A DNA stretch of 64,000 bases from NCBI RefSeq assembly GCF_036075115.1, contig NZ_CP107958.1, positions 2,046,001-2,110,000 on the forward strand, read 5' to 3'. The notes under the pieces were generated by a model, which was given only the letters and a program-made list of their open reading frames with translations, was not told the DNA's origin and ran no database searches. Source of the DNA: Streptomyces sp. NBC_00377. Lineage in GTDB: Bacteria > Actinomycetota > Actinomycetes > Streptomycetales > Streptomycetaceae. Position 1 is the stretch's first letter. The number at the start of each line of letters is the position of its first letter. The position numbers and the translations under genes are program-made. Positions 1 through 64,000 of this stretch are shown here, one piece after another.

Positions 1-1159
1 CGGTCTGCCCGGTGGTGATCAGGTAGCCGATGCGAGCGGTGAACAGATCGCCCCCGTCCTGCGGCAGCACAAGCTGGTCGCCGGCCTGTCGCTGGAAGCG
101 CACGCGCTCCACTTCCCCGGTGGGTTCCGTGACACAGCGAGCGGTGAGGGTGCCGGAGTAGGCCGGGTAAATGAAGCGGATCGCCGCGGCCTGGTGGCGA
201 GTCGGCGTCAGGTCGGGAGTATGTCCGCAGGCGATGTCTGCGCCGGCACGGGCGAGGTCGACGCCGGTGGCCAGGTGGACGAGGTGGCTGATCATGTCGC
301 CGGCGATCCGGGCGTTGACCTCGATGAGGCGGGGGCGGCCGTCGACCACGCGCATCTCGACGTGGCTGACGCCGTCGGTGACATCGAGGGCGTCGAGTGC
401 CGCGACGGCGGCCGGGGCCACGGTGGGAAGGAGCGGGTCGTTCGCATCGACCATGTGCGCCAGCTCCTCGAAGTGGGGCGGCATGCCGACGGTCTTGCGG
501 GTGACAGCGACGACAGTGGTCTGTCCCTGGTGGGTGACGCACTCGACGCTCACCTCCGGGCCGTCGAGGTATTCCTCGACCAGAACCTGGGTGCTCTCCA
601 CTCCGTAGCTGGCGGTCTTGGCGGCGAAGGCGTACGCGGCTGGCAGCTGGTCGGCGGTGTCGACGCGGATGACGCCCATGCTCGCGGCGTGCGCGGCGGG
701 TTTGAGGACGACGGGGAAGCCGATGCGCCGGGCGGCGGCCTCCGCTTCGTGCTCGGTGCGCACGCTGACGGAGGCGGCGGAGGGCACCCCGTGGCGGGCG
801 AACAGGCTGCGGCTCGTGTGCTTGTTGCGGCAGCCCTGGAGGGCCTCCGGAGCGGTGGTGGGCAGGCCGAGCCGACGGGCCAGGCGGGCGACGGGGATGA
901 GATACCACTCGGTCCACGTCATCACGCCGGCCAGCGCGTGCCGATCGGCCAGCGCGTGCCCGGCCGCGGTCAGCGCGGCCTGATCGGCGGGGTCGGCGAC
1001 CTCGTAGTCGAGGAGGAACTCCTTCTCCCAGGTCGGCTCGGCGCCGGAGATCAGGACGACGTCGTAGTGGGCGGCGACGTCCTGAAGGCAGGTGCCGCGA
1101 TACGCCTGAGCCTCCATGTCGGTGGCGGCAACGACCAGGACGACGGGGCGAGAGGACAA
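1..1159 (-). CDS. ATP-grasp ligase, 3' end outside window
   Basis: This is an ATP-grasp carboxylate-amine/thiol ligase-like enzyme, expected to activate a carboxylate as an acyl phosphate and join it to an amine. The visible 386 codons include NKHTSRSLFARHGVP near residue 107, VVLKPAAHAASMGVI near 145, LVEEYLDGPEVSVE near 187 and the Mg/ATP motif HVEMRVVDGRPRLIEVNARI near 260. The chosen start is TTG 1159 because GGAG lies five bases upstream; TTG 1162 is adjacent and ATG 1117 would cut into the first beta strand. An MFS exporter lies just upstream, the arrangement seen in dipeptide clusters such as bacD/bacE. The substrate cannot be inferred. Confidence 0.85.
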   Translation of the reverse strand, partial: MSSRPVVLVVAATDMEAQAYRGTCLQDVAAHYDVVLISGAEPTWEKEFLLDYEVADPADQAALTAAGHALADRHALAGVMTWTEWYLIPVARLARRLGLPTTAPEALQGCRNKHTSRSLFARHGVPSAASVSVRTEHEAEAAARRIGFPVVLKPAAHAASMGVIRVDTADQLPAAYAFAAKTASYGVESTQVLVEEYLDGPEVSVECVTHQGQTTVVAVTRKTVGMPPHFEELAHMVDANDPLLPTVAPAAVAALDALDVTDGVSHVEMRVVDGRPRLIEVNARIAGDMISHLVHLATGVDLARAGADIACGHTPDLTPTRHQAAAIRFIYPAYSGTLTARCVTEPTGEVERVRFQRQAGDQLVLPQDGGDLFTARIGYLITTGQT

Positions 1160-1171
1160 CAAGGCTCCAAA

Positions 1172-1355
1172 CAGTGCGGGGGAACGGAGAGCTGATGCAG
1201 GGCGCCTGGGTGGGGGTGCGGCGGCGTCGCAGCTCGAAGGCGGACGCCCACTGGGGGTGGTCCTCGATCAACTTGCGGGCGTACAGGGCGGTGAAGGAGT
1301 TGTTCAGTCCGCGCACGCCCGCGGGCAGCTGCCAGCCCAGGTCCCAAGAGGTCAG
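1172..1355 (-). CDS. short coding-like frame overlapping the MFS stop (CTGA)
   Basis: A frame between the MFS and ATP-grasp genes has about 90% G/C in third positions over roughly 60 codons, far better than the alternative frames. It contains RGLNNSFTALYARKLIED. It has no ATG; a CTG overlaps the MFS stop as CTGA, and a GTG lies 15 codons further in. No stop follows where the coding bias ends (about 1175), so the true end is unclear and a frameshift into the ATP-grasp frame is possible. It may be a short peptide gene, the MFS tail or an N-terminal extension of the ligase. Not recognised. Confidence 0.35.
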
Positions 1356-2590
1356 GTGAGAGAAGTTCGCAGGGCGGGGGTGGCGCGCAGCCGGGCGAAG
1401 GCGGCGAAGAGGCCCAGGGCCTGCAGTGCGGCGCAGAGGGTGATCACGTGGCCGAGCTGGGCGGGCGGCACGGTGGCGACGAGGACACCGGCGATGGGGA
1501 AGGGCAGCAGGAGCAGCAGGATGGTCAGCGACAGGGTGGCGCCGAACACCGGTGCGGGGATGAGGCGGGAGCGCAGCGTGCGCAGCACGACGGTCATGCC
1601 GCCCTCGCCGGCCATGAGGACGGCGATCAGGGTGAGATAGCTGCCGTAGGTGTCGGCGAAGGAGACGGCCAGGCACGCCAAGGCGGCGATCGTGGCGGAC
1701 ACGGCGCCGACCGGCCACAGGCCGAAGCGGTCGATCGCCCGGCGGCACAGGGCGACCGCGAGGAGAGAGGCGACGGCGGCTGCCGACCAGATGAGCCCGA
1801 CGTTGGCCGTGGAGTGTCCGAGCTGTTTGACGATGATCACTGGGGTGGCGGCCTGCAGCAGGCCGACGGTTAGGTTGGAGACGGTCAGTCCGGTCACCAG
1901 CCAGCCGAGGGCCGGTAGCGCGCGGAGGGTCGACCAGCCGGTGTGCAGCCCCTTAAGGACGGGCTGCGGCGCGGCGGGTTTGCTCCGGTGGCGCTGGCGC
2001 GGGGCCAAGACGCTGGTGAGCAGCGAGAAGACGGCGATCACGATCAGCATTCCGGTGGCGCCGGCCCACTGCAGGAGCAGCCCGGCGAGTGCGGGGCCGA
2101 CCAGCGTGGCGAACTGGTCGATGCCGAGCAGCACCGACTGAACGCGGTGGGCGCGGGCGCCGGCCTCGCGGCCGGCGACTCCGCCCGCGGTCTCGGCCGC
2201 GATGTAGGAGCATTCAGTGAGGATCCCGGTGGACGCGGCGAGCAGCATGACGGTGACCGTCGCGCTGAGGCCCGCCTGCGTTGGCAAGATGAACGCGGTG
2301 GCCAGGACAACCACGGCCCGGCCCGCAGAGGCGAAACGGAGCACGGCGGTGGTCCCGTGGCGGTCGACCAGAACCCCTGCGAAGGCGAACGAACCCAGTC
2401 TCGGCACCCATTCCAGCGCGAACGCGAGGCCGGTCAGGGTGGCCGAGTTGGTGGTGGCCAGTACCAGCAGCGGAATGCCGTAGGTGGCCATGGCGAACGC
2501 GGCAGCGTCCGTGCTGCGCGGCAAGTAGATGCCGCGCAGCAGAGTGGGGACCGGGCGACGGGCATGCCAAGGTCCGACACGGGATCTCAC
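1352..2590 (-). CDS. MFS transporter
   Basis: This 412-residue polytopic membrane protein has about 12 hydrophobic segments and the layout of a DHA3-type major facilitator exporter. The loop RLGSFAFAGVLVDRHGTTAV after the second helix matches the conserved MFS 2-3 loop region, and a long basic linker (RQRHRSKPAAPQP) separates the halves. The start is GTG 2590, which overlaps the upstream stop as GTGA; an ATG at 2671 would overlap the upstream regulator by 85 bases and add a non-hydrophobic, arginine-rich tail. It is translationally coupled to the winged-helix gene and followed by the ATP-grasp ligase, so export of the ligase product is plausible. Confidence 0.85.
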   Translation of the reverse strand: MRSRVGPWHARRPVPTLLRGIYLPRSTDAAAFAMATYGIPLLVLATTNSATLTGLAFALEWVPRLGSFAFAGVLVDRHGTTAVLRFASAGRAVVVLATAFILPTQAGLSATVTVMLLAASTGILTECSYIAAETAGGVAGREAGARAHRVQSVLLGIDQFATLVGPALAGLLLQWAGATGMLIVIAVFSLLTSVLAPRQRHRSKPAAPQPVLKGLHTGWSTLRALPALGWLVTGLTVSNLTVGLLQAATPVIIVKQLGHSTANVGLIWSAAAVASLLAVALCRRAIDRFGLWPVGAVSATIAALACLAVSFADTYGSYLTLIAVLMAGEGGMTVVLRTLRSRLIPAPVFGATLSLTILLLLLPFPIAGVLVATVPPAQLGHVITLCAALQALGLFAAFARLRATPALRTSLT

Positions 2591-3102
2591 GCAGCGCGCC
2601 CCGATTCCTCCGCCGCACAGGAGGAGCGGGCGATGTCCTGGTGCAGGACGCGGGGGTACGCCGTAAGCCACTCGGACAGCGCCGCGCGCGGAGCCGACGG
2701 TTCGGTCGCTGCGCGGGAGTGCCCCGGGCCGTCGTCCTGCATCTGGAAGGCGTGCTGGACGCGCGCGACGAAGTCACTGGTACGGCTGGGTAGTTGGTTG
2801 CTTCGGGCCCAGCGTGCTGCGGTGTCGTACACCTCGGCCAGGTCCTTGCCGCTCGCGGTGAGCTGGTAGCGGGCCAAGGCGTGTCCGCGGGCGTGGATGA
2901 GGCCGAGGTCGCGTGCAGTGTCGATGGCGTGGCGCAGTTGTCCGCTGGTGAGGTCGCCGAGGGCGCCCTGCAGGCTGCCGCGTTGGCGACTGATAGGGCC
3001 GTTGTCGTCGATCTCGGTGATCAGGCGTATCAGGCCAGGCAGGGACAGGGTCCGGATCGCTCGGCGTTCGCGCAGGACGCTGGCGGGCAGGGCGGCGGTC
3101 AT
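2587..3102 (-). CDS. winged-helix regulator-like protein
   Basis: A 171-residue protein with one winged-helix domain at about residues 10-95 (LIRLITEIDDNGPISRQRG, then LRHAIDTARDLGLIH and YQLTASGKDLAEVY). The layout resembles one half of the HxlR-type protein encoded immediately upstream. ATG 3102 overlaps the upstream stop as ATGA, which fixes the start; the longer frame from 3351 is only a shadow of the upstream gene. The polar C-terminal tail has no recognised motif. It probably acts with its neighbour in regulating this operon, but its target is unknown. Confidence 0.7.
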   Translation of the reverse strand: MTAALPASVLRERRAIRTLSLPGLIRLITEIDDNGPISRQRGSLQGALGDLTSGQLRHAIDTARDLGLIHARGHALARYQLTASGKDLAEVYDTAARWARSNQLPSRTSDFVARVQHAFQMQDDGPGHSRAATEPSAPRAALSEWLTAYPRVLHQDIARSSCAAEESGRAA

Positions 3103-3989
3103 CGGCGCCGCCCTCCCGCCGGTGTGATGGGGCGGGCGGGTATCTGGTGGGAGAAGAGGTCGCTGGACTTCCACTCCAGGCCGTTGGGCGGCGGGGTGGC
3201 GGCCAGGGCAGGGACAGCAGACTGCGCGGCCGGAACTGCGGGCGCAGGCAGGCGCGTCGGGGTGGTCGCCCACGGGCCGGAGCGGGTCTGGGACGGGGCG
3301 GTCCCCGGTCGGCGAAACGGCTCGGCCCCGCCGGACGGGAGGACAGCCCACGCAGTGATGGCCTGGAAGACGGGGGCGAGCGCCTGGCCGCTGGCGGACA
3401 GCTGGAAGTCGCCGCTGCCGGTGGCCGTGACGAGGCCGTCGGCGACCAAACGGTCCAGGGGCTTGTAGACGGCGTTCAGCCCGTAGCCGGGCATGGCTTC
3501 GGTGGCCAGGGCCTTGGCGCTCGCACGACCCCGGACCTGCAGGGTCATAAGGATCGGGGTGGCATGCCGCGGGGCGATCAGAGTGATCGTGTCGTCGATG
3601 TTCTGGGCCGGGGGGATCCGCTCGGGCTCCAGCTCACCGATGGCCTTGCTCGTGACGAGCTGCTTCTCCAGGTAGGTGTCGCCCCAAGAGGCGATCACGG
3701 CCAGGACGGGGAGCAGCTCGGCGCCGCGGCCAGTGAGGCCGTAGGTGACGTGGCGCGGGGCGTACTCCGTGCGTTCGACCACGCCGGCGTTGGTGAGGTG
3801 GCGCAGCCGGGGGTGGAGCTGGCCGTCGGCGAGCCACGGCAGCCGGGGTTTGATCTCGGCGTAGCGCAGCGGCTGGGAGGAAAGGGTCATCAGCACCCAC
3901 ACACTCCAGCGCGGGGCGAGCAGATCCAGCGTCTTGGTGACGCTGGAGTAGTCGTTCGGGGTGGTGGGGGGCTGAGCGGTGGTGGCCAA
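3099..3989 (-). CDS. tandem HxlR-type transcriptional regulator
   Basis: This 296-residue protein has an HxlR winged helix at residues 15-110 (LDLLAPRWSVWVLMTLSSQP, RYAEIKPRLPWLADGQLHPR, YGLTGRGAELLPVL) and a second, divergent wHTH at about 128-215 (VYKPLDRLVADGLVTATGS). The remaining 80 residues are proline- and alanine-rich and probably disordered. HxlR proteins usually dimerise with one domain per chain; here two domains are fused. It lies in the run of genes downstream of palindrome A and could control it, but nothing in the sequence proves autoregulation. Confidence 0.75.
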   Translation of the reverse strand: MATTAQPPTTPNDYSSVTKTLDLLAPRWSVWVLMTLSSQPLRYAEIKPRLPWLADGQLHPRLRHLTNAGVVERTEYAPRHVTYGLTGRGAELLPVLAVIASWGDTYLEKQLVTSKAIGELEPERIPPAQNIDDTITLIAPRHATPILMTLQVRGRASAKALATEAMPGYGLNAVYKPLDRLVADGLVTATGSGDFQLSASGQALAPVFQAITAWAVLPSGGAEPFRRPGTAPSQTRSGPWATTPTRLPAPAVPAAQSAVPALAATPPPNGLEWKSSDLFSHQIPARPITPAGGRRR

Positions 3990-4019
3990 GGATGGGGCTC
4001 CTCAAGCAGTGCGGGCAGA

Positions 4020-4457
4020 TCAGCGGGTGCGGGAGGCGGCGGTCGCCGGGGCGGCGGGTACGGGCACAGCCGGCGGTGGGGTGTCGGGGGCCGGTGCGCG
4101 GCGCAGTCCCGCCAGGACCGCGCCGGTGTTCTTGGCGTAGGCGTCACGGGCGGCGACGGACTCGGCAATGCGGCGGGCGCAATCAACGATGTGACCGGCG
4201 GCAAAACGGCCGATCTCCCGCTCAGGGGCGATGAGTTCGCGCAGCCTCTCCAGCTGGAAGGCGATGTTGCGCTCAGCGAGCACCAGGTCGCTGTGACTGC
4301 CGGTTAGCGCGGCGAGCAGGGTGGCATCGGGGGTGCTGTCGGCGAGCGCTTCGAGCTCACCGAGCGACTGTCCGAACAGCGCCTCGATGCGCTGGGCGAT
4401 GATCTCGGAGATGGCGTGGGCGGTGGCGTCGGGCTCGGGCAATCGGCGGGCTTTCAG
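4020..4457 (-). CDS. helical accessory protein (family of four in this block)
   Basis: A 145-residue, mainly helical protein with a Pro/Ala-rich tail. The core (IAQRIEALFGQSLGELEAL then LVLAERNIAFQLERLREL and IAESVAARDAYAKN) aligns in pattern with the products at 4454, 4894 and 6771: an E(A/D)-F/L-x(3)-L start, a central amphipathic helix ending in an L-rich stretch, and a final A-x-A-x-RD helix. CTG 4457 overlaps the upstream stop as CTGA; TTG 4442 is the next in-frame start. No known family is recognised. Its place in a coupled operon beside regulators does not reveal the function. Confidence 0.6.
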   Translation of the reverse strand: MKARRLPEPDATAHAISEIIAQRIEALFGQSLGELEALADSTPDATLLAALTGSHSDLVLAERNIAFQLERLRELIAPEREIGRFAAGHIVDCARRIAESVAARDAYAKNTGAVLAGLRRAPAPDTPPPAVPVPAAPATAASRTR

Positions 4458-4897
4458 GGACGGTGGGTCCGCACCGCCCCGGCACGGCCGGTTGCCGGGG
4501 CGGGCGGAGCAGTGGTGGTGATCTTCGGTTGGGCGAACTGCACCGGCTGCGCGGGGCGTTGATCGGGAGCGGGCATGGTCCGCAGGAGGTCGTCGAGGGC
4601 GGCGACGTAGCCATCCCGGCCAGCCAGGGCCGCTTCCAGCCACTGGGCGTCCCAGCGCAGGTCCTCGGCGGACAGGTCGCAGAGGTCGCGGTCGCAGGAC
4701 ATCGAGGCGTGGACGCGATCACGTACGCGGACGACCTGTTCTTCGGCGACCGCGAGAAAGCTGCGCAGTTCCAGCGCACGGTGGAGGGCGGCGCAGACCT
4801 CAAGATGGGCTGCCTGCGCATACAGTTCGGCGACGGAGGCACCGAACGCCTCCTCCAGCGCGGTGTCGCGGCTGGTGGACTTGTCGATGACGCTCAT
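4454..4897 (-). CDS. helical accessory protein
   Basis: A 147-residue helical protein, second of three adjacent relatives. Its core runs from ALEEAFGASVAELYAQ to WLEAALAGRDGYVAALDD, again ending in an A-x-RD helix before a Pro/Ala tail. ATG 4897 overlaps the upstream stop as ATGA, and its own stop overlaps a CTG of the downstream relative. Two cysteines (CDRDLCDL) do not form a recognisable metal site. Function unknown. Confidence 0.65.
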   Translation of the reverse strand: MSVIDKSTSRDTALEEAFGASVAELYAQAAHLEVCAALHRALELRSFLAVAEEQVVRVRDRVHASMSCDRDLCDLSAEDLRWDAQWLEAALAGRDGYVAALDDLLRTMPAPDQRPAQPVQFAQPKITTTAPPAPATGRAGAVRTHRP

Positions 4898-5349
4898 CGC
4901 GTCACCCCGCGCGTCGGGATACCCCGCTCGCCGGGCAGTGCGGGCGCCGAGGTGGGCAGCGCCGGAGCGCGGCGCGCGGCGGGGCTGGCACCACGCCAGG
5001 CGCCCGGCCCGCGCTTGCCCGGGGCGAGGGGGTCGAGGAGGAAGTTCACGACCATCACGCGACCGTCACGTGCAGTGACAGCGGCGTTAACCTGGTGCGC
5101 CAACTCCATGACAGCGTCGTCAAGTTCGCCCGGGTGCGTGCCGAGCGCCTCGACGAGCGCGTCCTCTGCGGTGTCGAGTGCGTCCTGGGTTTCGGCGAGC
5201 AGGCCGTACCAGTGCACGACACTGGTGGCGTCGGGGTTGGCCTGTGGTGCCGCCTGAACCGCCCGGCGCAGATCGGCGAGAGGCATCTGGAAGCGGTCCT
5301 CGATCCGCTCAGTGACGACGCCCATCACGTCCTCGCTGAACTCGGGCAC
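4894..5349 (-). CDS. helical accessory protein
   Basis: A 151-residue protein, first of three adjacent relatives. Its N-terminus (FSEDVMGVVTERIEDRFQMP) and the helix MELAHQVNAAVTARDGRVM correspond to the equivalent parts of the 4020, 4454 and 6771 products. The ATG at 5349 is preceded by GAAAGGAG at a normal distance, so translation of the coupled series starts here. About 118 bases separate it from the secreted SH3-like gene upstream. Function unknown. Confidence 0.65.
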   Translation of the reverse strand: MPEFSEDVMGVVTERIEDRFQMPLADLRRAVQAAPQANPDATSVVHWYGLLAETQDALDTAEDALVEALGTHPGELDDAVMELAHQVNAAVTARDGRVMVVNFLLDPLAPGKRGPGAWRGASPAARRAPALPTSAPALPGERGIPTRGVTR

Positions 5350-5466
5350 GGAGAGGCTCCTTTCATTCGCTGTTCGGGGGGGGCGGAAAAATGCCCTGCA
5401 AATCCGGTCCGTGCGGGAGCGGTCCGCGAACCCGGATGCCGGATAGGGGAACTGCGGGCCGGTCTG

Positions 5467-5793
5467 CTAGTCCAGGCACATGGCTGTGTCGCGGTAGACG
5501 TACGTTCCGGACACCCACCCCTTTACGCCGGTGGTCTTGTCCGTGATGTAGCGCCAGTTCCCGCTGCTCTTGTGGACGGTGAACTTGTGGCTGCGGTAGA
5601 GCACGCCGAGCGCCGTGGACTTGGAGGACGCCTTGGAGCGGATCGTTACAGCCTTCGCGTGCACCTTGTACGGGAGCGGCTTTGCCGAGCAGCTGCTGAC
5701 GGTGGTTGCGGCGCTGGCGGTGGGGATGGAGACGAGCGGGAGAGTGAGCGCGCCGAGAACGGCGGCGGAGACGGCTATGCGGCTGGTGCGCAT
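5467..5793 (-). CDS. secreted SH3-like protein
   Basis: A 108-residue protein with a Sec signal peptide (about residues 1-28, ending near ASAA) followed by a bacterial SH3-like domain: VTIRSKASSKSTALGVL, GNWRYITDKTTGVKGWVSG. Two cysteines (near residues 34 and 106) could form a disulfide closing the domain. Such domains bind cell-wall peptides. A second secreted protein of similar design is encoded at 12514 in the conjugation block. The gene is the first downstream of palindrome A and has a GGAGG ribosome site before its ATG. Confidence 0.75.
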   Translation of the reverse strand: MRTSRIAVSAAVLGALTLPLVSIPTASAATTVSSCSAKPLPYKVHAKAVTIRSKASSKSTALGVLYRSHKFTVHKSSGNWRYITDKTTGVKGWVSGTYVYRDTAMCLD

Positions 5794-5869
5794 GGGGAAT
5801 TGACCTCCACGAAAATAGGGAAGGGATTGCGGAAGCGGACCCGGGCTGATGCCGTGCGGGCCGAGAACA

Positions 5870-5919
5870 AGAGTCCGGAGAATCCCCGGTTTCGGTAACC
5901 GGGGATTGCGTGCTATGTT
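5870..5919. promoter_or_regulatory. palindromic promoter element A
   Basis: AATCCCCGGTT and AACCGGGGATT form 11-bp arms around TCGGT (5881-5907). On the plus face TATGTT (5914-5919) lies 11 nt beyond AACCGG. On the minus face ACTCTT (5875-5870) lies 11 nt beyond its AACCGG and points towards the SH3-like gene at 5793. The same core and spacing recur at four other places. The plus face would transcribe against the 5992-6714 gene. Confidence 0.6.
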
Positions 5920-5991
5920 CCGCGCCGTCTAGCTCAGGGCAGGCGGCATTTCACCAGGCGAGGAGGGGAAAGCCGGTGGGTAGCCGCGAAT

Positions 5992-6714
5992 TCAGCGGCT
6001 CGGACCGCGCGGTGGAGCGGGGTGCGCGGGCAGAGCGGGGACGCCTGGAGCGATGGTGTGGCGGGCTGGCGGTGACGTGGCTGGCAGCGGGATCGCCTCG
6101 CCGTTCCAGTGCGCTTCCCACCACTGGGTGGCTGCCTCGAAGGTGGCGAAGGCGCCCTCGCGCAGGGTGTGCGTCCACGCGTCGGTGTCGACCTCTTCGA
6201 GCAGTACCCGGAACGGCAGTGGCGCCTTCTCGTCGATGGCGCGCAGCAGCACGGTGGTCTCGATCGGCTCGGCGTCGTGCGTGTAGCTGGTCAGCAGGGC
6301 GAAATGGTCGCCGTCGCTGCGCAGTCGCTTCTCCAGGGCGCGGGTGGCCTGGTTGGCGGGCGTGGTGCCCATGCCGTCGGGCAGGAGGATCTTGTCCTCG
6401 GGGCAGCCGCGGGCGATCAGCCAGGACTGGGCCATGGACGGCAGTGGCAGTTCCTTGTGCGTGAAGCGGAAGGTGCGCGCCGCCGAGTCGCGTTTGAGGT
6501 GCAGGGCGACGATCTGTGGTTCCCCGGGGATGCCCCAGGTGACGGCGCGGTTGTGCATCACGTAGAAGCTGTGCTCGCCGTCCTCGGTGTGGTGCTCGGC
6601 CAGCCGGGTGAGCATGTCCTGCTCGATGGTGATGTGCTGCCAGAACTGGTCGGCGACGTGGTCGTTGACGGCCTCATATCCGTCGAGGCGGAAATCTGGT
6701 TCGTAGGTGGGCAT
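5992..6714 (-). CDS. hypothetical protein, 240 aa
   Basis: A soluble 240-residue protein with good codon bias and an ATG start, 56 bases after the preceding gene. The first 200 residues are acidic and mixed alpha/beta, with the stretch TFEAATQWWEAHWNGEAIPL near the end of the folded part; the tail is Pro/Ala-rich. No signal peptide, membrane segment or catalytic motif is visible, and I do not recognise a family. It is the last gene of the 9805-5992 run, and its 3' end faces the plus-side promoter of palindrome A. Confidence 0.6.
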   Translation of the reverse strand: MPTYEPDFRLDGYEAVNDHVADQFWQHITIEQDMLTRLAEHHTEDGEHSFYVMHNRAVTWGIPGEPQIVALHLKRDSAARTFRFTHKELPLPSMAQSWLIARGCPEDKILLPDGMGTTPANQATRALEKRLRSDGDHFALLTSYTHDAEPIETTVLLRAIDEKAPLPFRVLLEEVDTDAWTHTLREGAFATFEAATQWWEAHWNGEAIPLPATSPPARHTIAPGVPALPAHPAPPRGPSR

Positions 6715-6770
6715 CGGTGCTTTCGGTGCGACGACGCCATGGGCGTCGTGGGCAGGGTGTGTTCAGCTGT

Positions 6771-7460
6771 TCACCGACGCAGGTGTGCGGGAGCGCGTGA
6801 TGGCGCTGGCCGGGGCGACGGCGTGGTGCCGGGCGGGCCTGCGGGGCGCGGGGCGGCAAGGACGGCGCGGCCGGCGTCGGTGAGGGTGACGGGCTGGCCG
6901 GCGTGCACTGGGTGGGAGGTGTCGCGGTCTACGAGGCCGCTCGCCTGTAGGCGCTGCAGCTGGGCGTAGGAGATGCGGGTGCGGGAGGGGGTGACCACGG
7001 CGAGCCGGTGGGTGAGGAGGTTCTCGTGGAGCTTGGCGCCCTGGGCGATGGCGAGCAGGGCCGCGAAGTCTTTCGTCGGCACCTGCCGTGGCGCTCTTCG
7101 CGGGGCGGCGCCTTCGATCGGCTCCAGCGCGGCGGCGGCCTTGGCCTGCTCGGTGTCGCGCTCGTCGATGGCGTGCGCCAGCTGGTCGACCGTGCGCTCG
7201 ATCCGGACCAACAGCGCCTGATCGACGGGGAACTCGCCGGACACCAGGCGGGCGAGACGGGCGCGGTGGAAGGTGACGTCCCGCTCGGCCCGGAAGAGGT
7301 CGCGGTGGGCGTCCGCCAGCGCCGAATGGGGTGCGTCGAGGAGACCGGCCTCGCGGTGCCGCCACAGCGTCTCGATGCTGCACCCTGCGGCCGTCTCGAT
7401 CCTGTGGTCGAGCACCGTGCGCGGGTGGCGATCGGGCGAGGGTGCGGACGGTGAGCTCAT
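6771..7460 (-). CDS. helical protein with C-terminal winged helix
   Basis: A 229-residue protein. Residues 20-110 match the helical family of 4020/4454/4894 (HRDLFRAERDVTFHRARLA, LAHAIDERDTEQAK). Residues 130-205 form a winged helix (FAALLAIAQGAKLHENLL, ISYAQLQRLQASGLVDRD, VTLTDAGRAVLA). ATG 7460 overlaps the GNAT stop as ATGA. It joins in one chain the helical family and the wHTH fold found separately in the left operon, which suggests those proteins act together, perhaps as a DNA-binding complex. Confidence 0.65.
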   Translation of the reverse strand: MSSPSAPSPDRHPRTVLDHRIETAAGCSIETLWRHREAGLLDAPHSALADAHRDLFRAERDVTFHRARLARLVSGEFPVDQALLVRIERTVDQLAHAIDERDTEQAKAAAALEPIEGAAPRRAPRQVPTKDFAALLAIAQGAKLHENLLTHRLAVVTPSRTRISYAQLQRLQASGLVDRDTSHPVHAGQPVTLTDAGRAVLAAPRPAGPPGTTPSPRPAPSRAPAHLRR

Positions 7461-7963
7461 GTCGGAGCGGTTCCTGTGTGCGGGAGAGCGTCCGGGGCGC
7501 GCGCGTCCAGGGCGATGCGGACCTCGACGTAGGGGCCCTCGCGGGTGCGCCGAGTGGGCCCCAGACGCTCCAGGAGCCGGAGCATCGGCGCGTTGGACGC
7601 CTGCGTGAACGCGGTGAGGGTGTGTGCCCCGCGCGTGCGGGCCACTCGGGCCGCCTGCCGGGCCAGGGCCGTTCCGATGCCGCTGCGGTGGTGGTCGTCG
7701 GCGACTTGCAGTCCGAGGTCGACGACGTCCGGCTCCCGGCTGACGGGCCCGACGCAGACGAGGGCCAGTGGCCGCTCGTCCGCGTCGAGTCCGATCCAGC
7801 ACTGCGCCTGGGCGAGCAGCCGTGTCAGGTCGCGCGGCGTGAGGCGGGTTCGGCCCCAGCGGCGCAGCAGGTTCTGTTCAGAACACTGCGCGTGGAAGGC
7901 GTCGACCAGGTCCCAGTCCGCCGCCGTCACCTCGCGGGTACGCGCGAGGGCGGGGTGGGTCAG
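7457..7963 (-). CDS. GNAT family N-acetyltransferase
   Basis: A 168-residue GCN5-related acetyltransferase expected to move an acetyl group from acetyl-CoA to an amine. The acetyl-CoA loop is DDHHRSGIGTALARQAAR (Q/R-x-x-G-x-G/A pattern), followed by LTAFTQASNAPMLRLLERLG, the usual last motif. A CTG at 7963 overlaps the upstream stop as CTGA and gives a proper first strand (ARTREVTAADWDLVDAFHA); the nearest canonical start, GTG 7930, would remove that strand. The substrate is unknown. Confidence 0.75.
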   Translation of the reverse strand: MTHPALARTREVTAADWDLVDAFHAQCSEQNLLRRWGRTRLTPRDLTRLLAQAQCWIGLDADERPLALVCVGPVSREPDVVDLGLQVADDHHRSGIGTALARQAARVARTRGAHTLTAFTQASNAPMLRLLERLGPTRRTREGPYVEVRIALDARAPDALPHTGTAPT

Positions 7964-8676
7964 CAGGAGCAGTCCGGGCGGGCGGCCTGCAGGTCGCCGC
8001 GCCGGTAGGCCCGGTAGCGGCTGCCGTCGACGTTGCGCGGCTTGCGGGACTGGACTCCGTAGGGGCGCAGGAGCAGAGCGAGGCGGACCGGGGTGAGGTC
8101 GGCGTAGCGCCAGCATCCATCGGCCTCGCCGGGCAGCTCACGCAGGCGCGCGACCAGCTCCGCGGTGCTCACATACTCCGCTGCACCCAGGACGTCGAAG
8201 ATGTCAAGGCAGGCGTGGACAATCGTCCTCGGCCGGCTCGGGCAGGTCAGGAACTCCCCGCACGTGGCCTCGTGGAGGTCATCGAAGCCGTCGAGGTCGT
8301 CGGGACCCTCCAGATCCTCGAAGTCGGGATCGAGGTCCGGATCGAAGTCGGGCTCTTCGTCCTCCACCGGCTCGCACTCGCTGGGCGGTTCGTGCTCGTA
8401 CGCAGCCGCGCAGCAGCAGGAGTTGGACAGCAGCGCGCGCAACTCGGCTCCGGCTGCCATCCGTTCGATCAGCAGGTCGGTGAGCGTGTCGAGCTGCTCG
8501 GTGGCACTGACGCCGACGGGACGGTCGGCGCCGGACAGAGCGGCGAGCTGCCGGTCGAGGTCCTGGATCTCGACGAACACATCGACGATGGCGCGGTGGT
8601 GCGGGTTCTCGGTGACCTCGGTCGGCGCCAGTACGGCGGCGGCGACCTGGTCGATCAGGGTGGGGAACTGCGTCAA
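7960..8676 (-). CDS. acidic protein with DUF3631-like C-terminus
   Basis: A 238-residue protein started by TTG 8676, which overlaps the upstream stop (TTGA). Residues 1-95 are helical. Residues 100-140 contain a cysteine cluster (NSCCCAAAYEHEP) and a run of Asp/Glu repeats (FDPDLDPDFEDLEGPDDLDG). The C-terminus (STAELVARLRELPG, LTPVRLALLLRPYGVQSRK, YRAYRRGDLQAA) resembles the end of DUF3631 proteins, normally attached to a helicase-like ATPase that is absent here. It probably represents a stand-alone DNA- or protein-binding tail module. Confidence 0.6.
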   Translation of the reverse strand: MTQFPTLIDQVAAAVLAPTEVTENPHHRAIVDVFVEIQDLDRQLAALSGADRPVGVSATEQLDTLTDLLIERMAAGAELRALLSNSCCCAAAYEHEPPSECEPVEDEEPDFDPDLDPDFEDLEGPDDLDGFDDLHEATCGEFLTCPSRPRTIVHACLDIFDVLGAAEYVSTAELVARLRELPGEADGCWRYADLTPVRLALLLRPYGVQSRKPRNVDGSRYRAYRRGDLQAARPDCSC

Positions 8677-9158
8677 CGAATGGGGCCCTTCAGGGTCGGG
8701 GGCAGTGCGGGTCGGGGAAGGTCGGGCATCGCGTACGGCGGTGGTCCTGGCTTGGGGATGGGCTGGCGCGCTCCCAGCTGCGGTGAGCGGGTGCGGGCCG
8801 CGTGGGTGCGCTCGCCCAAGGACCGCCGGGTGATGCCGAGGCGGGCGCGGGCGGTGTCGTACACGTCGTGGGCTTCCCGCGGGCGTACGGCCACGACGTG
8901 GATATCGGTGGTGTGCGTGGAGTTGGCAGGCGCCGGCCGCTGGGCGTAAACGATGCGCCACGCATTGCGGTGATCGACGTAGACCTTGCGGCATCCGGCG
9001 AGATCGCGGGTGAGTTTGGCGCCGAACAGGCGGGCGTTGACGACGTCCTGGAGCTGGGCGAGCGCCAGGTCGCGGATGTCGCTGGGGGCCTGGAGAAGGT
9101 CGGTCAGGGCGCGCGGGTCGAAGGAGAGACCGAAGGCGGGCCGGTCGTGGCCGCTCAT
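8673..9158 (-). CDS. RelE/ParE-like protein
   Basis: A 161-residue protein whose first 115 residues have the pattern of the RelE/ParE fold: two N-terminal helices (ALTDLLQAPSDIRDLALAQL), then KLTRDLAGCRKVYVDHRNAW, RIVYAQRP and DIHVVAVRPREAHDVYDTA. The last 45 residues are a Pro-rich tail. ATG 9158 overlaps the DUF4913 stop. No antitoxin-like gene is adjacent, and it sits inside a coupled operon, so a structural or regulatory role is as likely as a toxin. Assignment is by pattern only. Confidence 0.55.
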   Translation of the reverse strand: MSGHDRPAFGLSFDPRALTDLLQAPSDIRDLALAQLQDVVNARLFGAKLTRDLAGCRKVYVDHRNAWRIVYAQRPAPANSTHTTDIHVVAVRPREAHDVYDTARARLGITRRSLGERTHAARTRSPQLGARQPIPKPGPPPYAMPDLPRPALPPTLKGPIR

Positions 9159-9805
9159 CCGTCCCCCTGGCCGGGTGCGCCGTTCTCCTCGGACTCTGCG
9201 GTTTCGGCGGTGGTCCGGCTCGACGGCGGCGGTCCGGGCAGCAGGCGGTGGGCGGGGCGGTCCGGATCGGTCATGCACGCGGAGAGCGGCCCGCCAGCAG
9301 CTCTGACGGTGGCCATGGCGTGGGTGAGGAAGTCCCGGTGCCAGACGAACAGGCCGGACAGACCGGCCTCGGGATCCTTGTGCTGCTGGTAGGCCAGCCA
9401 CAGGGCGTGGAGCCAGGCGACGACGTCGGCGTGTTCCTGCCACTGCTCGCACCACGGGGCGGCGGTGGTGACCTCCGCCCCGTAGACCCGGACGAGGAAG
9501 TCATCCACCCAGTCGGACAGCGCGTCGAGTTCGTCTTCGTACTCCTCGCCCTCCAGTTCCAGGATCGGGCGGGGCTCCGGCGGGGCGCTCTGCGGCGGCA
9601 GGCCCGCGAACCCCGGCATGCCGAAGGCGCCGAACGGTGAGTCCCTGGGCGGCGGTGCGGAGGCGAGGCTGTCGAGCTGGCGGGCCTGCTCGGCAGATTG
9701 GTCCAGCAGTCTGCGGACGCTCGCCTCAATACTCTCCAGATCGGACTCCGGCAGCCGGACCGGTTCCATCTCCCCGTCCTCCGGGGGGTCTATGGATTCA
9801 GGCAC
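9155..9805 (-). CDS. DUF4913 family protein
   Basis: A 216-residue protein containing a DUF4913 domain at about residues 90-195: LSDWVDDFLVRVYGAEV, PWCEQWQEHADVVAWLHALW, VWHRDFLTHAMATV and PDRPAHRLLP are typical of this actinobacterial family, which is common on plasmids and integrative elements. An acidic coiled-coil-like segment precedes it. It is the first gene after the minus face of palindrome B, with AAGGAGG before the ATG. Molecular function is not established for the family. Confidence 0.8.
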   Translation of the reverse strand: MPESIDPPEDGEMEPVRLPESDLESIEASVRRLLDQSAEQARQLDSLASAPPPRDSPFGAFGMPGFAGLPPQSAPPEPRPILELEGEEYEDELDALSDWVDDFLVRVYGAEVTTAAPWCEQWQEHADVVAWLHALWLAYQQHKDPEAGLSGLFVWHRDFLTHAMATVRAAGGPLSACMTDPDRPAHRLLPGPPPSSRTTAETAESEENGAPGQGDG

Positions 9806-9854
9806 GAAAAGGGGCCTCCTTGAGCCGCGGCCGTTGGGCGTGAATTGCGGCTCA

Positions 9855-9905
9855 AACCATCCGGAGAATCCCCGGTTTCGGTAACCGGGACTGTGCTGCT
9901 ATAAT
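9855..9905. promoter_or_regulatory. palindromic promoter element B
   Basis: CCCGGTT and AACCGGG arms flank TCGGT (9871-9889). On the plus face a perfect TATAAT (9900-9905) follows AACCGG by 11 nt. On the minus face ATGGTT (9860-9855) has the same spacing and precedes the DUF4913 gene. The plus-face transcript would run antisense to the methyltransferase gene at 9976-10731. Confidence 0.65.
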
Positions 9906-9975
9906 GCCCCGCGCGGCACGGCCATGGTGTGACGGGCCACGCACCACAGGCCGTGCCCGCGCTGCACGACAGGGC

Positions 9976-10731
9976 TCAGGATGTGAGGGTCAAGTCGTCC
10001 TGGGACAAAGTCTGTTGCAGCGTTTCGGTGAGCCGGTCGGCGGCTATCTCGGCGTAGTGCTTGGTCTTCTCGACGCCGATGAAATCACGGCCCTCCAGCA
10101 GGGCCGCGACTCCCGTCGAGCCCGAGCCGCAGGTGAAGTCGAGGACCGTGCCGCCGGGCGGGGAGATCTGCACCAGCTCCCGCATGACGGAGACGGGCTT
10201 CTGCGTGATGTGCTGTCGACTCTTTCCCGACGGCTGCGAGGCGCTGTACAGACCGGGCAGGTAGACCGGGTTCCTGGAGGCGTCGATCGGTCCGTTGCTG
10301 GCCCAGACGACGAATTCACAGTTCTGGGTGAAGCGCCCCTTCTGAGGCCTGGCCTGCGGCTTGTGCCAGGCGAGCACGCCCCGCCAGAGCCAGCCGGCGG
10401 CCTGGATGGCATCCGTGGTGATCGGCAGCTGCCGCCAGTCGGTGAACAGCAGCGCCGTGCCGCCAATCTTGGTGAGCCGGTGAGCCTCGGTCATGATCTG
10501 GGTCAGCCAGAAGCCGTAGCTCCGCTGATCCATGTTCTCGCCTGTGAAGTCCGGCAGTTCGTGACCTGCGTCGGCGGAGGTGTACTTCTGCTTCGCGCTG
10601 CGGGAGGTGCGCTCCTTGGCCGTTCGCCCGCCGCTGTTGTACGGCGGGTCGGTGATGACGGAGTCGACGCAGTCGTCCGGCAGTTCGGCGAGGACGCCGA
10701 GCGCGTCGCCCTGGTGCAGGGAAAAAGGCAA
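9976..10731 (-). CDS. site-specific DNA methyltransferase (DPPY type)
   Basis: A 251-residue amino-methyltransferase that should transfer a methyl group from S-adenosylmethionine to adenine N6 or cytosine N4. The catalytic motif DPPYNSGGRT lies near residue 28, and the AdoMet-binding motif LDFTCGSGSTGVAAL comes later, near 205, so the order is that of beta-class enzymes. KSRQHITQKPVSVMREL is the usual segment before motif I. TTG 10731 has GGGG upstream; upstream in-frame sequence lacks coding bias. No restriction endonuclease is adjacent, so it may protect the element from host restriction. Confidence 0.85.
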   Translation of the reverse strand: MPFSLHQGDALGVLAELPDDCVDSVITDPPYNSGGRTAKERTSRSAKQKYTSADAGHELPDFTGENMDQRSYGFWLTQIMTEAHRLTKIGGTALLFTDWRQLPITTDAIQAAGWLWRGVLAWHKPQARPQKGRFTQNCEFVVWASNGPIDASRNPVYLPGLYSASQPSGKSRQHITQKPVSVMRELVQISPPGGTVLDFTCGSGSTGVAALLEGRDFIGVEKTKHYAEIAADRLTETLQQTLSQDDLTLTS

Positions 10732-11182
10732 AGAGATACCCCAATTCGGGTCGGGTGAGGTGAGGGAGAGACGCTCCGGCCCGCCTGGATAACCCGCGGG
10801 ACCGCATGCGGGCAGGAAGGCACTGCGGGCCGCGCAGCGGCGGGGGCGAGGGGAGGAGCCAAAACTGTAGGGCACGATCCCCGGTTGAGCGCTATCGCCG
10901 CCGAAAACCCCGAAAATGGAGCCTTGATCAGAGACGATTTCGGCAACCGGGGATCCGCCCTTAGTGTTTTGGAACTGCCCGGCGGACCACGCCGATGGCG
11001 CATCCCCGCCCCTGCCTTCGTGGAGGTATCCCCATGTCCTGGCACACCTGACCCGACGCCCCGTGCCGGTGCGAGCGGCAACTCGCGCACGTGTACCTAG
11101 GCCCCGATTTACCCACCACCCGGCCGTCGCGCCCTTTCCTCAACGACGCACGCGCCGCCGGGACTTCACCAAGGACCTCGTT
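10732..11182. promoter_or_regulatory. divergent promoter region between methyltransferase and conjugation genes
   Basis: This intergenic stretch carries two reduced copies of the palindrome. At 10881-10886 the minus-strand AACCGG is followed after 11 nt by TACAGT (10869-10864), pointing to the methyltransferase. At 10938-10950 TTTCGGCAACCGG is followed after 11 nt by TAGTGT (10962-10967), pointing to the conjugation genes. No convincing gene lies in between. Confidence 0.55.
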
Positions 11183-11260
11183 GTGACATCGCTCTACCCT
11201 CCCCTGCCCGCGCACCGGTCTCCGGCTCGTGACGGCCGCCCGGGAGGCGTCCCCGATTGA
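11183..11260 (+). CDS. possible short leader ORF
   Basis: A 25-codon frame starting with GTG 11183, preceded by AAGGA, ends as TTGA overlapping the start of the NlpC/transglycosylase gene. The product (VTSLYPPLPAHRSPARDG...) has no recognised motif. The overlap fits translational coupling, but the frame is short and the codon bias only moderate. Confidence 0.3.
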   Translation: MTSLYPPLPAHRSPARDGRPGGVPD

Positions 11261-12372
11261 AGGGCGTAGCCGCCGGCATCGGCGTCTTCGTCCTCTCTCC
11301 TCTCCTCCTCGCCGGCACGGCCATGCTGATGGCCACCAGCAGCGAGGCCGCCCAGACCACCTACTCGTCCTTCAGCTGCGTGGGCGACGTCGACACCGAC
11401 ACGGTCGTCGAGCAGGTCACCAAGATCCTCAACGGTGCGACCGCCAAGGACGTGCACGTCGAGGGCCTGTCCCTGCCCGAGGAACAGATCCCCAACGCCC
11501 GCACGATCGTGGCCACCGGGATCGGCCTCCACGTGCCTAAGAAGGGCCAGATCATCGCGCTCGCCACCGCGATGCAGGAATCACGGCTGCGCAACCTGAA
11601 CTCTGGCGACCGCGACTCGCTGGGTCTGTTTCAGCAACGGCCGAGCCAGGGCTGGGGCACCGCTACGGAGATCCACGACCCCGTCTACGCGAGCGAGCAG
11701 TTCTACAAGCACCTGCTCGCGGTGGACGGTTGGCAGCAGCTGACCGTCGCCCAGGCCGCGCAGAAGGTCCAGCGCTCCGGCTACCCCGACGCCTACGCCG
11801 ACTGGGAGGAGCTGGCGACCGCCCTCCAGAAGGCGATCGCCGCGACGTTCCCCGACGCCGACCAGGACACCAGCGAGACGAACACCACTTCCAGTACCGC
11901 GCCCTGTGCGGCGGCCGAGGACGGCTCCGGGTACGGCACCATCCCGGAAGGGTCGGTACCGAAGGGCTACGCGATCCCGAAGGACGCCGATCCGAAGGCG
12001 CGCAAGGCGATCGCCTGGGCGATGGCGCGGCTCGGGACGATGTACCAGTGGGGCGGCACCTGCACGGCGCCGCACGGCCCCGACCCGATGGGCCGCTGCG
12101 ACTGCAGCTCGCTGACCCAGCAAGCGTACAAGCACGCCGGCGTCCAGCTCACCCGCACCACGTACACCCAGGTCAACGAGGGCAAGGCAGTGTCCCCCAA
12201 GGCACTCAAGCCCGGTGACCTGATCTTCTCCCGCGGCAGCGCCGCCCGCCCCGAACACGTCGGCATGTACATCGGCTCGGGACTCGCGATCGAGGCCCCC
12301 CGTACCGGAAAGCCTGTGCGGATCACGCCGCTCGCGGACTGGGACATCCTCGCCGCCCGCCGCGTCACCTGA
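11257..12372 (+). CDS. bifunctional lytic transglycosylase / NlpC-P60 hydrolase
   Basis: A 371-residue exported cell-wall enzyme. An N-terminal hydrophobic segment (residues 5-28) anchors or exports it. Residues 85-190 are a lysozyme-like domain (IIALATAMQESRLRNL, GDRDSLGLFQQRPSQGWG). Residues 245-365 are an NlpC/P60 peptidase: catalytic Cys in GRCDCSSLTQQAYKHAG, His in RPEHVGMYIGSG. Together they open peptidoglycan, as the VirB1-like component of Gram-positive conjugation systems does. TTG 11257 has GGGAGG at a suitable distance. It opens the plus-strand conjugation block. Confidence 0.9.
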   Translation: MKGVAAGIGVFVLSPLLLAGTAMLMATSSEAAQTTYSSFSCVGDVDTDTVVEQVTKILNGATAKDVHVEGLSLPEEQIPNARTIVATGIGLHVPKKGQIIALATAMQESRLRNLNSGDRDSLGLFQQRPSQGWGTATEIHDPVYASEQFYKHLLAVDGWQQLTVAQAAQKVQRSGYPDAYADWEELATALQKAIAATFPDADQDTSETNTTSSTAPCAAAEDGSGYGTIPEGSVPKGYAIPKDADPKARKAIAWAMARLGTMYQWGGTCTAPHGPDPMGRCDCSSLTQQAYKHAGVQLTRTTYTQVNEGKAVSPKALKPGDLIFSRGSAARPEHVGMYIGSGLAIEAPRTGKPVRITPLADWDILAARRVT

Positions 12373-12513
12373 CCCCCGGTCGGGGCGCGACATCCCCGGC
12401 ACACCCCCTGACCGGGATACCCCCCGGGGCCTCTTCCGCACTCACCTCGGACGGGCCCCGCAGGACCCGCCGTCCTGCCCACCCTCATTCCCCTGACATC
12501 ACGGAGCACCTAC

Positions 12514-12879
12514 TTGATAACCCGCCACCGCACCCAGCGCGCCCTCGCGGCAGCCTCTCTGGGCCTGGCCGTCGCCGCCGGCGGCCTGGCCACCGCCAGC
12601 ACGGCACAGGCGTACGACACCGGCACCACCACAATCAGCTGCAGTGCGGTCAAGATCCGCAAGGCGCCGTCGAAGACGTCCACCGTCGTGGGCATCGGCT
12701 ACCGGCACGACAAGGTCGTCTACGACCAGTGGGCCTACAAGAAGGCCGAGAAGACCTGGTACACCCACGGCACCGTCACCCGGAAGTCCGACGGCAAGAA
12801 GATCCGCGGCTACATGATCTACAACTGCGCGAACCCCTACAAGACCAACCCGGCACCGAAGCCGTCGATCCCGAAGTAG
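12514..12879 (+). CDS. secreted SH3-like protein
   Basis: A 121-residue protein with a signal peptide (residues 1-33, ending AQA) and a small beta-rich domain: VKIRKAPSKTSTVVGIGYRH and IRGYMIYNCANPYK. Two cysteines, near residues 43 and 107, may pair. The design parallels the 5467 protein. TTG 12514 has GGAG seven bases upstream. Placed between the wall hydrolase and the pilin-like gene, it probably acts at the cell wall during transfer, for example by binding peptidoglycan. This is inference from position. Confidence 0.7.
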   Translation: MITRHRTQRALAAASLGLAVAAGGLATASTAQAYDTGTTTISCSAVKIRKAPSKTSTVVGIGYRHDKVVYDQWAYKKAEKTWYTHGTVTRKSDGKKIRGYMIYNCANPYKTNPAPKPSIPK

Positions 12880-13133
12880 TGCACCCCGGCAGCCGGTTCG
12901 GAGCCTGAGCCGAAGCGCCATCGACAGCGGCCCCCGCCCGACCTGTGGCCTCGTCCAGCCTCGGCACGAAACCTGCGTGACCTCGGGCACGCCACGCCGC
13001 CCCAACGCGGGCGCCGATCGGGCCAGCCGTCTCCCGCACCGCTGTCGGCCTTCCTTCTCGAGGCAGTTGCCTCGCCCCCTCCCCCTTTCTGTGATTCCCG
13101 CGCGCCGGGCTTCGGCGTGCCCAAGGAGCCTCA

Positions 13134-13442
13134 TTGCACCTGCTCGAAACCGTGCAGTATCTGGCCTACGACCCCGGCATCACGCCCTCGGGCGGTGGCC
13201 TGCCCGGCCTCGCCGTGCTCAAGAACGTCGTCAACTCGATCAACCTGTTCGCGATCGTCGCCGTGGTCGGCGCGCTCGCCGTCTCCCTCGGCGTGTGGGC
13301 GTGGGGCCACCACACCGGCGGCCACCAGGCCGAGGCCAACGGCAAGAAGGGCGCGGTCGTCGCGGCGGGCGCCGCCCTTGGTCTCGGCGCCGCGAACGGG
13401 GTCGTGGCGTTCTTCTCCGCCCTGGGGTCGCAGGTCCACTGA
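13134..13442 (+). CDS. small membrane protein, pilin-like (VirB2/DUF6112-like)
   Basis: A 102-residue protein with two hydrophobic helices (about 38-57 and 75-95) around a short polar loop, GHHTGGHQAEANGKKG. The N-terminus LAYDPGITPSGGGLPGLAVL is not a classical signal peptide. Size, topology and position between the wall hydrolase and VirB6-like gene suit the small pilin/VirB2-like protein seen beside SCO6880-type genes, and it resembles what I recall of DUF6112. TTG 13134 follows AAGGAG, and the stop overlaps the next ATG by one base. Confidence 0.7.
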   Translation: MHLLETVQYLAYDPGITPSGGGLPGLAVLKNVVNSINLFAIVAVVGALAVSLGVWAWGHHTGGHQAEANGKKGAVVAAGAALGLGAANGVVAFFSALGSQVH

Positions 13443-14128
13443 TGCCGAAACCATTCCCCTCCCTGTCCGGCTACGGCCTCGGCTGGTCGACCCGCCAGCG
13501 CATCACAGTCCTCGCGACCGGCCTCGCCGTCCTGCTGGCCCTCGCCGTCGTCGTCGCCCTGCTCACCGGCCGCACCACAGCCGGCGACAGCCAGGCCGCC
13601 GCTCCGTCCTCCGGGCCCAGCAGCAGTACCTCCGCGTCCGCCGGCCCGACGGCGTCGGCCGGGGCCGGTTCGGTGGCCAAGCCCCCGCAGCTGGCGGACC
13701 CGGTCGCCTTCGCCAAGGCCGCCGCCGCAACGCTGTGGGCGTACGACACCCGCACCACCAGCCGTGACCAGCAGCTCGCCGGAATGAGGGCGTGGCTGAC
13801 GGCGGAGACGAAGTACGCCGACTGGTCCTCGATCGCCACACAGGTGCCGGATCCGGTGCTGTGGTCGCGGATGGCCGACCAGGACCAGTACGCCACCGCC
13901 ACCGTCACGGAGGCCCACTACCCCTCGGCGTTCAAGCAGGCCCTGGCGGACGATCCGTCGGCGATCACCGAGGCGTACATCTACGCCGTCACCGTCACCG
14001 GCAAGCAGCAGATCGCCTGGAAGAAGGGCGGGGCCGGCGCCGAGGACCGCTCCATCACCCTCGCCGTGCAGTGCCGCCCCAACGCGAACTGCTCGCTGGT
14101 CTCCATCGCCCCCCGCGTCGTGCCCTGA
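13442..14128 (+). CDS. bitopic conjugation protein, VirB8/TcpC-like
   Basis: A 228-residue protein: cytoplasmic tail, one membrane helix at about residues 20-42 (VLATGLAVLLALAVVVALL), a Ser/Ala/Pro linker and an extracytoplasmic domain from about 80 on (FAKAAAATLWAYDTRTTSR, YATATVTEAHYPSAFKQA, ITEAYIYAVTVTGK). That layout matches VirB8/TcpC-type scaffold proteins with an NTF2-like fold. ATG 13442 overlaps the preceding stop by one base. Assignment rests on topology and context. Confidence 0.65.
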   Translation: MPKPFPSLSGYGLGWSTRQRITVLATGLAVLLALAVVVALLTGRTTAGDSQAAAPSSGPSSSTSASAGPTASAGAGSVAKPPQLADPVAFAKAAAATLWAYDTRTTSRDQQLAGMRAWLTAETKYADWSSIATQVPDPVLWSRMADQDQYATATVTEAHYPSAFKQALADDPSAITEAYIYAVTVTGKQQIAWKKGGAGAEDRSITLAVQCRPNANCSLVSIAPRVVP

Positions 14129-14167
14129 CCTGCCCCCAGCCCACCTGAGAAAGGAGGGGATTCCCCC

Positions 14168-15535
14168 TTGGGCTTCTGCGACCTCCCCCTCGCGGACAAA
14201 CTCTGCGCCGTCGGCGACGCCGTCGATTTCGCCTCCGACCCAGGCACGGCCATCGGCAACTGGATGGCCAAGAGCGCGGGCGAACTCGCCGCAGCAGCAG
14301 CCGACTTGGCAGCCGAGGCGGTCAACACCACCACCAAGGTCGACCTCAACGCCGGGTGGTTCCGCGACAACTACGAGATGATCCTGCCGATCGGCCTGGT
14401 CGTCCTCGTCGCCACGTTCTGCGCCCAGCTCGTGCGCGCCGCGATCCGCCGCGACGGCCAGGCGCTCACCCAGGCATTCACCGGCACCGCCACCGGCGTC
14501 CTGTTCGCCTTCACCGCAATCGCCTTCACCACCGTCGCCATCGAAGTCGTCGACGCATTGAGCGACGGACTCTTCAAGGCCGCCAACCTCGACATCGCCA
14601 CGGCAGTGCGGCGGATCGTCAAGGTGGGGCAGATCGCCTCCCTGTCCGGCCTGGGCTGGCTCGTCACCGTCTTCGTCGGCGTCGGCGCCGCGATCGGCGC
14701 CTTCCTCTACTGGTGCGTGATGATGGTCCGCAAGGTCGGCATCCTCGTCATGGTCACCCTCGCCGTCTTCGCCGGAGCCGGCGGCGGCTGGGAGGTCGCC
14801 CGGCGCTGGCGCAAGGGCTGGATCGAAGCCACCGCCACCCTCGTCGTCAGCAAGTTGCTGATGACTGTGATCTTCGTCCTGGGGATCGCCGCGATGGGTA
14901 AGACCGAGGCGAAGGACGGCATCGCCGCCCTTGCCGACGTGATGGCCGGCATCGTCATCCTGGCGCTGGTCCTGCTGTGCCCGTATGCCACGTTCAAGTT
15001 CGTGCACTGGGCCGCCTCCGAGGGCTCCGACGCCGAGACCCTGCACCGCTCCGGCGGAGCCGGTGCGCAGATGGCCCGTCAGCACGCCGAACGCGCCGGG
15101 CGCAAGGCCGCCGCCGCGGTCGCCACTGCCGGAAGTGGCGGTGCCGCGGCCGGAGCGGGCGCCGCTCCCCAGGGGCCGGACTCCGTGCCGGGCGGCTTCC
15201 CCGGCGACATCGCCGCCAACCCCACGCCGGACACCGGCAAGGAAGGCGGCAGCTCAAGCACGCCGTCGTCCGGGGGCGAGGGCATCACGAGCGGTCTGGA
15301 GAAGGCCGTCCAGCCCCCGCCGACCAGCCCTCGTGACGACACCAATGGTCAGGTCGGCGGTGCCCCCGGACAGGGTGGCGGTTCCGGATCGCCCCCCAGC
15401 GGCGGCAGCGGCTTCATGTCGCAGCCCGGCGCAGGCATTTCAACTCCACCGCCGCAGGGCGCCCCGCCGGCACCGAACTCGGCCGGCACCTCCAGCGGAA
15501 CCGGGGCACCGCCGCCTCCGCCCACCGGCCTGTGA
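14168..15535 (+). CDS. polytopic channel protein, VirB6/TrbL-like
   Basis: A 455-residue membrane protein with about six hydrophobic helices between residues 70 and 280 (PIGLVVLVATFCAQLV, GWLVTVFVGVGAAIGAFLY, VGILVMVTLAVFAGAGGG) and a long hydrophilic, Gly/Pro/Ser-rich C-terminal tail. VirB6/TrbL proteins form the inner membrane part of type IV secretion channels. TTG 14168 follows GAAAGGAGGGG. The stop overlaps the next GTG as GTGA, tying its synthesis to the SCO6880-type gene. Confidence 0.8.
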   Translation: MGFCDLPLADKLCAVGDAVDFASDPGTAIGNWMAKSAGELAAAAADLAAEAVNTTTKVDLNAGWFRDNYEMILPIGLVVLVATFCAQLVRAAIRRDGQALTQAFTGTATGVLFAFTAIAFTTVAIEVVDALSDGLFKAANLDIATAVRRIVKVGQIASLSGLGWLVTVFVGVGAAIGAFLYWCVMMVRKVGILVMVTLAVFAGAGGGWEVARRWRKGWIEATATLVVSKLLMTVIFVLGIAAMGKTEAKDGIAALADVMAGIVILALVLLCPYATFKFVHWAASEGSDAETLHRSGGAGAQMARQHAERAGRKAAAAVATAGSGGAAAGAGAAPQGPDSVPGGFPGDIAANPTPDTGKEGGSSSTPSSGGEGITSGLEKAVQPPPTSPRDDTNGQVGGAPGQGGGSGSPPSGGSGFMSQPGAGISTPPPQGAPPAPNSAGTSSGTGAPPPPPTGL

Positions 15536-17094
15536 CCTTGCCCGACTCCGGGACGGACGCGCTGCGCATTCCTCGCCGCGTGCCGCCCCGGCCACCGCCC
15601 CGCGCACCATCGGAACGGCCCTTGTCTGATCTCACCGTCCAACCGCTCACCGTCAAATTCCCCCACCGGTCCAGGCGCGGCATCCTGCTCGGCCTCTCCC
15701 TGCCCCAACTCGTCCTCGTGTCCTGCGCGTTGGCTCTGCTGCTGGTCACGGTGGTATCCACCGGGCTGCTCGGTGCCCTCGCCCTAACCCCGCTGTGGGC
15801 CGCGGTCACCGCCCTGGTTGTCGTCCGCCGGCACGGCCGCTCGCTGATCGACTGGGCGCCGATCGTCCTGCGCTTCGCCCGGCGGCGGTGTACCGGCCAG
15901 AGTCTGTGGCTCGCCCGGCCCGTCACCCGTCCCCGCCAGGACGGCATCCTGCACCTGCCCGGCACCGCCGCCTCACTGCGCGTCGTCACGCCCGGCGATT
16001 CCGCCAACCAGGCCGCCGCCGTGCACGACCCGCACGGCCAGACCCTGACCGCCGTCGCCCGCGTCTCCAGCAGGGCCTTCGCGCTCCTCGACCCGGCGAG
16101 TCAGAACCACAACGTCAGCAGCTGGGGGCGGGTCCTGGCGGGCATAGCCCGCACCGGACACGTCGCCACTGTGCAGGTCCTGGAGCGCACCGTGCCCGAC
16201 AGCGGCGACACCCTCACCCGCTACTGGGCCCAGCAGGGCCACCCCGAAACCCCGGTCGCCGGACAGGTCTACAGCGAACTTGTCGCCTCCGCCGGCCCGG
16301 CCGCTGCCCCGCACGAGGCGTACCTGGCGATCTCCCTCGACCTCAAGGCCGCCAAGCGCCTCATCAGTCAGGCCGGCGGCGGACTGCCCGGCGCCTTCAC
16401 TGTGATGGAACAGACCACGTCCTCCATCGCCCAGGCCGCGCGCAGCGCCGGACTGATGGTGACCGGCTGGCTCAGCGCCCGCGAGATCGCCGCCGTCATC
16501 CGCACTGCCTACGACCCCAGGGCGCTGTCCGCGCTGCAGCAGTGGTCCAACTCCGGCCGGGCCGAAGCCGACCCGGCAGCCGCCGGGCCCGTGGTCCAGA
16601 TCGAGGAGTACGACCGGCTCGCCACCGACTCCGCCCGGCACGCCACCTACTGGGTCGAGGACTGGCCCCGCACCGAAACGAGCGCGGGCTTCCTGCACGG
16701 CCTGATGTTCACCGCCGGGGTCCGCCGCACCCTCTCCCTTATATATGTGCCGCAGGGGCTCGAGTCCGCGATGCGCGACGTGCAGCGCAAGAAGGCGGCG
16801 GTCATCGCCGACGCCAACGAACGCTCGCGTCGCGGGCAGGTCGACTCCGAAGCCGACTCCGTGGAGTACGCGGACGTCAAGGTCCGCGAGCGCCAGTTGA
16901 TCGCCGGACACGCCGACGTGTCGTTGACCGGGTTGCTCACCGTCTCCGCGGAGACCGACGCCCTGCTCGACGCCGCGTGCGCGCAGATCGAGACCGCCGC
17001 CGTCACCGCCCAGGTCGATCTGCGACGGCTCAACTTCCAGCAGCCCGACGCCTTCACGCTCGGCGCCCTCCCCCTCGCCCGCACGGCCCTGTAA
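15532..17094 (+). CDS. SCO6880-type conjugation protein (PrgI-like N-terminus)
   Basis: A 520-residue protein of the SCO6880 family. After a short basic N-terminus (residue 40 on: FPHRSRRGILLGLSLPQ) two membrane helices at about 58-105 have a PrgI-like arrangement. The soluble remainder has conserved stretches such as VAGQVYSELVASAGPAA, EIAAVIRTAYDPRALS and QVDLRRLNFQQPDAFTLGAL. It lies directly before the VirB4-like ATPase block and acts like the N-terminal partner of VirB4 in other Gram-positive systems. GTG 15532 overlaps the previous stop. The family is characteristic of actinobacterial mobile elements. Confidence 0.85.
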   Translation: MTLPDSGTDALRIPRRVPPRPPPRAPSERPLSDLTVQPLTVKFPHRSRRGILLGLSLPQLVLVSCALALLLVTVVSTGLLGALALTPLWAAVTALVVVRRHGRSLIDWAPIVLRFARRRCTGQSLWLARPVTRPRQDGILHLPGTAASLRVVTPGDSANQAAAVHDPHGQTLTAVARVSSRAFALLDPASQNHNVSSWGRVLAGIARTGHVATVQVLERTVPDSGDTLTRYWAQQGHPETPVAGQVYSELVASAGPAAAPHEAYLAISLDLKAAKRLISQAGGGLPGAFTVMEQTTSSIAQAARSAGLMVTGWLSAREIAAVIRTAYDPRALSALQQWSNSGRAEADPAAAGPVVQIEEYDRLATDSARHATYWVEDWPRTETSAGFLHGLMFTAGVRRTLSLIYVPQGLESAMRDVQRKKAAVIADANERSRRGQVDSEADSVEYADVKVRERQLIAGHADVSLTGLLTVSAETDALLDAACAQIETAAVTAQVDLRRLNFQQPDAFTLGALPLARTAL

Positions 17095-17152
17095 CCCCCA
17101 CGTCGGCCGCGGCCGACGTCCTGCCACCACGGCAGGAAGGAAATCTCCCCCT

Positions 17153-17623
17153 TTGACCTCTGCCATCCCCGTCGGCGACGCGTACCCGTACCTGCGGGCC
17201 GCCAACGCCGGTATCCGCCACCACACCCGCGCCCTCACCCCACGCACCCAGCACATCGCTTCGCCCGCGGACCGCGTGCACCTCGACGTGCTGCACGCCC
17301 ATCTGACCGCGCTGCACCGCCTGCTCGACCAGCTCGCCGAATCCACCCGGCCGCCGCATCCCGCCGCCGGACGGCACCTCGCCACCGCGCACACCCGGCT
17401 GTGGCAGTCCGCCGCCGCGGTGCACGACGCCTTCCACCTCCTGCCCGTCGCGGGCGATACCCCGACGGACACGGAATGCCACCCCGAGCAGCTGCCCGAG
17501 GGTCCACCCGTCCTGACCATCTGCCAGCGCCACCTCGCCGCAGGTCACGTCGTCCGCCGCAAGACCACCCCCAGCGACCTCAACGCCCCGCTGCACGGCC
17601 ACACCACCTCCTGCAGCCAGTAA
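17153..17623 (+). CDS. hypothetical helical protein (DUF6238-like)
   Basis: A 156-residue soluble protein, histidine-rich and predominantly helical (VHLDVLHAHLTALHRLLDQL, HLATAHTRLWQSAAAVHDA). TTG 17153 lies after AGGAAGG. It resembles what I recall of DUF6238, commonly found in the same gene order, but this could not be checked. No signal peptide or membrane segment. Located between the SCO6880-type and a secreted-protein gene, it is probably an accessory component of the transfer apparatus. Confidence 0.6.
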   Translation: MTSAIPVGDAYPYLRAANAGIRHHTRALTPRTQHIASPADRVHLDVLHAHLTALHRLLDQLAESTRPPHPAAGRHLATAHTRLWQSAAAVHDAFHLLPVAGDTPTDTECHPEQLPEGPPVLTICQRHLAAGHVVRRKTTPSDLNAPLHGHTTSCSQ

Positions 17624-17646
17624 CCCCAGCCACCGAAAGGCCCTGA

Positions 17647-18186
17647 ATGCGCGCCCTGAAGCGCTCCACCTCCGCCGCCGTCGTTATCGCCGCGCTCGCC
17701 GGCACAGCCGCCCTGGCCACGACCACTCCGGCATCCGCCGCCAGCTACCACTGCAAGACCAGCAACCACAGCGTCGACGACCCGAGCTATAACGGCCCCG
17801 ACTCCGACAACTGGGACTTCGACGTGACGCTGTGCGCCATGCGATCCGGCGGCTACATCTACACCACCGCCACCGTGTACTGGGACGGCCCGTACACAGC
17901 CAAGAACCGCAGCACCCTGACCTTCAACAAGGCCAAGTTCCAGCTCCAGACCAAGCGGAGCGTCAGCGGCACGGACCCGGTCGTGAAGTCCGGCGCCTAC
18001 ACCGGCCTGGAGCACGCGCTCGAACACAGCAGCGGCAACGGCAACGGCTCCTACTCGACCGGAACCCTCAAGTCCAAGGCGGGCTCCAGCCGTTACCTCG
18101 CCGACGGCTACATCCAGCTGGACTGGTCGGGCGACGGCAAGAGCTATCGCAGCCCGATTCTGTTCACCGCTTCGCCGGTCGTCTGA
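17647..18186 (+). CDS. secreted hypothetical protein
   Basis: A 179-residue protein with a clear Sec signal peptide (basic MRALKRSTS, hydrophobic core to residue 27, cleavage near ASAA) and a beta-rich mature part of about 150 residues (YIYTTATVYWDGPYTAKN, FQLQTKRSVSG, YIQLDWSGDGKSYRSPI). Two cysteines near residues 35 and 63 may form a disulfide. ATG start with GAAAGG upstream. The family is not recognised; its place among conjugation genes suggests a surface role. Confidence 0.65.
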   Translation: MRALKRSTSAAVVIAALAGTAALATTTPASAASYHCKTSNHSVDDPSYNGPDSDNWDFDVTLCAMRSGGYIYTTATVYWDGPYTAKNRSTLTFNKAKFQLQTKRSVSGTDPVVKSGAYTGLEHALEHSSGNGNGSYSTGTLKSKAGSSRYLADGYIQLDWSGDGKSYRSPILFTASPVV

Positions 18187-18231
18187 CCCCGCGCCGCGTC
18201 CAGACCGCCGTCACGTGAAAGCCGCCCCGTC

Positions 18232-19746
18232 ATGAGCCACCGGCCTGCGCGCCGAGCCCGCCGAGCCAGCGCCAGCCCCCTGTTCACCCCGCACGGCACC
18301 GATCGCGCATCCCGCAAGGCTGCCCGCCGGCAGCTCGCCGAGGCCGCCGCGAAGGCCCGCCTCGAAGCAGCCGCCCACACCAGCGGCGCTGGCGTAGCAG
18401 AACAGGAGATGCCGGCGCCCCTCTTCCCACCCGCCGGGCGACCCGGCCCCGCGTCCTCCCGCAACAACAGGCTCAAGCTGCCCGCCCACCGCATGACCAC
18501 GGCTACCGCGAGCGGGGCGTACCCGTTTCTCGCCGAAGGCGGCCTCGGCGCCGAGGGCATCTACATCGGCCGCGACGTCCACGCCGAAGCCAGTTTCTGC
18601 TTCGACCCGTTCGCGCTGTACGGCAAGGTCGAGGGCTTCACCAACCCCAACGTACTCCTTGCCGGGGTGATCGGGCAGGGCAAGTCGGCGCTGGCCAAGT
18701 CCTTCGCGTTGAGGTCGATCGCCTTCGGGTACCGGGTCTACGTCCCGTGTGATCCGAAGGGGGAATGGACGCCCGTGGCGCAGGCGCTGGGCGGTACCTC
18801 CATCGCGCTCGGGCCGGGCCTGCCCGGAAAGTTGAACCCTCTGGACGCGGCGCCGCGGCCCAACAGCGTCTCCGAGGCCGACTGGGCTGGCGAGATCCGC
18901 AAGCGCCGCCTGCTGCTGCTCGGCTCGCTGGCCCGCACCGTGCTCGGGCGGGACCTGCTGCCGATGGAGCACACCGGGCTCGACGTCGCGCTGGATGCCG
19001 TCGTCACCCGCGCCGTCGCGACCGGTCGTACCCCGCTGCTCGGCGACATCGCCGCCACCCTCAACAACCCCGACGAACTCGATGTGGCCGGCGGCATCAT
19101 GTCCGGCCGCCTCGGCGACGCCTCCCGCGACCTGGCCCACGCCATGCGCAGGCTGGTCCACGGCGACCTCGCCGGGATGTTCGACGCCCCGAGCACGGTG
19201 GCCTTCGATCCCAACTCGCCGATGCTCACCATCGACCTGTCCCGCCTGGGCGGATCCGGCGACGACACCGCCTTGGTCTTGGCGATGACCTGCGCGTCCG
19301 CGTGGATGGAATCTGCACTGTCCGACCCGAACGGCGGCCGGCGCTGGATCGTCTACGACGAAGCCTGGCGCCTGATGCGCCACCCCGGCCTCCTGCAGCG
19401 CATGCAGTCCCAGTGGAAGCTGAGCCGCGGCCTGGGCATCGCGAACCTGATGGTGATCCACCGGCTGTCCGACCTGCTCACCGCGGGCGATGTCGGATCC
19501 CGCGGCCGGGCCCTGGCCGAAGGTCTGCTCGCCGACTGCTCCACCCGAATCGTCTACCGACAGGAGACTGACCAACTCCATGCCGCAGCAGCCCTGCTGG
19601 GCCTGGCCTCGGTGGAGACCGACGCGATCTCCCACCTCAACCGGGGCCGCGGCTTGTGGAAGGTCGCGGGGCGCAGTTTCATCGTGCAGCACCTCCTGCA
19701 CCCCCACGAGCTGGCGCTCTTCGACACCGACACCCGCATGCACTGA
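18232..19746 (+). CDS. VirB4-like conjugation ATPase
   Basis: A 504-residue ATPase of the VirB4/TraE group. Walker A is GVIGQGKSALAKS near residue 145, Walker B is RRWIVYDEAWRLM near 370, and a VirB4-like segment GLGIANLMVIHRLSDLLTAG follows. The N-terminal oligomerisation domain typical of VirB4 is short here; that function may reside in the separate SCO6880-type protein. It should power assembly of the transfer channel at the inner membrane face. ATG 18232 lies 45 bases after the secreted-protein gene. Confidence 0.85.
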   Translation: MSHRPARRARRASASPLFTPHGTDRASRKAARRQLAEAAAKARLEAAAHTSGAGVAEQEMPAPLFPPAGRPGPASSRNNRLKLPAHRMTTATASGAYPFLAEGGLGAEGIYIGRDVHAEASFCFDPFALYGKVEGFTNPNVLLAGVIGQGKSALAKSFALRSIAFGYRVYVPCDPKGEWTPVAQALGGTSIALGPGLPGKLNPLDAAPRPNSVSEADWAGEIRKRRLLLLGSLARTVLGRDLLPMEHTGLDVALDAVVTRAVATGRTPLLGDIAATLNNPDELDVAGGIMSGRLGDASRDLAHAMRRLVHGDLAGMFDAPSTVAFDPNSPMLTIDLSRLGGSGDDTALVLAMTCASAWMESALSDPNGGRRWIVYDEAWRLMRHPGLLQRMQSQWKLSRGLGIANLMVIHRLSDLLTAGDVGSRGRALAEGLLADCSTRIVYRQETDQLHAAAALLGLASVETDAISHLNRGRGLWKVAGRSFIVQHLLHPHELALFDTDTRMH

Positions 19747-19785
19747 AACCCCGCAAGCCGCGGCCGCACGAGACCTGGAGCACCC

Positions 19786-19854
19786 CTGCAGAACCCCGAC
19801 TTCGAGCCGTACGACAACGTCGGCCGCACCGCCGACCAGATCACCCGCCGGTAG
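19786..19854 (+). pseudogene. truncated copy of the 20662 gene's N-terminus
   Basis: A 22-codon frame, CTG 19786 after GGAG, encodes NPDFEPYDNVGRTADQITRR, closely matching the N-terminus of the 20662 product (HPDFDLYDNVGRTGEQIKDH). It stops at TAG where the relative continues for another 150 residues. It therefore looks like the residue of a tandem duplication; a genuine micropeptide is less likely. Confidence 0.55.
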
Positions 19855-19883
19855 AACCCCGTCCCCGCATCAAGGAGTTGCCA

Positions 19884-20414
19884 CTGTCCGATCCCGACCA
19901 GCGGATGCTGCTTCACGACGTGGCCGACCGGCTCAACACCGTTGCCGACCACCTTCCGCTCCCCGACCAGATCCGCCCGGATCCGGCACTGAGTGAGATC
20001 CTGGACGACGAAGTCCGTCACCTGGCCCGCCTGCTGGGATTCCTGGCCGGCGAGAGCGCCTTCCGCCATCGCGCCGCCGCCCGCTCCCCGGCTCGGCCCA
20101 CGACCACGGTGCGCCGCACGACCCTCGCGCTCGCGAGCGCCGCCGAACCCACCGGGCTCGCGCTCGCCGCCTTCAGCGCCGCGGTTCATCACCTCGGCCA
20201 TCTCGCCGACCTCGCTCACCAGGCCCCTGACCCCGCCCGGGACCGGGCGATCACCACCGAGCACCAGCGACTCGAAGACCGCCTTGGCGACAGCCGCATC
20301 TACCTCGCCCGCGCCGCGAAGCACCTGCGCGCCGCTGCCGACACCCGCACACCACCGGCCGCGCCGGCAGTGCCCGCCCCGTCGACCACCACAACCCCAT
20401 CCCGATCCCGCTGA
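19884..20414 (+). CDS. helical accessory protein
   Basis: A 176-residue, mostly helical protein (MLLHDVADRLNTVADHLP, ILDDEVRHLARLLGFLAGES, AAVHHLGHLADLAHQ, DSRIYLARAAKHLRAAAD) with a Pro/Thr tail. CTG 19884 is six bases after AAGGAG, whereas TTG 19878 directly abuts it; both are in frame. It fits the group of helical bundles encoded throughout this operon. No family recognised. Confidence 0.6.
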   Translation: MSDPDQRMLLHDVADRLNTVADHLPLPDQIRPDPALSEILDDEVRHLARLLGFLAGESAFRHRAAARSPARPTTTVRRTTLALASAAEPTGLALAAFSAAVHHLGHLADLAHQAPDPARDRAITTEHQRLEDRLGDSRIYLARAAKHLRAAADTRTPPAAPAVPAPSTTTTPSRSR

Positions 20415-20435
20415 TCCCCTCCCCGGAGCGCCCTC

Positions 20436-20588
20436 ATCCGCTCGCACACCCCCGCCCGCCGCGCCGCCCTGCTGCTCACCACGCTCGCGACCGTCACCCT
20501 CACCGCGTCCGCCTGCGTGACCTCCGACACCAGCAGCCACGACGCCACGACGAAGGCCGCCCCGTACCGCCTTATCGGCTACATGTGA
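20436..20588 (+). CDS. small lipoprotein-like ORF without a canonical start
   Basis: A 50-codon frame with nearly 100% G/C third positions encodes a lipoprotein signal: RSHTPARRAALLLTTLATV followed by TLTASAC, then a short mature part ending YRLIGYM. GGAG (20425-20428) is seven bases before ATC 20436; no ATG, GTG, TTG or CTG is available in frame. Either a near-cognate ATC/CTC start is used or the start has mutated. Automatic gene finders would miss it. It would be anchored outside the membrane by the lipidated cysteine. Confidence 0.55.
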   Translation: MRSHTPARRAALLLTTLATVTLTASACVTSDTSSHDATTKAAPYRLIGYM

Positions 20589-20661
20589 GCCATCACAGAC
20601 GCCTCCGGACTGACGACCCGCGTGTAGCGCCGCGGCCCGGCTCCACGCCCCGAGGAGTTCC

Positions 20662-21180
20662 TTGTCCCTGCCCCACCCCGACTTCGACCTGTACGACAAC
20701 GTTGGTCGTACCGGCGAGCAGATAAAAGACCACCGCGGCAACCGGCCCACCACCGACGACCTGCACCGCTGGGCCGCCTACGACGCCAAGCAATTCGCCG
20801 ACGGCCTCACGATCGAGGACGCCGGGCAGAGCGTCATCGCCTGGACCCGCCGGCTGTACCAAGTGCGCACGACTGCCGAGTTCCAGGCCGTCACCACCGC
20901 CGTCCTAGGCGACGGACACAGCGCTCTGAGTGAGCTGCACCAGTTCCTGGAGACGGCCGCCGAGTGGTGCAAGCGCAAGCACGAGCCGAAGATCGCCGAA
21001 CGGTACCGCCGGCACGCCGAGCAGCTGTCCGAACTCGGAGACGAACTCAGCTACTTGACCGACGACCACCTGGCCGACACCTACCGGCGCACGCACCCGT
21101 CAGCCCCGGCCCAGCCCACAAACGGCCCCGCGGCGGCACCCGCGCCACCGGCCGCACCCGCACGCCGCCCCTCCCGCTGA
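20662..21180 (+). CDS. hypothetical protein, 172 aa
   Basis: A soluble 172-residue protein starting at TTG 20662 after GAGGAG. The N-terminus PDFDLYDNVGRTGEQI recurs in the truncated copy at 19786. The middle is helical (FQAVTTAVLGDGHSALSELH, FLETAAEWCKRKHEPKIAER), and the tail is Pro/Ala-rich. No family recognised. It lies in the accessory run after the VirB4-like gene. Confidence 0.6.
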   Translation: MSLPHPDFDLYDNVGRTGEQIKDHRGNRPTTDDLHRWAAYDAKQFADGLTIEDAGQSVIAWTRRLYQVRTTAEFQAVTTAVLGDGHSALSELHQFLETAAEWCKRKHEPKIAERYRRHAEQLSELGDELSYLTDDHLADTYRRTHPSAPAQPTNGPAAAPAPPAAPARRPSR

Positions 21181-21231
21181 CCCGCCCCGCGCTCCGCGGC
21201 AATACACCGCTGACCACTCAAAGAAAGAAAT

Positions 21232-21684
21232 TTGCCTCTGTCTGACCACTTCCGCTTCGGCGCCCATCCCGACCACGGCTTCGTGGCCGCCGCCACCGCG
21301 AACATCCCCGCGCACCTGGCCGACTGGTTCCTGCTCCGTGAACAGTTCGAGCCGGTCCCCGAGACCCCGGGCCTGTACCGGCTCACCCACCCCCAGCAGG
21401 ACGGGGTCCGCCGTACTCGCCAGGCCGTCCTCGACCTTCGCCGACACGGTTACGAGGTGCAGGCCGACTACCCCCTCGACCCCGCCCTCACCGCCGGCCC
21501 ACCGCAACCGGCCGTGCGTATCAAGCTGATGGAGCGACGCAACCCCATCGCGCAGGCAGCGGCCACCCGCTCCCCGCAAAGGCTCACCGCCCCGACAGCC
21601 ACCCTCCCTGAGTTTGTGCCGCAGACCGCCGCTGTGCCCGTGGGCGACCGAGCACAGACAGCCGGAAAGGGGCGGAGCCGATGA
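21232..21684 (+). CDS. small alpha/beta accessory protein (GF-x-GY domain)
   Basis: A 150-residue protein carrying one copy of an alpha/beta module that recurs in this operon: FVAAATANIPAHLADWFLL, then YRLTHPQQDGVRRTRQAV and LDLRRHGYEVQADYPLDP. Equivalent parts occur in the 21681, 25100, 25840, 26595, 27284 and 27732 products. TTG 21232 has AAAGAAAG upstream. The stop overlaps the next ATG. Function unknown. Confidence 0.6.
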   Translation: MPLSDHFRFGAHPDHGFVAAATANIPAHLADWFLLREQFEPVPETPGLYRLTHPQQDGVRRTRQAVLDLRRHGYEVQADYPLDPALTAGPPQPAVRIKLMERRNPIAQAAATRSPQRLTAPTATLPEFVPQTAAVPVGDRAQTAGKGRSR

Positions 21685-22031
21685 GCGACGAAGCGATCCG
21701 CATCACCCGCGGCCTGGGCGGCGAAGTCGAAGTCGATGGCCCGGTCGATGCCTTCGCCGCGAGTGTCCTGGCCCGTGCTGGATTCGACACTTATCCCACG
21801 CTGCGCGGCGTGTGGATCCGGTTGTCGTTCGACCTGGGCCGCACCTGGGAGAACGAACACGCCACCTGGGCTGCGGAGATGCTCACCACCGCCCGCTACA
21901 GCGTCGACCTCGACCCTGACCTGTGCCCCACTTCCGCCGCAGCCTCCGCACCGCCGACGCTGCGCCGCACGAAGACCGCCATGACCGCGCAGCCCTCGCC
22001 CGCCGGCACCCCGCGGCGGCCACGGCGCTAA
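21681..22031 (+). CDS. small alpha/beta accessory protein (GF-x-GY domain)
   Basis: A 116-residue protein; ATG 21681 overlaps the preceding stop as ATGA. The module is visible as VEVDGPVDAFAASVLARAGF, VWIRLSFDLGRTWENEHATW and MLTTARYSVDLDPDL, where ARYSVDLD replaces the more usual GYxVxxD. The tail is Ala/Pro/Thr-rich. Paralogous to several downstream genes; function unknown. Confidence 0.6.
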   Translation: MSDEAIRITRGLGGEVEVDGPVDAFAASVLARAGFDTYPTLRGVWIRLSFDLGRTWENEHATWAAEMLTTARYSVDLDPDLCPTSAAASAPPTLRRTKTAMTAQPSPAGTPRRPRR

Positions 22032-22062
22032 CCCGGCTGTCCCAAGACGAAAGCCCGCTGCC

Positions 22063-22305
22063 CTGACTTCCTCCGCCAAGATCACCCTGCACCTCGCCGC
22101 CAGCAACACGATGGTCGCGCGCCCCAGCGGGGAGCGGCACCGGTGGGCCACCACCGCCCTTTAACTGGCGGGATTCACCCGGCACCAGGACGAGGTCCAC
22201 GCGCTGTCGACAACCCCTCCCCAGCACGTGAGGCTCACCAAGCTGCACCGGACAGACCGCGACTGCCAGGACAAGGTCATCGCCATGGGCCACTGCCCGT
22301 GCTAG
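22063..22305 (+). pseudogene. GF-x-GY domain gene interrupted by TAA
   Basis: From CTG 22063 to TAG 22303 the frame keeps strong third-position bias but has a TAA at 22162-22164. On either side the sequence (ITLHLAASNTMVARPSGE, then LAGFTRHQDEVHALSTTP) continues the alpha/beta module found in neighbouring genes, with the stop inside the helix before GF. A nonsense mutation in a former paralogue is the simplest reading; a restart at the following CTG is possible. Confidence 0.5.
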
Positions 22306-22378
22306 CACCCCGCCCAGGTCGCGCCAAGCGCACGGAACACACCGAACCACCCCTGACGATAAGGAGATTCGCCCTCAT

Positions 22379-22876
22379 ATGGCCGTCCGAACGACGTGGA
22401 ACATCGTCCACAGATGTGGACACGAAATCTCGCATGATCTTTCCAACCGCCCCGCCGACCGGCGGGCCGGATTCGCCCGCTGGCTGGAGGGACGCGACTG
22501 CACCGACTGCTGGAAGGCCGCCCGCGACGAGGACAGCGCCGGCAAGGAGGAGTGGCTGGCCGCCAGGCGCGCGGAGGAACAGCAGGCCGCCACCGAGTGG
22601 GCCGAGAAGTTCGACATGCCGCCGCTCGAAGGACCCGAGAAGGCTCTCGCCTGGGGTGAGCGCTCCCGCCACCAGCTCGTCACGACTGCGTACAGCGCGC
22701 TGGTGACCGAAGGCAGCTGGGACGAGGCCGACTGGGCTGCCCTGGAGGACACGATCCGCACCGTCACCCGCGTTGGGTGGTGGATCGATCAGCGCGACGC
22801 CGAGGGCACTGACCTGCCCGAACTCCTGGACGCCGCCACCAGCGACGACACCGGAACCGAGAATCCGTTCCGGTAG
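22379..22876 (+). CDS. putative zinc-finger protein
   Basis: A 165-residue protein beginning with a Cys/His cluster: HRCGHEISHDLS and RDCTDCWKAARDE could bind one zinc ion. NRPADRRAGFARWLEGRDC is a recognisable conserved block. The rest is helical and acidic, ending LPELLDAATSDD. ATG 22379 lies after AAGGAG. It is the last gene before palindrome C, so it probably ends the upstream transcription unit. A nucleic-acid or protein-binding role is likely. Confidence 0.65.
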   Translation: MAVRTTWNIVHRCGHEISHDLSNRPADRRAGFARWLEGRDCTDCWKAARDEDSAGKEEWLAARRAEEQQAATEWAEKFDMPPLEGPEKALAWGERSRHQLVTTAYSALVTEGSWDEADWAALEDTIRTVTRVGWWIDQRDAEGTDLPELLDAATSDDTGTENPFR

Positions 22877-22885
22877 ACACAGGGT

Positions 22886-22936
22886 CTTGTACCCGACGAT
22901 CACCGGTTACCGAAACCGGGGATCGTCCGGATCCTT
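22886..22936. promoter_or_regulatory. palindromic promoter element C
   Basis: CCGGTT and AACCGG flank ACCGA (22903-22919). The plus face has ATCCTT (22931-22936) 11 nt beyond AACCGG and precedes the 22986 operon. The minus face has TACAAG (22891-22886) at the same spacing and would run back into the 22379 gene. The plus-face sequence AACCGGGGATCGTCCGGA closely matches the minus faces of elements A and B. Confidence 0.6.
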
Positions 22937-22985
22937 GTTCCTCCCACCGCCTCCCCTGCGCGTGATAGTGGAAGGAACCCCTGCT

Positions 22986-23408
22986 GTGCCCGACGCCGTT
23001 TTCCGCCATCCGCATGCCCCAGGTGACGTCGTCACCCCCGAACGGGATATCACCCACCAGCACTTCCGGCCCGGCGACCAGGTCGTCATCCTCAAGGGCA
23101 TTTCCGGCAGTGAGCTGTGGGGAGACGCCTACAAGGTCGTCACGCCCTCGTGGCACACGCCGACCGACGAGGACGGGTGGCGGCTGTACGACCCGGCCGG
23201 CGGCGAGCGCACGTACCTCACCGCTCACCCGCGCTACCTCGTCCATCTCTCCAGCCGCTGCCCGGACTGCCTCATCTACCAGCAGGCGCTGCGTACTTAC
23301 CTCGTCCCACGCCTGGCCGGCGCCGAAGGGGACGTCGACTGCGGCTGGTACTCGGTCAACCACCTCAATCAGGTGGTGCACGTCGCCGACGCCCGAGGCG
23401 GGCGATGA
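22986..23408 (+). CDS. hypothetical protein, 140 aa
   Basis: A 140-residue protein starting at GTG 22986 (GGAAGGAA upstream), first gene after palindrome C. It reads as a small beta-rich domain (FRPGDQVVILKGISGSELWG, GWRLYDPAGGERTYLTAHP) followed by a Cys pair (RCPDCLIYQQALRTYLVP). A PGDxVxI-type barrel and a CxxC motif are visible, but I do not recognise the family. The stop overlaps the next ATG. Confidence 0.6.
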   Translation: MPDAVFRHPHAPGDVVTPERDITHQHFRPGDQVVILKGISGSELWGDAYKVVTPSWHTPTDEDGWRLYDPAGGERTYLTAHPRYLVHLSSRCPDCLIYQQALRTYLVPRLAGAEGDVDCGWYSVNHLNQVVHVADARGGR

Positions 23409-24175
23409 CCCCCAGCCCTGAGCGCAACGCGGCCCTGGCTCGCGCGGCTTCGATCGCCATCGAGACGGTCGCCGGTACCCAGTGGCCAATGCGCCTGGCC
23501 GAGGCCCTGCGTGATCTGGACACGACGTGGCAGGAGTCAGCCGAGGTGTGCGCTGACGTCGCCTGGCAAGCCCGCGCCGCCGGGAACAGTGCGCTGGTGC
23601 TTCTCGACCCCGAGCACGTCACCGACCCCGGCCCCGGCCCGGTCATCTGGCGGACGTACCGGCACCTCTACCTGAGCGCCCTGCGCTACGACTTCCGGTG
23701 CCGCTCCATCGAATCCCTCCTGAACCAGGTGCCGTTGAGCGTGCTGAATGCGGACCCGCACAGCTGGGCGCTGTACGCCTTCGCGCGCCTGGGCCAGTCC
23801 CGCTCGGATGGCCTGGCCGTGATGGAACAGGTCCTCGCCACGGCATCGGATCACCCCAAGACGCTGCACGTCCTGCTGCATGGAGTGTGGCTGGGCGGTC
23901 TGCTTCCCGGCCGCGCGGACGCGCTGCTCGCCCTCGTGGACCGGCTGCCCGAGGGCGGTGGAGACGATCCGATCGCGCAGTTCCGCAAGGCTTCGGCGCT
24001 GCGCGCGCCGGGCCAGTACCGCCAGGCGCGCACGGCCATCGAGCGCGCCCTGGAACTCCTGCCGCCGGGCAACCTGGCCGTCCACTCCGACCTGGTGCGC
24101 GAACACACCCTGATCACCGCCGCGCACGACCTGACCCAACTCGCCCGTAGGCGCCGGAAGTCCACCTCACAATGA
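23405..24175 (+). CDS. TPR-like helical protein
   Basis: A 256-residue all-helical protein with repeat-like helix pairs: SWALYAFARLGQSRSDGLAV, TLHVLLHGVWLGGLLPGRAD, IAQFRKASALRAPGQYRQAR, TAIERALELLPPGNLAVH. These resemble tetratricopeptide repeats, which bind partner proteins. ATG 23405 overlaps the preceding stop and its own stop overlaps the next ATG, so it belongs to a tightly coupled trio with the 22986 and 24172 genes. Confidence 0.65.
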   Translation: MTPSPERNAALARAASIAIETVAGTQWPMRLAEALRDLDTTWQESAEVCADVAWQARAAGNSALVLLDPEHVTDPGPGPVIWRTYRHLYLSALRYDFRCRSIESLLNQVPLSVLNADPHSWALYAFARLGQSRSDGLAVMEQVLATASDHPKTLHVLLHGVWLGGLLPGRADALLALVDRLPEGGGDDPIAQFRKASALRAPGQYRQARTAIERALELLPPGNLAVHSDLVREHTLITAAHDLTQLARRRRKSTSQ

Positions 24176-25077
24176 TCATCCGTATCCATCCACGCGACAT
24201 CAGCCCCAGCGAGCCGCTTGCCGAAGCCCTCGACCGCCCGGTCAGCGACCAAGAGGGTCTGACCGAGCACACGGTGGTCGCCCTCTGGCCGGGGCTGGAC
24301 TATTACACGCTCGACGACGAGCAGAAGTCCTGGACCTCCGCCGAGTGGGCCGAGCACCTTGACGACCCCAGCTGGCAGCACCCCTTCGCGGCCGGTGCGC
24401 AGGACGACCGACGCGCCATCTGGCACGCGGATGTGCGCCTGCACGCCTGCGACCGCGACCTCACCGGCCCCGAGTGGTCCGAGATCGCCCACCGGATCGC
24501 CCGCATCGCGGGCATCCAGCGGCCGGGGGACGACCACGGCTGCCGCTGGATCGCCGTCCAGGCACAGCCCGGCCGCCTCGACCTGCTCGCCAACCTCATC
24601 CGCCCGGACGGCACATGGACCACGCAGCCCCAACGGCTGCTTCCGCTCCTGGCAGCCGAGTGCCGACGTATCGAGGCCGAGCTGGATCTCCGTTCTCCCC
24701 TCCTCGGCCCTGATCCTGGGCAGACCGCCCGCTTCTCGGAGCGCTCCACCGCGGCGGGCAACGGCGCTTCACCAGGCGCTGGCGACGCCACCACTCAACT
24801 CGCCGGACTGCTCCGCCAGCTCGCCGACGGGAACACCGGTCCGCTCGCGACCGTGCGCGGCCTCGTCGAGCACGCGGCCCACCGTCTCGATCGCCTCCCG
24901 CACGCCTACGGCCCGGCCGCAGGACACCAACTGGAGCTGATCGCCCGCCGCTTGTACGGCGTCCAGCAGGACCTCGACGCGACCGCCGCCGCCCTGCCCG
25001 CTACCGCACGGCCGGTGCCCCTCTCGACCCGGATGACCGCCGCGCCTCCCACGCCCGGCACCCGGCTGACCCACTGA
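24172..25077 (+). CDS. relaxase-like protein lacking catalytic histidines
   Basis: A 301-residue protein. Residues 65-165 follow the pattern of the Streptomyces relaxase/mobilisation nuclease domain: WHADVRLHACDRDLTGPEW, SEIAHRIARIAGIQRPGDDH, GCRWIAVQAQPGRLDLLANL, then IRPDGTWTT. Where active relaxases have a metal-binding segment like RHADDHIHIVA, this protein has QAQPGRLDLLA, so the HxH motif is gone. Residues 205-285 are a helical bundle like those of the 25100 and 26595 products. It probably binds DNA or a relaxase rather than nicking oriT. Confidence 0.6.
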   Translation: MIIRIHPRDISPSEPLAEALDRPVSDQEGLTEHTVVALWPGLDYYTLDDEQKSWTSAEWAEHLDDPSWQHPFAAGAQDDRRAIWHADVRLHACDRDLTGPEWSEIAHRIARIAGIQRPGDDHGCRWIAVQAQPGRLDLLANLIRPDGTWTTQPQRLLPLLAAECRRIEAELDLRSPLLGPDPGQTARFSERSTAAGNGASPGAGDATTQLAGLLRQLADGNTGPLATVRGLVEHAAHRLDRLPHAYGPAAGHQLELIARRLYGVQQDLDATAAALPATARPVPLSTRMTAAPPTPGTRLTH

Positions 25078-25099
25078 CCCCCCTTGAAAGAACAGCTTC

Positions 25100-25810
25100 T
25101 TGGCCTTTGCCGATCGCTTCCTGACCCTGGGGCGCGACGCGCACTCCGGAGAAGTCCTCGTCCGCGGCGGCGATCCGGAAGCCCACAGCATCCTTCAACG
25201 CACCGGCTTTGTCCCCGTCGTCCGCCTCCACGAGACCTATCACCGCCTGCCCATCGGTCTCGACATAGCCGAGGAGGAACGTCTCGCCACTCGCGCCGTG
25301 GCCCGGCTGCGCGCTGTGCGCTACCACGTCGACGCCGATGACGCCTTCGACACCGAGACGCGCGAGTCGCACTACCAGCCACTCGGCTCGCTGGTCGCCG
25401 ACCTCGCCGAGCGGATCCGTGAAGCCACCACGAGCGGCGAGGTCGCCGACGCGCTGACCGAACTGACCGCCTCCCACGACGGAGTGCTCATCGCGCTGGG
25501 CGAAGTCCTCACCGCGACCGCCGCCTTCTACCAGGGTCTGGGCCAGGCCCCGGATCCGCACACCGCGAAGCGGCTGCAGTACCTCGGCGAGCACCGGCTC
25601 GGCGTCATCCGGTCCGACCTCACCCACATGCGCAACGACCTCGCCGACCGGCACCAGAACCACCCCCAGCGCCGCGCGTGCACCGCCGACGTCGGGCCGG
25701 ACGAACGCGAAGCCTCCGCCATCTGCGCCTGTCCCGCGCCCTCGCCGCGCCTGACCACCAGCCCCGCCGCCGCACCCACCGCAGCAGCCCCGGCAAACAG
25801 GCGGCGCTGA
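25100..25810 (+). CDS. two-domain accessory protein (alpha/beta plus helical bundle)
   Basis: A 236-residue protein. Residues 10-85 form the recurring alpha/beta module (HSILQRTGFVPVVRLHETYH, LATRAVARLRAVRYHVDADD). Residues 95-185 form the recurring helical bundle (LVADLAERIREATTSGEVAD, GVLIALGEVLTATAAFYQG, LGVIRSDLTHMRNDLADR). TTG 25100 lies after GAAAGAACAG. The same domain order is found in the 26595 product. Function unknown; the tail is Pro/Ala-rich. Confidence 0.65.
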   Translation: MAFADRFLTLGRDAHSGEVLVRGGDPEAHSILQRTGFVPVVRLHETYHRLPIGLDIAEEERLATRAVARLRAVRYHVDADDAFDTETRESHYQPLGSLVADLAERIREATTSGEVADALTELTASHDGVLIALGEVLTATAAFYQGLGQAPDPHTAKRLQYLGEHRLGVIRSDLTHMRNDLADRHQNHPQRRACTADVGPDEREASAICACPAPSPRLTTSPAAAPTAAAPANRRR

Positions 25811-25839
25811 CCCCCGCCCCCTTCCTTTCTGAGGAGACC

Positions 25840-26598
25840 ATGCACGTCCCCACCCCCGACACCACTCTCGGCTCGTTCGCTGCTGTCCTCGCCGGCGAAC
25901 TGCCCGGCGCCTGGACCAGCACGTACCACCCGGACCGCGGCGGCAACAACGATCACGCCGCCCTCACCGACCACGTGTGGGACATGAACCAGGTCGCCGA
26001 CACCCTGGCCAAGCACACCGTGGACCACTGCGCCGTGCTGACCCGCGACGACGGCAGCCGACTGTTCGTCGCGGACCCGCTCGGGCACGGCGAGGGCTAC
26101 CTGATCGCCGCAATGGCCCCCACCGACGCACCGGCCGAAGCGTTCCGTGGCGTCCGCGAGCCCGACGGAATCGCGGTGGACGCCGATCCGTTCAGCGCCG
26201 CCGAGGACATCCATTTCGACCTGCTGCCCCGGTACGACAAGGCCCTCGCCCAGGTCCGCACCAACGCCGCCCGCCTCACGACGCCGCCGGCCGCTGAGCC
26301 GGAACACGTGGTGATGACCTGGTCCGGCGACGCCCTCGTCGTCGACAAGCCCGACCGCGACGACATCGTCCAGGCCCTGACCGAGGCCGGCTTCGCCCTC
26401 GACGCGGAAGACGACGTCTTCGTCCTGTCCGGTGACGACTCCGCGCACCAGGCCGCGTCCGTACGAGCCGCCGGCCAGCGCTTGTCCGAGCTGGGCGTCG
26501 GCGTCGTCCTACGTAATCCGCCCGCCCGGCCCGCCCTGGGCACCACCTCGGTAGCGCCTCCGAGCCCGCCGGTCACCTCTCCGCACCGGGGCCGGTGA
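25840..26598 (+). CDS. accessory protein with C-terminal GF-x-GY module
   Basis: A 252-residue protein beginning at ATG 25840 after GAGGAG. The first 145 residues are a distinct domain (VDHCAVLTRDDGSRLFVADP, GEGYLIAAMAPTDAPAEAF). Residues 150-225 are the recurring module (HVVMTWSGDALVVDKPDRDD, IVQALTEAGFALDAEDDVFV, VRAAGQRLSELGVGVVLR). The stop overlaps the next GTG as GTGA. Function unknown. Confidence 0.65.
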   Translation: MHVPTPDTTLGSFAAVLAGELPGAWTSTYHPDRGGNNDHAALTDHVWDMNQVADTLAKHTVDHCAVLTRDDGSRLFVADPLGHGEGYLIAAMAPTDAPAEAFRGVREPDGIAVDADPFSAAEDIHFDLLPRYDKALAQVRTNAARLTTPPAAEPEHVVMTWSGDALVVDKPDRDDIVQALTEAGFALDAEDDVFVLSGDDSAHQAASVRAAGQRLSELGVGVVLRNPPARPALGTTSVAPPSPPVTSPHRGR

Positions 26599-27263
26599 CT
26601 CTCGCCCACGGGGACGAGCCGACGTTCCTCGTCCTGGATTACGTGACCATTTCCCGGGACCCGAAGACCGCGCTGGTCGTCGCCATCGGGGGCGACCAGC
26701 GCGCGGCCGGCCTCTTGCAGACCGCTGGCGGCTTCCGTTCCGCCCCAGGCCCACGCGGCGACTACCACCGTCTGCCGCACGCCCTGCCCGTCGAGGAGCA
26801 GCGTCAGGGTGCCACCGCCGCAGCCCATGCCCTGCTTCTGGCCGGGTACAGCGTCCATCTCGACCCCATGCTCAACACCCTGGCCACCCAGGGCAGCGAC
26901 CGGCAAGCCGCCCACCGCCATCTCGAACAGCTCACCTCACTCGGCAGCGATGCCGACAATGACCGGCAGGTCGCGGCGGTCCTGACCGAGATCGCGGCAC
27001 CCGACGACGGCCTGCTGCCCCGCCTGACGCAGTCGCTGCTTGCGACCTGGGCATCGTGGGGCCGGCGTCTCAAGGACACCGGCGGTGACCCGCAGGTGGC
27101 CATGCAGCTGGGCACCATCGTCAACCAACTGTCCACCCTCACCTGGCAGATCGAGCAGGTCCGCAACGACGTCGACCGGACCGGCCCCGCACTACAGACC
27201 TACCCCCGCCCAGTGTCCACAGCGCCCTCGCCGCTGGCTGCGCCCGCCGTTCGACAGCGCTGA
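26595..27263 (+). CDS. two-domain accessory protein (alpha/beta plus helical bundle)
   Basis: A 222-residue protein with the same domain order as the 25100 product: alpha/beta module at residues 25-100 (AAGLLQTAGGFRSAPGPRGD, YHRLPHALPVEEQRQGATAA, ALLLAGYSVHLDPML) and helical bundle at 110-195 (VAAVLTEIAAPDDGLLPRLT, QSLLATWASWGRRL, STLTWQIEQVRNDVDR). GTG 26595 overlaps the preceding stop. Clearly paralogous to 25100 although identity is low. Function unknown. Confidence 0.65.
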   Translation: MTLAHGDEPTFLVLDYVTISRDPKTALVVAIGGDQRAAGLLQTAGGFRSAPGPRGDYHRLPHALPVEEQRQGATAAAHALLLAGYSVHLDPMLNTLATQGSDRQAAHRHLEQLTSLGSDADNDRQVAAVLTEIAAPDDGLLPRLTQSLLATWASWGRRLKDTGGDPQVAMQLGTIVNQLSTLTWQIEQVRNDVDRTGPALQTYPRPVSTAPSPLAAPAVRQR

Positions 27264-27283
27264 CCTGATCCCCGAACAGGAGC

Positions 27284-27706
27284 ATGCCGTACGTGGGAAA
27301 CCGCGCCGACGACGAAGGCACCGACGTCGAGATCTACATCAGACCGCTGACCGACACGGTCCACGCCGACACCCCCACCGATGCGCCCGAGAAACTCCTG
27401 GCCCTGCTCGACAGCCTCGGCTTCGAACGCAAGACGGCGGCGACGGCCGGGCCCGTCTATGTCTGGCACGAGGTCCCCGACCGCCTCACCAAGGCCGAGA
27501 AGAAGAGGCTCGCCACCAGCGCCGTCCCCTCGCTGCTCGTGGCCGGATACCTGGTCAACATCACCAACGCCGTCTGGGACGCCGCCGCCTATCAGGAGGC
27601 CGCAGAGGCAGTGCGCCGCCAGCCCGGCGCCGCAGCCGCGCCGCACACCGCGACCGCCTCCGTCATCCGGGCCCACAGCAGTCCGGCGACACCTCGTCGG
27701 CGGTGA
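27284..27706 (+). CDS. single-module accessory protein (GF-x-GY domain)
   Basis: A 140-residue protein made almost entirely of the recurring alpha/beta module: VEIYIRPLTDTVHADTPTDA, EKLLALLDSLGFERKTAA, VWHEVPDRLTKAEKKRLATS, LLVAGYLVNITNAVWDAA. ATG 27284 follows ACAGGAGC. The next gene encodes a close relative, suggesting recent tandem duplication. Confidence 0.65.
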   Translation: MPYVGNRADDEGTDVEIYIRPLTDTVHADTPTDAPEKLLALLDSLGFERKTAATAGPVYVWHEVPDRLTKAEKKRLATSAVPSLLVAGYLVNITNAVWDAAAYQEAAEAVRRQPGAAAAPHTATASVIRAHSSPATPRRR

Positions 27707-27731
27707 GCCACGATCGAAAGGAGTCCCGCTC

Positions 27732-28103
27732 GTGAGCCTGGCGGACGAGCACGAGGTCGACGTTGAGTTCTATCACCGCGACGGAACGATCTACGTCGAT
27801 ACCCGCACCAGCGCCCCGGAGCAGCTGCTCGTCCTGCTCGACGGCCTCGGGCTCGAACGCCACGGCGGCGAGGGCGAGATCTGGCATCAAGTCCCCGACC
27901 AGATGGACGAGATCGCCATGAAGGACATGGCCGATCGGGCTGCGTGGCTGCTGACCGGCCACGGCTTCCAGGTCTCCATTGATACGGGCCTCTTCGGCGG
28001 CACCGCCTACCGCGCCGCCCTCGCCGCATCCCCAGCACACCGGCCGGCACCCGCGCCCGCAGCGCCTGCCCCGAGCGCGTCGCGCCCTCGCCGTACGCGC
28101 TGA
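27732..28103 (+). CDS. single-module accessory protein, tandem paralogue of 27284
   Basis: A 123-residue protein starting at GTG 27732 after AAAGGAG. It parallels its neighbour closely: VDVEFYHRDGTIYVDTRTSA, EQLLVLLDGLGLERHGGEG, IWHQVPDQMDEIAMKDMADR, LLTGHGFQVSIDTGLF. The C-terminal tail is Pro/Ala/Arg-rich. Function unknown. Confidence 0.65.
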   Translation: MSLADEHEVDVEFYHRDGTIYVDTRTSAPEQLLVLLDGLGLERHGGEGEIWHQVPDQMDEIAMKDMADRAAWLLTGHGFQVSIDTGLFGGTAYRAALAASPAHRPAPAPAAPAPSASRPRRTR

Positions 28104-28158
28104 CCACCCACCGCGCCGACCCCACAGGGGGGCGGCCCAGACCTCACCTGGAGTACCT

Positions 28159-28380
28159 GTCACCCGCGAAACCGACCGCACCCCACCGCCCATCACAGCC
28201 GACCGCAAGCCGCGCCTGGTCACCGCCCTCTTCCGCCGCTACCTGCGGGCCGTCACCGCCGACAGCCGCAACCGGACCAACCTGCTGGCCGGCGGGCACC
28301 CCGAAGCGGCCCTCGACGAAGCCCGGCGCCGGCACATGTTCCCTCTCGTCGACAGCCACCACATCCGCCACCACAACTAG
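28159..28380 (+). CDS. small basic protein without a canonical start
   Basis: A 73-codon frame with strong third-position bias (RLVTALFRRYLRAVTADSRN, NLLAGGHPEAALDEARRRHM). GGAG lies five bases before GTC 28159, the first codon of the high-bias stretch; no ATG, GTG, TTG or CTG precedes it in frame within the intergenic gap. A near-cognate start or a mutated GTG is implied. The product is basic and helical. Not recognised. Confidence 0.5.
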   Translation, partial: VTRETDRTPPPITADRKPRLVTALFRRYLRAVTADSRNRTNLLAGGHPEAALDEARRRHMFPLVDSHHIRHHN

Positions 28381-28409
28381 CAGCCCGACCTGGCCCGTTC
28401 AGGAGGCCC

Positions 28410-28802
28410 ATGACCAACCCCCCGCCCCTCACCTCGGTACGGCTCGCTGACGACATCGCACGCCAGCTCAGCCAGCTCACACAGCTCTTGGCCCAATCGC
28501 CGCCGCACGAGGCCGCCCAGATTCTCGGCAAGGTCCTCGACTACGACGAGGGCCTGCTCGGACGAGTCACCAACCTGGTCGCCACCGGATCACGCTTCGC
28601 CCAGGACCACTCCCAGCGCGGCATCCTGCACCCCGAGGTATGGCTGGCCCTGGGCCGCGCGGCCAACGAACTCGACAGCGTGGGCGAGGACCTCAACGAG
28701 CACACCGGCACGATCAAACAGCTCGCCACGCCCGCCACCCCGTCCACCAGCCCGGCTGCGCGGCCCGCCGGATCGGCGATGGTCGTCAGGCGGCACCGGT
28801 GA
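28410..28802 (+). CDS. helical bundle accessory protein
   Basis: A 130-residue protein equivalent to the helical bundle of the 25100 and 26595 products: LADDIARQLSQLTQLLAQS, ILGKVLDYDEGLLGRVTNLV, VWLALGRAANELDSVGEDLN. ATG 28410 follows CAGGAGG. Its stop overlaps the next GTG, coupling it to a DUF317 gene. The 29769 product is a paralogue with the same DUF317 partner arrangement. Confidence 0.65.
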   Translation: MTNPPPLTSVRLADDIARQLSQLTQLLAQSPPHEAAQILGKVLDYDEGLLGRVTNLVATGSRFAQDHSQRGILHPEVWLALGRAANELDSVGEDLNEHTGTIKQLATPATPSTSPAARPAGSAMVVRRHR

Positions 28803-29605
28803 GACAGAACAAGCAGTGGTCCGGCTGGGGCGCCGCCGGTCAGCAGGCCCAGCAGCACTACCTCGTCGAGCCCCGCTATCTCGCCGGCGGCGGCGACCTG
28901 CGCCACGTCACCGAGTACCTGCGCGCCTCCGGGTGGAAGGACAAGTCCAAGAGCGGCGGCCCCATCGTCTTCGACAGCCCGGACAAGTCCGTGCACATCG
29001 GATACGACCCGTTCACCCAGCCCGGCGGCTGGACCATCAGCGGGAAGCAGACCGCGCACCAGGAGGCATGGCACGCCACCTTCGGCCGGCAGACGCCCGT
29101 CGAAATCGTCGCCAGTATCACCGACGCCCTGTTCAAGGAGCGCAAGGCACACGCCCCCAACGTGTGGGAGCCCCTGCAGCAACAGGGCTGGGAGACCGAG
29201 CGAGGCCAGCACTTCACCGCCCGCAGCCCGGACGGCGATGCCTTCGTCCGCTTCCACCAGTCTGGCCCAGGCCAGGCACACTGGTGGGTCGGTGCTCGCA
29301 ACGAACACGGCCGTGTGTGGGAGGCGATGTTCACGCCGACCACGCCGATGCATCTGGTGCAGGCATTCAGCACGGCGCTCGCGGACCCGCAGCCCGTGCT
29401 GCGGCCCCTCGGCCGCGTCCCGCCCTCCCAGCGGATCCGCACCACCTCCGTGTCCGTCCTGCCGTCCCAGCTCAGCGCCTGGCAGCAGGCCCGGATCACC
29501 GCCGCCAGAGCGGCCACATGGGCCCATAGCTCCTTCGCCACCAACCGGGCCCGCTCCAGCCCCGGCGCTCGCCCGTACGCGACGTCCGACGGCCGACGCC
29601 GCTGA
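28799..29605 (+). CDS. DUF317 domain protein
   Basis: A 268-residue protein with two DUF317-type repeats. The first contains YLVEPRYLAGGGDLRHVTEY, LRASGWKDKSKSG and AWHATFGRQTPVEIVASITD; the second contains VWEPLQQQGWETERGQHFTA, WWVGARNEHGRVWEAMFTPT and THPMHLVQAFS-like sequence (TPMHLVQAFSTAL). DUF317 proteins are frequent on Streptomyces plasmids and integrative elements and have no assigned activity. GTG 28799 overlaps the preceding stop as GTGA. First of three DUF317 genes here. Confidence 0.85.
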   Translation: MRQNKQWSGWGAAGQQAQQHYLVEPRYLAGGGDLRHVTEYLRASGWKDKSKSGGPIVFDSPDKSVHIGYDPFTQPGGWTISGKQTAHQEAWHATFGRQTPVEIVASITDALFKERKAHAPNVWEPLQQQGWETERGQHFTARSPDGDAFVRFHQSGPGQAHWWVGARNEHGRVWEAMFTPTTPMHLVQAFSTALADPQPVLRPLGRVPPSQRIRTTSVSVLPSQLSAWQQARITAARAATWAHSSFATNRARSSPGARPYATSDGRRR

Positions 29606-29652
29606 CCGGCCTCGGGTGAATACGCCCGCTGCCCTGTCCCCAACTTTCCTCG

Positions 29653-29769
29653 ATGGCAAGGAGGTTCATCACCGATCTGAACTGCGACGACACCCTCGCC
29701 ACAGGGGATATCCACAGGGCCGTCCACAGCCTGGCCTGCTCACCACCACGTTTCACTCAAGGACGCTGA
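29653..29769 (+). CDS. possible small ORF, 38 aa
   Basis: ATG 29653 to TGA 29767 encodes 38 residues (FITDLNCDDTLATGDIHRAV...) between two accessory modules. AAGGAGG lies inside the frame at codons 2-4, so translation might instead begin just after it. Third-position bias is only moderate. The stop overlaps the next ATG. Low certainty. Confidence 0.3.
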   Translation: MARRFITDLNCDDTLATGDIHRAVHSLACSPPRFTQGR

Positions 29770-30122
29770 TGCCCAACCCCTCACACCCCAGCTCCGACCA
29801 GATCGCGCAGGCGACCGCAACCCTGACCCAGCTCAAGGACTATCTACGCACCAACCCGCCCGTCACCGACGTGCTGCCGCTGCTGGCTCGCCTCCTCGAC
29901 GAGGACACCGGCGTCCCCATCCTGCTCGGCGACGTCCTGCGCAACGCCGCGCACCTCGTCTCCCAGCAGGCCACCAGCCCCCAGACCGACGAGATCCGCC
30001 TGATCATCGACGGGCTCCGGGACGCCGCCCAGGAGGCCACGGACTGGCACGTCCTGCACTGGGACATCCAGCGCGCGGGCGGCCAGGCGTTCGCGCCCGC
30101 AGGTCCGCCGACGACTTCGTGA
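29769..30122 (+). CDS. helical bundle accessory protein
   Basis: A 117-residue protein paralogous to the 28410 product: IAQATATLTQLKDYLRTNPP, VLPLLARLLDEDTGVPILLG, LRNAAHLVSQQA, IRLIIDGLRDAAQEATDWHV. The LLD-x-D-x-G motif at the centre of the bundle is shared. The stop overlaps the GTG of the following DUF317 gene, repeating the helical bundle + DUF317 unit. Confidence 0.65.
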   Translation: MPNPSHPSSDQIAQATATLTQLKDYLRTNPPVTDVLPLLARLLDEDTGVPILLGDVLRNAAHLVSQQATSPQTDEIRLIIDGLRDAAQEATDWHVLHWDIQRAGGQAFAPAGPPTTS

Positions 30123-30937
30123 CCCGCCCCTACATCGCCAGCAAAGCCGACGACCCCTGGTCTCGTATCTGGTTCGACACCAGTCCCCGTCATCTCGCCG
30201 GGCCCGGCGACCCGCGCCATGTCACCCAGGCGCTGCGGGCCGGCGGCTGGAAGAACTACGCCGACCCCGACTTTCCCCATGTCGTCCTGGCCAGCCCCGA
30301 CTTCCGCCACACGCTCGTACTCGAACCCGCTGCGGACACGTACTCCGCCTGGTGGCGGATCTCCTCACAGCGCTGGCACGCGTCGTTCGGCGGCAACACA
30401 CCCGCCGAGATCATCGCCGGAATCACCGACGCCCTCCTGCACCCCGCCCCGGTCGCGGAGCCAGATGTGTGGCCGACCCTGCAAGCGGCGGCCTGGACCT
30501 ACGAGCGCGACGAGCGGGGCAATGAGAGTGCGCGCCATCCGGACGGCATCACCACCATGGAGCGGCGGGCGACGCTGACGAGCGACTACTTCAGCTGGAG
30601 CGCCGACGTCGCGCTCCCCACAGGTCTCGGCGGCCACCAGCGGCTGTGGCACGCGTACTTCGACGACCGCACACCCCGCCACCTGCTCGCCGCCTTCGCC
30701 ACCGCCCTCACCGACCCCGCGCCCGTGCCGCGCGGCCGCTACGACGTCCCGCACTCCCACCTGGTCACCCAGGTGGAACGCGGCGCCCAGGGCGAGCAAC
30801 TGGCCGCCGCCCACGAGGCGCGCCTGAAGGCCATCCGGGCCGCCGCCCGCAAGGCCCGCCGCAGTGGCGCGCCGACCACGCACCCCGTCCTGGCACCCGC
30901 CGCCGAGTTGGCCGCTGCTGCGGCCCGGGGCCGCTGA
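30119..30937 (+). CDS. DUF317 domain protein
   Basis: A 272-residue protein with two DUF317-type repeats: SPRHLAGPGDPRHVTQALRA, GWKNYADPDFPHVVLASPD, RWHASFGGNTPAEIIAGITD, then VWPTLQAAAWTYERDERG and LWHAYFDDRTPRHLLAAFAT. GTG 30119 overlaps the preceding stop. Clearly paralogous to the 28799 and 31611 products. Function unknown. Confidence 0.85.
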   Translation: MTRPYIASKADDPWSRIWFDTSPRHLAGPGDPRHVTQALRAGGWKNYADPDFPHVVLASPDFRHTLVLEPAADTYSAWWRISSQRWHASFGGNTPAEIIAGITDALLHPAPVAEPDVWPTLQAAAWTYERDERGNESARHPDGITTMERRATLTSDYFSWSADVALPTGLGGHQRLWHAYFDDRTPRHLLAAFATALTDPAPVPRGRYDVPHSHLVTQVERGAQGEQLAAAHEARLKAIRAAARKARRSGAPTTHPVLAPAAELAAAAARGR

Positions 30938-31005
30938 ACCACGCGGCGCGGCCTCGGCCGCGCCGCACCCCCTCGCCGTCACACCTGTATGCCCGAAGGC
31001 CCTTC

Positions 31006-31614
31006 TTGACCATTCCACTGGAACCCGCGAGCCCAGAGCACCGCCTCCATCTGAGCCAACTCGCCATCTACCTGAGGGAAAGCAGGCAGATCCTCGCCGC
31101 CTGGGACGCCTACTCCGACCAGCACTCCGACCCCGAAACGCACCAGCCCTACGACGAGGACACCTACGGCCTGCGCCAGCGCCAGCGCGACTCCGACACT
31201 TTGGTCTCTTTCGGTCGGGTATATGACCACGCCGACGAACTGGTGCACGTCGCCGAACAGCAGCTCGCCCAGCTGCCCACCTCCGCCCGGACCCGGCGCT
31301 ACGCCTGGCAGGTGCGAGAACTGCGCGACAGCACCAAGGGGCTGTACGCCGTCCACGACGACTGGCTCGCCGTGCGCCGCGCACTGCCCGCGAGCGCCCG
31401 GCCCGGGACCGCGGCGTTCGATGAACCGCTCGCCGAAAGCTACGCGGAAGCCTGGCACTACCTCGACCAGTGGGCGATCCACGGCCAAGCGCTCTTCGCC
31501 ATCAACGCGCTGGCGCAGAAGCGACCGAAGGCATCCGCGCCAGCACTGGTCACGACGCCGCCCATGCCCAGGGCCGCCGCAGCGTCGTCTACGGCCCGGC
31601 GGTGGTGCGCGTGA
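31006..31614 (+). CDS. helical accessory protein
   Basis: A 202-residue helical protein (LHLSQLAIYLRESRQILAAW, ELVHVAEQQLAQLPTSAR, QVRELRDSTKGLYAVHDDW, YAEAWHYLDQWAIHGQAL). TTG 31006 has GAAGG upstream. It takes the place of the small helical bundle before the third DUF317 gene, whose GTG overlaps its stop as GTGA. The sequence is not clearly homologous to the other bundles. Confidence 0.6.
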   Translation: MTIPLEPASPEHRLHLSQLAIYLRESRQILAAWDAYSDQHSDPETHQPYDEDTYGLRQRQRDSDTLVSFGRVYDHADELVHVAEQQLAQLPTSARTRRYAWQVRELRDSTKGLYAVHDDWLAVRRALPASARPGTAAFDEPLAESYAEAWHYLDQWAIHGQALFAINALAQKRPKASAPALVTTPPMPRAAAASSTARRWCA

Positions 31615-32132
31615 GCGACACCGTCGAGCAGGCGCTCATCACCCCGCGCTATCTCGCGGGCGGCGGAGACCCGGGGTGGATCACCGTGCCGCTGCATCGC
31701 GCCGCTGGCCGGAGCTACGGACACGAGCCGCTGACGCCGCGCGTCCTGCTCACCAGCCTTGACCAGCTCATCCAGCTGCGTCTGGACCCCGACCCGGACG
31801 ATCCGGGCTGGTGGACCATCCGGCACACGCGTACCGCGGATCACCCCGGCTGGACGGCCACCTTCGACGCCCGCACCCCCGTCGAGATCATCGCCGCCTT
31901 CACCGACGCCCTGACCGATCCATCCGGCCCGCCCACCGCGCCCGATCCCTGCGATCCGAGCTGGATCCCGGGCTTGGCCCGCGACCGCATGACCGTGCAC
32001 ACCCATCACGTCGCCGCGCCGGACATCGCCTTCGCCCTGGAGCGACGCGTCAGCGCCCTCGCCGCCCGGCACCGCCCAGCGACCACTGCCCCGCCCGCGC
32101 CGCACGGCCGTTCGCCGCGCCGCACCCGCTGA
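31611..32132 (+). CDS. DUF317 domain protein, short
   Basis: A 173-residue protein with one full DUF317-type repeat (LITPRYLAGGGDPGWITVPL, WWTIRHTRTADHPGWTATF, DARTPVEIIAAFTDALTDP) and only the start of a second before a Pro/Arg tail. It is shorter than its two paralogues at 28799 and 30119. GTG 31611 overlaps the preceding stop. It is followed by the coupling-protein gene. Confidence 0.8.
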   Translation: MSDTVEQALITPRYLAGGGDPGWITVPLHRAAGRSYGHEPLTPRVLLTSLDQLIQLRLDPDPDDPGWWTIRHTRTADHPGWTATFDARTPVEIIAAFTDALTDPSGPPTAPDPCDPSWIPGLARDRMTVHTHHVAAPDIAFALERRVSALAARHRPATTAPPAPHGRSPRRTR

Positions 32133-32180
32133 CCGGCCCCGCCCGCGCCGCGCTCCTGACCCACGTACCTGGACCAGCCC

Positions 32181-33977
32181 TTGCCCCAGCCCTCCTCCAC
32201 CTCGTCCACCGACGGCTACGACATAGCCTTCCGCGTCCTGGGCGTCGTCCTCGCCATCGCCGTCCCCCTGTCGAACCTGGCGTGGCTGGGCGGCAACCTC
32301 ACCTCCTGGGCCACCGACACCGGTCCCCGTGCGCCGTATCAGCCCGTACAGGCCCTGCTCCATCCCGATCAGCTGTGGCCCCGCCTCGGCGACACGTCCC
32401 TGCTGCTGGGCACCCGCATCCTGCCCGGCACCGTGCTACTCGCACTCGGGATCACGGCCGCCGTGCTGTACAAGCGGCACAAGGACAGCAACGGCGGACG
32501 CAGGAAGCGCGTCGCCGGGATGGCCAAACAGCGGGACATCGAGCCGCTGATGTCCAAGGCCATCACCGCCAAGGCAAGATCATTGCGCCCAAGCCTGAAG
32601 GACGCCAAGCACCTCAACCCGGCCGACACCGGCATCCTGCTCGGCAACCTCCAGGGCACGAAGCACGAAGTGCGCATGGGGTACGAGGACGTCGCCGTCG
32701 CGATCATGGCGCCGCGCTCCGGCAAGACCACATCGCTGGCGATCCCCTCCATCCTCAACGCGCCAGGCCCGGTCCTGCTCACGTCCAACAAGGCGGCGGG
32801 CGACGCCTACACGGCCACGCTCGACGCGCGGGCGGCCGTCGGCCGGACCTGGTCGATGGACCCGCAGCAGATCGCCCACGCCGAACGGGCCATGTGGTGG
32901 AACCCCTTGTCCGACACCAAGACCCTCGACGGCGCCGGCAGGCTCGCCGGCCACTTCCTCGCCGCCAGCGTCGACGCCTCCCAGCAGGGCGACTTCTGGT
33001 CCAAGGCGGGATCCAACATCCTCTCGCAGCTGTTCCTGGCCGCCGCGCTCGCCGAACGGCCAATCACGGACGTGATGCAGTGGCTGGCATTCCCCGCCGA
33101 CCGGACCCCGCTGGACGTCCTGCGCGATCACGGGTTCGCCGCCGTCGCCGCGCAGTTGAAGGGCACCGTGGAGGGCCCGCCGGAGACCCGCGACGGGATC
33201 TACGAGACCGCCCGCCAGTACGCCGCCGCCCTGCTCAACAGCGAGATCGCCGCATGGGTGACCCCGCAGAAGAACGTGGCGGAGTTCAAGCCGAGCGAGT
33301 TCGTCACCTCGAAGGACACGCTCTATCTGCTGTCGAAGGACGGCGGTGGCGGCGCCTCGGCCCTCATCGCCGCGTGCGCGGACTCAGTCATGCGGGCCGC
33401 GACCGCCCAGGCCGAACGCGCCGGAGGACGCCTCGACCCGCCCATGCTGGCGATCCTCGACGAGGCCGCCAACGTCTGCAAAATCTCGGACCTGCCGGAC
33501 TTGTACTCCCACCTCGGCAGCCGCGGGATCATCCCCATCACGATCCTGCAGAGCTACCGGCAGGGCCAGAAGGTCTGGGGCGACGCCGGCATGGACGCCA
33601 TGTGGTCCGCCTCCACGATCAAGGTCATCGGGTCCGGCATCGACGACCCGGACTTCGCCGACAAGCTGTCCCGTCTGATCGGTGACCACGACGTCGAGAC
33701 CACCTCCACCTCGACCTCCGAGTCCGGCAAGTCCACGTCCGTCAGCATGCGGCAGGAACGCATCCTGGCCGCCGACGCCATCCGCGCTCTACCCAAGGGC
33801 ACCGCGCTCGCATTCGCCACCGGCATGCGCGCGGCCATGCTCGACCTGCGCCCCTGGTATCTCGAACCCGGCGCAGGCGAACTCTCCGCCGCCTCCGCCC
33901 GGGCGTCCAAGGACATCACCGAGCGTGCTGTGGCCAAGGCTGCCCCGAAGCAGACCGACTTCGGCACCGCCGCCTAG
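32181..33977 (+). CDS. type IV coupling protein, VirD4/TraG-like
   Basis: A 598-residue ATPase expected to bring the DNA-relaxase complex to the transfer channel. Two N-terminal membrane helices (about 12-40 and 65-95) precede a basic linker. Walker A is MAPRSGKTTSLAIPSIL near residue 177, Walker B is PMLAILDEAANVC near 422, and LQSYRQGQKVWGDAG follows, as in TraG/VirD4. TTG 32181 marks the start; the ORF in the neighbouring frame is a shadow. The gene lies more than 12 kb from the VirB4-like gene, separated by the accessory run. Confidence 0.9.
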   Translation: MPQPSSTSSTDGYDIAFRVLGVVLAIAVPLSNLAWLGGNLTSWATDTGPRAPYQPVQALLHPDQLWPRLGDTSLLLGTRILPGTVLLALGITAAVLYKRHKDSNGGRRKRVAGMAKQRDIEPLMSKAITAKARSLRPSLKDAKHLNPADTGILLGNLQGTKHEVRMGYEDVAVAIMAPRSGKTTSLAIPSILNAPGPVLLTSNKAAGDAYTATLDARAAVGRTWSMDPQQIAHAERAMWWNPLSDTKTLDGAGRLAGHFLAASVDASQQGDFWSKAGSNILSQLFLAAALAERPITDVMQWLAFPADRTPLDVLRDHGFAAVAAQLKGTVEGPPETRDGIYETARQYAAALLNSEIAAWVTPQKNVAEFKPSEFVTSKDTLYLLSKDGGGGASALIAACADSVMRAATAQAERAGGRLDPPMLAILDEAANVCKISDLPDLYSHLGSRGIIPITILQSYRQGQKVWGDAGMDAMWSASTIKVIGSGIDDPDFADKLSRLIGDHDVETTSTSTSESGKSTSVSMRQERILAADAIRALPKGTALAFATGMRAAMLDLRPWYLEPGAGELSAASARASKDITERAVAKAAPKQTDFGTAA

Positions 33978-34021
33978 TCCCCGCCCCCTTCTCCCCACTC
34001 AACTCGCCCACGGAGGCGCCC

Positions 34022-34256
34022 ATTCACACCTACGAGCCCGCCGACCTGGACGACATGGAGCCGCACGAAGCAGGCCACACTCCAGAAACCGGTGGATGCG
34101 ATCGACCAGCACAGCCGCCTGCGCGTCCACCTCGACGACGCCGGTCAGACCCTTCCCTCGGCCCGCGCCTGCCTTGCTGTGCCCGGCCGTCCCGCGACAC
34201 CGAGCACGACCGCTCCCGTGCCCGTGCTGGCCCCGACCGTACGGCGCCCCTCATGA
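34022..34256 (+). pseudogene. small gene with a two-base deletion
   Basis: After GGAGG (34012-34016) a frame begins at ATT 34022 (HTYEPADLDDMEPH) and loses coding bias near 34066. Another frame then takes over with high bias (TKQATLQKPVDAIDQHSRL, RVHLDDAGQTLPSARA) and ends at TGA 34254, overlapping the next ATG. Restoring two bases (AC) in CCGCACGAAG joins the halves as ...EPHTKQ.... A slippage deletion is the simplest explanation. Confidence 0.5.
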
Positions 34257-34438
34257 CCACGCCGCCCACCGAATCCCTGTTGTTCGACGTGCCGCCGCTG
34301 ACGCCCCTCTCGCGGCTGCTCCGCCTCGCCGATCAGTACACCCGGCACAACGACGCGCTCGACGGCCACGACATGACCGCAGGCGATCTCCGGCATGAAG
34401 TAGAGCCGGTGCAGGGCCACTTCGGGCTAGCTTCTTGA
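34253..34438 (+). CDS. small hypothetical protein, 61 aa
   Basis: A 61-residue protein (LLFDVPPLTPLSRLLRLADQ, YTRHNDALDGHDMTAGDLRH) whose ATG overlaps the preceding stop and whose stop overlaps the TTG of the methyltransferase gene. Codon bias is good. No recognised domain. Given the coupling, it may be a partner of the methyltransferase. Confidence 0.55.
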   Translation: MTTPPTESLLFDVPPLTPLSRLLRLADQYTRHNDALDGHDMTAGDLRHEVEPVQGHFGLAS

Positions 34439-35709
34439 GCCGGATCATCCTCGACCTGTTCGCCGGCCCCGGTGGCTGGAGCCACGCGCTCACCGTCCTT
34501 GGCGTGCGGGACATCGGCCTGGAGTGGGACGAGTGGGCCTGCAAGACTCGTGTCCAGGCCGGACAGTTGACGATCCGGACCGATGTCGCCGCCTATCCGG
34601 TGTGGATCTTCTCCGGCCGAGTCCTCGGGGTGATCGCCTCCCCTCCCTGTCAGGCGTGGAGTATGGCGGGCAAGCGCCTCGGTCTGGTCGACCAGCCGCT
34701 CGTCCACCAGGCCGTTGCCGACCTCGCCGCCGGACGCGACACCCGTGAGCAGCTGCTTGGCGCGTGTGTAGACGGACGGTCTCTCCTCGCAGCCGAACCC
34801 ATGCGCTACCTGCACGCCCTGAACCTGGTGGGCGAGCCCGAGTGGGTGGTGATGGAGGAGGTCCCCGACGTCCTGCCGCTGTGGCGGCAGTACGCGGCCA
34901 TCCTGCGGACTTGGGGATTCTCCGTGTGGACCGGCATCCTCAACGCCGCCGACTACGGCGTCCCGCAGACCCGAAAGCGAGCGATCCTGCTCGCCTCCCG
35001 CGTCCGCACCGCCCAGCCCTCGCCGCCGACCCACGCGCCCTCCGCCGAGCCGGAGTCGCTGTTCGGGCCCGGCCGCGCCCGCTGGGTGTCGATGGCCGAG
35101 GCCCTGGGCTGGGGCGCCACCGACCGGCCCGTGCCTACCGTGTGCGCCGGCGGCGGACCAGGCGGCGGCCCCGAACCTTTTCCCTCCGGCTCCCGCAAAA
35201 CCCTTGCCGACGCCCGCGCACGCGGCACCTGGACACCTCACCCCGACACTGAGACCGTCCTGACCTCCCGTAGAGACGGCCCATACTCGGCCGCCCGGCC
35301 CGGTGAGAGCCGCCTCGCAGATGCTCCGGCCCCCACCTTGATCGCTGAGGCGCACCGCTGGTCATGGTCACTACGCAGCAACAACCAGACCAACGCCACC
35401 GTGCGCCGTGCCGACGAGCCCGCCGGCACCCTGTTCTTCGGCCATCGGGCCAACGAATGCACCTGGGTCGCCGACACGGCCTCCGGTCTTCCGAACGGCG
35501 AGCAGCGAGCGGTGCCAGCCCCGATCAAGATCACCGCTCGGGAAGCGGGCGTGCTGCAGAGCTTCCCCGCCGACTATCCGTGGCAGGGCAACAAGGGTCA
35601 GCAGTTCTCGCAGATCGGCAACGCCGTCCCCCCGCGCTTGGCCGCCCACCTGCTCGCCCCGCACCTCAACAAGCCCTTCAACCCCGCCGACTTCACCCTC
35701 GCCGCCTGA
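34435..35709 (+). CDS. DNA (cytosine-5) methyltransferase
   Basis: A 424-residue C5 methyltransferase with motifs in the standard order: I DLFAGPGGWSHAL near residue 7, IV ASPPCQAWSMAGKR near 67 with the catalytic Cys, VI-like VVMEEVPDV near 140 (EEV instead of ENV), VIII TRKRAILLAS near 180 and X QIGNAVPPRLAAHLL near the C-terminus. The target recognition region lies between VIII and X. TTG 34435 overlaps the preceding stop. No cognate endonuclease is adjacent, so protection of transferred DNA or epigenetic control is more likely than restriction-modification. Confidence 0.9.
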   Translation: MSRIILDLFAGPGGWSHALTVLGVRDIGLEWDEWACKTRVQAGQLTIRTDVAAYPVWIFSGRVLGVIASPPCQAWSMAGKRLGLVDQPLVHQAVADLAAGRDTREQLLGACVDGRSLLAAEPMRYLHALNLVGEPEWVVMEEVPDVLPLWRQYAAILRTWGFSVWTGILNAADYGVPQTRKRAILLASRVRTAQPSPPTHAPSAEPESLFGPGRARWVSMAEALGWGATDRPVPTVCAGGGPGGGPEPFPSGSRKTLADARARGTWTPHPDTETVLTSRRDGPYSAARPGESRLADAPAPTLIAEAHRWSWSLRSNNQTNATVRRADEPAGTLFFGHRANECTWVADTASGLPNGEQRAVPAPIKITAREAGVLQSFPADYPWQGNKGQQFSQIGNAVPPRLAAHLLAPHLNKPFNPADFTLAA

Positions 35710-36827
35710 TGCCCCACACCCCCGAACCCGACGAGGACGACGACCTCGACCTCACGCCGGCACCGAAGCCGGTCCACTACGCCGAGCAGGCCCTGCTCGG
35801 CGCCCTCCTCCTCGAACCGGCGCGCCTGGCCGACACCGAGCCGCTGATCGCCCACCACTTCGACAGCCACAACCACGCCGCGCTGTTCACCGCGATCCGC
35901 ACGCTCCCGCCGCCCGACCCCGCCGACCACGCCAAGGACACCGCCTGGCTCAACGCCGTGCTCGACCACGCACGTCCGCACGCTCCCGGCCTGAACGCCT
36001 CCTACCTCCACGCCCTCGTCCAGTTCTGCCCACGGCCGAAGCACGCCGCGGCGTACGCCAGGATGATCCTCGCCGACAATGCCCGCCGGATCCTGCGAGC
36101 CCACGCCGAGCGCCTCGCGTCCACCGCAACCGACCCGGGCCTGCCCAGTCCGGCCGCCTCGACGCTCGGCCTGGCCGACGACATCGGCTGTGTCCTGGAC
36201 GCTCTCGCCAAACAGTTCGCCCCGCACCCCGGCTCCTTCCCCCGCACGACACTCCCCGTGGATGTCCCCCGGCAGGCCGGCGAGGAGGACCTCGACGAAG
36301 AACGCCTGCTCCTGGCGACGGCCACCGCCTATCCGGCGGAGGTCCAGAAGATGCGGTGGCTCGTCGCCGAGGACTTCCTGCTGCCGCTGCACGCCGCGCT
36401 CTGGCAGTCCATCACCGCGCTGGTCCACCGCGGCGACATGGTCGACCCGGTCACCGTCCTCGGCGACGCGCAGCACCGCGGACTGATCACCGACTCCCTC
36501 ACCCCCAAAGACCTGATGGCCCTGGTCTCCACCCCCGCCGGCTCCCCCGAGTACTGGGGCGAGAGGATCCTTCGGCGGGCCCTCCTCGCACGCGCTCAGA
36601 CCGTCGCGGTGCGGATCGCCGCCTACACCGACGACCTCGCCAACACCCCCCACCAGCTCATCACCGGCAGCCGACGGGCGCTGGCCGACCTCAACGCCCT
36701 GCGCACCCGTTGGAATCGAGCCACCGCGCCCACGCCCTCTGCCAGTGCACCCGGGCGGTCGGCGACGCGACCTCAGGCCGGACCGTCACACTGGCCGACC
36801 GTCACCGCCGCGCGCGCCCACCGATGA
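35709..36827 (+). CDS. DnaB N-terminal-domain protein without helicase domain
   Basis: A 372-residue protein with two copies of the DnaB N-terminal fold: VHYAEQALLGALLLEPARLA (residues 17-36, domain to about 125) and LLLATATAYPAEVQKMRWLV (about 200-320, including HAALWQSITALVHRGDMVDP and VSTPAGSPEYWGERI). No Walker A or B motif follows, so the RecA-like helicase domain is absent. It might bind DnaG or the host helicase. ATG 35709 overlaps the methyltransferase stop by one base. Related proteins occur on Streptomyces mobile elements. Confidence 0.75.
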   Translation: MPHTPEPDEDDDLDLTPAPKPVHYAEQALLGALLLEPARLADTEPLIAHHFDSHNHAALFTAIRTLPPPDPADHAKDTAWLNAVLDHARPHAPGLNASYLHALVQFCPRPKHAAAYARMILADNARRILRAHAERLASTATDPGLPSPAASTLGLADDIGCVLDALAKQFAPHPGSFPRTTLPVDVPRQAGEEDLDEERLLLATATAYPAEVQKMRWLVAEDFLLPLHAALWQSITALVHRGDMVDPVTVLGDAQHRGLITDSLTPKDLMALVSTPAGSPEYWGERILRRALLARAQTVAVRIAAYTDDLANTPHQLITGSRRALADLNALRTRWNRATAPTPSASAPGRSATRPQAGPSHWPTVTAARAHR

Positions 36828-37212
36828 CCGCAACCATCGGGCCCGGCCGTCTCCACGGCTGGGCCCGGACTCGATGCGAGCCCGCCTACATGCCCTACAG
36901 CCCCTCCCCCCTCACTCTCCGGAGCCGCCCCAGAACCGACACCGAACGGCAGACCGTTGAAGCCCGCGCCACTCGGAACCTGCCCGGCACCGCTACAAAC
37001 GCGGTCGCGCAGCCCATCGAGAGGGGTGCCCCGCCTACGCCGCCGACCCCGGCGATCACGAAGCCCTCCTCGACGACTTCCTCACCGAGAATGACGACGG
37101 GGAGAAGTACCGCACCTTCCCTATTGGATCAGCGTGTTGATGCTGGTCTGACAGGGTGGCTTGATGGGTAAGTGGCGTATTTTGGGTGCCGAAGGCGGCG
37201 ATGACGGTGCCT
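36828..37212. other. degenerate 3' end of conjugation block
   Basis: No intact gene. A short high-bias frame (about 36961-37135) encodes CPAYAADPGDHEALLDDF and LTENDDGEKYRTFPIGSAC, preceded by a TGA at 36958 and lacking a start. It looks like the 3' remnant of another element gene. An alternative 115-codon frame from ATG 36824 has poor codon bias. Confidence 0.4.
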
Positions 37213-37425
37213 TCAGGGCGACCAGGGTGGGCCGATCTCTCGGATACCAACTGACCCTGGCTCGCCGTTGAGCGCGGTCAGGTACTTGTACAGGCGGCGT
37301 GTGTGGAGCGGCGATTCGTCACGCAGGTCCGGTGTTGTCATGGCGCGAACAGAGCGGGCGGACCGTTCGTTGCCGTCCACCGCCAATGTGAGCGCGTACG
37401 CCGTGACGGGGACGGGTATCACCAT
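37213..37425 (-). CDS. small partner gene of the HEPN protein
   Basis: A 70-residue product (MVIPVPVTAYALTLAVDGNE, MTTPDLRDESPLHTRRLYKY, LTALNGEPGSVGI). ATG 37425 overlaps the end of the HEPN gene by seven bases, so the two are coupled. Base composition is less GC-rich than in the conjugation block. No domain recognised. The pairing and size are compatible with an antitoxin or regulator, which is inference. Confidence 0.5.
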   Translation of the reverse strand: MVIPVPVTAYALTLAVDGNERSARSVRAMTTPDLRDESPLHTRRLYKYLTALNGEPGSVGIREIGPPWSP

Positions 37426-38378
37426 CGGCCAGCCAATTCCTCGTCCTCGATGCGGCGTCGGCAGTCGCCGCATAGGGTCTGCGCAGTCCCGTCGTCGTCA
37501 CCCTCATGGGGCCAGAGGCATCCACACCCCCCGCAGCTTGCCAACTCTTCAAGGCTGTAGCGGGCTTGGCAGGTGAAGCAGTAGTGCATCTCCTCACCAG
37601 GGCCGTCCATGAATGCGAAACAGGCCAGTGTCGAAGCGTGGCACTGCGGGCATTCGTTGGCCGGATGGCCAGGCTCGAACTCCTGGAAGACCAAGGCCAA
37701 GTCCTCGGCGCTCATCGTGGTGACGCAGAAGTGGCAATGAGCGCCGTTCGGAATGACGGCGAGAGCCCACTGCCCGCACACTGAGCAGGGCAGAACCGAG
37801 TCGGTCGTGCCCTTGAGTTCGTTGCCCCGCAGTCGGTTCATGCGTTCGTTGACGAACGCCTCGATGGTGTTCAGGCCGCTGCGTACTCGCAACATGTCTT
37901 CTTCGATACTCCCGCGCTCCGGCGCGTCGAGCAGTGGGAGCAGTTCGGCGTCGAGGAAGCGGAGCAGGAAGTCGAGCACTGCACCGGCTCGTGACTCCAC
38001 AGCCTCTGCGCTGTGGGTCAGCCCGTAGTGCTGTAGAGCGTTCCGGTCCTTGCCGAGGTCCCTGAGAGCCGCGGCGTCCTTCTTGTTGATGTCGAGGCCG
38101 CAGATGTTCCTCAGACGTTCCACGGCGGCGTCCGTTCCACAGCTGTTGAAGTCGGAGGCGCCGAACTTCTCTGAGGTGGCCCTGGCAGGGTCGCTGAACA
38201 CCAAGCTCCAGTGTTCCCGTAGCAGGCGCGACTTCAGCAGGACCTCGGCTGCGGCCTGGAGGTGCAGGACGGCGTACTTGATTTCGCGTGGGCCGGTGTG
38301 AGTGTCGGCGTCCAGATGCTCCACGACGCTGATGAGGTAGTCGATGCCGTTACGGACCGGCGGGAAGTCGACTTGCAT
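37419..38378 (-). CDS. HEPN-like protein with zinc ribbons
   Basis: A 319-residue protein. The N-terminal 180 residues are helical (IKYAVLHLQAAAEVLLKSRL) and contain DLGKDRNALQHYGL near residue 115, a match to the R-x4-H motif of HEPN ribonucleases. The C-terminal 120 residues hold four CxxC pairs: CSVCGQ, CHFCVT, CPQCHA, CFTCQA, plus CGGCGCLWP and CGDCRRR, forming zinc ribbons. ATG 38378 begins the domain; upstream in-frame sequence lacks bias. HEPN proteins often act as RNA-cleaving toxins or defence effectors. It is not typed further. Confidence 0.65.
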   Translation of the reverse strand: MQVDFPPVRNGIDYLISVVEHLDADTHTGPREIKYAVLHLQAAAEVLLKSRLLREHWSLVFSDPARATSEKFGASDFNSCGTDAAVERLRNICGLDINKKDAAALRDLGKDRNALQHYGLTHSAEAVESRAGAVLDFLLRFLDAELLPLLDAPERGSIEEDMLRVRSGLNTIEAFVNERMNRLRGNELKGTTDSVLPCSVCGQWALAVIPNGAHCHFCVTTMSAEDLALVFQEFEPGHPANECPQCHASTLACFAFMDGPGEEMHYCFTCQARYSLEELASCGGCGCLWPHEGDDDGTAQTLCGDCRRRIEDEELAGRW

Positions 38379-38665
38379 GGGGCCGGTCCGGCGCCACCTC
38401 GGCCGGAACAGCTGGCGAGACGCTATAACGCTAGATTCTTCTGATACCACTCAAACCTACCCAGGTCATGCGGCGTTTGGCGTTACACCGACGATCACCC
38501 GAGCACGCTACAGGAATGCCGTAATTCTCTTCTGGGCGATAGCCATGGCGCTCGCGACTGCGTTCAAGTCCATGCACTCTTTGTCTTCTGCCTACTGGAT
38601 TTGGCCATCGAGACGTTGCCCGTAGAAATGCGGCGCGTTCGGGTGCCGGTCGAGTTTGCGCCGCT

Positions 38666-40376
38666 CTCCTAAGGGCTTGCAGATCATCAAGGTGTTGCTT
38701 CCCGTCCCATGGCTCGTTGACGTGGTATGCGCATCCCGGACGAGGTCCGTACCCAACTCACCACGAGGTTCGCGGTGTTGTTCCCGCATCTGGATGAGCG
38801 GCAGCGACGGCTGCTGATGGCCGCGGAGGCCCGTGTTCTGGGACACGGTGGTGTTCGGGCCGTCGCGCGGGCGGCCTCGGTGAGTGAGACCACGGTCCGC
38901 AAGGGCGTGTTCGAGCTGGAGGCCGGCGACGAGCCGCTGGGGCGGGTGCGGCGGCCGGGCGGGGGCCGCAAGAGGGTCGCAGATCTCGATCCGGGGCTGC
39001 GGCCGGACCTGCTGTCGCTGGTCGAGCCGGACGAGCGCGGTGATCCGATGTCGCCTCTGCGGTGGACGGTGAAGTCGACCCGCACACTCGCGCGGGAGCT
39101 TGCCCGGACCGGGCACAAAGTCAGTGCGGACACCGTCGCGGACCTGCTGCGGGAGGAAGGCTTCAGTCTGCAGGCCAACGCCAAGACCATCGAGGGCAGC
39201 CAACATCCCGACCGGGACGCGCAGTTCCGCTATCTCAACGAGCAGGCCCGCGATCACCGGGACGTCGGCCAGCCGGTGATCAGCGTGGACACCAAGAAGA
39301 AGGAACTCGTGGGCGACTTCAAGAACAACGGCCGCCAGTGGCGGCCGACGGGTGAGCCGGAACCGGTGAACGTCCATGACTTCGCAGACCCCCAGCTCGG
39401 CAAGGCCGTCCCCTATGGGATCTACGATCTGACGGCGAACACCGGCTGGGTCAACGTGGGCACCGATCACGACACCGCCGCGTTCGCGGTGGAATCGATC
39501 CGCCGCTGGTGGTCCGGCCAGGGCCGGGCCGCCTACCCGCAGGCGACTCGACTGCTCATCACCGCCGACGCGGGCGGCTCGAACGGCTACCGCACCCGGG
39601 CCTGGAAGCTCGAACTCGCCCGGCTCGCGGCCGAAACAGGATTGACGATCACCGTGTGCCACCTGCCGCCGGGCACATCGAAGTGGAACAAGATCGAGCA
39701 CCGGCTCTTCTCGCACATCGCCATGAACTGGCGCGGCCGCCCGCTGACCAGCCACGAAGTCATCGTCCAGTCCATCGCCGCGACCACCACTCGTACCGGA
39801 CTGCGCGTCATGGCCGAGCTGGACACCAACCTCTACCCCACCGGAGTCCAGATCGGCGACGCGGAGATGGCTGCCCTGCCGCTGACCCGACACGCCTTCC
39901 GCGGCGACTGGAACTATGCCCTGCACCCCCGGCCCTGCCCAGCCATCCCAGCACCCCGGGCTCCGCAGAGGCCGGCCCCGGCGTGGGACCACGCTCTCCT
40001 GTCCGACCCCGCCCTGACCGGCATGTCCCGGCAGCAACTGAGCGATCTCACCGACACTTTGGCCCTCGACGGCGACGTCAAGCGCGGCCGCCCGCCCCGG
40101 CTCACCTTCCCCGACCAGGTCCTGGCAGCCGTCCTTCACCTCCGGGTCGCCCTGGCCGCGGAACCCCTCGCCGTACTGTTCGACAGCAGCCGGACCGCGA
40201 TGCACCGCACCCTGCTAAAGATCAGGAGACTGTTCGATGCCCACGGCATCAGCGTCCCCCCGGCGACCACTCCACCCGCAGCCCTCGCACCCCTCCATGC
40301 CCAGGTCATCACCCTGACCAACGACCCCAACAGCAAGATCAAGACGCCATGTTGATGATCTGCAAGCCCTTAGGAG
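38666..40376 (+). mobile_element. ISAzo13-type insertion sequence, complete
   Basis: A 1711-bp element with perfect 25-bp terminal inverted repeats: left 38666-38690 beginning CTCCTAAGGGCTTGC, right 40352-40376 ending GCAAGCCCTTAGGAG. It encodes one full-length transposase. The stop codon lies inside the right repeat. No clear target duplication is visible. It separates the HEPN gene from the broken endonuclease VII-like gene. Confidence 0.85.
38727..40355 (+). CDS. ISAzo13-family transposase
   Basis: A 542-residue DDE transposase. The N-terminal helix-turn-helix region (VRAVARAASVSETTVRKGVF) is followed by the catalytic core: first Asp in QPVISVDTKKKELVGDFKNN near residue 190, second in LLITADAGGSNGYRTR near 278, Glu in TSKWNKIEHRLFSHI near 323. 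A C-terminal helical extension (LAAVLHLRVALAAEPLAVLF) ends within the right inverted repeat. The frame is intact and the element may be active. Confidence 0.88.
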   Translation: MRIPDEVRTQLTTRFAVLFPHLDERQRRLLMAAEARVLGHGGVRAVARAASVSETTVRKGVFELEAGDEPLGRVRRPGGGRKRVADLDPGLRPDLLSLVEPDERGDPMSPLRWTVKSTRTLARELARTGHKVSADTVADLLREEGFSLQANAKTIEGSQHPDRDAQFRYLNEQARDHRDVGQPVISVDTKKKELVGDFKNNGRQWRPTGEPEPVNVHDFADPQLGKAVPYGIYDLTANTGWVNVGTDHDTAAFAVESIRRWWSGQGRAAYPQATRLLITADAGGSNGYRTRAWKLELARLAAETGLTITVCHLPPGTSKWNKIEHRLFSHIAMNWRGRPLTSHEVIVQSIAATTTRTGLRVMAELDTNLYPTGVQIGDAEMAALPLTRHAFRGDWNYALHPRPCPAIPAPRAPQRPAPAWDHALLSDPALTGMSRQQLSDLTDTLALDGDVKRGRPPRLTFPDQVLAAVLHLRVALAAEPLAVLFDSSRTAMHRTLLKIRRLFDAHGISVPPATTPPAALAPLHAQVITLTNDPNSKIKTPC

Positions 40377-40389
40377 TTGCTGCGAGCTG

Positions 40390-40683
40390 ATGTCGCCACC
40401 TGCTGCGGCGACTGCGCGCGGCCCTGATCGAGGCTCTCGGGCCAGACTGGTGCGCGGTCTCCTGGGCACGCTGTACAACCGGGCCGTGGAGGAATGCCCG
40501 CACGTGGTCGGCTGCCCGATGGCCAAGTACGTGAACAATCCGCCCGCGGCTCATCTGGCACGGCTGTATCCGCAGCACCTGGCGTACTCGCCGAAGGAGT
40601 CGACGAGCGAGCGCAAGATCGAGCTGCTCGGGTTCGACCCGCTCGCCCAGTGGCGCCCCGCCCGGCCCGGCACGTCCAACTAG
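40390..40683 (+). pseudogene. broken endonuclease VII-like (HNH) gene, 3' part
   Basis: The C-terminal 55 codons (RAVEECPHVVGCPMAKYVNN, PPAAHLARLYPQHLAYSP) match the end of actinobacterial recombination endonuclease VII proteins. Just upstream a different frame (LRRLRAALIEALGPDWCAV) has the N-terminal half of the HNH domain, and the core DHDH segment between them is missing. The gene thus has a frameshift/deletion and sits 14 bases from the right end of the insertion sequence, which may have removed its start. Confidence 0.55.
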
Positions 40684-41008
40684 AGGCGGGCCATCTCCTC
40701 GATAACGGCGATGGAATCATCCGACCACGCACCACGCACCACGTGCACGGCAGGCCGCAAGCTTTCCCGGCCCCCAAGGCAGAATCGGCAGCCTCTGGCG
40801 AACGGCCATCCCCAGCTCTGGGACGCCAGTCGATCCTCACGCCCACCAATTCAGGCGCGCTATATAGCGGCGGAGTCCCGGTTACCGAAACCGGGACTCC
40901 GCCGCACCATTGGTGGTCCACCGCCACGACCTGCCCGTACGTCGAAAGCGACACCCGACCACCACAGACCCGACGCCCTGCGCTCATGGCCAGGGTGCCG
41001 GCGAGCGA
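40684..41008. promoter_or_regulatory. palindromic promoter element D, 17-bp perfect arms
   Basis: No gene. At 40867-40905 GCGGCGGAGTCCCGGTT and its exact complement flank ACCGA, the longest version of the recurring palindrome. The plus face has ACCATT (40906-40911) and the minus face TATATA (40866-40861), each 11 nt beyond AACCGG. No gene follows directly on either side: the insertion sequence lies to the left and the end of a minus-strand gene to the right. The plus-face leader resembles that of element E. Confidence 0.55.
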
Positions 41009-41899
41009 TCACGCCGCCGCGTAGCTGGCGCGGAACAGATCCTGCGCCCGCCCTACATCCCTCGGCGTGCGGAGCTGGACCTCCAGGTCACCCGTCCCGT
41101 GGTGGCCGAGACCGGACACGTCCCGGGTGAACCCGGGAAGGAGGTCGACGCACTTTGGGTCGACCTTCAGGTAGACCAGGAGCTTGCTCCGCTGGGGCGG
41201 GCACACGCAGGCGAAGTTCCGCAGTCGCTGATACGCCCGGTACTGCTTGCGCTCAACGCGGTTGACGCCGTCGCCAAGCCCAAGCAGCACCTCGTCGACC
41301 GCGTTCGCCAGCTCCACCATCGACGCGCCCTGCCCGTCGGCTGCCGCCGGTGCGCCGGCCTTACGACGCACTCGACGGGCTACCTGCATGCCGCCGCTCA
41401 CGGACGCCACGGTCTCAAGCCCGAGCAGGTCACTGCCGAAGAGTCGGTAGCGGACCAGGTCGATCGACCTTCGGTGCTCACGCACGGCGTGTACGTCGTA
41501 GTGCGTGAAGTCGCCCGCGATACAGATCAGGCGCGGTCCGCTCCACAGCACCTGGGACGCGGCCGTACCCCCGAGCCGGTCGCGGACCAGGTGCTCGAAC
41601 TCGGCCCGGTGGTCCATCAGCCACGAGAGGTAGAACAGGCCCTGGTTGATGACGCCGGCATCGACGCCCCGCTTGTACTCGACGATGACCGGCGAGCCGT
41701 TCTCGTCCAGCCCGAGCGAGTCGATCCGGCCCCTGTGGACCGGTCCGGTGCCGTACTCGCTCGCCAGGAAACGGACGCCCAACAGCGTCTCCATGTGCGT
41801 CTCGACAAGGCCCTGCACATCCGCCTCGGCATCAGCGAGACGCGGCGCAACCTCGGACACACCACTACTCGTCGCGTGGAACAGCTTCAGACCCGACAC
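41009..41899 (-). CDS. PD-(D/E)XK nuclease with DUF5655 domain
   Basis: A 296-residue protein. Residues 1-150 are a NucS/DUF91-like nuclease: QGLVETHMETLLGVRFLASE, GRIDSLGLDENGSPVIVEYK with Asp and the E-x-K pair, then INQGLFYLSWLMDHRAEFEH. Residues 195-296 match DUF5655 (MVELANAVDEVLLGLGDGVN, YLKVDPKCVDLLPGFTRDVS). GTG 41899 is preceded by AGGAGG; the longer frame to 42139 adds unrelated residues. Proteins of this type are common in bacteria, often among defence or mobile genes, with untested substrates. Confidence 0.8.
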   Translation of the reverse strand: MSGLKLFHATSSGVSEVAPRLADAEADVQGLVETHMETLLGVRFLASEYGTGPVHRGRIDSLGLDENGSPVIVEYKRGVDAGVINQGLFYLSWLMDHRAEFEHLVRDRLGGTAASQVLWSGPRLICIAGDFTHYDVHAVREHRRSIDLVRYRLFGSDLLGLETVASVSGGMQVARRVRRKAGAPAAADGQGASMVELANAVDEVLLGLGDGVNRVERKQYRAYQRLRNFACVCPPQRSKLLVYLKVDPKCVDLLPGFTRDVSGLGHHGTGDLEVQLRTPRDVGRAQDLFRASYAAA

Positions 41900-42645
41900 C
41901 TCCCCCTCCTCGACTCGAAGATCGAGAACAACAAGGAGGGGCGCGATTGTTTCCGCGAGGGGCTGCGGGCGTGTGAAGGAAACGTGAGAGGCCGGAGCCA
42001 GCGCGACCCGCTGCGTCCCACGAACCTCCGGCATCACCTCACCCCGCATACGTCCCACAAAAACACTGATACGCCGCCAGCTGGGCACGAAGACGCTGGC
42101 CAGAACGCCCGCGAGGCGGATAGGCCAGGCTTCTTCCAAGCGCCCATCCCATGCTCCCCCTCCCTCGCGTGAGTGCTAATTCGACGGCCCTGCTCCGGGA
42201 CAACACGGCAGCCTCGCCGCGCCTTAACCGCCGTCTCCGGCAGGTCACAGCTCCCCGCTGCCGGCGATCACGTCGCCATCAAAGGAAACGATCAAGTTGC
42301 ACCCGTAAAGGGTCTGCTCCGCGCCGACCCGATGCTGAGCGGGCCCCTCATCTGTCTTGGGAAGCCGCCAGGAACCCCCATTAGGGAGGCCACCACCCAA
42401 CTGTCAAGGATCGCCACACACTCCACGTGATGCGTCATCGGAAACACGTGGAGACACTGCCGACGGCCCCAAGCAGCGATGCTTCCGCCGATTGGGCCCT
42501 ATGCAACTCACCTCCAACGCTGAGCGGAGCAGGGTATCCGTCAATGGCCGGTTACCGAAACCGGTGATTCTGCGGACTATTGGCAGTCCACCGCGTCTCC
42601 CCGCTTCCCCACTGCCGCGGAAGCAACTAAGCCCGAAAGGCACTG
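41900..42645. promoter_or_regulatory. intergenic region with palindromic promoter element E
   Basis: CCGGTT and AACCGG flank ACCGA at 42548-42564. The plus face has ACTATT (42576-42581) and the minus face TACCCT (42536-42531), both 11 nt beyond the arm. The plus face lies 65 bases before the excisionase-like gene and shares ATTGG..GTCCACCGC with element D. The rest of the 746 bases shows no convincing gene. Confidence 0.5.
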
Positions 42646-42930
42646 TTGACAGGAATGCCCAGTCCAAGCGGCGAAACGCCTCACGGCCAGTTCAGCCCCG
42701 AGTACATCCGCGCCACCTGGAGTGGGACGGCGAGCGTCGAGGACGCCGCCCAGGCGTTCGGCTTGTCGAGATCGAAGAGCTACGACCTCGTTCGCCGCGG
42801 AGAATTCCCATGCCGAGTGCTACCGATAGGCCGCACCGCCCGCGTCGTCACAGCCTCGCTCCTCCGCGTACTCGAGAGTGGCGAACCGGAGTACAACGGA
42901 GCCTCCAGTGCAAGCCCCAATTCGCCATGA
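42646..42930 (+). CDS. excisionase-like helix-turn-helix protein
   Basis: A 94-residue protein with a MerR/Xis-type HTH: ASVEDAAQAFGLSRSKSYDL, VRRGEFPCRVLPIGRTARVV, TASLLRVLES. This matches the small HTH proteins that usually precede tyrosine integrases in actinobacterial integrative elements and assist excision. TTG 42646 has AAAGG five bases upstream. Downstream are strong hairpins and transposase debris instead of an integrase gene. Confidence 0.75.
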   Translation: MTGMPSPSGETPHGQFSPEYIRATWSGTASVEDAAQAFGLSRSKSYDLVRRGEFPCRVLPIGRTARVVTASLLRVLESGEPEYNGASSASPNSP

Positions 42931-42940
42931 CCAACTGCAC

Positions 42941-42981
42941 GACGACGCCCCGCCGCAGCAAGAAGCCGGCGGGGCGTCGTC
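42941..42981. terminator. strong hairpin, probable terminator
   Basis: A perfect 15-bp stem GACGACGCCCCGCCG with an 11-nt loop, 10 bases after the excisionase-like stop. It lacks a long T-run, as is usual in Streptomyces. Confidence 0.7.
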
Positions 42982-43001
42982 GTATCAGGTCCCGTCTACG
43001 C

Positions 43002-43036
43002 AGGACCCCCGCCGGAAGCAAGCCGACGGGGGTCCT
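43002..43036. terminator. second hairpin, probable terminator
   Basis: A 14-bp stem (AGGACCCCCGCCGG with one G-T-type mismatch) and a 7-nt loop. With the preceding hairpin it forms a double terminator that would insulate the element from the following DNA. Confidence 0.6.
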
Positions 43037-43317
43037 CACGTGTCACGAGCGATCACAGGCGGGTCACCAACCCCGCGGACGCACGCACGCCACAGGGCTC
43101 TGACCTGGACTTATGTACTCACCCTGGACCAACTGGACGCCCGTGGACGGCTTCTACGACATGTGCCACGTAGTACCCAGGGAGGGGCCCAGGATCAGGA
43201 CAGGTGCGTCTTCTGGCCCGTCGAAGCGGTATTGCAGGGTGTTCGGTGGTGTCTCACTCACCCGTCAGACCCTCTCATCTCTCACGACTGCCCCTGTGAC
43301 GGGGGGCATGACTGTAT
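43037..43317. other. no gene seen
   Basis: About 280 bases between the double hairpin and the IS110 remnant hold no frame with convincing coding bias. Confidence 0.4.
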
Positions 43318-43460
43318 GGTCCTGACCAGGTGGGACCTCCCTGGCAGCGTAGCGTTTGAGGCATCGAACGATTTCGCGTCGCGTCTTGCCCTCCTTGATG
43401 CGGCGTTCGCAGCAGTCCTGGGTGCGCAGGTCGACGCGAAGGCGGGTCTGCACGATGAAC
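43318..43460 (-). mobile_element. IS110-family transposase C-terminal remnant
   Basis: The frame encodes RLRVDLRTQDCCERRIKEGK and TRREIVRCLKRYAAREV, matching the end of the IS110 transposase at 58676 (RLRFDPRTQAYYERRTQEGK, TRREIIRCLKRYAAREV). Only the last part of the gene survives, directly joined to an IS3 fragment. Confidence 0.75.
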
Positions 43461-43461
43461 C

Positions 43462-43875
43462 GCTCCGGGATCGGTGGAGGCTCTTGACTCCAGCGGCTGG
43501 CTGGGGCTGGTGTTGAGCGTAGTGGTTGGTCTCGTGCTCGTGGGGTGGGATGTCTCCGATCGCTGTGTGGAGGCGCTGGTTGTTGAACCAGTCGACCCGT
43601 TCCGCGGTTCCGAGTTCGACGTCGGCGAGGCCGTGCCAGGGCCTGCGGGGCTTGATCAGCTCTGTCTTGTAGAGGCCGATCTGGGATTCCATGAGCGCGT
43701 TGTCCAGGTCTTGAACTCGTCGATGAACGCTACGAGCGCTTCGACGGCCGGTCGAGCTCGGCTGCGAAGAAAGCCGAAGCCGCCCTGAGGATCTCGTTCG
43801 CCCGCCGCAGTTCGGCGTTCTCCGCCTTCAGGCGCTTGATCTCAGCAGCCTCGTCCGGAGTCTCAGATTCGGCTC
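43462..43875 (-). mobile_element. IS3-family remnant with internal deletion
   Basis: The right part encodes the end of OrfA (EIKRLKAENAELRRANEIL, RAASAFFAAELDRP, stop at 43730). OrfB then begins (VAFIDEFK) but jumps after a few codons, in another frame, to its C-terminal integrase part (MESQIGLYKTELIKPRRPWH, RVDWFNNQRLHTAIGDIPP). Most of OrfB is deleted, so the element is dead. Confidence 0.75.
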
Positions 43876-44992
43876 GCGGATTTCGACGATGCCTTCCGCT
43901 GCCGCCCGGTTGTCAGATTCCGGCCTGTTCGGACCCACCGCGGCGAAGGGCCGGGGACTATGCTGATGAGCGGACGCCCAGGACCCCGGTGGACGCACGG
44001 CCTGCTGACCACGATGCCACGGGAGCGGATTCTCGTCCGGACCCGTCGCATCTCCGAGGAGATCCCTGTCGGGCACCGAGTCCCGGAGCGCGGAACCCCG
44101 ACCTGGTGACCCACTCACGTCCTCGTACGCCCCGGCCTCGGTCGCACCCCGCCGGGTACGAAGCCCCGCGCCTCGCGGACGGTGCCCGGTGGCGGTCCCG
44201 AGAACACCTGAACGGCTGGAACAGAGGTGTCATGCCTTATTCTGCGGCTGCCCATCCGCCTGCGGCTGCCCATCCGCCTGCGGGGCTCGCGTCCGCTCGC
44301 GCCGCCCTCGTCCCTTCCAGCGGGGCGGGGCGCCATGATCATCTCTCGGGCCCGCGGTCAGCCGTGGAGCGGAGGCGGTTGCGAGCAGCCCGCCGTGGAA
44401 GCGATGTGCCCGCGCCGGCTCAGCCGCCGACAGCCCGCCTGTTGCCGCGGGGATCTCACGGGTCCGTCGCGGAGTCCCGCGCAGCGGCGTCCGGCGAAGA
44501 TGCGCGCGAGCCGAGCCCGGAAGTCCGACCAGGACGTCTCGCCGTCGCCGTACGGCAGCCCGGAATCTCCGTGGTGGTCTCGGAGGCCGCGGCCCTGGAG
44601 GGCTGCGGGTTCGGATCTTCCCCGGGGTGGCGGCGCCGGCGGCTCCCCCACGCGGCCCCAGCCCCCCGTGCCGTACGAGGTGACGGCTTCGGGCGGCCGG
44701 GATTCGACGGAGCGCTGCCACCTGCCGTCGGAGGGATCACCGGCGCCGGCGCCGACTTCACCGGGCTCCTGGTTCACCCGCACGAGCGGCATTGGGATGT
44801 GACCCGACGGTTGCGGGAACCGCTCCTCTCCGAGCGCCAGGCATCACCCGGTGTCGCCTTGGCGGACCGGGCCGACGAGCCGATCGTGGCCTCCCTCCGC
44901 TCCTGGCGCAGGAAAGGCGTCGGAAACGTCCGCGGGCCGGCCGACGGTGCCGTGTTCCTGGCGCTGATTCCCCCCTTGATCCGGTGGTCACC
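43876..44992. other. gene-poor 1.1 kb stretch
   Basis: Long open frames exist on both strands because of the high GC content, but none has a consistent codon bias, ribosome site or recognisable product. A minus-strand frame at 44358-44792 (TSWSDFRARLARIFAGRR) is the best candidate and could be a decayed gene. Confidence 0.4.
44242..44283. repeat. 18-bp tandem repeat
   Basis: CTGCGGCTGCCCATCCGC occurs twice in direct succession (44242-44277), followed by six bases of a third copy. It lies in the gene-poor stretch and has no evident function. Confidence 0.7.
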
Positions 44993-45811
44993 GTGATCCC
45001 CGCCAGCCGGTCGGCGCGGATCCAGGCTCTCGTGGCCGAGCAGGCGGCCCTGCGCGGCGCCCGGGTCGGCCTCCTCGACGTGTGTACGGCGGCGGTGGCG
45101 GCGCTGCCGGTCGGCGGGGCCGGGGTGTCCGCGATGTCCCGCGGCCGGGCGAGTCATCCGCTGTGCAGCACCGACTCCGTCAGTCAGCAGCTGGAAGAAC
45201 TCCAGCTCACACTGGGCGAGGGGCCGTGCGTGGATGCCTTTGTCCTCGGATCCTCGGTCCTCTGCACCGACTTGTTGGCCGGTGAACTCCAGCGGCATTG
45301 GATGGTGTTCGCCGACGCGGCCCTGGAAGCCGGAGCCAGGGCGGTCTTCGCTTTCCCCCTACAGATCGGTGCCATCAGCCCCGGCGTACTCGACCTGTAC
45401 TCCAGCAGCTCGGTCGAGCTGGACGCGGACGAGGTGGCCGATGCGATGGCCCTCGCCGACACTGCCACGCTGCTTCTGCTCGACGCCGGGATCAGCGAGA
45501 CGGGTGTCCCGTCCGGCACCGGCGCCTCGGGCACCGACATGACCGGCACGGACCGGCCGGACGCCGCGCCCTTCGACGACCTGGGCGGTTACCGGGCCGA
45601 GATCGACCAGGCCACCGGCATCCTCATGGTCCAGCTCGGCGTCGGCGTCGAGGAAGCCTTTATCCGGCTGCGCGCCCACGCGTACGCCCGGGGGACACGG
45701 ATCTCGGTGGTCGCCGCCGACGTGGTCGCCCACCGGCTCCTCTTCCCCCCGGAGACGACAGCGTCCAACCCGCAACCGCCGGATGCGCGGCCGCCCGACG
45801 AGGAGCCCTGA
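44993..45811 (+). CDS. GAF-ANTAR domain regulator
   Basis: A 272-residue protein with an N-terminal GAF-like sensor (SQQLEELQLTLGEGPCVDAF, ARAVFAFPLQIGAISPGVLD) and a C-terminal ANTAR RNA-binding domain at about 195-255 (EIDQATGILMVQLGVGVEEA, FIRLRAHAYARGTRISVVAA). ANTAR proteins act as antiterminators by binding paired hairpins in nascent RNA. GTG 44993 has GGTGG upstream; GTG 44984 is also possible. A second GAF-ANTAR gene follows directly, then phosphoketolase. Confidence 0.85.
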   Translation: MIPASRSARIQALVAEQAALRGARVGLLDVCTAAVAALPVGGAGVSAMSRGRASHPLCSTDSVSQQLEELQLTLGEGPCVDAFVLGSSVLCTDLLAGELQRHWMVFADAALEAGARAVFAFPLQIGAISPGVLDLYSSSSVELDADEVADAMALADTATLLLLDAGISETGVPSGTGASGTDMTGTDRPDAAPFDDLGGYRAEIDQATGILMVQLGVGVEEAFIRLRAHAYARGTRISVVAADVVAHRLLFPPETTASNPQPPDARPPDEEP

Positions 45812-45842
45812 TGCTCACGCCCCACAAACAGAGGTGTGCACG

Positions 45843-46568
45843 ATGAAGGAACAGCTGATGGCCCGGACGTTCGTCGAACTGGCGGACAGTCTCGTCGCCG
45901 ACTTCGACCTCATGGACTTCCTGCGCATGCTCACCGACCGCTGCGTCGATCTGCTCGACGCGAGTGCGGCGGGCGTCCTGCTCGCCGACCGCGACGGAGT
46001 GCTGCGCGTCATGGCCGCCTCCGACGAACGGGTGCGCCTCCTCGAACTCTTCCAGCTCCAGAACCACGAAGGCCCCTGCCTGGACTGCTTCCACACCGGG
46101 ACCACCGTCTCCGTTCCCGACCTGCGCGACGAAGCGGCGCGCTGGCCTCTGTTCACCGCCCAGGCGCAGCGCCTCGGCTTCACCGCCGTCCAGGCGCTGC
46201 CCATGCGCCTGCGCGACGAGGCCGTCGGCGCCCTCAACCTCTTCCACACCACCCCGGCGCCCATCAGCCCCGCCGCCACCCCCTTCGCACAGGCCCTCGC
46301 CGACGTCGCCACCATCAGCCTGCTGCAACAACGCACCACCGAGCGCGGCACCCTCCTCAACGAACAGCTGCAGACCGCCCTCAACAGCCGCGTCCTGATC
46401 GAACAGGCCAAGGGGAAGCTCGCCGAACGCCGCCACACGGACATGGAGCGGGCCTTCACGACGCTGCGCGCCTACGCCCGCGCCCACAACCGCCGCCTGG
46501 CGGACGTCGCCCGCGCGTTCATCGACGAAACCGAGCACCTCCCCGGTCTCAGTCCGGGAAATTCCTGA
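45843..46568 (+). CDS. GAF-ANTAR domain regulator
   Basis: A 241-residue protein: GAF domain at residues 15-160 ([60 protein letters not shown]) and ANTAR domain at 175-230 ([40 protein letters not shown]). The GAF domain could sense a small molecule or redox state through its Cys residues. ATG 45843 is 31 bases after the previous gene. The pair may control the phosphoketolase operon by antitermination. Confidence 0.88.
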
Positions 46569-46593
46569 TCATCCCCTGCGAGAAGGGTTCGTC

Positions 46594-49005
46594 ATGCCAC
46601 TCGGCCCCACGACCGGGACCACCCTCGACACTCCGGGCACGCCCGACCGCCTCGACCGGGAGGAGCTGAGCGCTCTGGACGCCCATTGGCGGGCGGCGAA
46701 CTACCTGGCCGTCGGGCAGATCTACCTCATGGCCAACCCTCTGCTGACCGAGCCATTGGCGCCTGAGCACGTCAAGCCGCGACTGCTCGGGCACTGGGGC
46801 ACCTCACCGGGCCTGAACCTGGTCCACACCCACCTCAACAGGGTCGTCAAGGCGAGGAATCTGGACGCCATCTGTGTCTGGGGGCCCGGTCACGGCGGGC
46901 CGGCCGTGGTGGCGAACTCCTGGCTGGAGGGCAGCTGCACCGAGACGTACCCGGACATCACGCGGGACGCGGCCGGCATGACCCGCCTCTTCCGGCAGTT
47001 CTCCTTCCCGGGCGGCATCCCCAGTCACGTCGCACCCGAGACCCCCGGGTCGATCCACGAGGGCGGCGAGCTGGGCTACTCCCTCTCGCACGCCTACGGG
47101 GCCGCGTTCGACAATGCGGGGCTCCTGGTGGCCTGCGTGATCGGCGACGGTGAGGCCGAGACCGGCCCACTGGCCGCCTCCTGGCACTCGAACAAGTTCC
47201 TCGACCCGGTACGGGACGGTGCCGTCCTGCCGATCCTGCACCTCAATGGCTACAAGATCGCCAATCCGACGGTCCTGGCCCGGATACCGGAGCCCGAACT
47301 CGACGCCCTGCTCAGGGGATACGGCCACGAGCCCCTCCATGTCACCGGGGACGACCCTCACGCCGTTCACCAGACGATGGCTCGCGCCATGGACGAGGCC
47401 CTGGACCGTATCGCCGCCTTCCAGCACGCCGCCCGCACCGGTTCCGTCATCACCGAACGCCCACGCTGGCCGGTGATCGTACTGCGCACACCCAAGGGCT
47501 GGACCGGGCCGGCCGAGGTCGACGGCCTCCCGGTGGAGGGCACCTGGCGAGCGCACCAGGTGCCGTTGCAGGCCGTACGCGAGAACCCGGACCACCTGCG
47601 GCAGTTGGAGCGATGGCTGCGCTCGTACCGGCCCGAGGAACTCTTCGACGAGCACGGACGCCCCCGGGAACAGGTCCTCGCCTGCGTCCCCGACGGCGCA
47701 CACCGCCTGGGCGCCAGCCCGCACACCAACGGCGGCCTGCTGCTGCACGACCTGCCCATGCCGCCCCTGGAGCGGTTCGCCGTCCCGGTCGACAAGCCGG
47801 GCGCGACGGCGCACGAGCCGACCCGCGTCCTCGGCGACCTGCTGGCGCAGGTGATGGCCGACACGGGCGAGCGGCGCGACTTCCGGCTGGTCGGGCCGGA
47901 CGAGACGGCCTCCAACCGCCTTCAGGCCGTCTACGAGGCGAGCGGCAAGGCGTGGGAGGGCCAGGTACTGCCCACGGACGAGCACCTGGAGCGCGGTGGC
48001 CGGGTGGTGGAGATCCTCTCCGAACACACCTGTCAGGGCTGGCTGGAGGGCTATCTCCTCACCGGCCGGCATGGCCTGTTCTCCTGTTACGAGGCTTTCG
48101 TCCACATCGTCGACTCCATGGCGAACCAGCACATCAAGTGGCTGCGCGTCGCCCGCCGGCTCCCCTGGCGCCGCCCGATCGCCTCCCTCAACTACCTGCT
48201 GACCTCGCACGTGTGGCGCCAGGACAGCAACGGCTTCTCACATCAGGACCCCGGTTTCGTCGACCACGTACTGAACAAGTCGCCGGAGGTCGTGCGGGTC
48301 TACTATCCGCCGGACGCCAACACCCTGCTGTGCGTCGCGGATCACGTGCTGCGCAGCCGCGACTACGTCAACGTCGTCGTCGCGGGCAAGCAGCCCTGCT
48401 TCGACTGGCTCGACCTCGACGCCGCCCGCGCGCACTGCGCCCGCGGCGCCGGCATCTGGGACTGGGCCGGCACCGAGTCCGAGCCCGGCGAGCCCGACGT
48501 GGTGCTCGCCTGCGCGGGCGACGTACCCACCCTCGAAGTGCTCGCCGCGGCCTCGCTGCTCCGTCACCACCTGCCCGAACTCGCGGTACGGGTGGTCAAC
48601 GTCGTCGACGTCGCCCGGCTCTTGCCCGCGGAGGAACATCCGCACGGGATGCCCGACAGCGAGTACGACGCGCTGTTCACCCCCGACAAGCCCGTCGTCT
48701 TCGCTTACCACGGCTATCCGTGGCTCATCCACCGGCTCGCCTACCGCCGTGCCAACCACCCGCACCTGCACGTACGCGGCTACAAGGAGGAGGGCAGCAC
48801 CACGACCCCGTTCGACATGGTCGTCCGCAACGACCTCGACCGGTACCGGCTGGTCATGGACGTCATCGACCGAGTGCCCGGTCTCGCGGTCCGCGCGGCT
48901 GCGCTGCGGCAGCGGATGGCCGACGTCCGTTACCGCCATCACGACTGGATCCGCGCCCATGGGGCGGACCTGCCCGAGGTCGCCGAATGGACCTGGAGTC
49001 AGTGA
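46594..49005 (+). CDS. xfp: xylulose-5-phosphate/fructose-6-phosphate phosphoketolase
   Basis: An 803-residue thiamine-diphosphate enzyme that cleaves xylulose 5-phosphate or fructose 6-phosphate with phosphate to acetyl phosphate plus glyceraldehyde 3-phosphate or erythrose 4-phosphate. Both family signatures are present: [20 protein letters not shown] near residue 150 and [18 protein letters not shown] near 182. The C-terminal region contains [20 protein letters not shown]. Length is normal for the family, so the gene looks intact. ATG 46594 has GAGAAGG upstream. In Streptomyces it would divert sugar phosphates to acetyl phosphate, often under stress. Confidence 0.95.
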
Positions 49006-50108
49006 CCACGGAGTCAGTGACCACCCGTACGGCAGAGCTGCGGGTGGGGGACGCCGCCGCCGAGGACGCGAAGGCCGTGCTGGCCGCGCTCGCGAGGAGC
49101 CCCGACGGCCTGTCGGGGGGCGAGACGGGTGAGGCGGCCGAGCGGCTCGCGGCCTTCGGGCCGAACGCCGTACGCACGCACCATGTCCGCGTCCTGGCGG
49201 TCCTCGGGCGGCAGCTGCGCAGCGCCCTGCTGATCCTGCTGGCGGTGACGGCCGGGGTCTCGTACTTCTTCGGCGAGCGGACCGGCGCGGTCATCATCGC
49301 GGGGATTCTGGTGCTGAGCGTGGCGCTGGGATTCGTGAACGAGTACCGGGCCGAGAAGGCGGCACAGGCCCTGCACTCGCGGGTGCGGCACACGGCCGTC
49401 GTGGTCCGGGGTGGCCCGGCCACCGAGGTCGACGTGACCGAGTGGTGCCGGGCGATGTCGTGCATCTGACGCTGGGGCAGGTGGTGCCCGCGGACCTGCG
49501 CCTGCTGGAGTGCACCGCGATCAACAACCTCCTCTACGACGCAGGGCAGTTGGCCATCCCCACCGACCACGTCGACCCGGAGCGGCTGCGCGCGCCCTCG
49601 CACTGGGACATCGCCTTCATCCGTCGCTTCATGCTCTTCTTCGGGCCCGTCAGCTCCCTCTTCGACTTCCTCACCTTCGCGGTCATGATCGAGGTCTTCC
49701 ACACCGGCGCCGAGCTGTTCCGCTCCGGTTGGTTCGTGGAGTCCCTCGCCACGCGGGCGCTGGTCGTCTTCGCCATCCGCACGCGCCGGGTGCCGTTCTA
49801 CCGCAGCCGGCCCAGCCACCCCCCCCCTGCTGGTCAGCGCCATAGGTGTCGTCACCGTCGGTGTCGCACTGCCGATGTCCCCGCTCGCGGGACCGCTCGG
49901 CTTCCAGTCCCTGCCACTCGGACTCATCCTCGCCCTGGCCCTGATGGTCGTGCTCTACCTGGTGCTGATCGAGGGCGCCAAACACGTCTTCTACGCCCGC
50001 GCCGACGCACGGGCGGCGCTTCCACCGGGACGCCACCGCACCCTCCGGCACCGCATCCAACGGCGTGCCGGCCGCTTCAGCCACCCCGGACCGCTGCGAC
50101 CCCGGTGA
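48987..50108 (+). pseudogene. MgtA-type P-type ATPase, wrecked
   Basis: The N-terminal part (LARSPDGLSGGETGEAAERL, ALLILLAVTAGVSYFFGERT) and C-terminal part (NNLLYDAGQLAIPTDHVDPE, SLFDFLTFAVMIEVFHTGAE) belong to a magnesium-transporting P-type ATPase. One base is missing near 49441 (DVTEW instead of DVTELVPGDVV). The DKTGT phosphorylation region and most of the catalytic domains are deleted between CTAI and NNLLYD. A nine-C run at 49819 causes a second shift before LLVSAIGVVTVGVALP. It overlaps the phosphoketolase stop and cannot encode a pump. Confidence 0.85.
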
Positions 50109-50182
50109 CAGGCTGTCACCGGGGCCATCAGCGGCACCGCGTCGCACCGGGACGATCGTGTCGCCCCGGGCGGCCGGGGCCA

Positions 50183-51163
50183 TCAGCCGCTCAGTGCCTC
50201 CTCGGCGTCCCGCCGCGTCGGCCAGTTGTCCCGCCGCTGCCGGGCCACCTCCGCACGGCTGCCGGCCCGCTCTCCGGGCAGGGAGACCGCCGGAGCGAGG
50301 GCCGGTGCGGGGGTGGCGGGCTCGGGGATCACGGCCCCTGCGGAGAGCGCGGCGTGCCGGTCGCTCCGGCGCACGAGCCGTCCGTCGGACTCGCCGTCGC
50401 TGTCCCTGCTCTGGTGCTCGAAGAAGCGGAGCATCTCCACGGGGAACGGCATCACGAGGGTGCTGTTCTTCTCGGCGGAGACGTCCACCACGGTCTGGAG
50501 CAGCCGTAGTTGGAGGGCTCCGGGGGTGTCGGCCATGGTCGCGGCGGCGTCGGTCAGCCGCTGGGACGCCTGGAACTCCCCATCCGCGGCGATGACCCGG
50601 GCGCGACGTTCCCGCTCGGCCTCGGCCTGCTTGGACATCGAGCGCATCATCGACTCCGGAAGGGCTATGTCCTTGATCTCGACGCGTTCGATGCGCAGCC
50701 CCCAGGGCTCCTCGGTGGGGGCGTCCATCACCTTCTTGAGTTCCGCGTTGATGTGGTCGCGGTCGGAGAGCAGCGTGTCCAGGTCGGCCCTTCCGATGAC
50801 CGAGCGGAGCGACGTCTGCGCGATCTGGGAGACGGCGGCAGGATAGTTGCGCACGTTCACCAGGGCCTTGACGGGGTCGATGACCTTGAAGTAGACGACC
50901 GCGTCGACAGTGAGCGTCACGTTGTCGGCGGTGATGGATCCTTGCGGCGGGATGCCGAGGACCTCGGTCTGGACGGACACCTTCCGCATCCGGTCTCCGA
51001 TCGGCCGGATGATCCGCAGGCCCGGCCCGCGGATGTCCGGCAGCAGCCGTCCGAAGCGGAACACCACGCCCTTCTCGTACTGCTGGACGTTGCGCACGCT
51101 CAGGGCGAGCAGGACCAGCCCGGCCACGGCGCACACCGCCAGCACGGTGATCAGAACACCCAT
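50183..51163 (-). CDS. slipin/stomatin-like SPFH protein
   Basis: A 326-residue membrane-associated SPFH protein. One N-terminal helix (residues 2-22) precedes the SPFH domain: VQQYEKGVVFRFGRLLPDIR, GPGLRIIRPIGDRMRKVSVQ, LIDPVKAL-like sequence (KVIDPVKALVNVRNYPAA), LSDRDHINAELKKVMDAPT and WGLRIERVEIKDIALPESM. An Arg/Glu coiled coil follows, then a polar tail. Such proteins organise membrane microdomains. ATG 51163 follows AAGGAAAG; the longer frame to 51220 lacks support. Confidence 0.88.
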   Translation of the reverse strand: MGVLITVLAVCAVAGLVLLALSVRNVQQYEKGVVFRFGRLLPDIRGPGLRIIRPIGDRMRKVSVQTEVLGIPPQGSITADNVTLTVDAVVYFKVIDPVKALVNVRNYPAAVSQIAQTSLRSVIGRADLDTLLSDRDHINAELKKVMDAPTEEPWGLRIERVEIKDIALPESMMRSMSKQAEAERERRARVIAADGEFQASQRLTDAAATMADTPGALQLRLLQTVVDVSAEKNSTLVMPFPVEMLRFFEHQSRDSDGESDGRLVRRSDRHAALSAGAVIPEPATPAPALAPAVSLPGERAGSRAEVARQRRDNWPTRRDAEEALSG

Positions 51164-51381
51164 GGTTCTCACTTTCCTTACGTCGATGGCGGTCCCGGAC
51201 CCGAGCGGTCCGGGAAGCACACGGCACGGGAGGACCCCGGCCTGTCGTCTGCGGTGCGGCCGGGGTCTCGGGCTGCTTTTCTCTGGTGTGTCGGGCCCGG
51301 CTCAGCCGGGAGCACTCTGCGGTACGCCGGTCCGGGCTCCGCCGACTGTGGCCCCGGTGGCCGCTGGAGTGGGTACGGCCC

Positions 51382-51801
51382 TCACCTCGTCGTCGGCGGA
51401 GCGGAAACCGCCGGGATCTGCGGGCGCGCCGCGGGATCGCGGACTTCGTGGTCTTCCTCGGAGTCCCAGGCAGCCTGAACGGCCGAGTCGGTCTCCGACA
51501 TCGTGCGCAGAAGCGCCGCCTCCACCATCAGCCGGTTCACGTGCGAGGTGCGCAGGCAGTCCCTGCCGGCGGCCATCAGCCAGAGGGCCGAGACGGGCGT
51601 CGGCTGCACCTAGCCGCCGAAGAGCACCGCCCCCAGGCCGGCCGGCCAATACGGGCGGTTCGTCAGGCCCCCGGTGATCAGCCCCGACAGCGGATCGGGC
51701 ACGGCCGTCAGCGAGGAACCGGGAGGAGTGGAAGGGATCCCGAGTGACGTAGAGCAGGCCGGACTTCCGGGGATCGGCGTGGGAGAAATGGTCGCAGTCA
51801 T
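51382..51801 (-). pseudogene. hypothetical gene split by TAG
   Basis: From ATG 51801 the frame reads MTATISPTPIPGSPACST to PYWPAGLGAVLFGG, hits TAG near 51610 and continues in the same frame as QPTPVSALWLMAAGRDCLRT, SHVNRLMVEAALLRTMSETD. Codon bias is similar on both sides, so a nonsense mutation is likely; restart at the following GTG is possible. Its 5' leader and first codons match those of two DUF5994 genes. Confidence 0.55.
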
Positions 51802-51915
51802 GACGCGGACCCTGCTCCGGGCAGACCGGAACCGGCCCGGCGTGATCAAATCGCCGAAAGTGACAACGACCGGAAGCCGGTGCACGGAATACCCTCGGTA
51901 ACACCAGCGTACTCC
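51802..51915 (-). repeat. conserved leader, copy 1
   Basis: Upstream of the 51801 gene, read on the minus strand: GGAGTACGCTGGTG, ACCGAGGGTATTCCG, CACCGGCTTCC and GGGTCCGCGTCATGAC. The same blocks in the same order precede the DUF5994 genes at 54360 and 56989. GGGTAT resembles the -10 box of sigma-B-type promoters. Confidence 0.6.
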
Positions 51916-52004
51916 GTCGACGGTCCGAGCGGACTCCCCGTCCGGGTAGCGCGGCCGGTTGAGGGCCGGGCACGTGGAGCCTCCCCGGCCGGGTCCGGTG
52001 ACAA

Positions 52005-52030
52005 CACCCCCGGGCTCGCACCCGGGGGTG
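52005..52030. terminator. hairpin downstream of DUF5994 gene
   Basis: CACCCCCGGG and CCCGGGGGTG form a strong stem around a short loop, 16 bases beyond the stop of the minus-strand gene at 52046. Confidence 0.65.
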
Positions 52031-52045
52031 GTCCGAAGGCCACGG

Positions 52046-52483
52046 TCAACGGACTGCGACTCCCAAGCCCACTCTGTCCCGCACGACGGCGGCCATACTC
52101 TCCATGAGCCGCCCGGCCTCCGCGTTCGTGGCGGCGGGCGGCACCACCAGCAGGTCCCACCGGCCACGGCCGGGCGCCAGCAGGCAGACGGTGGACGGGG
52201 AGCGCTGGGTGGTCGTCCGGCGCAGGCGTACGACCTGGTTGGCGACGAGCAGCCGGCCCGGGAACGGGGACCATACGGCCTCATCCACGAGGACGCTGGT
52301 GACCTGTCCCCAGGCGTGCGGCAGGACGCCGAGCAGCCCGGGCAGTTCGGACGCCAGGTCGGGCGACTGGGGCCACCAGACGCCGTCGATGCGCCGGGCG
52401 ATGTGGCCCTGTGCCGGCTGGGGCACCAGGCGCAGGCGGACGGCGGACGGGGAGGAAAGCGGGGGCGGTGGGGCGAGTGTCAT
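52046..52483 (-). CDS. DUF5994 family protein
   Basis: A 145-residue protein of the DUF5994 family: RIDGVWWPQSPDLASELPGL, WGQVTSVLVDEAVWSPFPGR, LAPGRGRWDLLVVPPAATNA. One of four DUF5994 genes in 5.5 kb. ATG 52483 follows AGGAG; the frame is open further upstream into desaturase debris, but that extension belongs to another gene. Function is not established; the family is largely confined to actinobacteria. Confidence 0.8.
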   Translation of the reverse strand: MTLAPPPPLSSPSAVRLRLVPQPAQGHIARRIDGVWWPQSPDLASELPGLLGVLPHAWGQVTSVLVDEAVWSPFPGRLLVANQVVRLRRTTTQRSPSTVCLLAPGRGRWDLLVVPPAATNAEAGRLMESMAAVVRDRVGLGVAVR

Positions 52484-52684
52484 GGGAACTCCTGAAGGGG
52501 ATGCGGTCGCTCGGGTTCGCACGCGGCGGGCGGCGATACGGTCCGGGGTGGGCCAGCGCACGTCCCTGCCGCCGATCAGCCACCCCAAGGCGAAGGGCAG
52601 AGCGAGGGTGAGCACACACAGGGCCGGGCAGGCCCGGGACACGGCCCGGATGTCACGGTCGGCCAGCGGGTCGGGAGCGATGGG

Positions 52685-52719
52685 GTCCCCCCGCGCGAGC
52701 GAAGCCGAGCGTGGGGGAG
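52685..52719. repeat. REP-like palindrome
   Basis: CCCCCCGCGCGAGCG, AAGCCGAG and CGTGGGGGA form an imperfect hairpin of the kind widely scattered in Streptomyces genomes. It lies within the desaturase pseudogene between HVGWLFRNDPT and the next fragment. Confidence 0.6.
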
Positions 52720-52947
52720 CGTCGCGGGCGTGGGGTCGTTGCGGAACAGCCAGCCGACGTGGGCATCCAGCAGTCCCCGCAACTGGCCGCATACAGACGT
52801 GCCGTAGCGATACGGAGAGTGAGGATCGCCCGGCCGGTCGGTGAAGGCGTGATGGCGGCGATGAATGGCGACCCAGCCGATCACGTCCCCCTGGAAGCTC
52901 ATGGATCCGGCCACCGCGAGCGCGGTGCGCAGCGGCCGTACGGCCCG

Positions 52948-53116
52948 CTAGTGCCGCGGCGGGCAACGTTTGCCCGTCAAGGAGCGGCGTCCGGTGCGTG
53001 CTCTCGGCGTGCCGGCCGGAAGTCCTCGTACTGGACGTACCTGGGCTTTCGGCCGGTGCGGCGAGAGTGCGTGCCGGGCGTCGCGACGGGGCGAACGTTG
53101 CCTGTCGCGGCACTAG
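52948..53116. mobile_element. MITE-like insert in the desaturase pseudogene
   Basis: About 169 bp bounded by imperfect inverted repeats, CTAGTGCCGCGGCGGGCAA at the left and TTGCCTGTCGCGGCACTAG at the right, with CTAG at both outer ends. No transposase is encoded. It separates two parts of the desaturase His-box region, in the same frame on either side. A non-autonomous element mobilised by a related transposase is the likely origin. Confidence 0.65.
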
Positions 53117-53598
53117 CTGCCGTGCGTCAGGCCACGGTGGAAGCCGACCGTGACGCCGAGGCCCGTGACCGTGTAGAGCACCGCGGTGAGCAGGACATCG
53201 ACGGAATGGATCAGGCGCCCCCACAGCAGCCAGACGGCCGGACCGAGTACCAGGAAACGGGAGAAGGACGATCAACGCCGAGATCGCCAGGGACAGCCGC
53301 TCGCTGCCGGTGCGCCCGGCAGCCGTTCCCTCGCGCGGGAAGGCCGCCCTCCCGTCGTACTCCGGGGACGGCGGGGCGCCTTCCGGCGGGACGGCGGACG
53401 ATGAGCGGAGGATATGGAGAGACATGCGCGGTCCTTGACCTCGGTGACGACAGTGCGGCCGGGGTCTTGGGCTGCGCCTCTTCGACGTCGGTGCGTAACG
53501 GCATCGCTGAGAGCGGATGCGAGTCGCACGGACGGTGGATACGGGAGCTACAGGGGCTTGGGGGCTGGTGAGGACGTGGAGAGTGGGTGGCGGGGCCG

Positions 53599-53883
53599 TC
53601 AGGCGGTCTCGCCCTGGTGGGTGCGATCGGCGGGCGGTCCGTTGGAGTCGAGCGAACCGGCGGCGCGCGATGCGTCCAGCGTGAGGTGCAGCCGCGTGCC
53701 GGTACCCGAGGGGCCGGGATAGCTGCGCTGTTCATCGCCGGCGAACAGCAGCCGGAGCGCGTCCGCGACGCGTCGGGCCGCTTCCGGGTCCGCGGAGATC
53801 AAGCGGACCTCCACCCGGGCCTGCCCGCTCGGTTCGTGCTCGGCCTCAGGACGGGGTGGGCGGTGCGGGGCTTCGGATGTCAT
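53599..53883 (-). CDS. small hypothetical protein, paralogue of 57735
   Basis: A 94-residue protein: EVRLISADPEAARRVADALR, LLFAGDEQRSYPGPSG, GTRLHLTLDASRAAGS. The central 55 residues match the 57735 product (EVRIVAADPEAARRVAGILR, GTRLHLTVDSTRMAE). The pattern suggests a small alpha/beta domain. ATG 53883 was chosen over 53919 by the match to the paralogue. Function unknown. Confidence 0.65.
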   Translation of the reverse strand: MTSEAPHRPPRPEAEHEPSGQARVEVRLISADPEAARRVADALRLLFAGDEQRSYPGPSGTGTRLHLTLDASRAAGSLDSNGPPADRTHQGETA

Positions 53884-54240
53884 AGGGCGGAACCTGGCCC
53901 GGACCTGAGCGGCCCACATCTCTCTTGCGACGAGGACGAGACCGGTCCGGACACCGGCGTACGACGTGCCCTCGACGTCTTCAGCCTACTCCTGCCGTTC
54001 GGGGCAGCCGCCGCCGTACATCTGAAGTGGTGCGGTGACGGCCGAAGCCACCGGCCGGCGCCCGATGACGGGATGACGGGTCGCTCGATCATGAACAGCT
54101 CCCCGGACGACGACGTGACAACCGCGCCAGCCTCACCGATGACCGTGGTGCAGCGAGACCGGTCTGATCACCTGCGACGGCCCCCGGTTCCTGTCGGCCC
54201 ACTCCTGCCGGTACAACGGCCACCGCAGCCGAGTGCCGGA
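53884..54240. other. no gene seen
   Basis: Between the 53599 gene and the leader of the 54360 gene neither strand shows a convincing coding frame. Confidence 0.4.
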
Positions 54241-54359
54241 AGGAGTACGGTGAGGACACCGAGGGCATTTCGCACACCGGCTTCCACGCCGGGTCGTTCT
54301 CGGCGAGAGATGAAACCCGGGCCGTAACCCCAGGGGCGGCCCGGAGACGGGTCCGCATC
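54241..54359 (+). repeat. conserved leader, copy 2
   Basis: AGGAGTACGGTGAGG, ACACCGAGGGCATTTCG, CACACCGGCTTCC and GGGTCCGCATCATGACC match the leaders of the 51801 and 56989 genes. GGGCAT (54263-54268) occupies the position of GGGTAT in copy 1. Confidence 0.6.
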
Positions 54360-54950
54360 ATGACCGCGACCTTCGAAGCAACCCTGCCGCGGCCAACACC
54401 CATCGCGGACCACCCTCCCGCCCGCCTCATACTGAAGACGGACGGCCCCTCCCGTGGACTCCTGGACGGCGCCTGGTGGCCGCGCTCGCGTGACCTGTTG
54501 CGCGAACTGCCCGCACTGACCGACGCGCTGGACCCCGTGTGGGGCCGCATCACCCGTGTCGCCGTCAACCCCGAGCACTGGCCGGTCATCCCGCGCAAAG
54601 TTCCCGTCAACGGCCACGTCGTGAAGGTCGGCTGGTTCACGCCGGAGATCGACCCGCACAAGCTGCTGCTGCTCTCCTACGGCACCGGACGCTGGGATCT
54701 GCTCATCATCCCACCCGAGACCGGGGCGCAGTCGGCGGCCCGCCTGATGGCGGCCGCCTCCGAGTACGACGGCCCGCCGCTGACCGCGAGCACACTCATC
54801 GCCGCGGATCAGGCCGGGCGCGCAGGCTCCGCGGCCGACCGGCCACTCGATCCGGACGAGGCTTGGGAGTACGAGGGCGGTACCTGCGTGACGCCCGCAG
54901 CGGTGCCGGCAAAGGCCGGTAACGTCAGCCGCCTGATCATCGGCATGTGA
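54360..54950 (+). CDS. DUF5994 family protein
   Basis: A 196-residue protein with the typical DUF5994 blocks: LLDGAWWPRSRDLLRELPAL, WGRITRVAVNPEHWPVIPRK, VKVGWFTPEIDPHKLLLLSY, GTGRWDLLIIPPETGAQSAA. A C-terminal extension of 60 residues is absent from the 52046 paralogue. The ATG is followed by the conserved ACCGCGACC sequence of the shared leader. Closest local relative is the 56989 product. Confidence 0.82.
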   Translation: MTATFEATLPRPTPIADHPPARLILKTDGPSRGLLDGAWWPRSRDLLRELPALTDALDPVWGRITRVAVNPEHWPVIPRKVPVNGHVVKVGWFTPEIDPHKLLLLSYGTGRWDLLIIPPETGAQSAARLMAAASEYDGPPLTASTLIAADQAGRAGSAADRPLDPDEAWEYEGGTCVTPAAVPAKAGNVSRLIIGM

Positions 54951-55061
54951 GGCAGCGCAACCCAGTTCCAGGGCACAGCCCGAAGTCTCGGGAGCCCTGG
55001 GAGCCGACTTCTGGAACCGGCTCGCAGCCCCGTCTGCCGACGAGCGCGCAGGAGCGTGTGG

Positions 55062-56036
55062 TCAGAGCCAGTCCCAGTGTTTGAAAGCGAAGTACAGCGT
55101 CAGGGAGGCAACGACGATGACGGCGCTGGAGACGATGAATCCCGACTGGTGTGCGAAGCCGGGATAGGGAAGGTTCTGTCCGTAGAAGCCGGTGATCGCT
55201 GTGGGCACGGCGATGATCGCGGCCCAGCTCGTCACCTTCTTCATGATCAGGTTCATCCGGTTCGCCTGCACCGACAGGTTGGTCTCCATCACCGAGGCCA
55301 CCAGGTCGCGCAGCGACTCCGTCCACTCGCCGGCACGCAGCACGTGGTCGTACACGTCTCGGTAGTACGGCAGCAAGGGTCCGTCGACGACGTCGAGGTC
55401 GGGGCGCATGAGGGCGTTGACGACCTCCCGCATGGGCAGGACCACGCGACGGAGCCGGACCAGTGATTTCCGCAGGGCGTAGGACTGGCGCTGTACGGTC
55501 TGGATCTGCCGGCCGCCTTCGGCGAAGATCAGAGCGTCCAGTTCCTCGATACGTTCGTCGAGCTGCCGTACCGCGGCGAAGTGCCCGTCGACGACATGGT
55601 CGAGCAGGCCGTGGAGCAGAAAGGCGACCCCGTGCGCTGCCAGAGCCGGGGTACGGTCCCAGCGGGCGACCAGCTCGTCGAGGGCGAACGCGGCGTCCTT
55701 GCGGACCGTGATCAGCGCCTGTGGCGTGAGGATGACCGCGAGCTCGCTCATCGTCAGTCCCGCGCCGTCCGGGTCGACGGCGACCGCGTAGACACTGAGG
55801 AAGTGATGGGTGCGGTAGTTGTCGAGTTTCGCCCGCTGTCCCTCGTGCAGCGCGTCCTCGAGAGCCAGCTCGTGGAGGCCGAGTTCCTCGCCGACCGCCG
55901 TGAACTCGGCGCGGTCCGGGCGGTACAGGTCCAACCACACGGTGGTGGACGGGTCCTCCAGATGCCGGGAGATGTCCCGGACCGGGAAGTCCTCCTCGAC
56001 CAGGGAGCCGTCGCGGTACAGCCGGGTACGGGCCAT
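55062..56036 (-). CDS. CorA-type magnesium transporter with GQN motif
   Basis: A 324-residue CorA-family protein. The N-terminal cytoplasmic domain (TVWLDLYRPDRAEFTAVGEE, LHELALEDALHEGQRAKLDN) is followed by a long helix and two C-terminal membrane helices. The signature after the first is TGFYGQNLPYPGF, with GQN in place of the usual GMN. The end HWDWL is basic/aromatic as in CorA. ATG 56036 is preceded by AGGG; GTG 56045 is an alternative. It may carry divalent cations with altered selectivity. Confidence 0.85.
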   Translation of the reverse strand: MARTRLYRDGSLVEEDFPVRDISRHLEDPSTTVWLDLYRPDRAEFTAVGEELGLHELALEDALHEGQRAKLDNYRTHHFLSVYAVAVDPDGAGLTMSELAVILTPQALITVRKDAAFALDELVARWDRTPALAAHGVAFLLHGLLDHVVDGHFAAVRQLDERIEELDALIFAEGGRQIQTVQRQSYALRKSLVRLRRVVLPMREVVNALMRPDLDVVDGPLLPYYRDVYDHVLRAGEWTESLRDLVASVMETNLSVQANRMNLIMKKVTSWAAIIAVPTAITGFYGQNLPYPGFAHQSGFIVSSAVIVVASLTLYFAFKHWDWL

Positions 56037-56178
56037 GTCGCGCACCCTAACGGCACCGGCGGAACATCAGGGGACAACACTACCGGGCATCCACTCCGAC
56101 GGGCGGCGCCTCGATCGCGTTGAACTCGGGGGGCCGCCCGGCAAGGACAGCCCTGCCGGCGCCCGGACCTGGCAGAGG

Positions 56179-56709
56179 TCATTCCTCGGGCTCGTGACGT
56201 GTCTCGCCGGTCCGAGGGTCCTCCGTGGGGATCGGGTGTGCCTGATGAGTGCCGGTGGCGATGAGGATCTGTGCGGCATCGGTGACGTTGTCGGCCCGGA
56301 CGGCCCTGGCCATCGCGGCAAGGGCGGCGTCGGGTGTCGCGTGCGGCGGGACCACGAGAAGGGAGAAGTGGTCGCCGTCGCCCCGAGTGATCAGGACGGT
56401 GTCATCACCGACCGGGAAGGAGTCGATATGGACGACCTGGTCGTCGATGACCAGGCGCGTGGGAAGTTCATCCCAGGCGGTGGCGTCCAGGCCGACACGC
56501 GTGATGGGGCCGAGGTGCCCGGTCAGCACGTGGATGAGGCCGGGCAACTCCGCGCCGATGTCGCGGGAACGCGGCCACCTCGCGCCGTCGAAATTGCCTT
56601 CCCGGGATTGTGTCGTCCGCAGCCGCAGAAGTACCGTCCCGGGTTTCGCGGCCCGGTGGATCGCGTCCGGCAGGAGCCCGGGGGCGCGAGGGGTGTCGGA
56701 TTCTTTCAT
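56179..56709 (-). CDS. DUF5994 family protein
   Basis: A 176-residue DUF5994 protein: NFDGARWPRSRDIGAELPGL, LGPITRVGLDATAWDELPTR, VIDDQVVHIDSFPVGDDTVL, HFSLLVVPPHATPDAALAAM. It diverges more than the 54360/56989 pair (ARW instead of AWW) and lacks the shared leader. ATG 56709 has good codon bias behind it. Function unknown. Confidence 0.8.
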   Translation of the reverse strand: MKESDTPRAPGLLPDAIHRAAKPGTVLLRLRTTQSREGNFDGARWPRSRDIGAELPGLIHVLTGHLGPITRVGLDATAWDELPTRLVIDDQVVHIDSFPVGDDTVLITRGDGDHFSLLVVPPHATPDAALAAMARAVRADNVTDAAQILIATGTHQAHPIPTEDPRTGETRHEPEE

Positions 56710-56872
56710 GGCGTGTCCGCCTGTCTGCGGGCTTCGGTGTCACCGCCGAACGCGTGACCTCCTCCTCTCAGCGTAAGTCGTGCGCGGCCGCACCGGCTGC
56801 GTTCGCCGGTGGTACCGGACTCGCTGCCTCTCGGTAAAACTCCTGCTCACGTGCACGTTCCGGGGCCTCGGA

Positions 56873-56988
56873 ACGGCGTAGAGTGAAAGGACCGGGAGTA
56901 CTTCGCACACCAGGCCGCCGTGTCGGTGTCGTTCCCGGCGAGCGACAACACCGGCCTCCGAGAGGGGGCCCGGGGACAGGTCCGAGTC
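56873..56988 (+). repeat. conserved leader, copy 3
   Basis: CGGCGTAGAGTGAAAGG, ACCGGGAGTACTTCG, CACACCAGGCCGCC and GGTCCGAGTCATGACC align with copies 1 and 2 but are more diverged. It directly precedes the 56989 gene. Confidence 0.55.
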
Positions 56989-57531
56989 ATGACCGCGACC
57001 ATCGAACCTACGATCATCAAAGAGCGGCCGCCTTCGGCGTCGGCCCGGCTGTCCCTGACCCCGGTCGGCCCGGTTCCAGGTCTCCTGGACGGTGCCTGGT
57101 GGCCCCGCTCCCGTGATCTGCTCCGGGAGATCCCCGCTCTGACAGACGCACTGGACGCATGCTGGGGCCGGATCACCCACGTCACCGTGAACCCGACCCA
57201 CTGGCTCGTCATCCCGCGCAAGGTGCCCGTCACCGGCCACACGGTGCATGTCGGCTGGTTCACCGACGAGCAGGACCCGAACAAAGTGATCCTCCTCTCC
57301 TACACGGTGGGCCGCCTGGACCTGCTGGTGATCCCTCCGGAGACGGAGCCGGCCGCCGCCGCCCGGCTGATGTCAGCGGCAACGGTTTCGAGAGGTATCC
57401 GCACCGCCAGCGGTCTGATGGCCGACGAGGCCCTCAGCCACGACGCGACAGATGTTCAAAGCCGGGAAGCGGTATGGGAGACCGACGGCGGAGCCGCGAT
57501 CGGGATCTCGAGATCCGCCCCGAGGAGGTGA
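56989..57531 (+). CDS. DUF5994 family protein
   Basis: A 180-residue DUF5994 protein, closest to the 54360 product: LLDGAWWPRSRDLLREIPAL, WGRITHVTVNPTHWLVIPRK, VHVGWFTDEQDPNKVILLSY, GRLDLLVIPPETEPAAAARL. The first residues MTATIEPT match the conserved leader junction. The next gene starts five bases after the stop, so they are likely cotranscribed. Confidence 0.82.
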   Translation: MTATIEPTIIKERPPSASARLSLTPVGPVPGLLDGAWWPRSRDLLREIPALTDALDACWGRITHVTVNPTHWLVIPRKVPVTGHTVHVGWFTDEQDPNKVILLSYTVGRLDLLVIPPETEPAAAARLMSAATVSRGIRTASGLMADEALSHDATDVQSREAVWETDGGAAIGISRSAPRR

Positions 57532-57535
57532 GGAC

Positions 57536-57760
57536 GTGGAGACCGTCGTCACCGTCGCCGTGATCATTTTCGTGATCATCGCGGGAATATTCCTGATCCA
57601 CCGGCTCAACGCACAGCATGACGAAAGGATCGGGGCGTTCCGTTACAGCGACGCCCTACCGGGAATCGGTCGGCGGACCCGTAAGAGCCCACGTGCCACC
57701 GTGCCGAAGGGCCCTCCTGCCGACGCCACACGCCATGAGCATCAAGAGGACAGCCGCTGA
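57536..57760 (+). CDS. small single-pass membrane protein
   Basis: A 74-residue protein: one membrane helix at residues 3-23 (VVTVAVIIFVIIAGIFLIHR) and a basic polar tail. GTG 57536 follows GAGGAGG. It sits between the DUF5994 gene and a small cytoplasmic protein gene with which it overlaps by 26 bases. Function unknown. Confidence 0.6.
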   Translation: METVVTVAVIIFVIIAGIFLIHRLNAQHDERIGAFRYSDALPGIGRRTRKSPRATVPKGPPADATRHEHQEDSR

Positions 57761-58160
57761 TGACGCAGACCTGCTTCGAGCCAAGGGTGGGTGTGGGGCA
57801 ACGGCCGTCGCACCCACCGGCACGTCGCCCGTGATCCACGTCGTCCTGAACGAGCAAGGGGTCACATCGAGGTCACTTGAACTGCCGTCGGCCGGGCACG
57901 CGGAGGTTCGTATCGTCGCCGCCGACCCGGAGGCGGCTCGCCGTGTCGCGGGGATTCTCCGCCGTTGTTTCGGCGCCACGGAAGCGCGCAGCTACCCCGC
58001 AGGCCCTGACGGCGGAACACGCCTCCACCTCACCGTGGACAGCACGCGCATGGCGGAGCCGGTGCAGGTCGACTGGGCCCGAGGAAACACACCCGGGATG
58101 GTCCCGCTGACGCACAACGGGATCCAGCTCATGGAGACCGAGGAGAAGGACTGTGACTGA
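57735..58160 (+). CDS. small hypothetical protein, paralogue of 53599
   Basis: A 141-residue protein sharing its central domain with the 53599 product: AEVRIVAADPEAARRVAGIL, RRCFGATEARSYPAGPDG, TRLHLTVDSTRM. N-terminal and C-terminal extensions are specific to this copy. ATG 57735 overlaps the membrane-protein gene; a GTG at 57831 (VIHVVLNEQG) is another possible start. Function unknown. Confidence 0.6.
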   Translation: MSIKRTAADDADLLRAKGGCGATAVAPTGTSPVIHVVLNEQGVTSRSLELPSAGHAEVRIVAADPEAARRVAGILRRCFGATEARSYPAGPDGGTRLHLTVDSTRMAEPVQVDWARGNTPGMVPLTHNGIQLMETEEKDCD

Positions 58161-58230
58161 CGCTGCCCAGGCCACCCTCAGGGCCGCGGCCGGCCGCATG
58201 ACGGCCATGTCCCGCCATACGACGAAATAG
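58153..58230 (+). CDS. possible 25-aa ORF
   Basis: GTG 58153, after GGAGAAGGA, opens a 25-codon frame (TDAAQATLRAAAGRMTAMSR) that overlaps the previous stop. Short, but with good bias and a strong ribosome site. Confidence 0.35.
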   Translation: MTDAAQATLRAAAGRMTAMSRHTTK

Positions 58231-58487
58231 GATCCTGGGCATATCCTGGTGAGTGGGCCGGTGCACTCTCACGTGCAACGACCCGGAAGGGCGGCCCCGG
58301 TGTGTATACGCCGGGGCCGTTGCGTCACCGGCACATGCCACGGGGAGAAGGTGGTGATCCACTCGGTCGATCTCCGCGAGTGACGCAACTGCGACCTCGT
58401 CGACATGCAGGGCCGAGAGATGAGTCCGCCGTCCACGTGGACGGCGGACCACGTCTTGCCCGCCGCTAACGCCCGGAGGCTGACGCG

Positions 58488-58796
58488 GTGCTGTTTCTTC
58501 TGCTGTTCATGGTGACGGTCGCGCTCGGTGTCCCGGGGGCGCTCGCCAGGGGTCGAGAACGGCGTGCCGGAGCACATCAAGACCGCGTCGAACACCACAC
58601 ACCAGGCCCATCCCCGAACAAAGAAACCCCCGCCGGAGCCGGCCGACGGGGGCTCCTCACCTCTCACCGACGCCCCTATAACGAGGGGGCGCTGGACGCC
58701 GTCCTGACCAGGTTGAAGACCTCACGGGCGGCATATCGCTTGAGGCATCGAATGATCTCACGTCGGGTCTTGCCCTCCTGGGTGCGGCGTTCGTAG
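58488..58796 (+). CDS. possible membrane-anchored remnant
   Basis: GTG 58488 after GGAGG opens with a hydrophobic segment (LFLLLFMVTVALGVPGALA). The frame then runs through a strong hairpin into antisense IS110 sequence, so only the first 30-40 codons can be original. Probably the N-terminus of a gene truncated by the insertion. Confidence 0.3.
   Translation: MLFLLLFMVTVALGVPGALARGRERRAGAHQDRVEHHTPGPSPNKETPAGAGRRGLLTSHRRPYNEGALDAVLTRLKTSRAAYRLRHRMISRRVLPSWVRRS
58627..58652. terminator. hairpin beside IS110
   Basis: CCCCCGCCGG and CCGACGGGGG form a stem with a short loop, just outside the 3' end of the IS110 transposase. It resembles the second hairpin at 43002, also beside IS110-related sequence. 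Confidence 0.6.
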
Positions 58797-59593
58797 TACG
58801 CCTGGGTGCGGGGATCGAAGCGCAACCGGGTGAACACGATGCGGTACAGGGCGGCGTTCGCCTGCCGGTCGCCGCCATGGTTGAGGCGACGCCTGGTCCG
58901 GCGGCCCGAGGAGTACTCGATGGGACTGACCCCGCACAAAGCGGCGAAGGACGCCTCAGTGCTCAGCCGCTCGGGATTGTCTCCCATGGTGATCAGCAAA
59001 GTGACGGCACTGTCCGGGCCGATGCCCACCGGTACGAGCAGTTGCGGGGCATGGCGCTCGACGAGCCGGGTCAGGCACCGGTTCAGCTCGTCGATCTGCC
59101 CGGTGAGCTGCTCGATGCGCTCGGCGAGCATGCTCAGGGTCATATGGGTGGCCTGGGCCACCGCGTCCCCGTCGCCCCCGCCGTCGCGCAGGCCGAGGCG
59201 CGCGCATGTGCGGAACAGCTCGCGGTTGCCCAGACCAGACAAGCGTTCCCGTAGAGCGGGGTCGGCTATGACCAGGACGGCCTTGAGTTGGTTGATCGCC
59301 TGGGTGCGGGCCTTGACCGCGGAGTCCTTTGCGAGTTGAACATCCGGGCGCTGTGCACCGGACCGTCGCCGGATTTGGCCCGGGCCCGGGCGCGACCGCT
59401 GAGCACGGCCAGCGCAGCAGCCCGCGCATCGAGCGGGTCCGACTTCCCGAGCAGACGGCGGCCAGTACGGTCAGGCCGGTTCACTTCGTACATTTGGACG
59501 TGCTGAGCCAGCAGGTAGCGGGACAGGCCCGCTCCGAAGGTGCCGGTGCCCTCTACACCGGCCCGGCGCACCGTCCCCAGCTTGCCTTCGGGC
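58676..59593 (-). pseudogene. IS110-family transposase, 5'-truncated and frameshifted
   Basis: The C-terminal half is in good order: VPVGIGPDSAVTLLITMGDN, EASFAALCGVSPIEYSSGRR and the conserved ANAALYRIVFTRLRFDPRTQ. Upstream, VNRPDRTGRRLLGKSDPLDA and DGPVHSARMFN are in another frame; adding one base after ATGTTC restores RMFQLAKDSAVKARTQA. The N-terminal RuvC-like Asp region is missing, replaced by the neighbouring gene. Not functional. Confidence 0.82.
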
Positions 59594-60346
59594 TCAGCGC
59601 AGTTTCACCTCCCAGTCACCCGGGTTTTCGGCTGCCTCGCCGCTGGTCGGGCAGCCGTCCATCCAGGTACCGAAACCCGTGGGGTCCTTGCCTTCGGTCG
59701 ACCAGCCGGCGTGCGTGAACGTCGACAGGTCGGCCACGTAGCCGGATGAGGTGGCGATCCGCAGTGGCAGGTGGACGGAGACGGTGTGGCCATGGACGAT
59801 CGGCTGGACATCGACGGTTCCGCCCAGGACGTCATTTGTTCCGTGCACGGTCACGCTCCACATGGAGTCCAGCCACGTCAGGCTGACAGCGGGCTCGTCC
59901 ATGTCGTTCGTTCCGTTTCCCAGCCAGGTGAAGTACTGCGCGTCGGAGATGCCGGAACCGGCCTGGGGCGGATCGGCGGCGAGAGTGTAGATCACGGTCA
60001 CCCCATGGCCGTTGCGCACCACGCTCGCCTCCTTGATGCGGAGGTAGGCGGGGGGCGGCGTTGACGGGTCGGTGATGCTTCCCCCGGCGGCGGTGAAGTA
60101 CATGTTCTTGGTCCTGCCCGTACAGGTGGCGGACACCTGAGGAAGTGGGCGGGTGGAATGGCTCGGTGAGGCGTGCGGGGCCGCCGAAGGCGTAGGGGTG
60201 GAGGCGGGCGCAGCCGACGCATGCGTTGCCGCACCTCCTGCGTCAGGTGCTTTGACGAGGGCAATGACCACGGCGCTCATACATGTCATGGTGAACAGAG
60301 TTCCCAGGCGTCGGATACGGCGGGGGGAAAGGAAGGGCGCGTGCAA
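59594..60346 (-). CDS. secreted hypothetical protein
   Basis: A 250-residue exported protein. A basic N-terminus precedes a hydrophobic segment (residues 14-34), then a Pro/Ser/Thr linker and a beta-rich domain (KNMYFTAAGGSITDPSTPPP, VTVIYTLAADPPQAGSG, SLTWLDSMWSVTVHGTNDVL, GYVADLSTFTHAGWSTEGKD). Two cysteines near residues 79 and 235 may pair. The frame is intact although the IS110 fragment abuts its stop. No family recognised. Confidence 0.65.
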   Translation of the reverse strand: MHAPFLSPRRIRRLGTLFTMTCMSAVVIALVKAPDAGGAATHASAAPASTPTPSAAPHASPSHSTRPLPQVSATCTGRTKNMYFTAAGGSITDPSTPPPAYLRIKEASVVRNGHGVTVIYTLAADPPQAGSGISDAQYFTWLGNGTNDMDEPAVSLTWLDSMWSVTVHGTNDVLGGTVDVQPIVHGHTVSVHLPLRIATSSGYVADLSTFTHAGWSTEGKDPTGFGTWMDGCPTSGEAAENPGDWEVKLR

Positions 60347-60448
60347 GATGCTCGGGCTCCAGTTGTGTATGTGGGATCACGGCGATCGGAGTCACCGGGC
60401 CGGAAGTTCGGACGGGTGTGAGGATGACTGCTGTTTTGTTTTCGGCCC

Positions 60449-60904
60449 TCACTCCGTGCGGAACGTCGCCGCGGCCGAAGGCAGGTCCTCATCATCCGCC
60501 GCGTGGAGCTTTGCGTCCCCTTCCGACCTCCCGCGGTAATGTGCGGTGTACGCGACCGCGGACCCGCTGCCCACGGCGAGCAGCAGCGCTACGGTCCCCG
60601 TTCCCCATCCCTTCGCAAGGACGACGACCGGGGCTGCTGCGGCCACCGCGGTGAGGACTGCGGTCATCCACGCCTCAAGGTGACGGGACGGTACGAAGGG
60701 CCGCTGTTCACCCCAGAGGCGCACGATCGCGATGGCGAGGGCTGGAACTACGAGCATGTAGCCGGCGAACCACGCCCATCGCCACTCGGCGAGCACCCAC
60801 ATGACGGCAGTCCACACCAGCCAGCAGGCCAAGCCCGCGGCAGCGAGGCCGAGCAGGACGGCGCATCCCAGCGCCGAGTCACTGCGGTTGTCAGAGCGAG
60901 CCAT
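60449..60904 (-). CDS. membrane protein with four predicted helices
   Basis: A 151-residue protein with four hydrophobic segments (ALGCAVLLGLAAAGLACWL, WAWFAGYMLVVPALAIAIVR, AVLTAVAAAAPVVVLAKGW, ALLLAVGSGSAVAYTAHY) and an acidic C-terminal tail. ATG 60904 start. No family recognised; a DUF-type small membrane protein. Confidence 0.65.
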   Translation of the reverse strand: MARSDNRSDSALGCAVLLGLAAAGLACWLVWTAVMWVLAEWRWAWFAGYMLVVPALAIAIVRLWGEQRPFVPSRHLEAWMTAVLTAVAAAAPVVVLAKGWGTGTVALLLAVGSGSAVAYTAHYRGRSEGDAKLHAADDEDLPSAAATFRTE

Positions 60905-61147
60905 GTTCCCTCAGTTTCGAACGACAGTGGCGCGGCGTCTCGGATGCAATGCGTGGGCGGCCTTCCCGGCCGGGTGCAATCCGAGGTTGACGTCGTCGTC
61001 TGTCCGATGTCGTCGTTGTGTTGATGTCGTCGTAGGCCCGGCGTCGTGTGCGGCGCAGGGGTCGACGCCGTCCACTTCCGCGGCGCGCGCTTTGGTGGAT
61101 GCCCCGGCAGGGGGGCCCAGGCCGTAGCCGGTCGGACGGATGGCGTT

Positions 61148-61474
61148 CTAGCCGCCATAGGCCAGGGCCCCGAGAATGAATCCCGCCGTCATGCCGACGA
61201 TCGAGAGGCACAGGGCGAGGGCCGCGTGCGGTTCCTTCCTGTGCAGGGCAACGGCTGACAGGGCGATCGCCGCGGGTCCCAAGACTATGGGGAAGAACAG
61301 GACCGAGACCGCCGCGCAGGCGAAGGCGGCCCACACCAGGCTCGCCGAACTTCCTCCGCCCGGCTCGCCGTAGGTGGTTCCGCACTCGGGGCAGAACGCC
61401 TTCGCCGTCTGCGTGAGGGTCCCACAAGCGGAGCAGAGTCTCGTCGGGGCCTGCCATGAGGACGCCGCGCTCAC
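61148..61474 (-). CDS. zinc-ribbon membrane protein (DUF4190-like)
   Basis: A 108-residue protein: an N-terminal zinc ribbon (LCSACGTLTQTAKAFCPECG) and two hydrophobic helices around GPAAIALSAVALHRKEPHA, the pattern of DUF4190-type proteins. ATG 61474 overlaps the preceding stop as ATGA, coupling it to the 61471-61785 gene. Confidence 0.7.
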   Translation of the reverse strand: MSAASSWQAPTRLCSACGTLTQTAKAFCPECGTTYGEPGGGSSASLVWAAFACAAVSVLFFPIVLGPAAIALSAVALHRKEPHAALALCLSIVGMTAGFILGALAYGG

Positions 61475-61785
61475 GCGAAGCTGCCCTTGGCCACCGAGAG
61501 GATCTTCTTGTTGGGGCTGGAGAACAAGGCAAAGATGTTGTCCACGTGCGCAGTCGAGCGCAGCGTCAGTTGCGTGTGTCCGGCCTGGGCCACCGGCACC
61601 ACGGTGATCACGAGCTCGCCCCAGGTCGGATACTTTCGGTAGGTGCCGGCCACCTGTCCGAGGACCATCCCCGTCTGCACATCCTTGAACCCTGCCGCCA
61701 TGAGGCCCTTAGCACACCGGGTCAGCCACTCGTCGCGTTCTCCGGCGACGACAAGCACCTCTTCCATGCTTTTGCGGATTGCCAC
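61471..61785 (-). CDS. hypothetical protein, 104 aa
   Basis: A small soluble protein (WLTRCAKGLMAAGFKDVQTG, VAGTYRKYPTWGELVITVVP, LTLRSTAHVDNIFALFSSPN). The pattern of alternating strands suggests a small alpha/beta fold. It is translationally coupled to the zinc-ribbon membrane protein. Function unknown. Confidence 0.65.
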   Translation of the reverse strand: MAIRKSMEEVLVVAGERDEWLTRCAKGLMAAGFKDVQTGMVLGQVAGTYRKYPTWGELVITVVPVAQAGHTQLTLRSTAHVDNIFALFSSPNKKILSVAKGSFA

Positions 61786-62460
61786 TGAAGTCCCCCAAGG
61801 GATGAAATGTGAGATTGCCGAGAGGTCGATTGGTGACAGGCGGTCACCGGTGGGCTATCGCGAACGCGATGACTCGCCGCTCCACACCCACGCGCGCCGT
61901 CGCGGTGCGGCCCGGCGCTCTGACCGCCCGTGGACCGTCGGTTCGACCGGTCGTGAAACAGCTGAGCTTCCTCGGCCGCGCTCGCGTATCGCGAACGCCG
62001 GCAGATTCGCCGATCGCCGACTGCCCGACGACAGGCTGTAGCGCTCAGTCCGCCACTGTTCGTGTCGAGTCGGCGGCGTCCAACCCGCCAAGGCTGCTGT
62101 CGCGGGCAGTACGGGCCCTCAGACGTGGTGCCGGTGCACCCATCACAGCGGCGCCAACCGCCAAGAAGCGGTCAGGCGGCACCGCTGGTGACGACTAAGC
62201 GCACCCACGTCCCCGCGTGGGTCGCTTGCCCATCTCCCGTCATCAGACCTCTCCGGCGAGCAAGAAGGTGAAGAACTTGCGATGCATGTGTATATCACGC
62301 AAGTAGTTGAGGCGGGAACATGATCCCGGAGGGAGGGTGACCGGCCCCAAAGAGCAACCTGACCAGCCGTTATCCATAGGCGGCACTTAGTTGACTGTTT
62401 CACCGAACGTGTGGATCATCTCCACACCTCGTCCGTGATCCTGCCGTGCTCTGGAGCCAC
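61786..62460. other. intergenic stretch, no clear gene
   Basis: About 675 bases between divergent genes. A minus-strand frame (61855-62091) and plus-strand frames lack consistent bias. A short hairpin, ACCCACG/CGTGGGT near 62203-62222, is the only structure seen. It should contain the promoters of the 61785 and 62461 genes. Confidence 0.4.
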
Positions 62461-63402
62461 ATGCCCTGCCCTTCTTGCGGCATACCCGTCCGCGATGACG
62501 GTGACCGGTTCTGCGCCGGCTGCGGCACAGCACTGCCTCGGTCGGGCCAGCCCGAGTCCTCGGCGCCATCGGCGCGAAGTGACCGCCCCAGCACGGCAGC
62601 ACCGCCCATGAGCCACGGCGAGCGACGGGATCAGCCGGCGTCGCCGGAACCGGCGCCCTCTGCGCCCGCGCCCCCGATCGCCCCGACGGCTCCGCCCATG
62701 TTCGCGCCGCCGGCACCGTGGGCTTACACCCCGTTCGCCGGCCATCAGGCCGACGAGGGCCTCGGCGCCGGAGCAGGGGCACCTGGCGGAGGCCCGGCGG
62801 CCACACCAGTGGGCCCAGGGTCCTACGGCGGTATCGACGCCTACGGCGGCCCGGCCTCCGGTCAGTGGCACGTTCCACCGCCTGCCGGGGCCGCCTATGC
62901 GTTCCCCACGTCTCCGCAGCCGGCGACCTCAGGCGGACTCGGGTTTCTGACCGGCGACGCATGGCACGGTGTGCCGTTGGCGAGTTGGGGACAGCGGGCC
63001 GGGGCCTGGTTCATCGACGCGTTGGCCGCATACGTACCGATGGCACTGCCGCTGATCATCGCGGTCACCTCCGGGAACTCGATCGGTGCCGCCGGAGTGG
63101 TCCTCTTGTGCCTGGTGGCCATCGGTTGGCCTGTCGGCTACGTCGTCATCCAAGTCGCGGGCGAAGGCAGTACCGGACAGGGCCTCGGCAAGCGCCTGGT
63201 GGGTATTCGTGTCGTTCAAGCGAGCGATGGCCAAGTCATCGGCAGTGGGCAGGCGTTCGGCCGCCAACTGCTGCACCTCCTCGACTGGCTACCGTCGTGC
63301 TTGATCGTTCTCCCGCTCGGGTTCCTGTGGCCCCTTTGGCACAACAAGCGGCAGACCTGGGCCGACATGCTGCTCGGCACCGTTGTGATCAGGTCCGCAT
63401 GA
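62461..63402 (+). CDS. zinc-ribbon RDD family membrane protein
   Basis: A 313-residue protein. A zinc ribbon (CPSCGIPV, FCAGCGTALP) is followed by a long Pro/Gly/Ala linker (residues 30-165) and a C-terminal RDD domain with membrane helices: WGQRAGAWFIDALAAYVPMA, GQGLGKRLVGIRVVQASDGQ, FGRQLLHLLDWLPS and NKRQTWADMLLGTVVI. The RDD-type Arg/Asp residues are present. ATG 62461 begins MPCPSC; the frame to 62446 adds five residues. The stop overlaps the next ATG. Confidence 0.85.
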   Translation: MPCPSCGIPVRDDGDRFCAGCGTALPRSGQPESSAPSARSDRPSTAAPPMSHGERRDQPASPEPAPSAPAPPIAPTAPPMFAPPAPWAYTPFAGHQADEGLGAGAGAPGGGPAATPVGPGSYGGIDAYGGPASGQWHVPPPAGAAYAFPTSPQPATSGGLGFLTGDAWHGVPLASWGQRAGAWFIDALAAYVPMALPLIIAVTSGNSIGAAGVVLLCLVAIGWPVGYVVIQVAGEGSTGQGLGKRLVGIRVVQASDGQVIGSGQAFGRQLLHLLDWLPSCLIVLPLGFLWPLWHNKRQTWADMLLGTVVIRSA

Positions 63403-64000
63403 CCGGGACCGTCCGAGGGGCCGGTGCCTGGCTGTACTGCGCACGCTGCGGGCAAGCCGGTATCACGAGTGGTCATGGGCCGTGCCCCGTCTGCGCGATC
63501 GCCCATTGGCTCCCCGATCACGGACTGATCGAACAGATCGGGCACCCCGAAACCGCGCTGGTGAGATCGTTGGCCGAGCTGCGCGGCCAGCAGTCCGCCG
63601 CAAAGGCCACGGCTCGGATTCTGGCAGACCCTTACGCACCCGACGGCTCGCCCGTCTCCCTCGCACGGTCGGTCCTCTACACCTGGCCCGCCGACGATCC
63701 GCCTCTGCATGTCTGCGGCACCAACCTCCTCGCCATGGCCACCGTCACCCAGCCCCTGCGCGCCTTGCTGGGAGGAGTCACCCTCCCGGTCGGACCTGGA
63801 GCTGTCACACTCGGCTTCGGCCAAGCCGGTCGGCAGGCCGACCAGCGGCTCTCACCTGTCGACACCGGTGCTCTGATCGTCAGCCTCGGCCAGGTCGCCT
63901 ACTTCGGGCGCGCTCAGCGCTGGTCCATACCCGCACGTGATCTGCTGGGTTTCCAGCCCCAGCAGATCGCCCCACAGGTGGTGCGACTGGTCCTGCACAC
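63399..64000 (+). CDS. zinc-ribbon hypothetical protein, 3' end outside window
   Basis: ATG 63399 overlaps the RDD stop as ATGA. The visible 200 residues start with a zinc ribbon (LYCARCGQAGITSGHGPCPV, CAIAHWLP) and continue as a soluble alpha/beta region (IGHPETALVRSLAELRGQQS, SVLYTWPADDPPLHVCGTN, LLGGVTLPVGPGAVTLGF). The frame is open to the window edge. It is probably functionally linked to the RDD protein. Family not recognised. Confidence 0.7.
   Translation, partial: MTGTVRGAGAWLYCARCGQAGITSGHGPCPVCAIAHWLPDHGLIEQIGHPETALVRSLAELRGQQSAAKATARILADPYAPDGSPVSLARSVLYTWPADDPPLHVCGTNLLAMATVTQPLRALLGGVTLPVGPGAVTLGFGQAGRQADQRLSPVDTGALIVSLGQVAYFGRAQRWSIPARDLLGFQPQQIAPQVVRLVLH

Follow-up and report, generated by a model that had tools for sequence, protein, structure and literature searches.

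All features described here lie on the forward strand of the window, the whole 64,000-nucleotide stretch that was analysed, and gene products are named by the start positions of their genes (e.g. 26595), with N or C added for the N- or C-terminal domain. The window encodes an SCO6881 family protein, a membrane component of a type IV secretion system (T4SS; 14168-15535; NCBIfam NF047967, 576 bits), an SCO6880 family protein (15532-17094; NF042935, 428 bits), both over cut-off, and a VirB4-like ATPase (18232-19746; NF045971, E 9e-19, under the curated cut-off). The cassette studied here is located between the VirB4 gene and that for a VirD4-like coupling protein (32181-33977; NF045973, E 3e-22, also under the curated cut-off). 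Its gene order was seen again in the 63 loci compared in this respect, among which copy number and fusions of the genes differ. VirD4 is encoded downstream of the cassette in 56/63 loci, the remaining seven being short contigs, and 18 of 20 genomes have a VirB4 gene, in one case in pieces, on the same strand and not more than 50 kb upstream (there is none near the cassette in G197 and G055). These neighbours bear out the tie to a conjugation system that had been proposed. In 17 of the 20 genomes, by hand count, at least one cassette is preceded on the same strand by a relaxase gene at a distance of 35-114 kb; the copies of G094 and G224 are split or broken, and catalytic residues were inspected in ten. 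No relaxase was found near the cassettes of G012, G197 and G055 or near the second cassette of G110. In the source genome, a relaxase gene that may belong to the same element lies about 54 kb upstream on the same strand; a relaxase protein query detected two relaxases besides the 24172 locus, while PF03432 alone found none.

Several cassette genes belong to neither of the two module families described below. The products of 22379-22876 (without a tail; in 59/63 loci), 22965-23408 (60/63) and 31009-31614 (56/63; relative L180_20292) are conserved and of no known family, 28159-28380 is a small conserved ORF (48/63), and 23405-24175 encodes an optional, weakly TPR-like protein (21/63; TPR_2 E 0.008, under cut-off). 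Three genes specify DUF317 (SPDY) proteins, namely 28799-29605 (PF03771 E 9e-38; tail DGRRR), 30119-30937 (E 3e-35 against 28799 by blastp) and 31611-32132 (E 5e-16; tail SPRRTR).

The original prediction placed an alpha/beta module in seven products, and these indeed form one family. Lone modules are encoded at 21232-21684 (with a long tail), 21681-22031 (tail PRRPRR), 27284-27706 (tail TPRRR) and 27732-28103 (tail RPRRTR); at 25100-25810 (tail ANRRR) and 26595-27263 (end VRQR) the module is fused to a helical one, and at 25840-26598 (tail HRGR; in 61/63 loci) a divergent copy follows an N-domain of no known family. Within the window, blastp links 25100 with 26595 over 179 residues (E 1e-12), 27284 with 27732 (E 5e-17) and 21681 with 26595N (E 5e-6). 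Iterated profiles, each seeded with one window domain, otherwise trained on other loci only and searched with reversed-sequence decoys, allow 21681, 25100, 26595, 27284 and 27732 to retrieve one another at E 1e-3 to 1e-30 with no reversed decoy listed; 21681, for example, is matched by the 25100N profile at E 2e-23 and by that of 26595N at E 3e-20. Two members join by profile-profile comparison only: 21232N (hhalign 54-82% to five of the six other alpha/beta profiles) and 25840C (47-82%); between these two, the match does not exceed 15%. The broken gene at 22063-22305, a remnant with an in-frame stop, had also been assigned to this family. Tested directly, the fragment scores no better than 200 shuffles; the assignment is nonetheless correct, since its first 33 residues are 88% identical to intact relatives of alpha/beta-25840N architecture whose N-domain matches 25840C with 90.8% in hhalign.

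The helical bundle claimed for 28410, 29769, 24172, 25100 and 26595 likewise represents one family. The 25100C and 26595C profiles retrieve each other (E 1e-26 and 1e-28) as well as the lone module 28410 (28410-28802, end VVRRHR; E 2e-3 and 2e-7), which is linked to 26595C by blastp within the window (E 5e-5) and by hhalign (98%). The C-terminal part of 24172 (24772-25077) reaches 95.6% to 25100C, and the weakest member, the tailless lone module 29769 (29769-30122), 36.6% to 28410. The list overlooked 20662 (20665-21180, tail ARRPSR; the start may be TTG 20662), whose profile, built from four members only, gives 69% to 25100C and 65% to 26595C. In sequence searches the helical profiles reach 24172 (2e-4) and 20662 (1e-2) near their decoys (best 0.14-0.66). 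That the profile of one member should find the others thus holds for the core members, whereas within the window the profiles of 21232N, 25840C, 24172C and 20662 each retrieved only themselves. Across the alpha/beta and helical families, or with eight other families, no pair exceeded 15% in hhalign; the best of 441 reversed comparisons gave 6.5%, with matches of a family to its own reverse (up to 60%) set aside.

As anticipated, the domains bear no known name: the ten products of the original prediction have no match over cut-off in Pfam or NCBIfam, all matches in these and in PHROGs being sub-threshold, and a search of viral contigs and phages found no relative. An identity of the alpha/beta or the helical module with DUF317 was rejected, as none of the ten proteins matches PF03771 and the 28799 profile stays below 15% with each module. 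Equally rejected was a derivation of either module from the C-terminal half of relaxases (hhalign at most 3.8%, the same as reversed controls). The predicted structure of 26595 (pLDDT 86) consists of strands 16-21 and 28-32, helix 35-45, strands 48-50 and 57-59, helix 66-82, strand 86-89 and helices 95-196. From this order of elements, the alpha/beta module may be read as a ferredoxin-like beta-alpha-beta-beta-alpha-beta unit. Among solved structures, profile A1 gave five matches, the best a designed coiled coil (E 0.012), and the alpha/beta module nothing significant; the best Foldseek matches of the 26595 model had E 0.39 in PDB and 0.11 in BFVD. The VIA matches for 26595 covered residues 121-203, so that the alpha/beta fold was barely probed. 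Helical hairpins of the WXG100/ESX type carry W-x-G at the turn. The motif is absent from the turn of the helical module, where the A2 consensus is TAPHDG, and CFP10-ESAT6, EsxEF, PE25 and EsxB align with the module at VIA Z 7.3-8.3, the same level as other helical bundles.

The partner of the helical module in 24172 had escaped notice in the original prediction, which correctly treated this product as a helical fusion. Aligned with 26 true relaxases, 24172N (24172-24705) gives an hhalign probability of 99.85% (E 6.8e-31, 166 columns, 30% identity). Its predicted structure (pLDDT 80 for 24172) superposes on MobM (5n2q) with VIA Z 9.4 (rmsd 4.3, 153 aligned residues) and on MobA (2ns6) with Z 9.2, values modestly above the range of 7-8 that VIA calls common. 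At least seven MobM chains are among the best 50 Foldseek matches of the 24172 model, none of them below E 0.1, and the Pfam Relaxase family matches 3/39 members of 24172N under cut-off (best E 0.023). The motif-I Tyr and three His that we take to form the metal site are retained in 26/26 relaxases. Among 61 pseudo-relaxase ORFs (three to four of them gapped at these positions), none has the Tyr, two His are likewise never present, and the third His occurs in two. By sequence and structure prediction, 24172N is thus a MOB relaxase domain that appears to have lost the nicking residues and kept the fold; because the catalytic Tyr and His are absent, it is regarded as relaxase-derived and not classed as a relaxase. 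It resembles the MOB relaxases that Streptomyces plasmids and ICEs encode (annotated as "mobilization protein" or "relaxase/mobilization nuclease") over the domain, but lacks the motif-I Tyr, two or more of the three His and the C-terminal half, in place of which it carries the helical module, mostly without a tail. Intermediates exist at loci L066-L072, where the Tyr is retained in 6/6 sequences that reach it and two of the three His are lost in 7/7; the relaxase-like domain shares one frame with the alpha/beta module in seven of these loci and with the helical module in six.

Assembly by duplication and fusion, as originally proposed for a set of putatively interacting proteins, agrees with the arrangements seen: alpha/beta alone, helical alone, alpha/beta with helical, relaxase-like with helical, all three in one frame (L066 and L068-L072), and 25840N with the alpha/beta domain in both orders. 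In three pairs compared, almost all cassette genes have a dN/dS under 1 (range 0.12-1.13, mostly 0.2-0.8), against 0.10-0.14 for VirD4. The possibility that the relaxase copy, like its neighbours, is a functionless, decaying left-over gains something from the broken 22063, from the occurrence of single-module and 25840N-only ORFs and from a dN/dS of 1.13 for 27284 in one pair. It is nevertheless very improbable in view of the presence of 24172N in 58/63 loci, its dN/dS of 0.25-0.49 in the three pairs and the Trp of a CRW motif retained in 58/58 ungapped rows.

Cassette proteins of unrelated fold and true relaxases have a C-terminal tail in common, a Pro/Ala-rich linker followed by a basic C-terminus. 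All counts given here for tails and residues are of ORFs irrespective of kinship, and some loci stem from the same genomes. A strict tail rule applies to 22/26 relaxases, 94/109 alpha/beta+helical proteins, 64/66 members of the 25840, 44/47 of the 21232, 18/18 of the 21681 and 40/53 of the 27732 family, 132/216 DUF317 proteins and 34/60 members of the 31007 family. For 28410, 57/58 proteins end in R/K and only 8 satisfy the strict rule. The pseudo-relaxase protein is mostly tailless (R/K end 7/61, strict 14/61), as are 29769 (1/50), 23405 (0/23), 22379 (0/60), 22940 (0/63) and 28158 (0/54); of the 25840N-only ORFs, only part (16/42) have a tail. Among controls, strict tails number 2/81 and 5/110, together 7/191. 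The first set comprises 81 of 85 listed CDS (two cut at the edge and two IS5 transposases omitted), the second 110 of 116 (cut entries and two relaxases omitted). L180 (46 of 50 CDS, six tails) was excluded as a related transfer region; its inclusion would give 13/237. Identity in 26595C, 25840C, 21232N and 28410 amounts to 24-46% for the linker and 58-84% for the last three residues; in 25100C the latter reach only 41%.

Could such tails be a by-product of GC-rich disordered ends without functional meaning, and the cassette an accessory operon of the ordinary kind, its role unknown? GC-rich sequence often encodes Arg, 32/191 controls end in R/K, and kinship was ignored in the counts. Yet 86-100% of proteins in four families stand against 7/191 controls for the strict tail, VirD4 (0/57) and methylase (0/12) genes of the same stretch have none, and CGC/CGG prevail among the Arg codons of the tails, with AGG in only 2/37, so that these codons do not constitute the ribosome-binding site of the next gene. 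We consider this explanation improbable. The shared Arg-rich tail rather hints that the machine handles tailed proteins as cargo or docking partners, and we infer from the sequences that VirD4 may read it as a signal for docking or translocation; to our knowledge, no Gram-positive system has a defined VirD4 signal with which it could be compared.

We therefore tentatively put forward, with a probability of about 0.45, that the cassette provides accessory proteins for the DNA-transfer step of the element, which would be recruited to VirD4 and possibly co-transferred. As sequence and prediction show, a relaxase copy retained its fold but not the nicking residues. By sequence, it was combined with an alpha/beta and a helical module, from which duplication, fusion and reshuffling produced about ten proteins, many of them ending in a disordered linker and a basic C-terminus like that of true relaxases. 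VirD4 would read this tail, the set would act as relaxosome auxiliaries that keep the complex of relaxase and DNA at the channel, and part of the set would travel with this complex into the recipient. The farther-reaching version, in which Streptomyces conjugative elements inject about ten proteins of their own as a payload with the DNA, is speculative and less likely; two home-grown modules and a disabled relaxase would have supplied the parts of this payload, and one shared Arg-terminal tail, in origin the signal of the relaxase itself, would sort it. Of comparable, limited likelihood is a donor-side scaffold whose proteins form a complex with DNA or each other for relaxosome assembly, oriT recognition or element replication, with the relaxase alone being transferred and the tails binding DNA or membrane instead of VirD4. 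Basic tails are a frequent DNA-binding device, DNA binding could persist in a dead relaxase domain, most copies of the pseudo-relaxase itself have no tail, and DUF317 and a weakly TPR-like protein are encoded in the same operon; what speaks against it is that the tail is common to relaxases and that, in four families, conservation is higher in its last three residues than in the linker. Entry exclusion or competition, with fast-changing proteins determining accepted recipients or rival elements, would fit the faster change of cassette genes relative to VirD4 in three pairs and their variable copy number and fusions. It appears quite unlikely, however, because PADLOC returned no match when queried with ten cassette products, of which six belong to those of the original prediction, and the rigid gene order is not expected of an exclusion cassette.

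Recruitment to VirD4 has parallels in known systems. A VirB/D4 system reads a basic C-terminal signal borne by several effectors (PMC10025392), and these resemble the tailed cassette proteins, which would be putative substrates, in this respect; that system belongs to another phylum with another cell envelope. The F-like pED208 system was shown by experiment to co-transfer plasmid-encoded proteins (PMC11288057), so that a conjugative T4SS there handles a cluster of element-encoded proteins as proposed for the cassette; those proteins sit in the maintenance and leading region, unlike the cassette.

For Streptomyces conjugation, the TraB/FtsK double-stranded route is best known, and within the searchable papers little was found on the workings of T4SS-type elements. 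Two nameless domain families and a relaxase copy without catalytic residues in 58/63 loci offer testable handles, and the tail common to working relaxases is a candidate for a VirD4 signal of Gram-positive type IV systems. Two features overlooked previously, the relaxase-like domain and the tails in common, are the best clues to function. They suggest a possible role for the DUF317 proteins, which share operon and tail with the module proteins though not a profile link above 15%, and possibly a multi-protein payload entering the recipient with the DNA.

Five related Streptomyces plasmids with homologous genes have VirB4 and VirD4 adjacent and the cassette missing, so it is not required for this machine type in general. 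Single-sequence tblastn on plasmids detected the modules on NZ_CP050438 only. That they are nearly absent from plasmids was rejected on the basis of profiles, by which S. angustmyceticus p1 carries four proteins with the modules as well as a relative of 31007; one of the four led to a further record, and a tandem alpha/beta protein is probably encoded on a plasmid.

The T4SS-type transfer region of the window (G000:C1:2046001-2110000), which belongs to a host genome of 9.24 Mb in two contigs, lies within genes 11257-33977 and comprises an NlpC/P60 hydrolase, SCO6881 and SCO6880 family proteins, a VirB4-like ATPase (gene start 18232) and a VirD4-like protein (32181). The cassette of genes encoding two small domains, here termed the alpha/beta and the helical module, is located between VirB4 and VirD4 (genes are named by their start in the window, N and C denoting terminal parts), and its tie to a conjugation system, as proposed in the original prediction, is supported by these flanking genes. 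The SCO6880 protein (15532-17094) weakly matches the ESX component EccE (TIGR03923, E 4e-4; PF11203, 22.5 bits with a cut-off of 23.7), and a link between T4SS-type and ESX secretion may be hinted at by this match.

None of the ten products originally predicted to share these domains matched a known family over cut-off, and no PHROGs match fell below E 0.07. First links among the cassette products came from blastp within the window. When profiles were trimmed to the domain cores and controlled with reversed-sequence decoys, the alpha/beta modules of 21681, 25100, 26595, 27284 and 27732 recovered one another with zero decoys, and the helical profiles of 25100C and 26595C found each other and 28410, with 24172C and 20662 marginal. 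The profiles of 21232N, 25840C, 24172C and 20662 matched only themselves. Profile-profile comparison of 21 families left two clusters, an alpha/beta one (21232N, 21681N, 25100N, 26595N, 27284, 27732, 25840C) and a helical one (20662, 24172C, 25100C, 26595C, 28410, 29769), the weakest members being 25840C, 21232N, 20662 and 29769. Judged by sequence profiles the two module families are real, the helical one including 20662 beyond the members originally proposed. The predicted model of 26595 (pLDDT 86) has the element order b-b-a-b-b-a-b, followed by helices. A further, unnamed domain forms the N-terminus of 25840 (25840-26270); its profile has 97 members in 63 loci. It is often present in an additional gene at the cassette start and is fused to an alpha/beta domain in both orders.

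Among 62 named loci and the window, cassette order is kept with gains, losses and fusions. The recurrent order is 21232 - (21681) - 22379 - 22940 - (23405) - 24172 - 25100 - 25840 - 26595 - 27732 - 28158 - 28410 - DUF317 - 29769 - DUF317 - 31007 - DUF317 - VirD4, where 22940, 28158 and 31007 designate conserved genes at about 22965, 28159 and 31009. VirD4 was found in 56 of the 63 loci; the seven others (L079, L088, L089, L094, L112, L120, L122) each cover 3.5-11 kb. VirB4 stands directly beside VirD4 in five Streptomyces plasmids carrying the same SCO6880-VirB4-VirD4 genes, and Streptomyces angustmyceticus plasmid p1 bears a shorter version of the insert with unrelated cargo alongside. One of two helical proteins of p1 matches the small 20662 profile (E 2e-8). 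The insert further encodes a 31007 relative, an alpha/beta-helical protein, and a product in which one alpha/beta module is clear (E 4e-21) and a second is matched in part. Slot, modules and shuffling thus recur, as seen from the order of the 63 loci, the cassette-free plasmids and p1. A C5-cytosine methyltransferase gene (34435-35709) comes after VirD4; within the reach of the stretches it is found in 21 of the 63 loci. NZ_CP050438 (L034) and NZ_CP050439 (L181), two small circular records from Streptomyces sp. SNU607, contain cassette parts and VirD4 and may both derive from one element through misassembly. Of 295 genomes of the genus, 79 gave a match to 26595 in a single-sequence search. Among 296 of the phylum, profile A2 hit five: four from the genus and, borderline (E 1.5e-4), one outside it. 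All 62 named relatives are titled Streptomyces except one Kitasatospora and one 'Actinobacteria bacterium'.

The product of 24172 carries its helical module behind a relaxase-like N-half. With this half, tblastn at E up to 1 gave matches in 137 plasmid records, the best at 3e-10, and among the 40 listed the annotation was 'mobilization protein' or 'relaxase/mobilization nuclease' in 30. A plasmid relaxase used as query found the 24172 locus in turn (E 3.9e-14). The 24172N profile matched 26 relaxases (20 from compared genomes, four from plasmids, two from the window's genome) over 166 columns with 30% identity. The predicted structure aligned with MobM 5n2q (Z 9.4, rmsd 4.3, 153 residues), MobA 2ns6 (Z 9.2) and TrwC (Z about 8); Foldseek alone returned no E below 0.05 for the model. 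Three histidines and the motif-I tyrosine are kept in all 26 relaxases. The tyrosine and two of the histidines occur in none of 61 pseudo-relaxase ORFs and the third histidine in two, with 3 to 4 ORFs gapped at these columns. By these alignments the N-half of 24172 would be a dead relaxase domain. Seven ORFs (L066-L072) stand half-way: the tyrosine is kept in all six that reach so far and the third histidine in six of seven, while the other two histidines are always lost, and the relaxase-like domain shares one frame with an alpha/beta module (7/7) and then a helical module (6/7). In L045, L059 and L063, 24172 and 25100 form one open frame, as in L121, apparently the same contig as L059. Just upstream of the triple fusion, L066:7271-7789(-) and L070:6945-7322(-) hold a second relaxase-like fragment, by eye also devoid of the His motif. 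A 2.8 Mb Streptomyces plasmid carries, one after another at NZ_CP081497.1:238108-241174, a relaxase-like match, an alpha/beta-helical match and VirD4, resembling L066-L072.

By hand count, a same-strand relaxase gene lies upstream of a cassette, at 35-114 kb, in 17 of 20 genomes; G012, G197 and G055 are the exceptions, and in G094 and G224 the gene is split or broken. Catalytic residues were counted for the ten of the 17 that are within the set of 26. In the genome of the window, relaxase and cassette are about 54 kb apart. Further cargo genes lie beside this upstream relaxase (L146, G000:C1:2014409-2027000), one encoding a product of 1077 aa which we take to resemble error-prone DNA polymerase. 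The second contig (C2, 42.8 kb) has its own relaxase (14051-16273); since a single-sequence search of this genome with 26595 matched the first contig only, the modules may be absent from C2.

In many cassette proteins the C-terminus is basic and preceded by a stretch rich in Pro/Ala/Ser/Thr. Judged by a strict rule (R/K at two of the final five positions, a net charge of +2 over the final twelve, P/A/S/T/G at half of the final forty), such tails occur in 22/26 relaxases, 64/66 25840 ORFs, 94/109 alpha/beta-helical ORFs, 44/47 for 21232, 18/18 for 21681, 40/53 for 27732, 132/216 DUF317 and 34/60 31007 ORFs; the controls gave 2/81 annotated plasmid CDS and 5/110 in a second set. They are scarce in 29769 (1/50) and the pseudo-relaxases (14/61), and lacking in VirD4 (0/57), the methylase (0/12), 22379 (0/60), 22940 (0/63), 28158 (0/54) and 23405 (0/23). 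An R/K end is present in 57 of 58 28410 proteins, yet only 8/58 pass the rule, failing on composition. Eleven of the window's 19 cassette proteins pass, among them seven of the ten products originally named; 26595 (VRQR) and 30119 (ARGR) end in arginine but miss the rule. In ungapped comparisons anchored at the right end, the last three residues of 26595C, 25840C, 21232N and 28410 are 58-84% identical, as against 24-46% in the linkers (25100C: 41% and 23%). Four of the six tailed proteins of p1 are related to cassette proteins.

For T4SS-bearing ICEs the defining genes are those for integrase, relaxase, coupling protein and VirB4, both in Ghinet et al. 2011 (PMC3218068) and in a 2022 survey of Streptomyces ICEs (PMC9513070), and the available portions of both texts make no mention of this cassette. 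The accessible part of a 2025 T4SS review places Streptomyces under TraB (PMC12857230). Among the matches listed for DUF317, 'SPDY domain', SCO6880 and DUF6112 none concerned conjugation by title or opening of the abstract, and the literature searched yielded no paper on an inactive relaxase or like phrases.

Conjugative systems of this type rely on nicking by a relaxase and passage through VirD4. The intact upstream relaxase would nick the element and would itself be threaded through VirD4. We infer that the Streptomyces tails serve VirD4; they would bring the cassette proteins to this same coupling protein, where the dead relaxase domain may serve to hold DNA, which it would not cut, or partners, and the cassette proteins may either remain in the donor or travel. 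In three pairs (the window with L077, L076 and L081, the L077 pair having few synonymous changes) dN/dS was 0.10-0.14 for VirD4 and 0.12-1.13, mostly 0.2-0.8, for the cassette genes.
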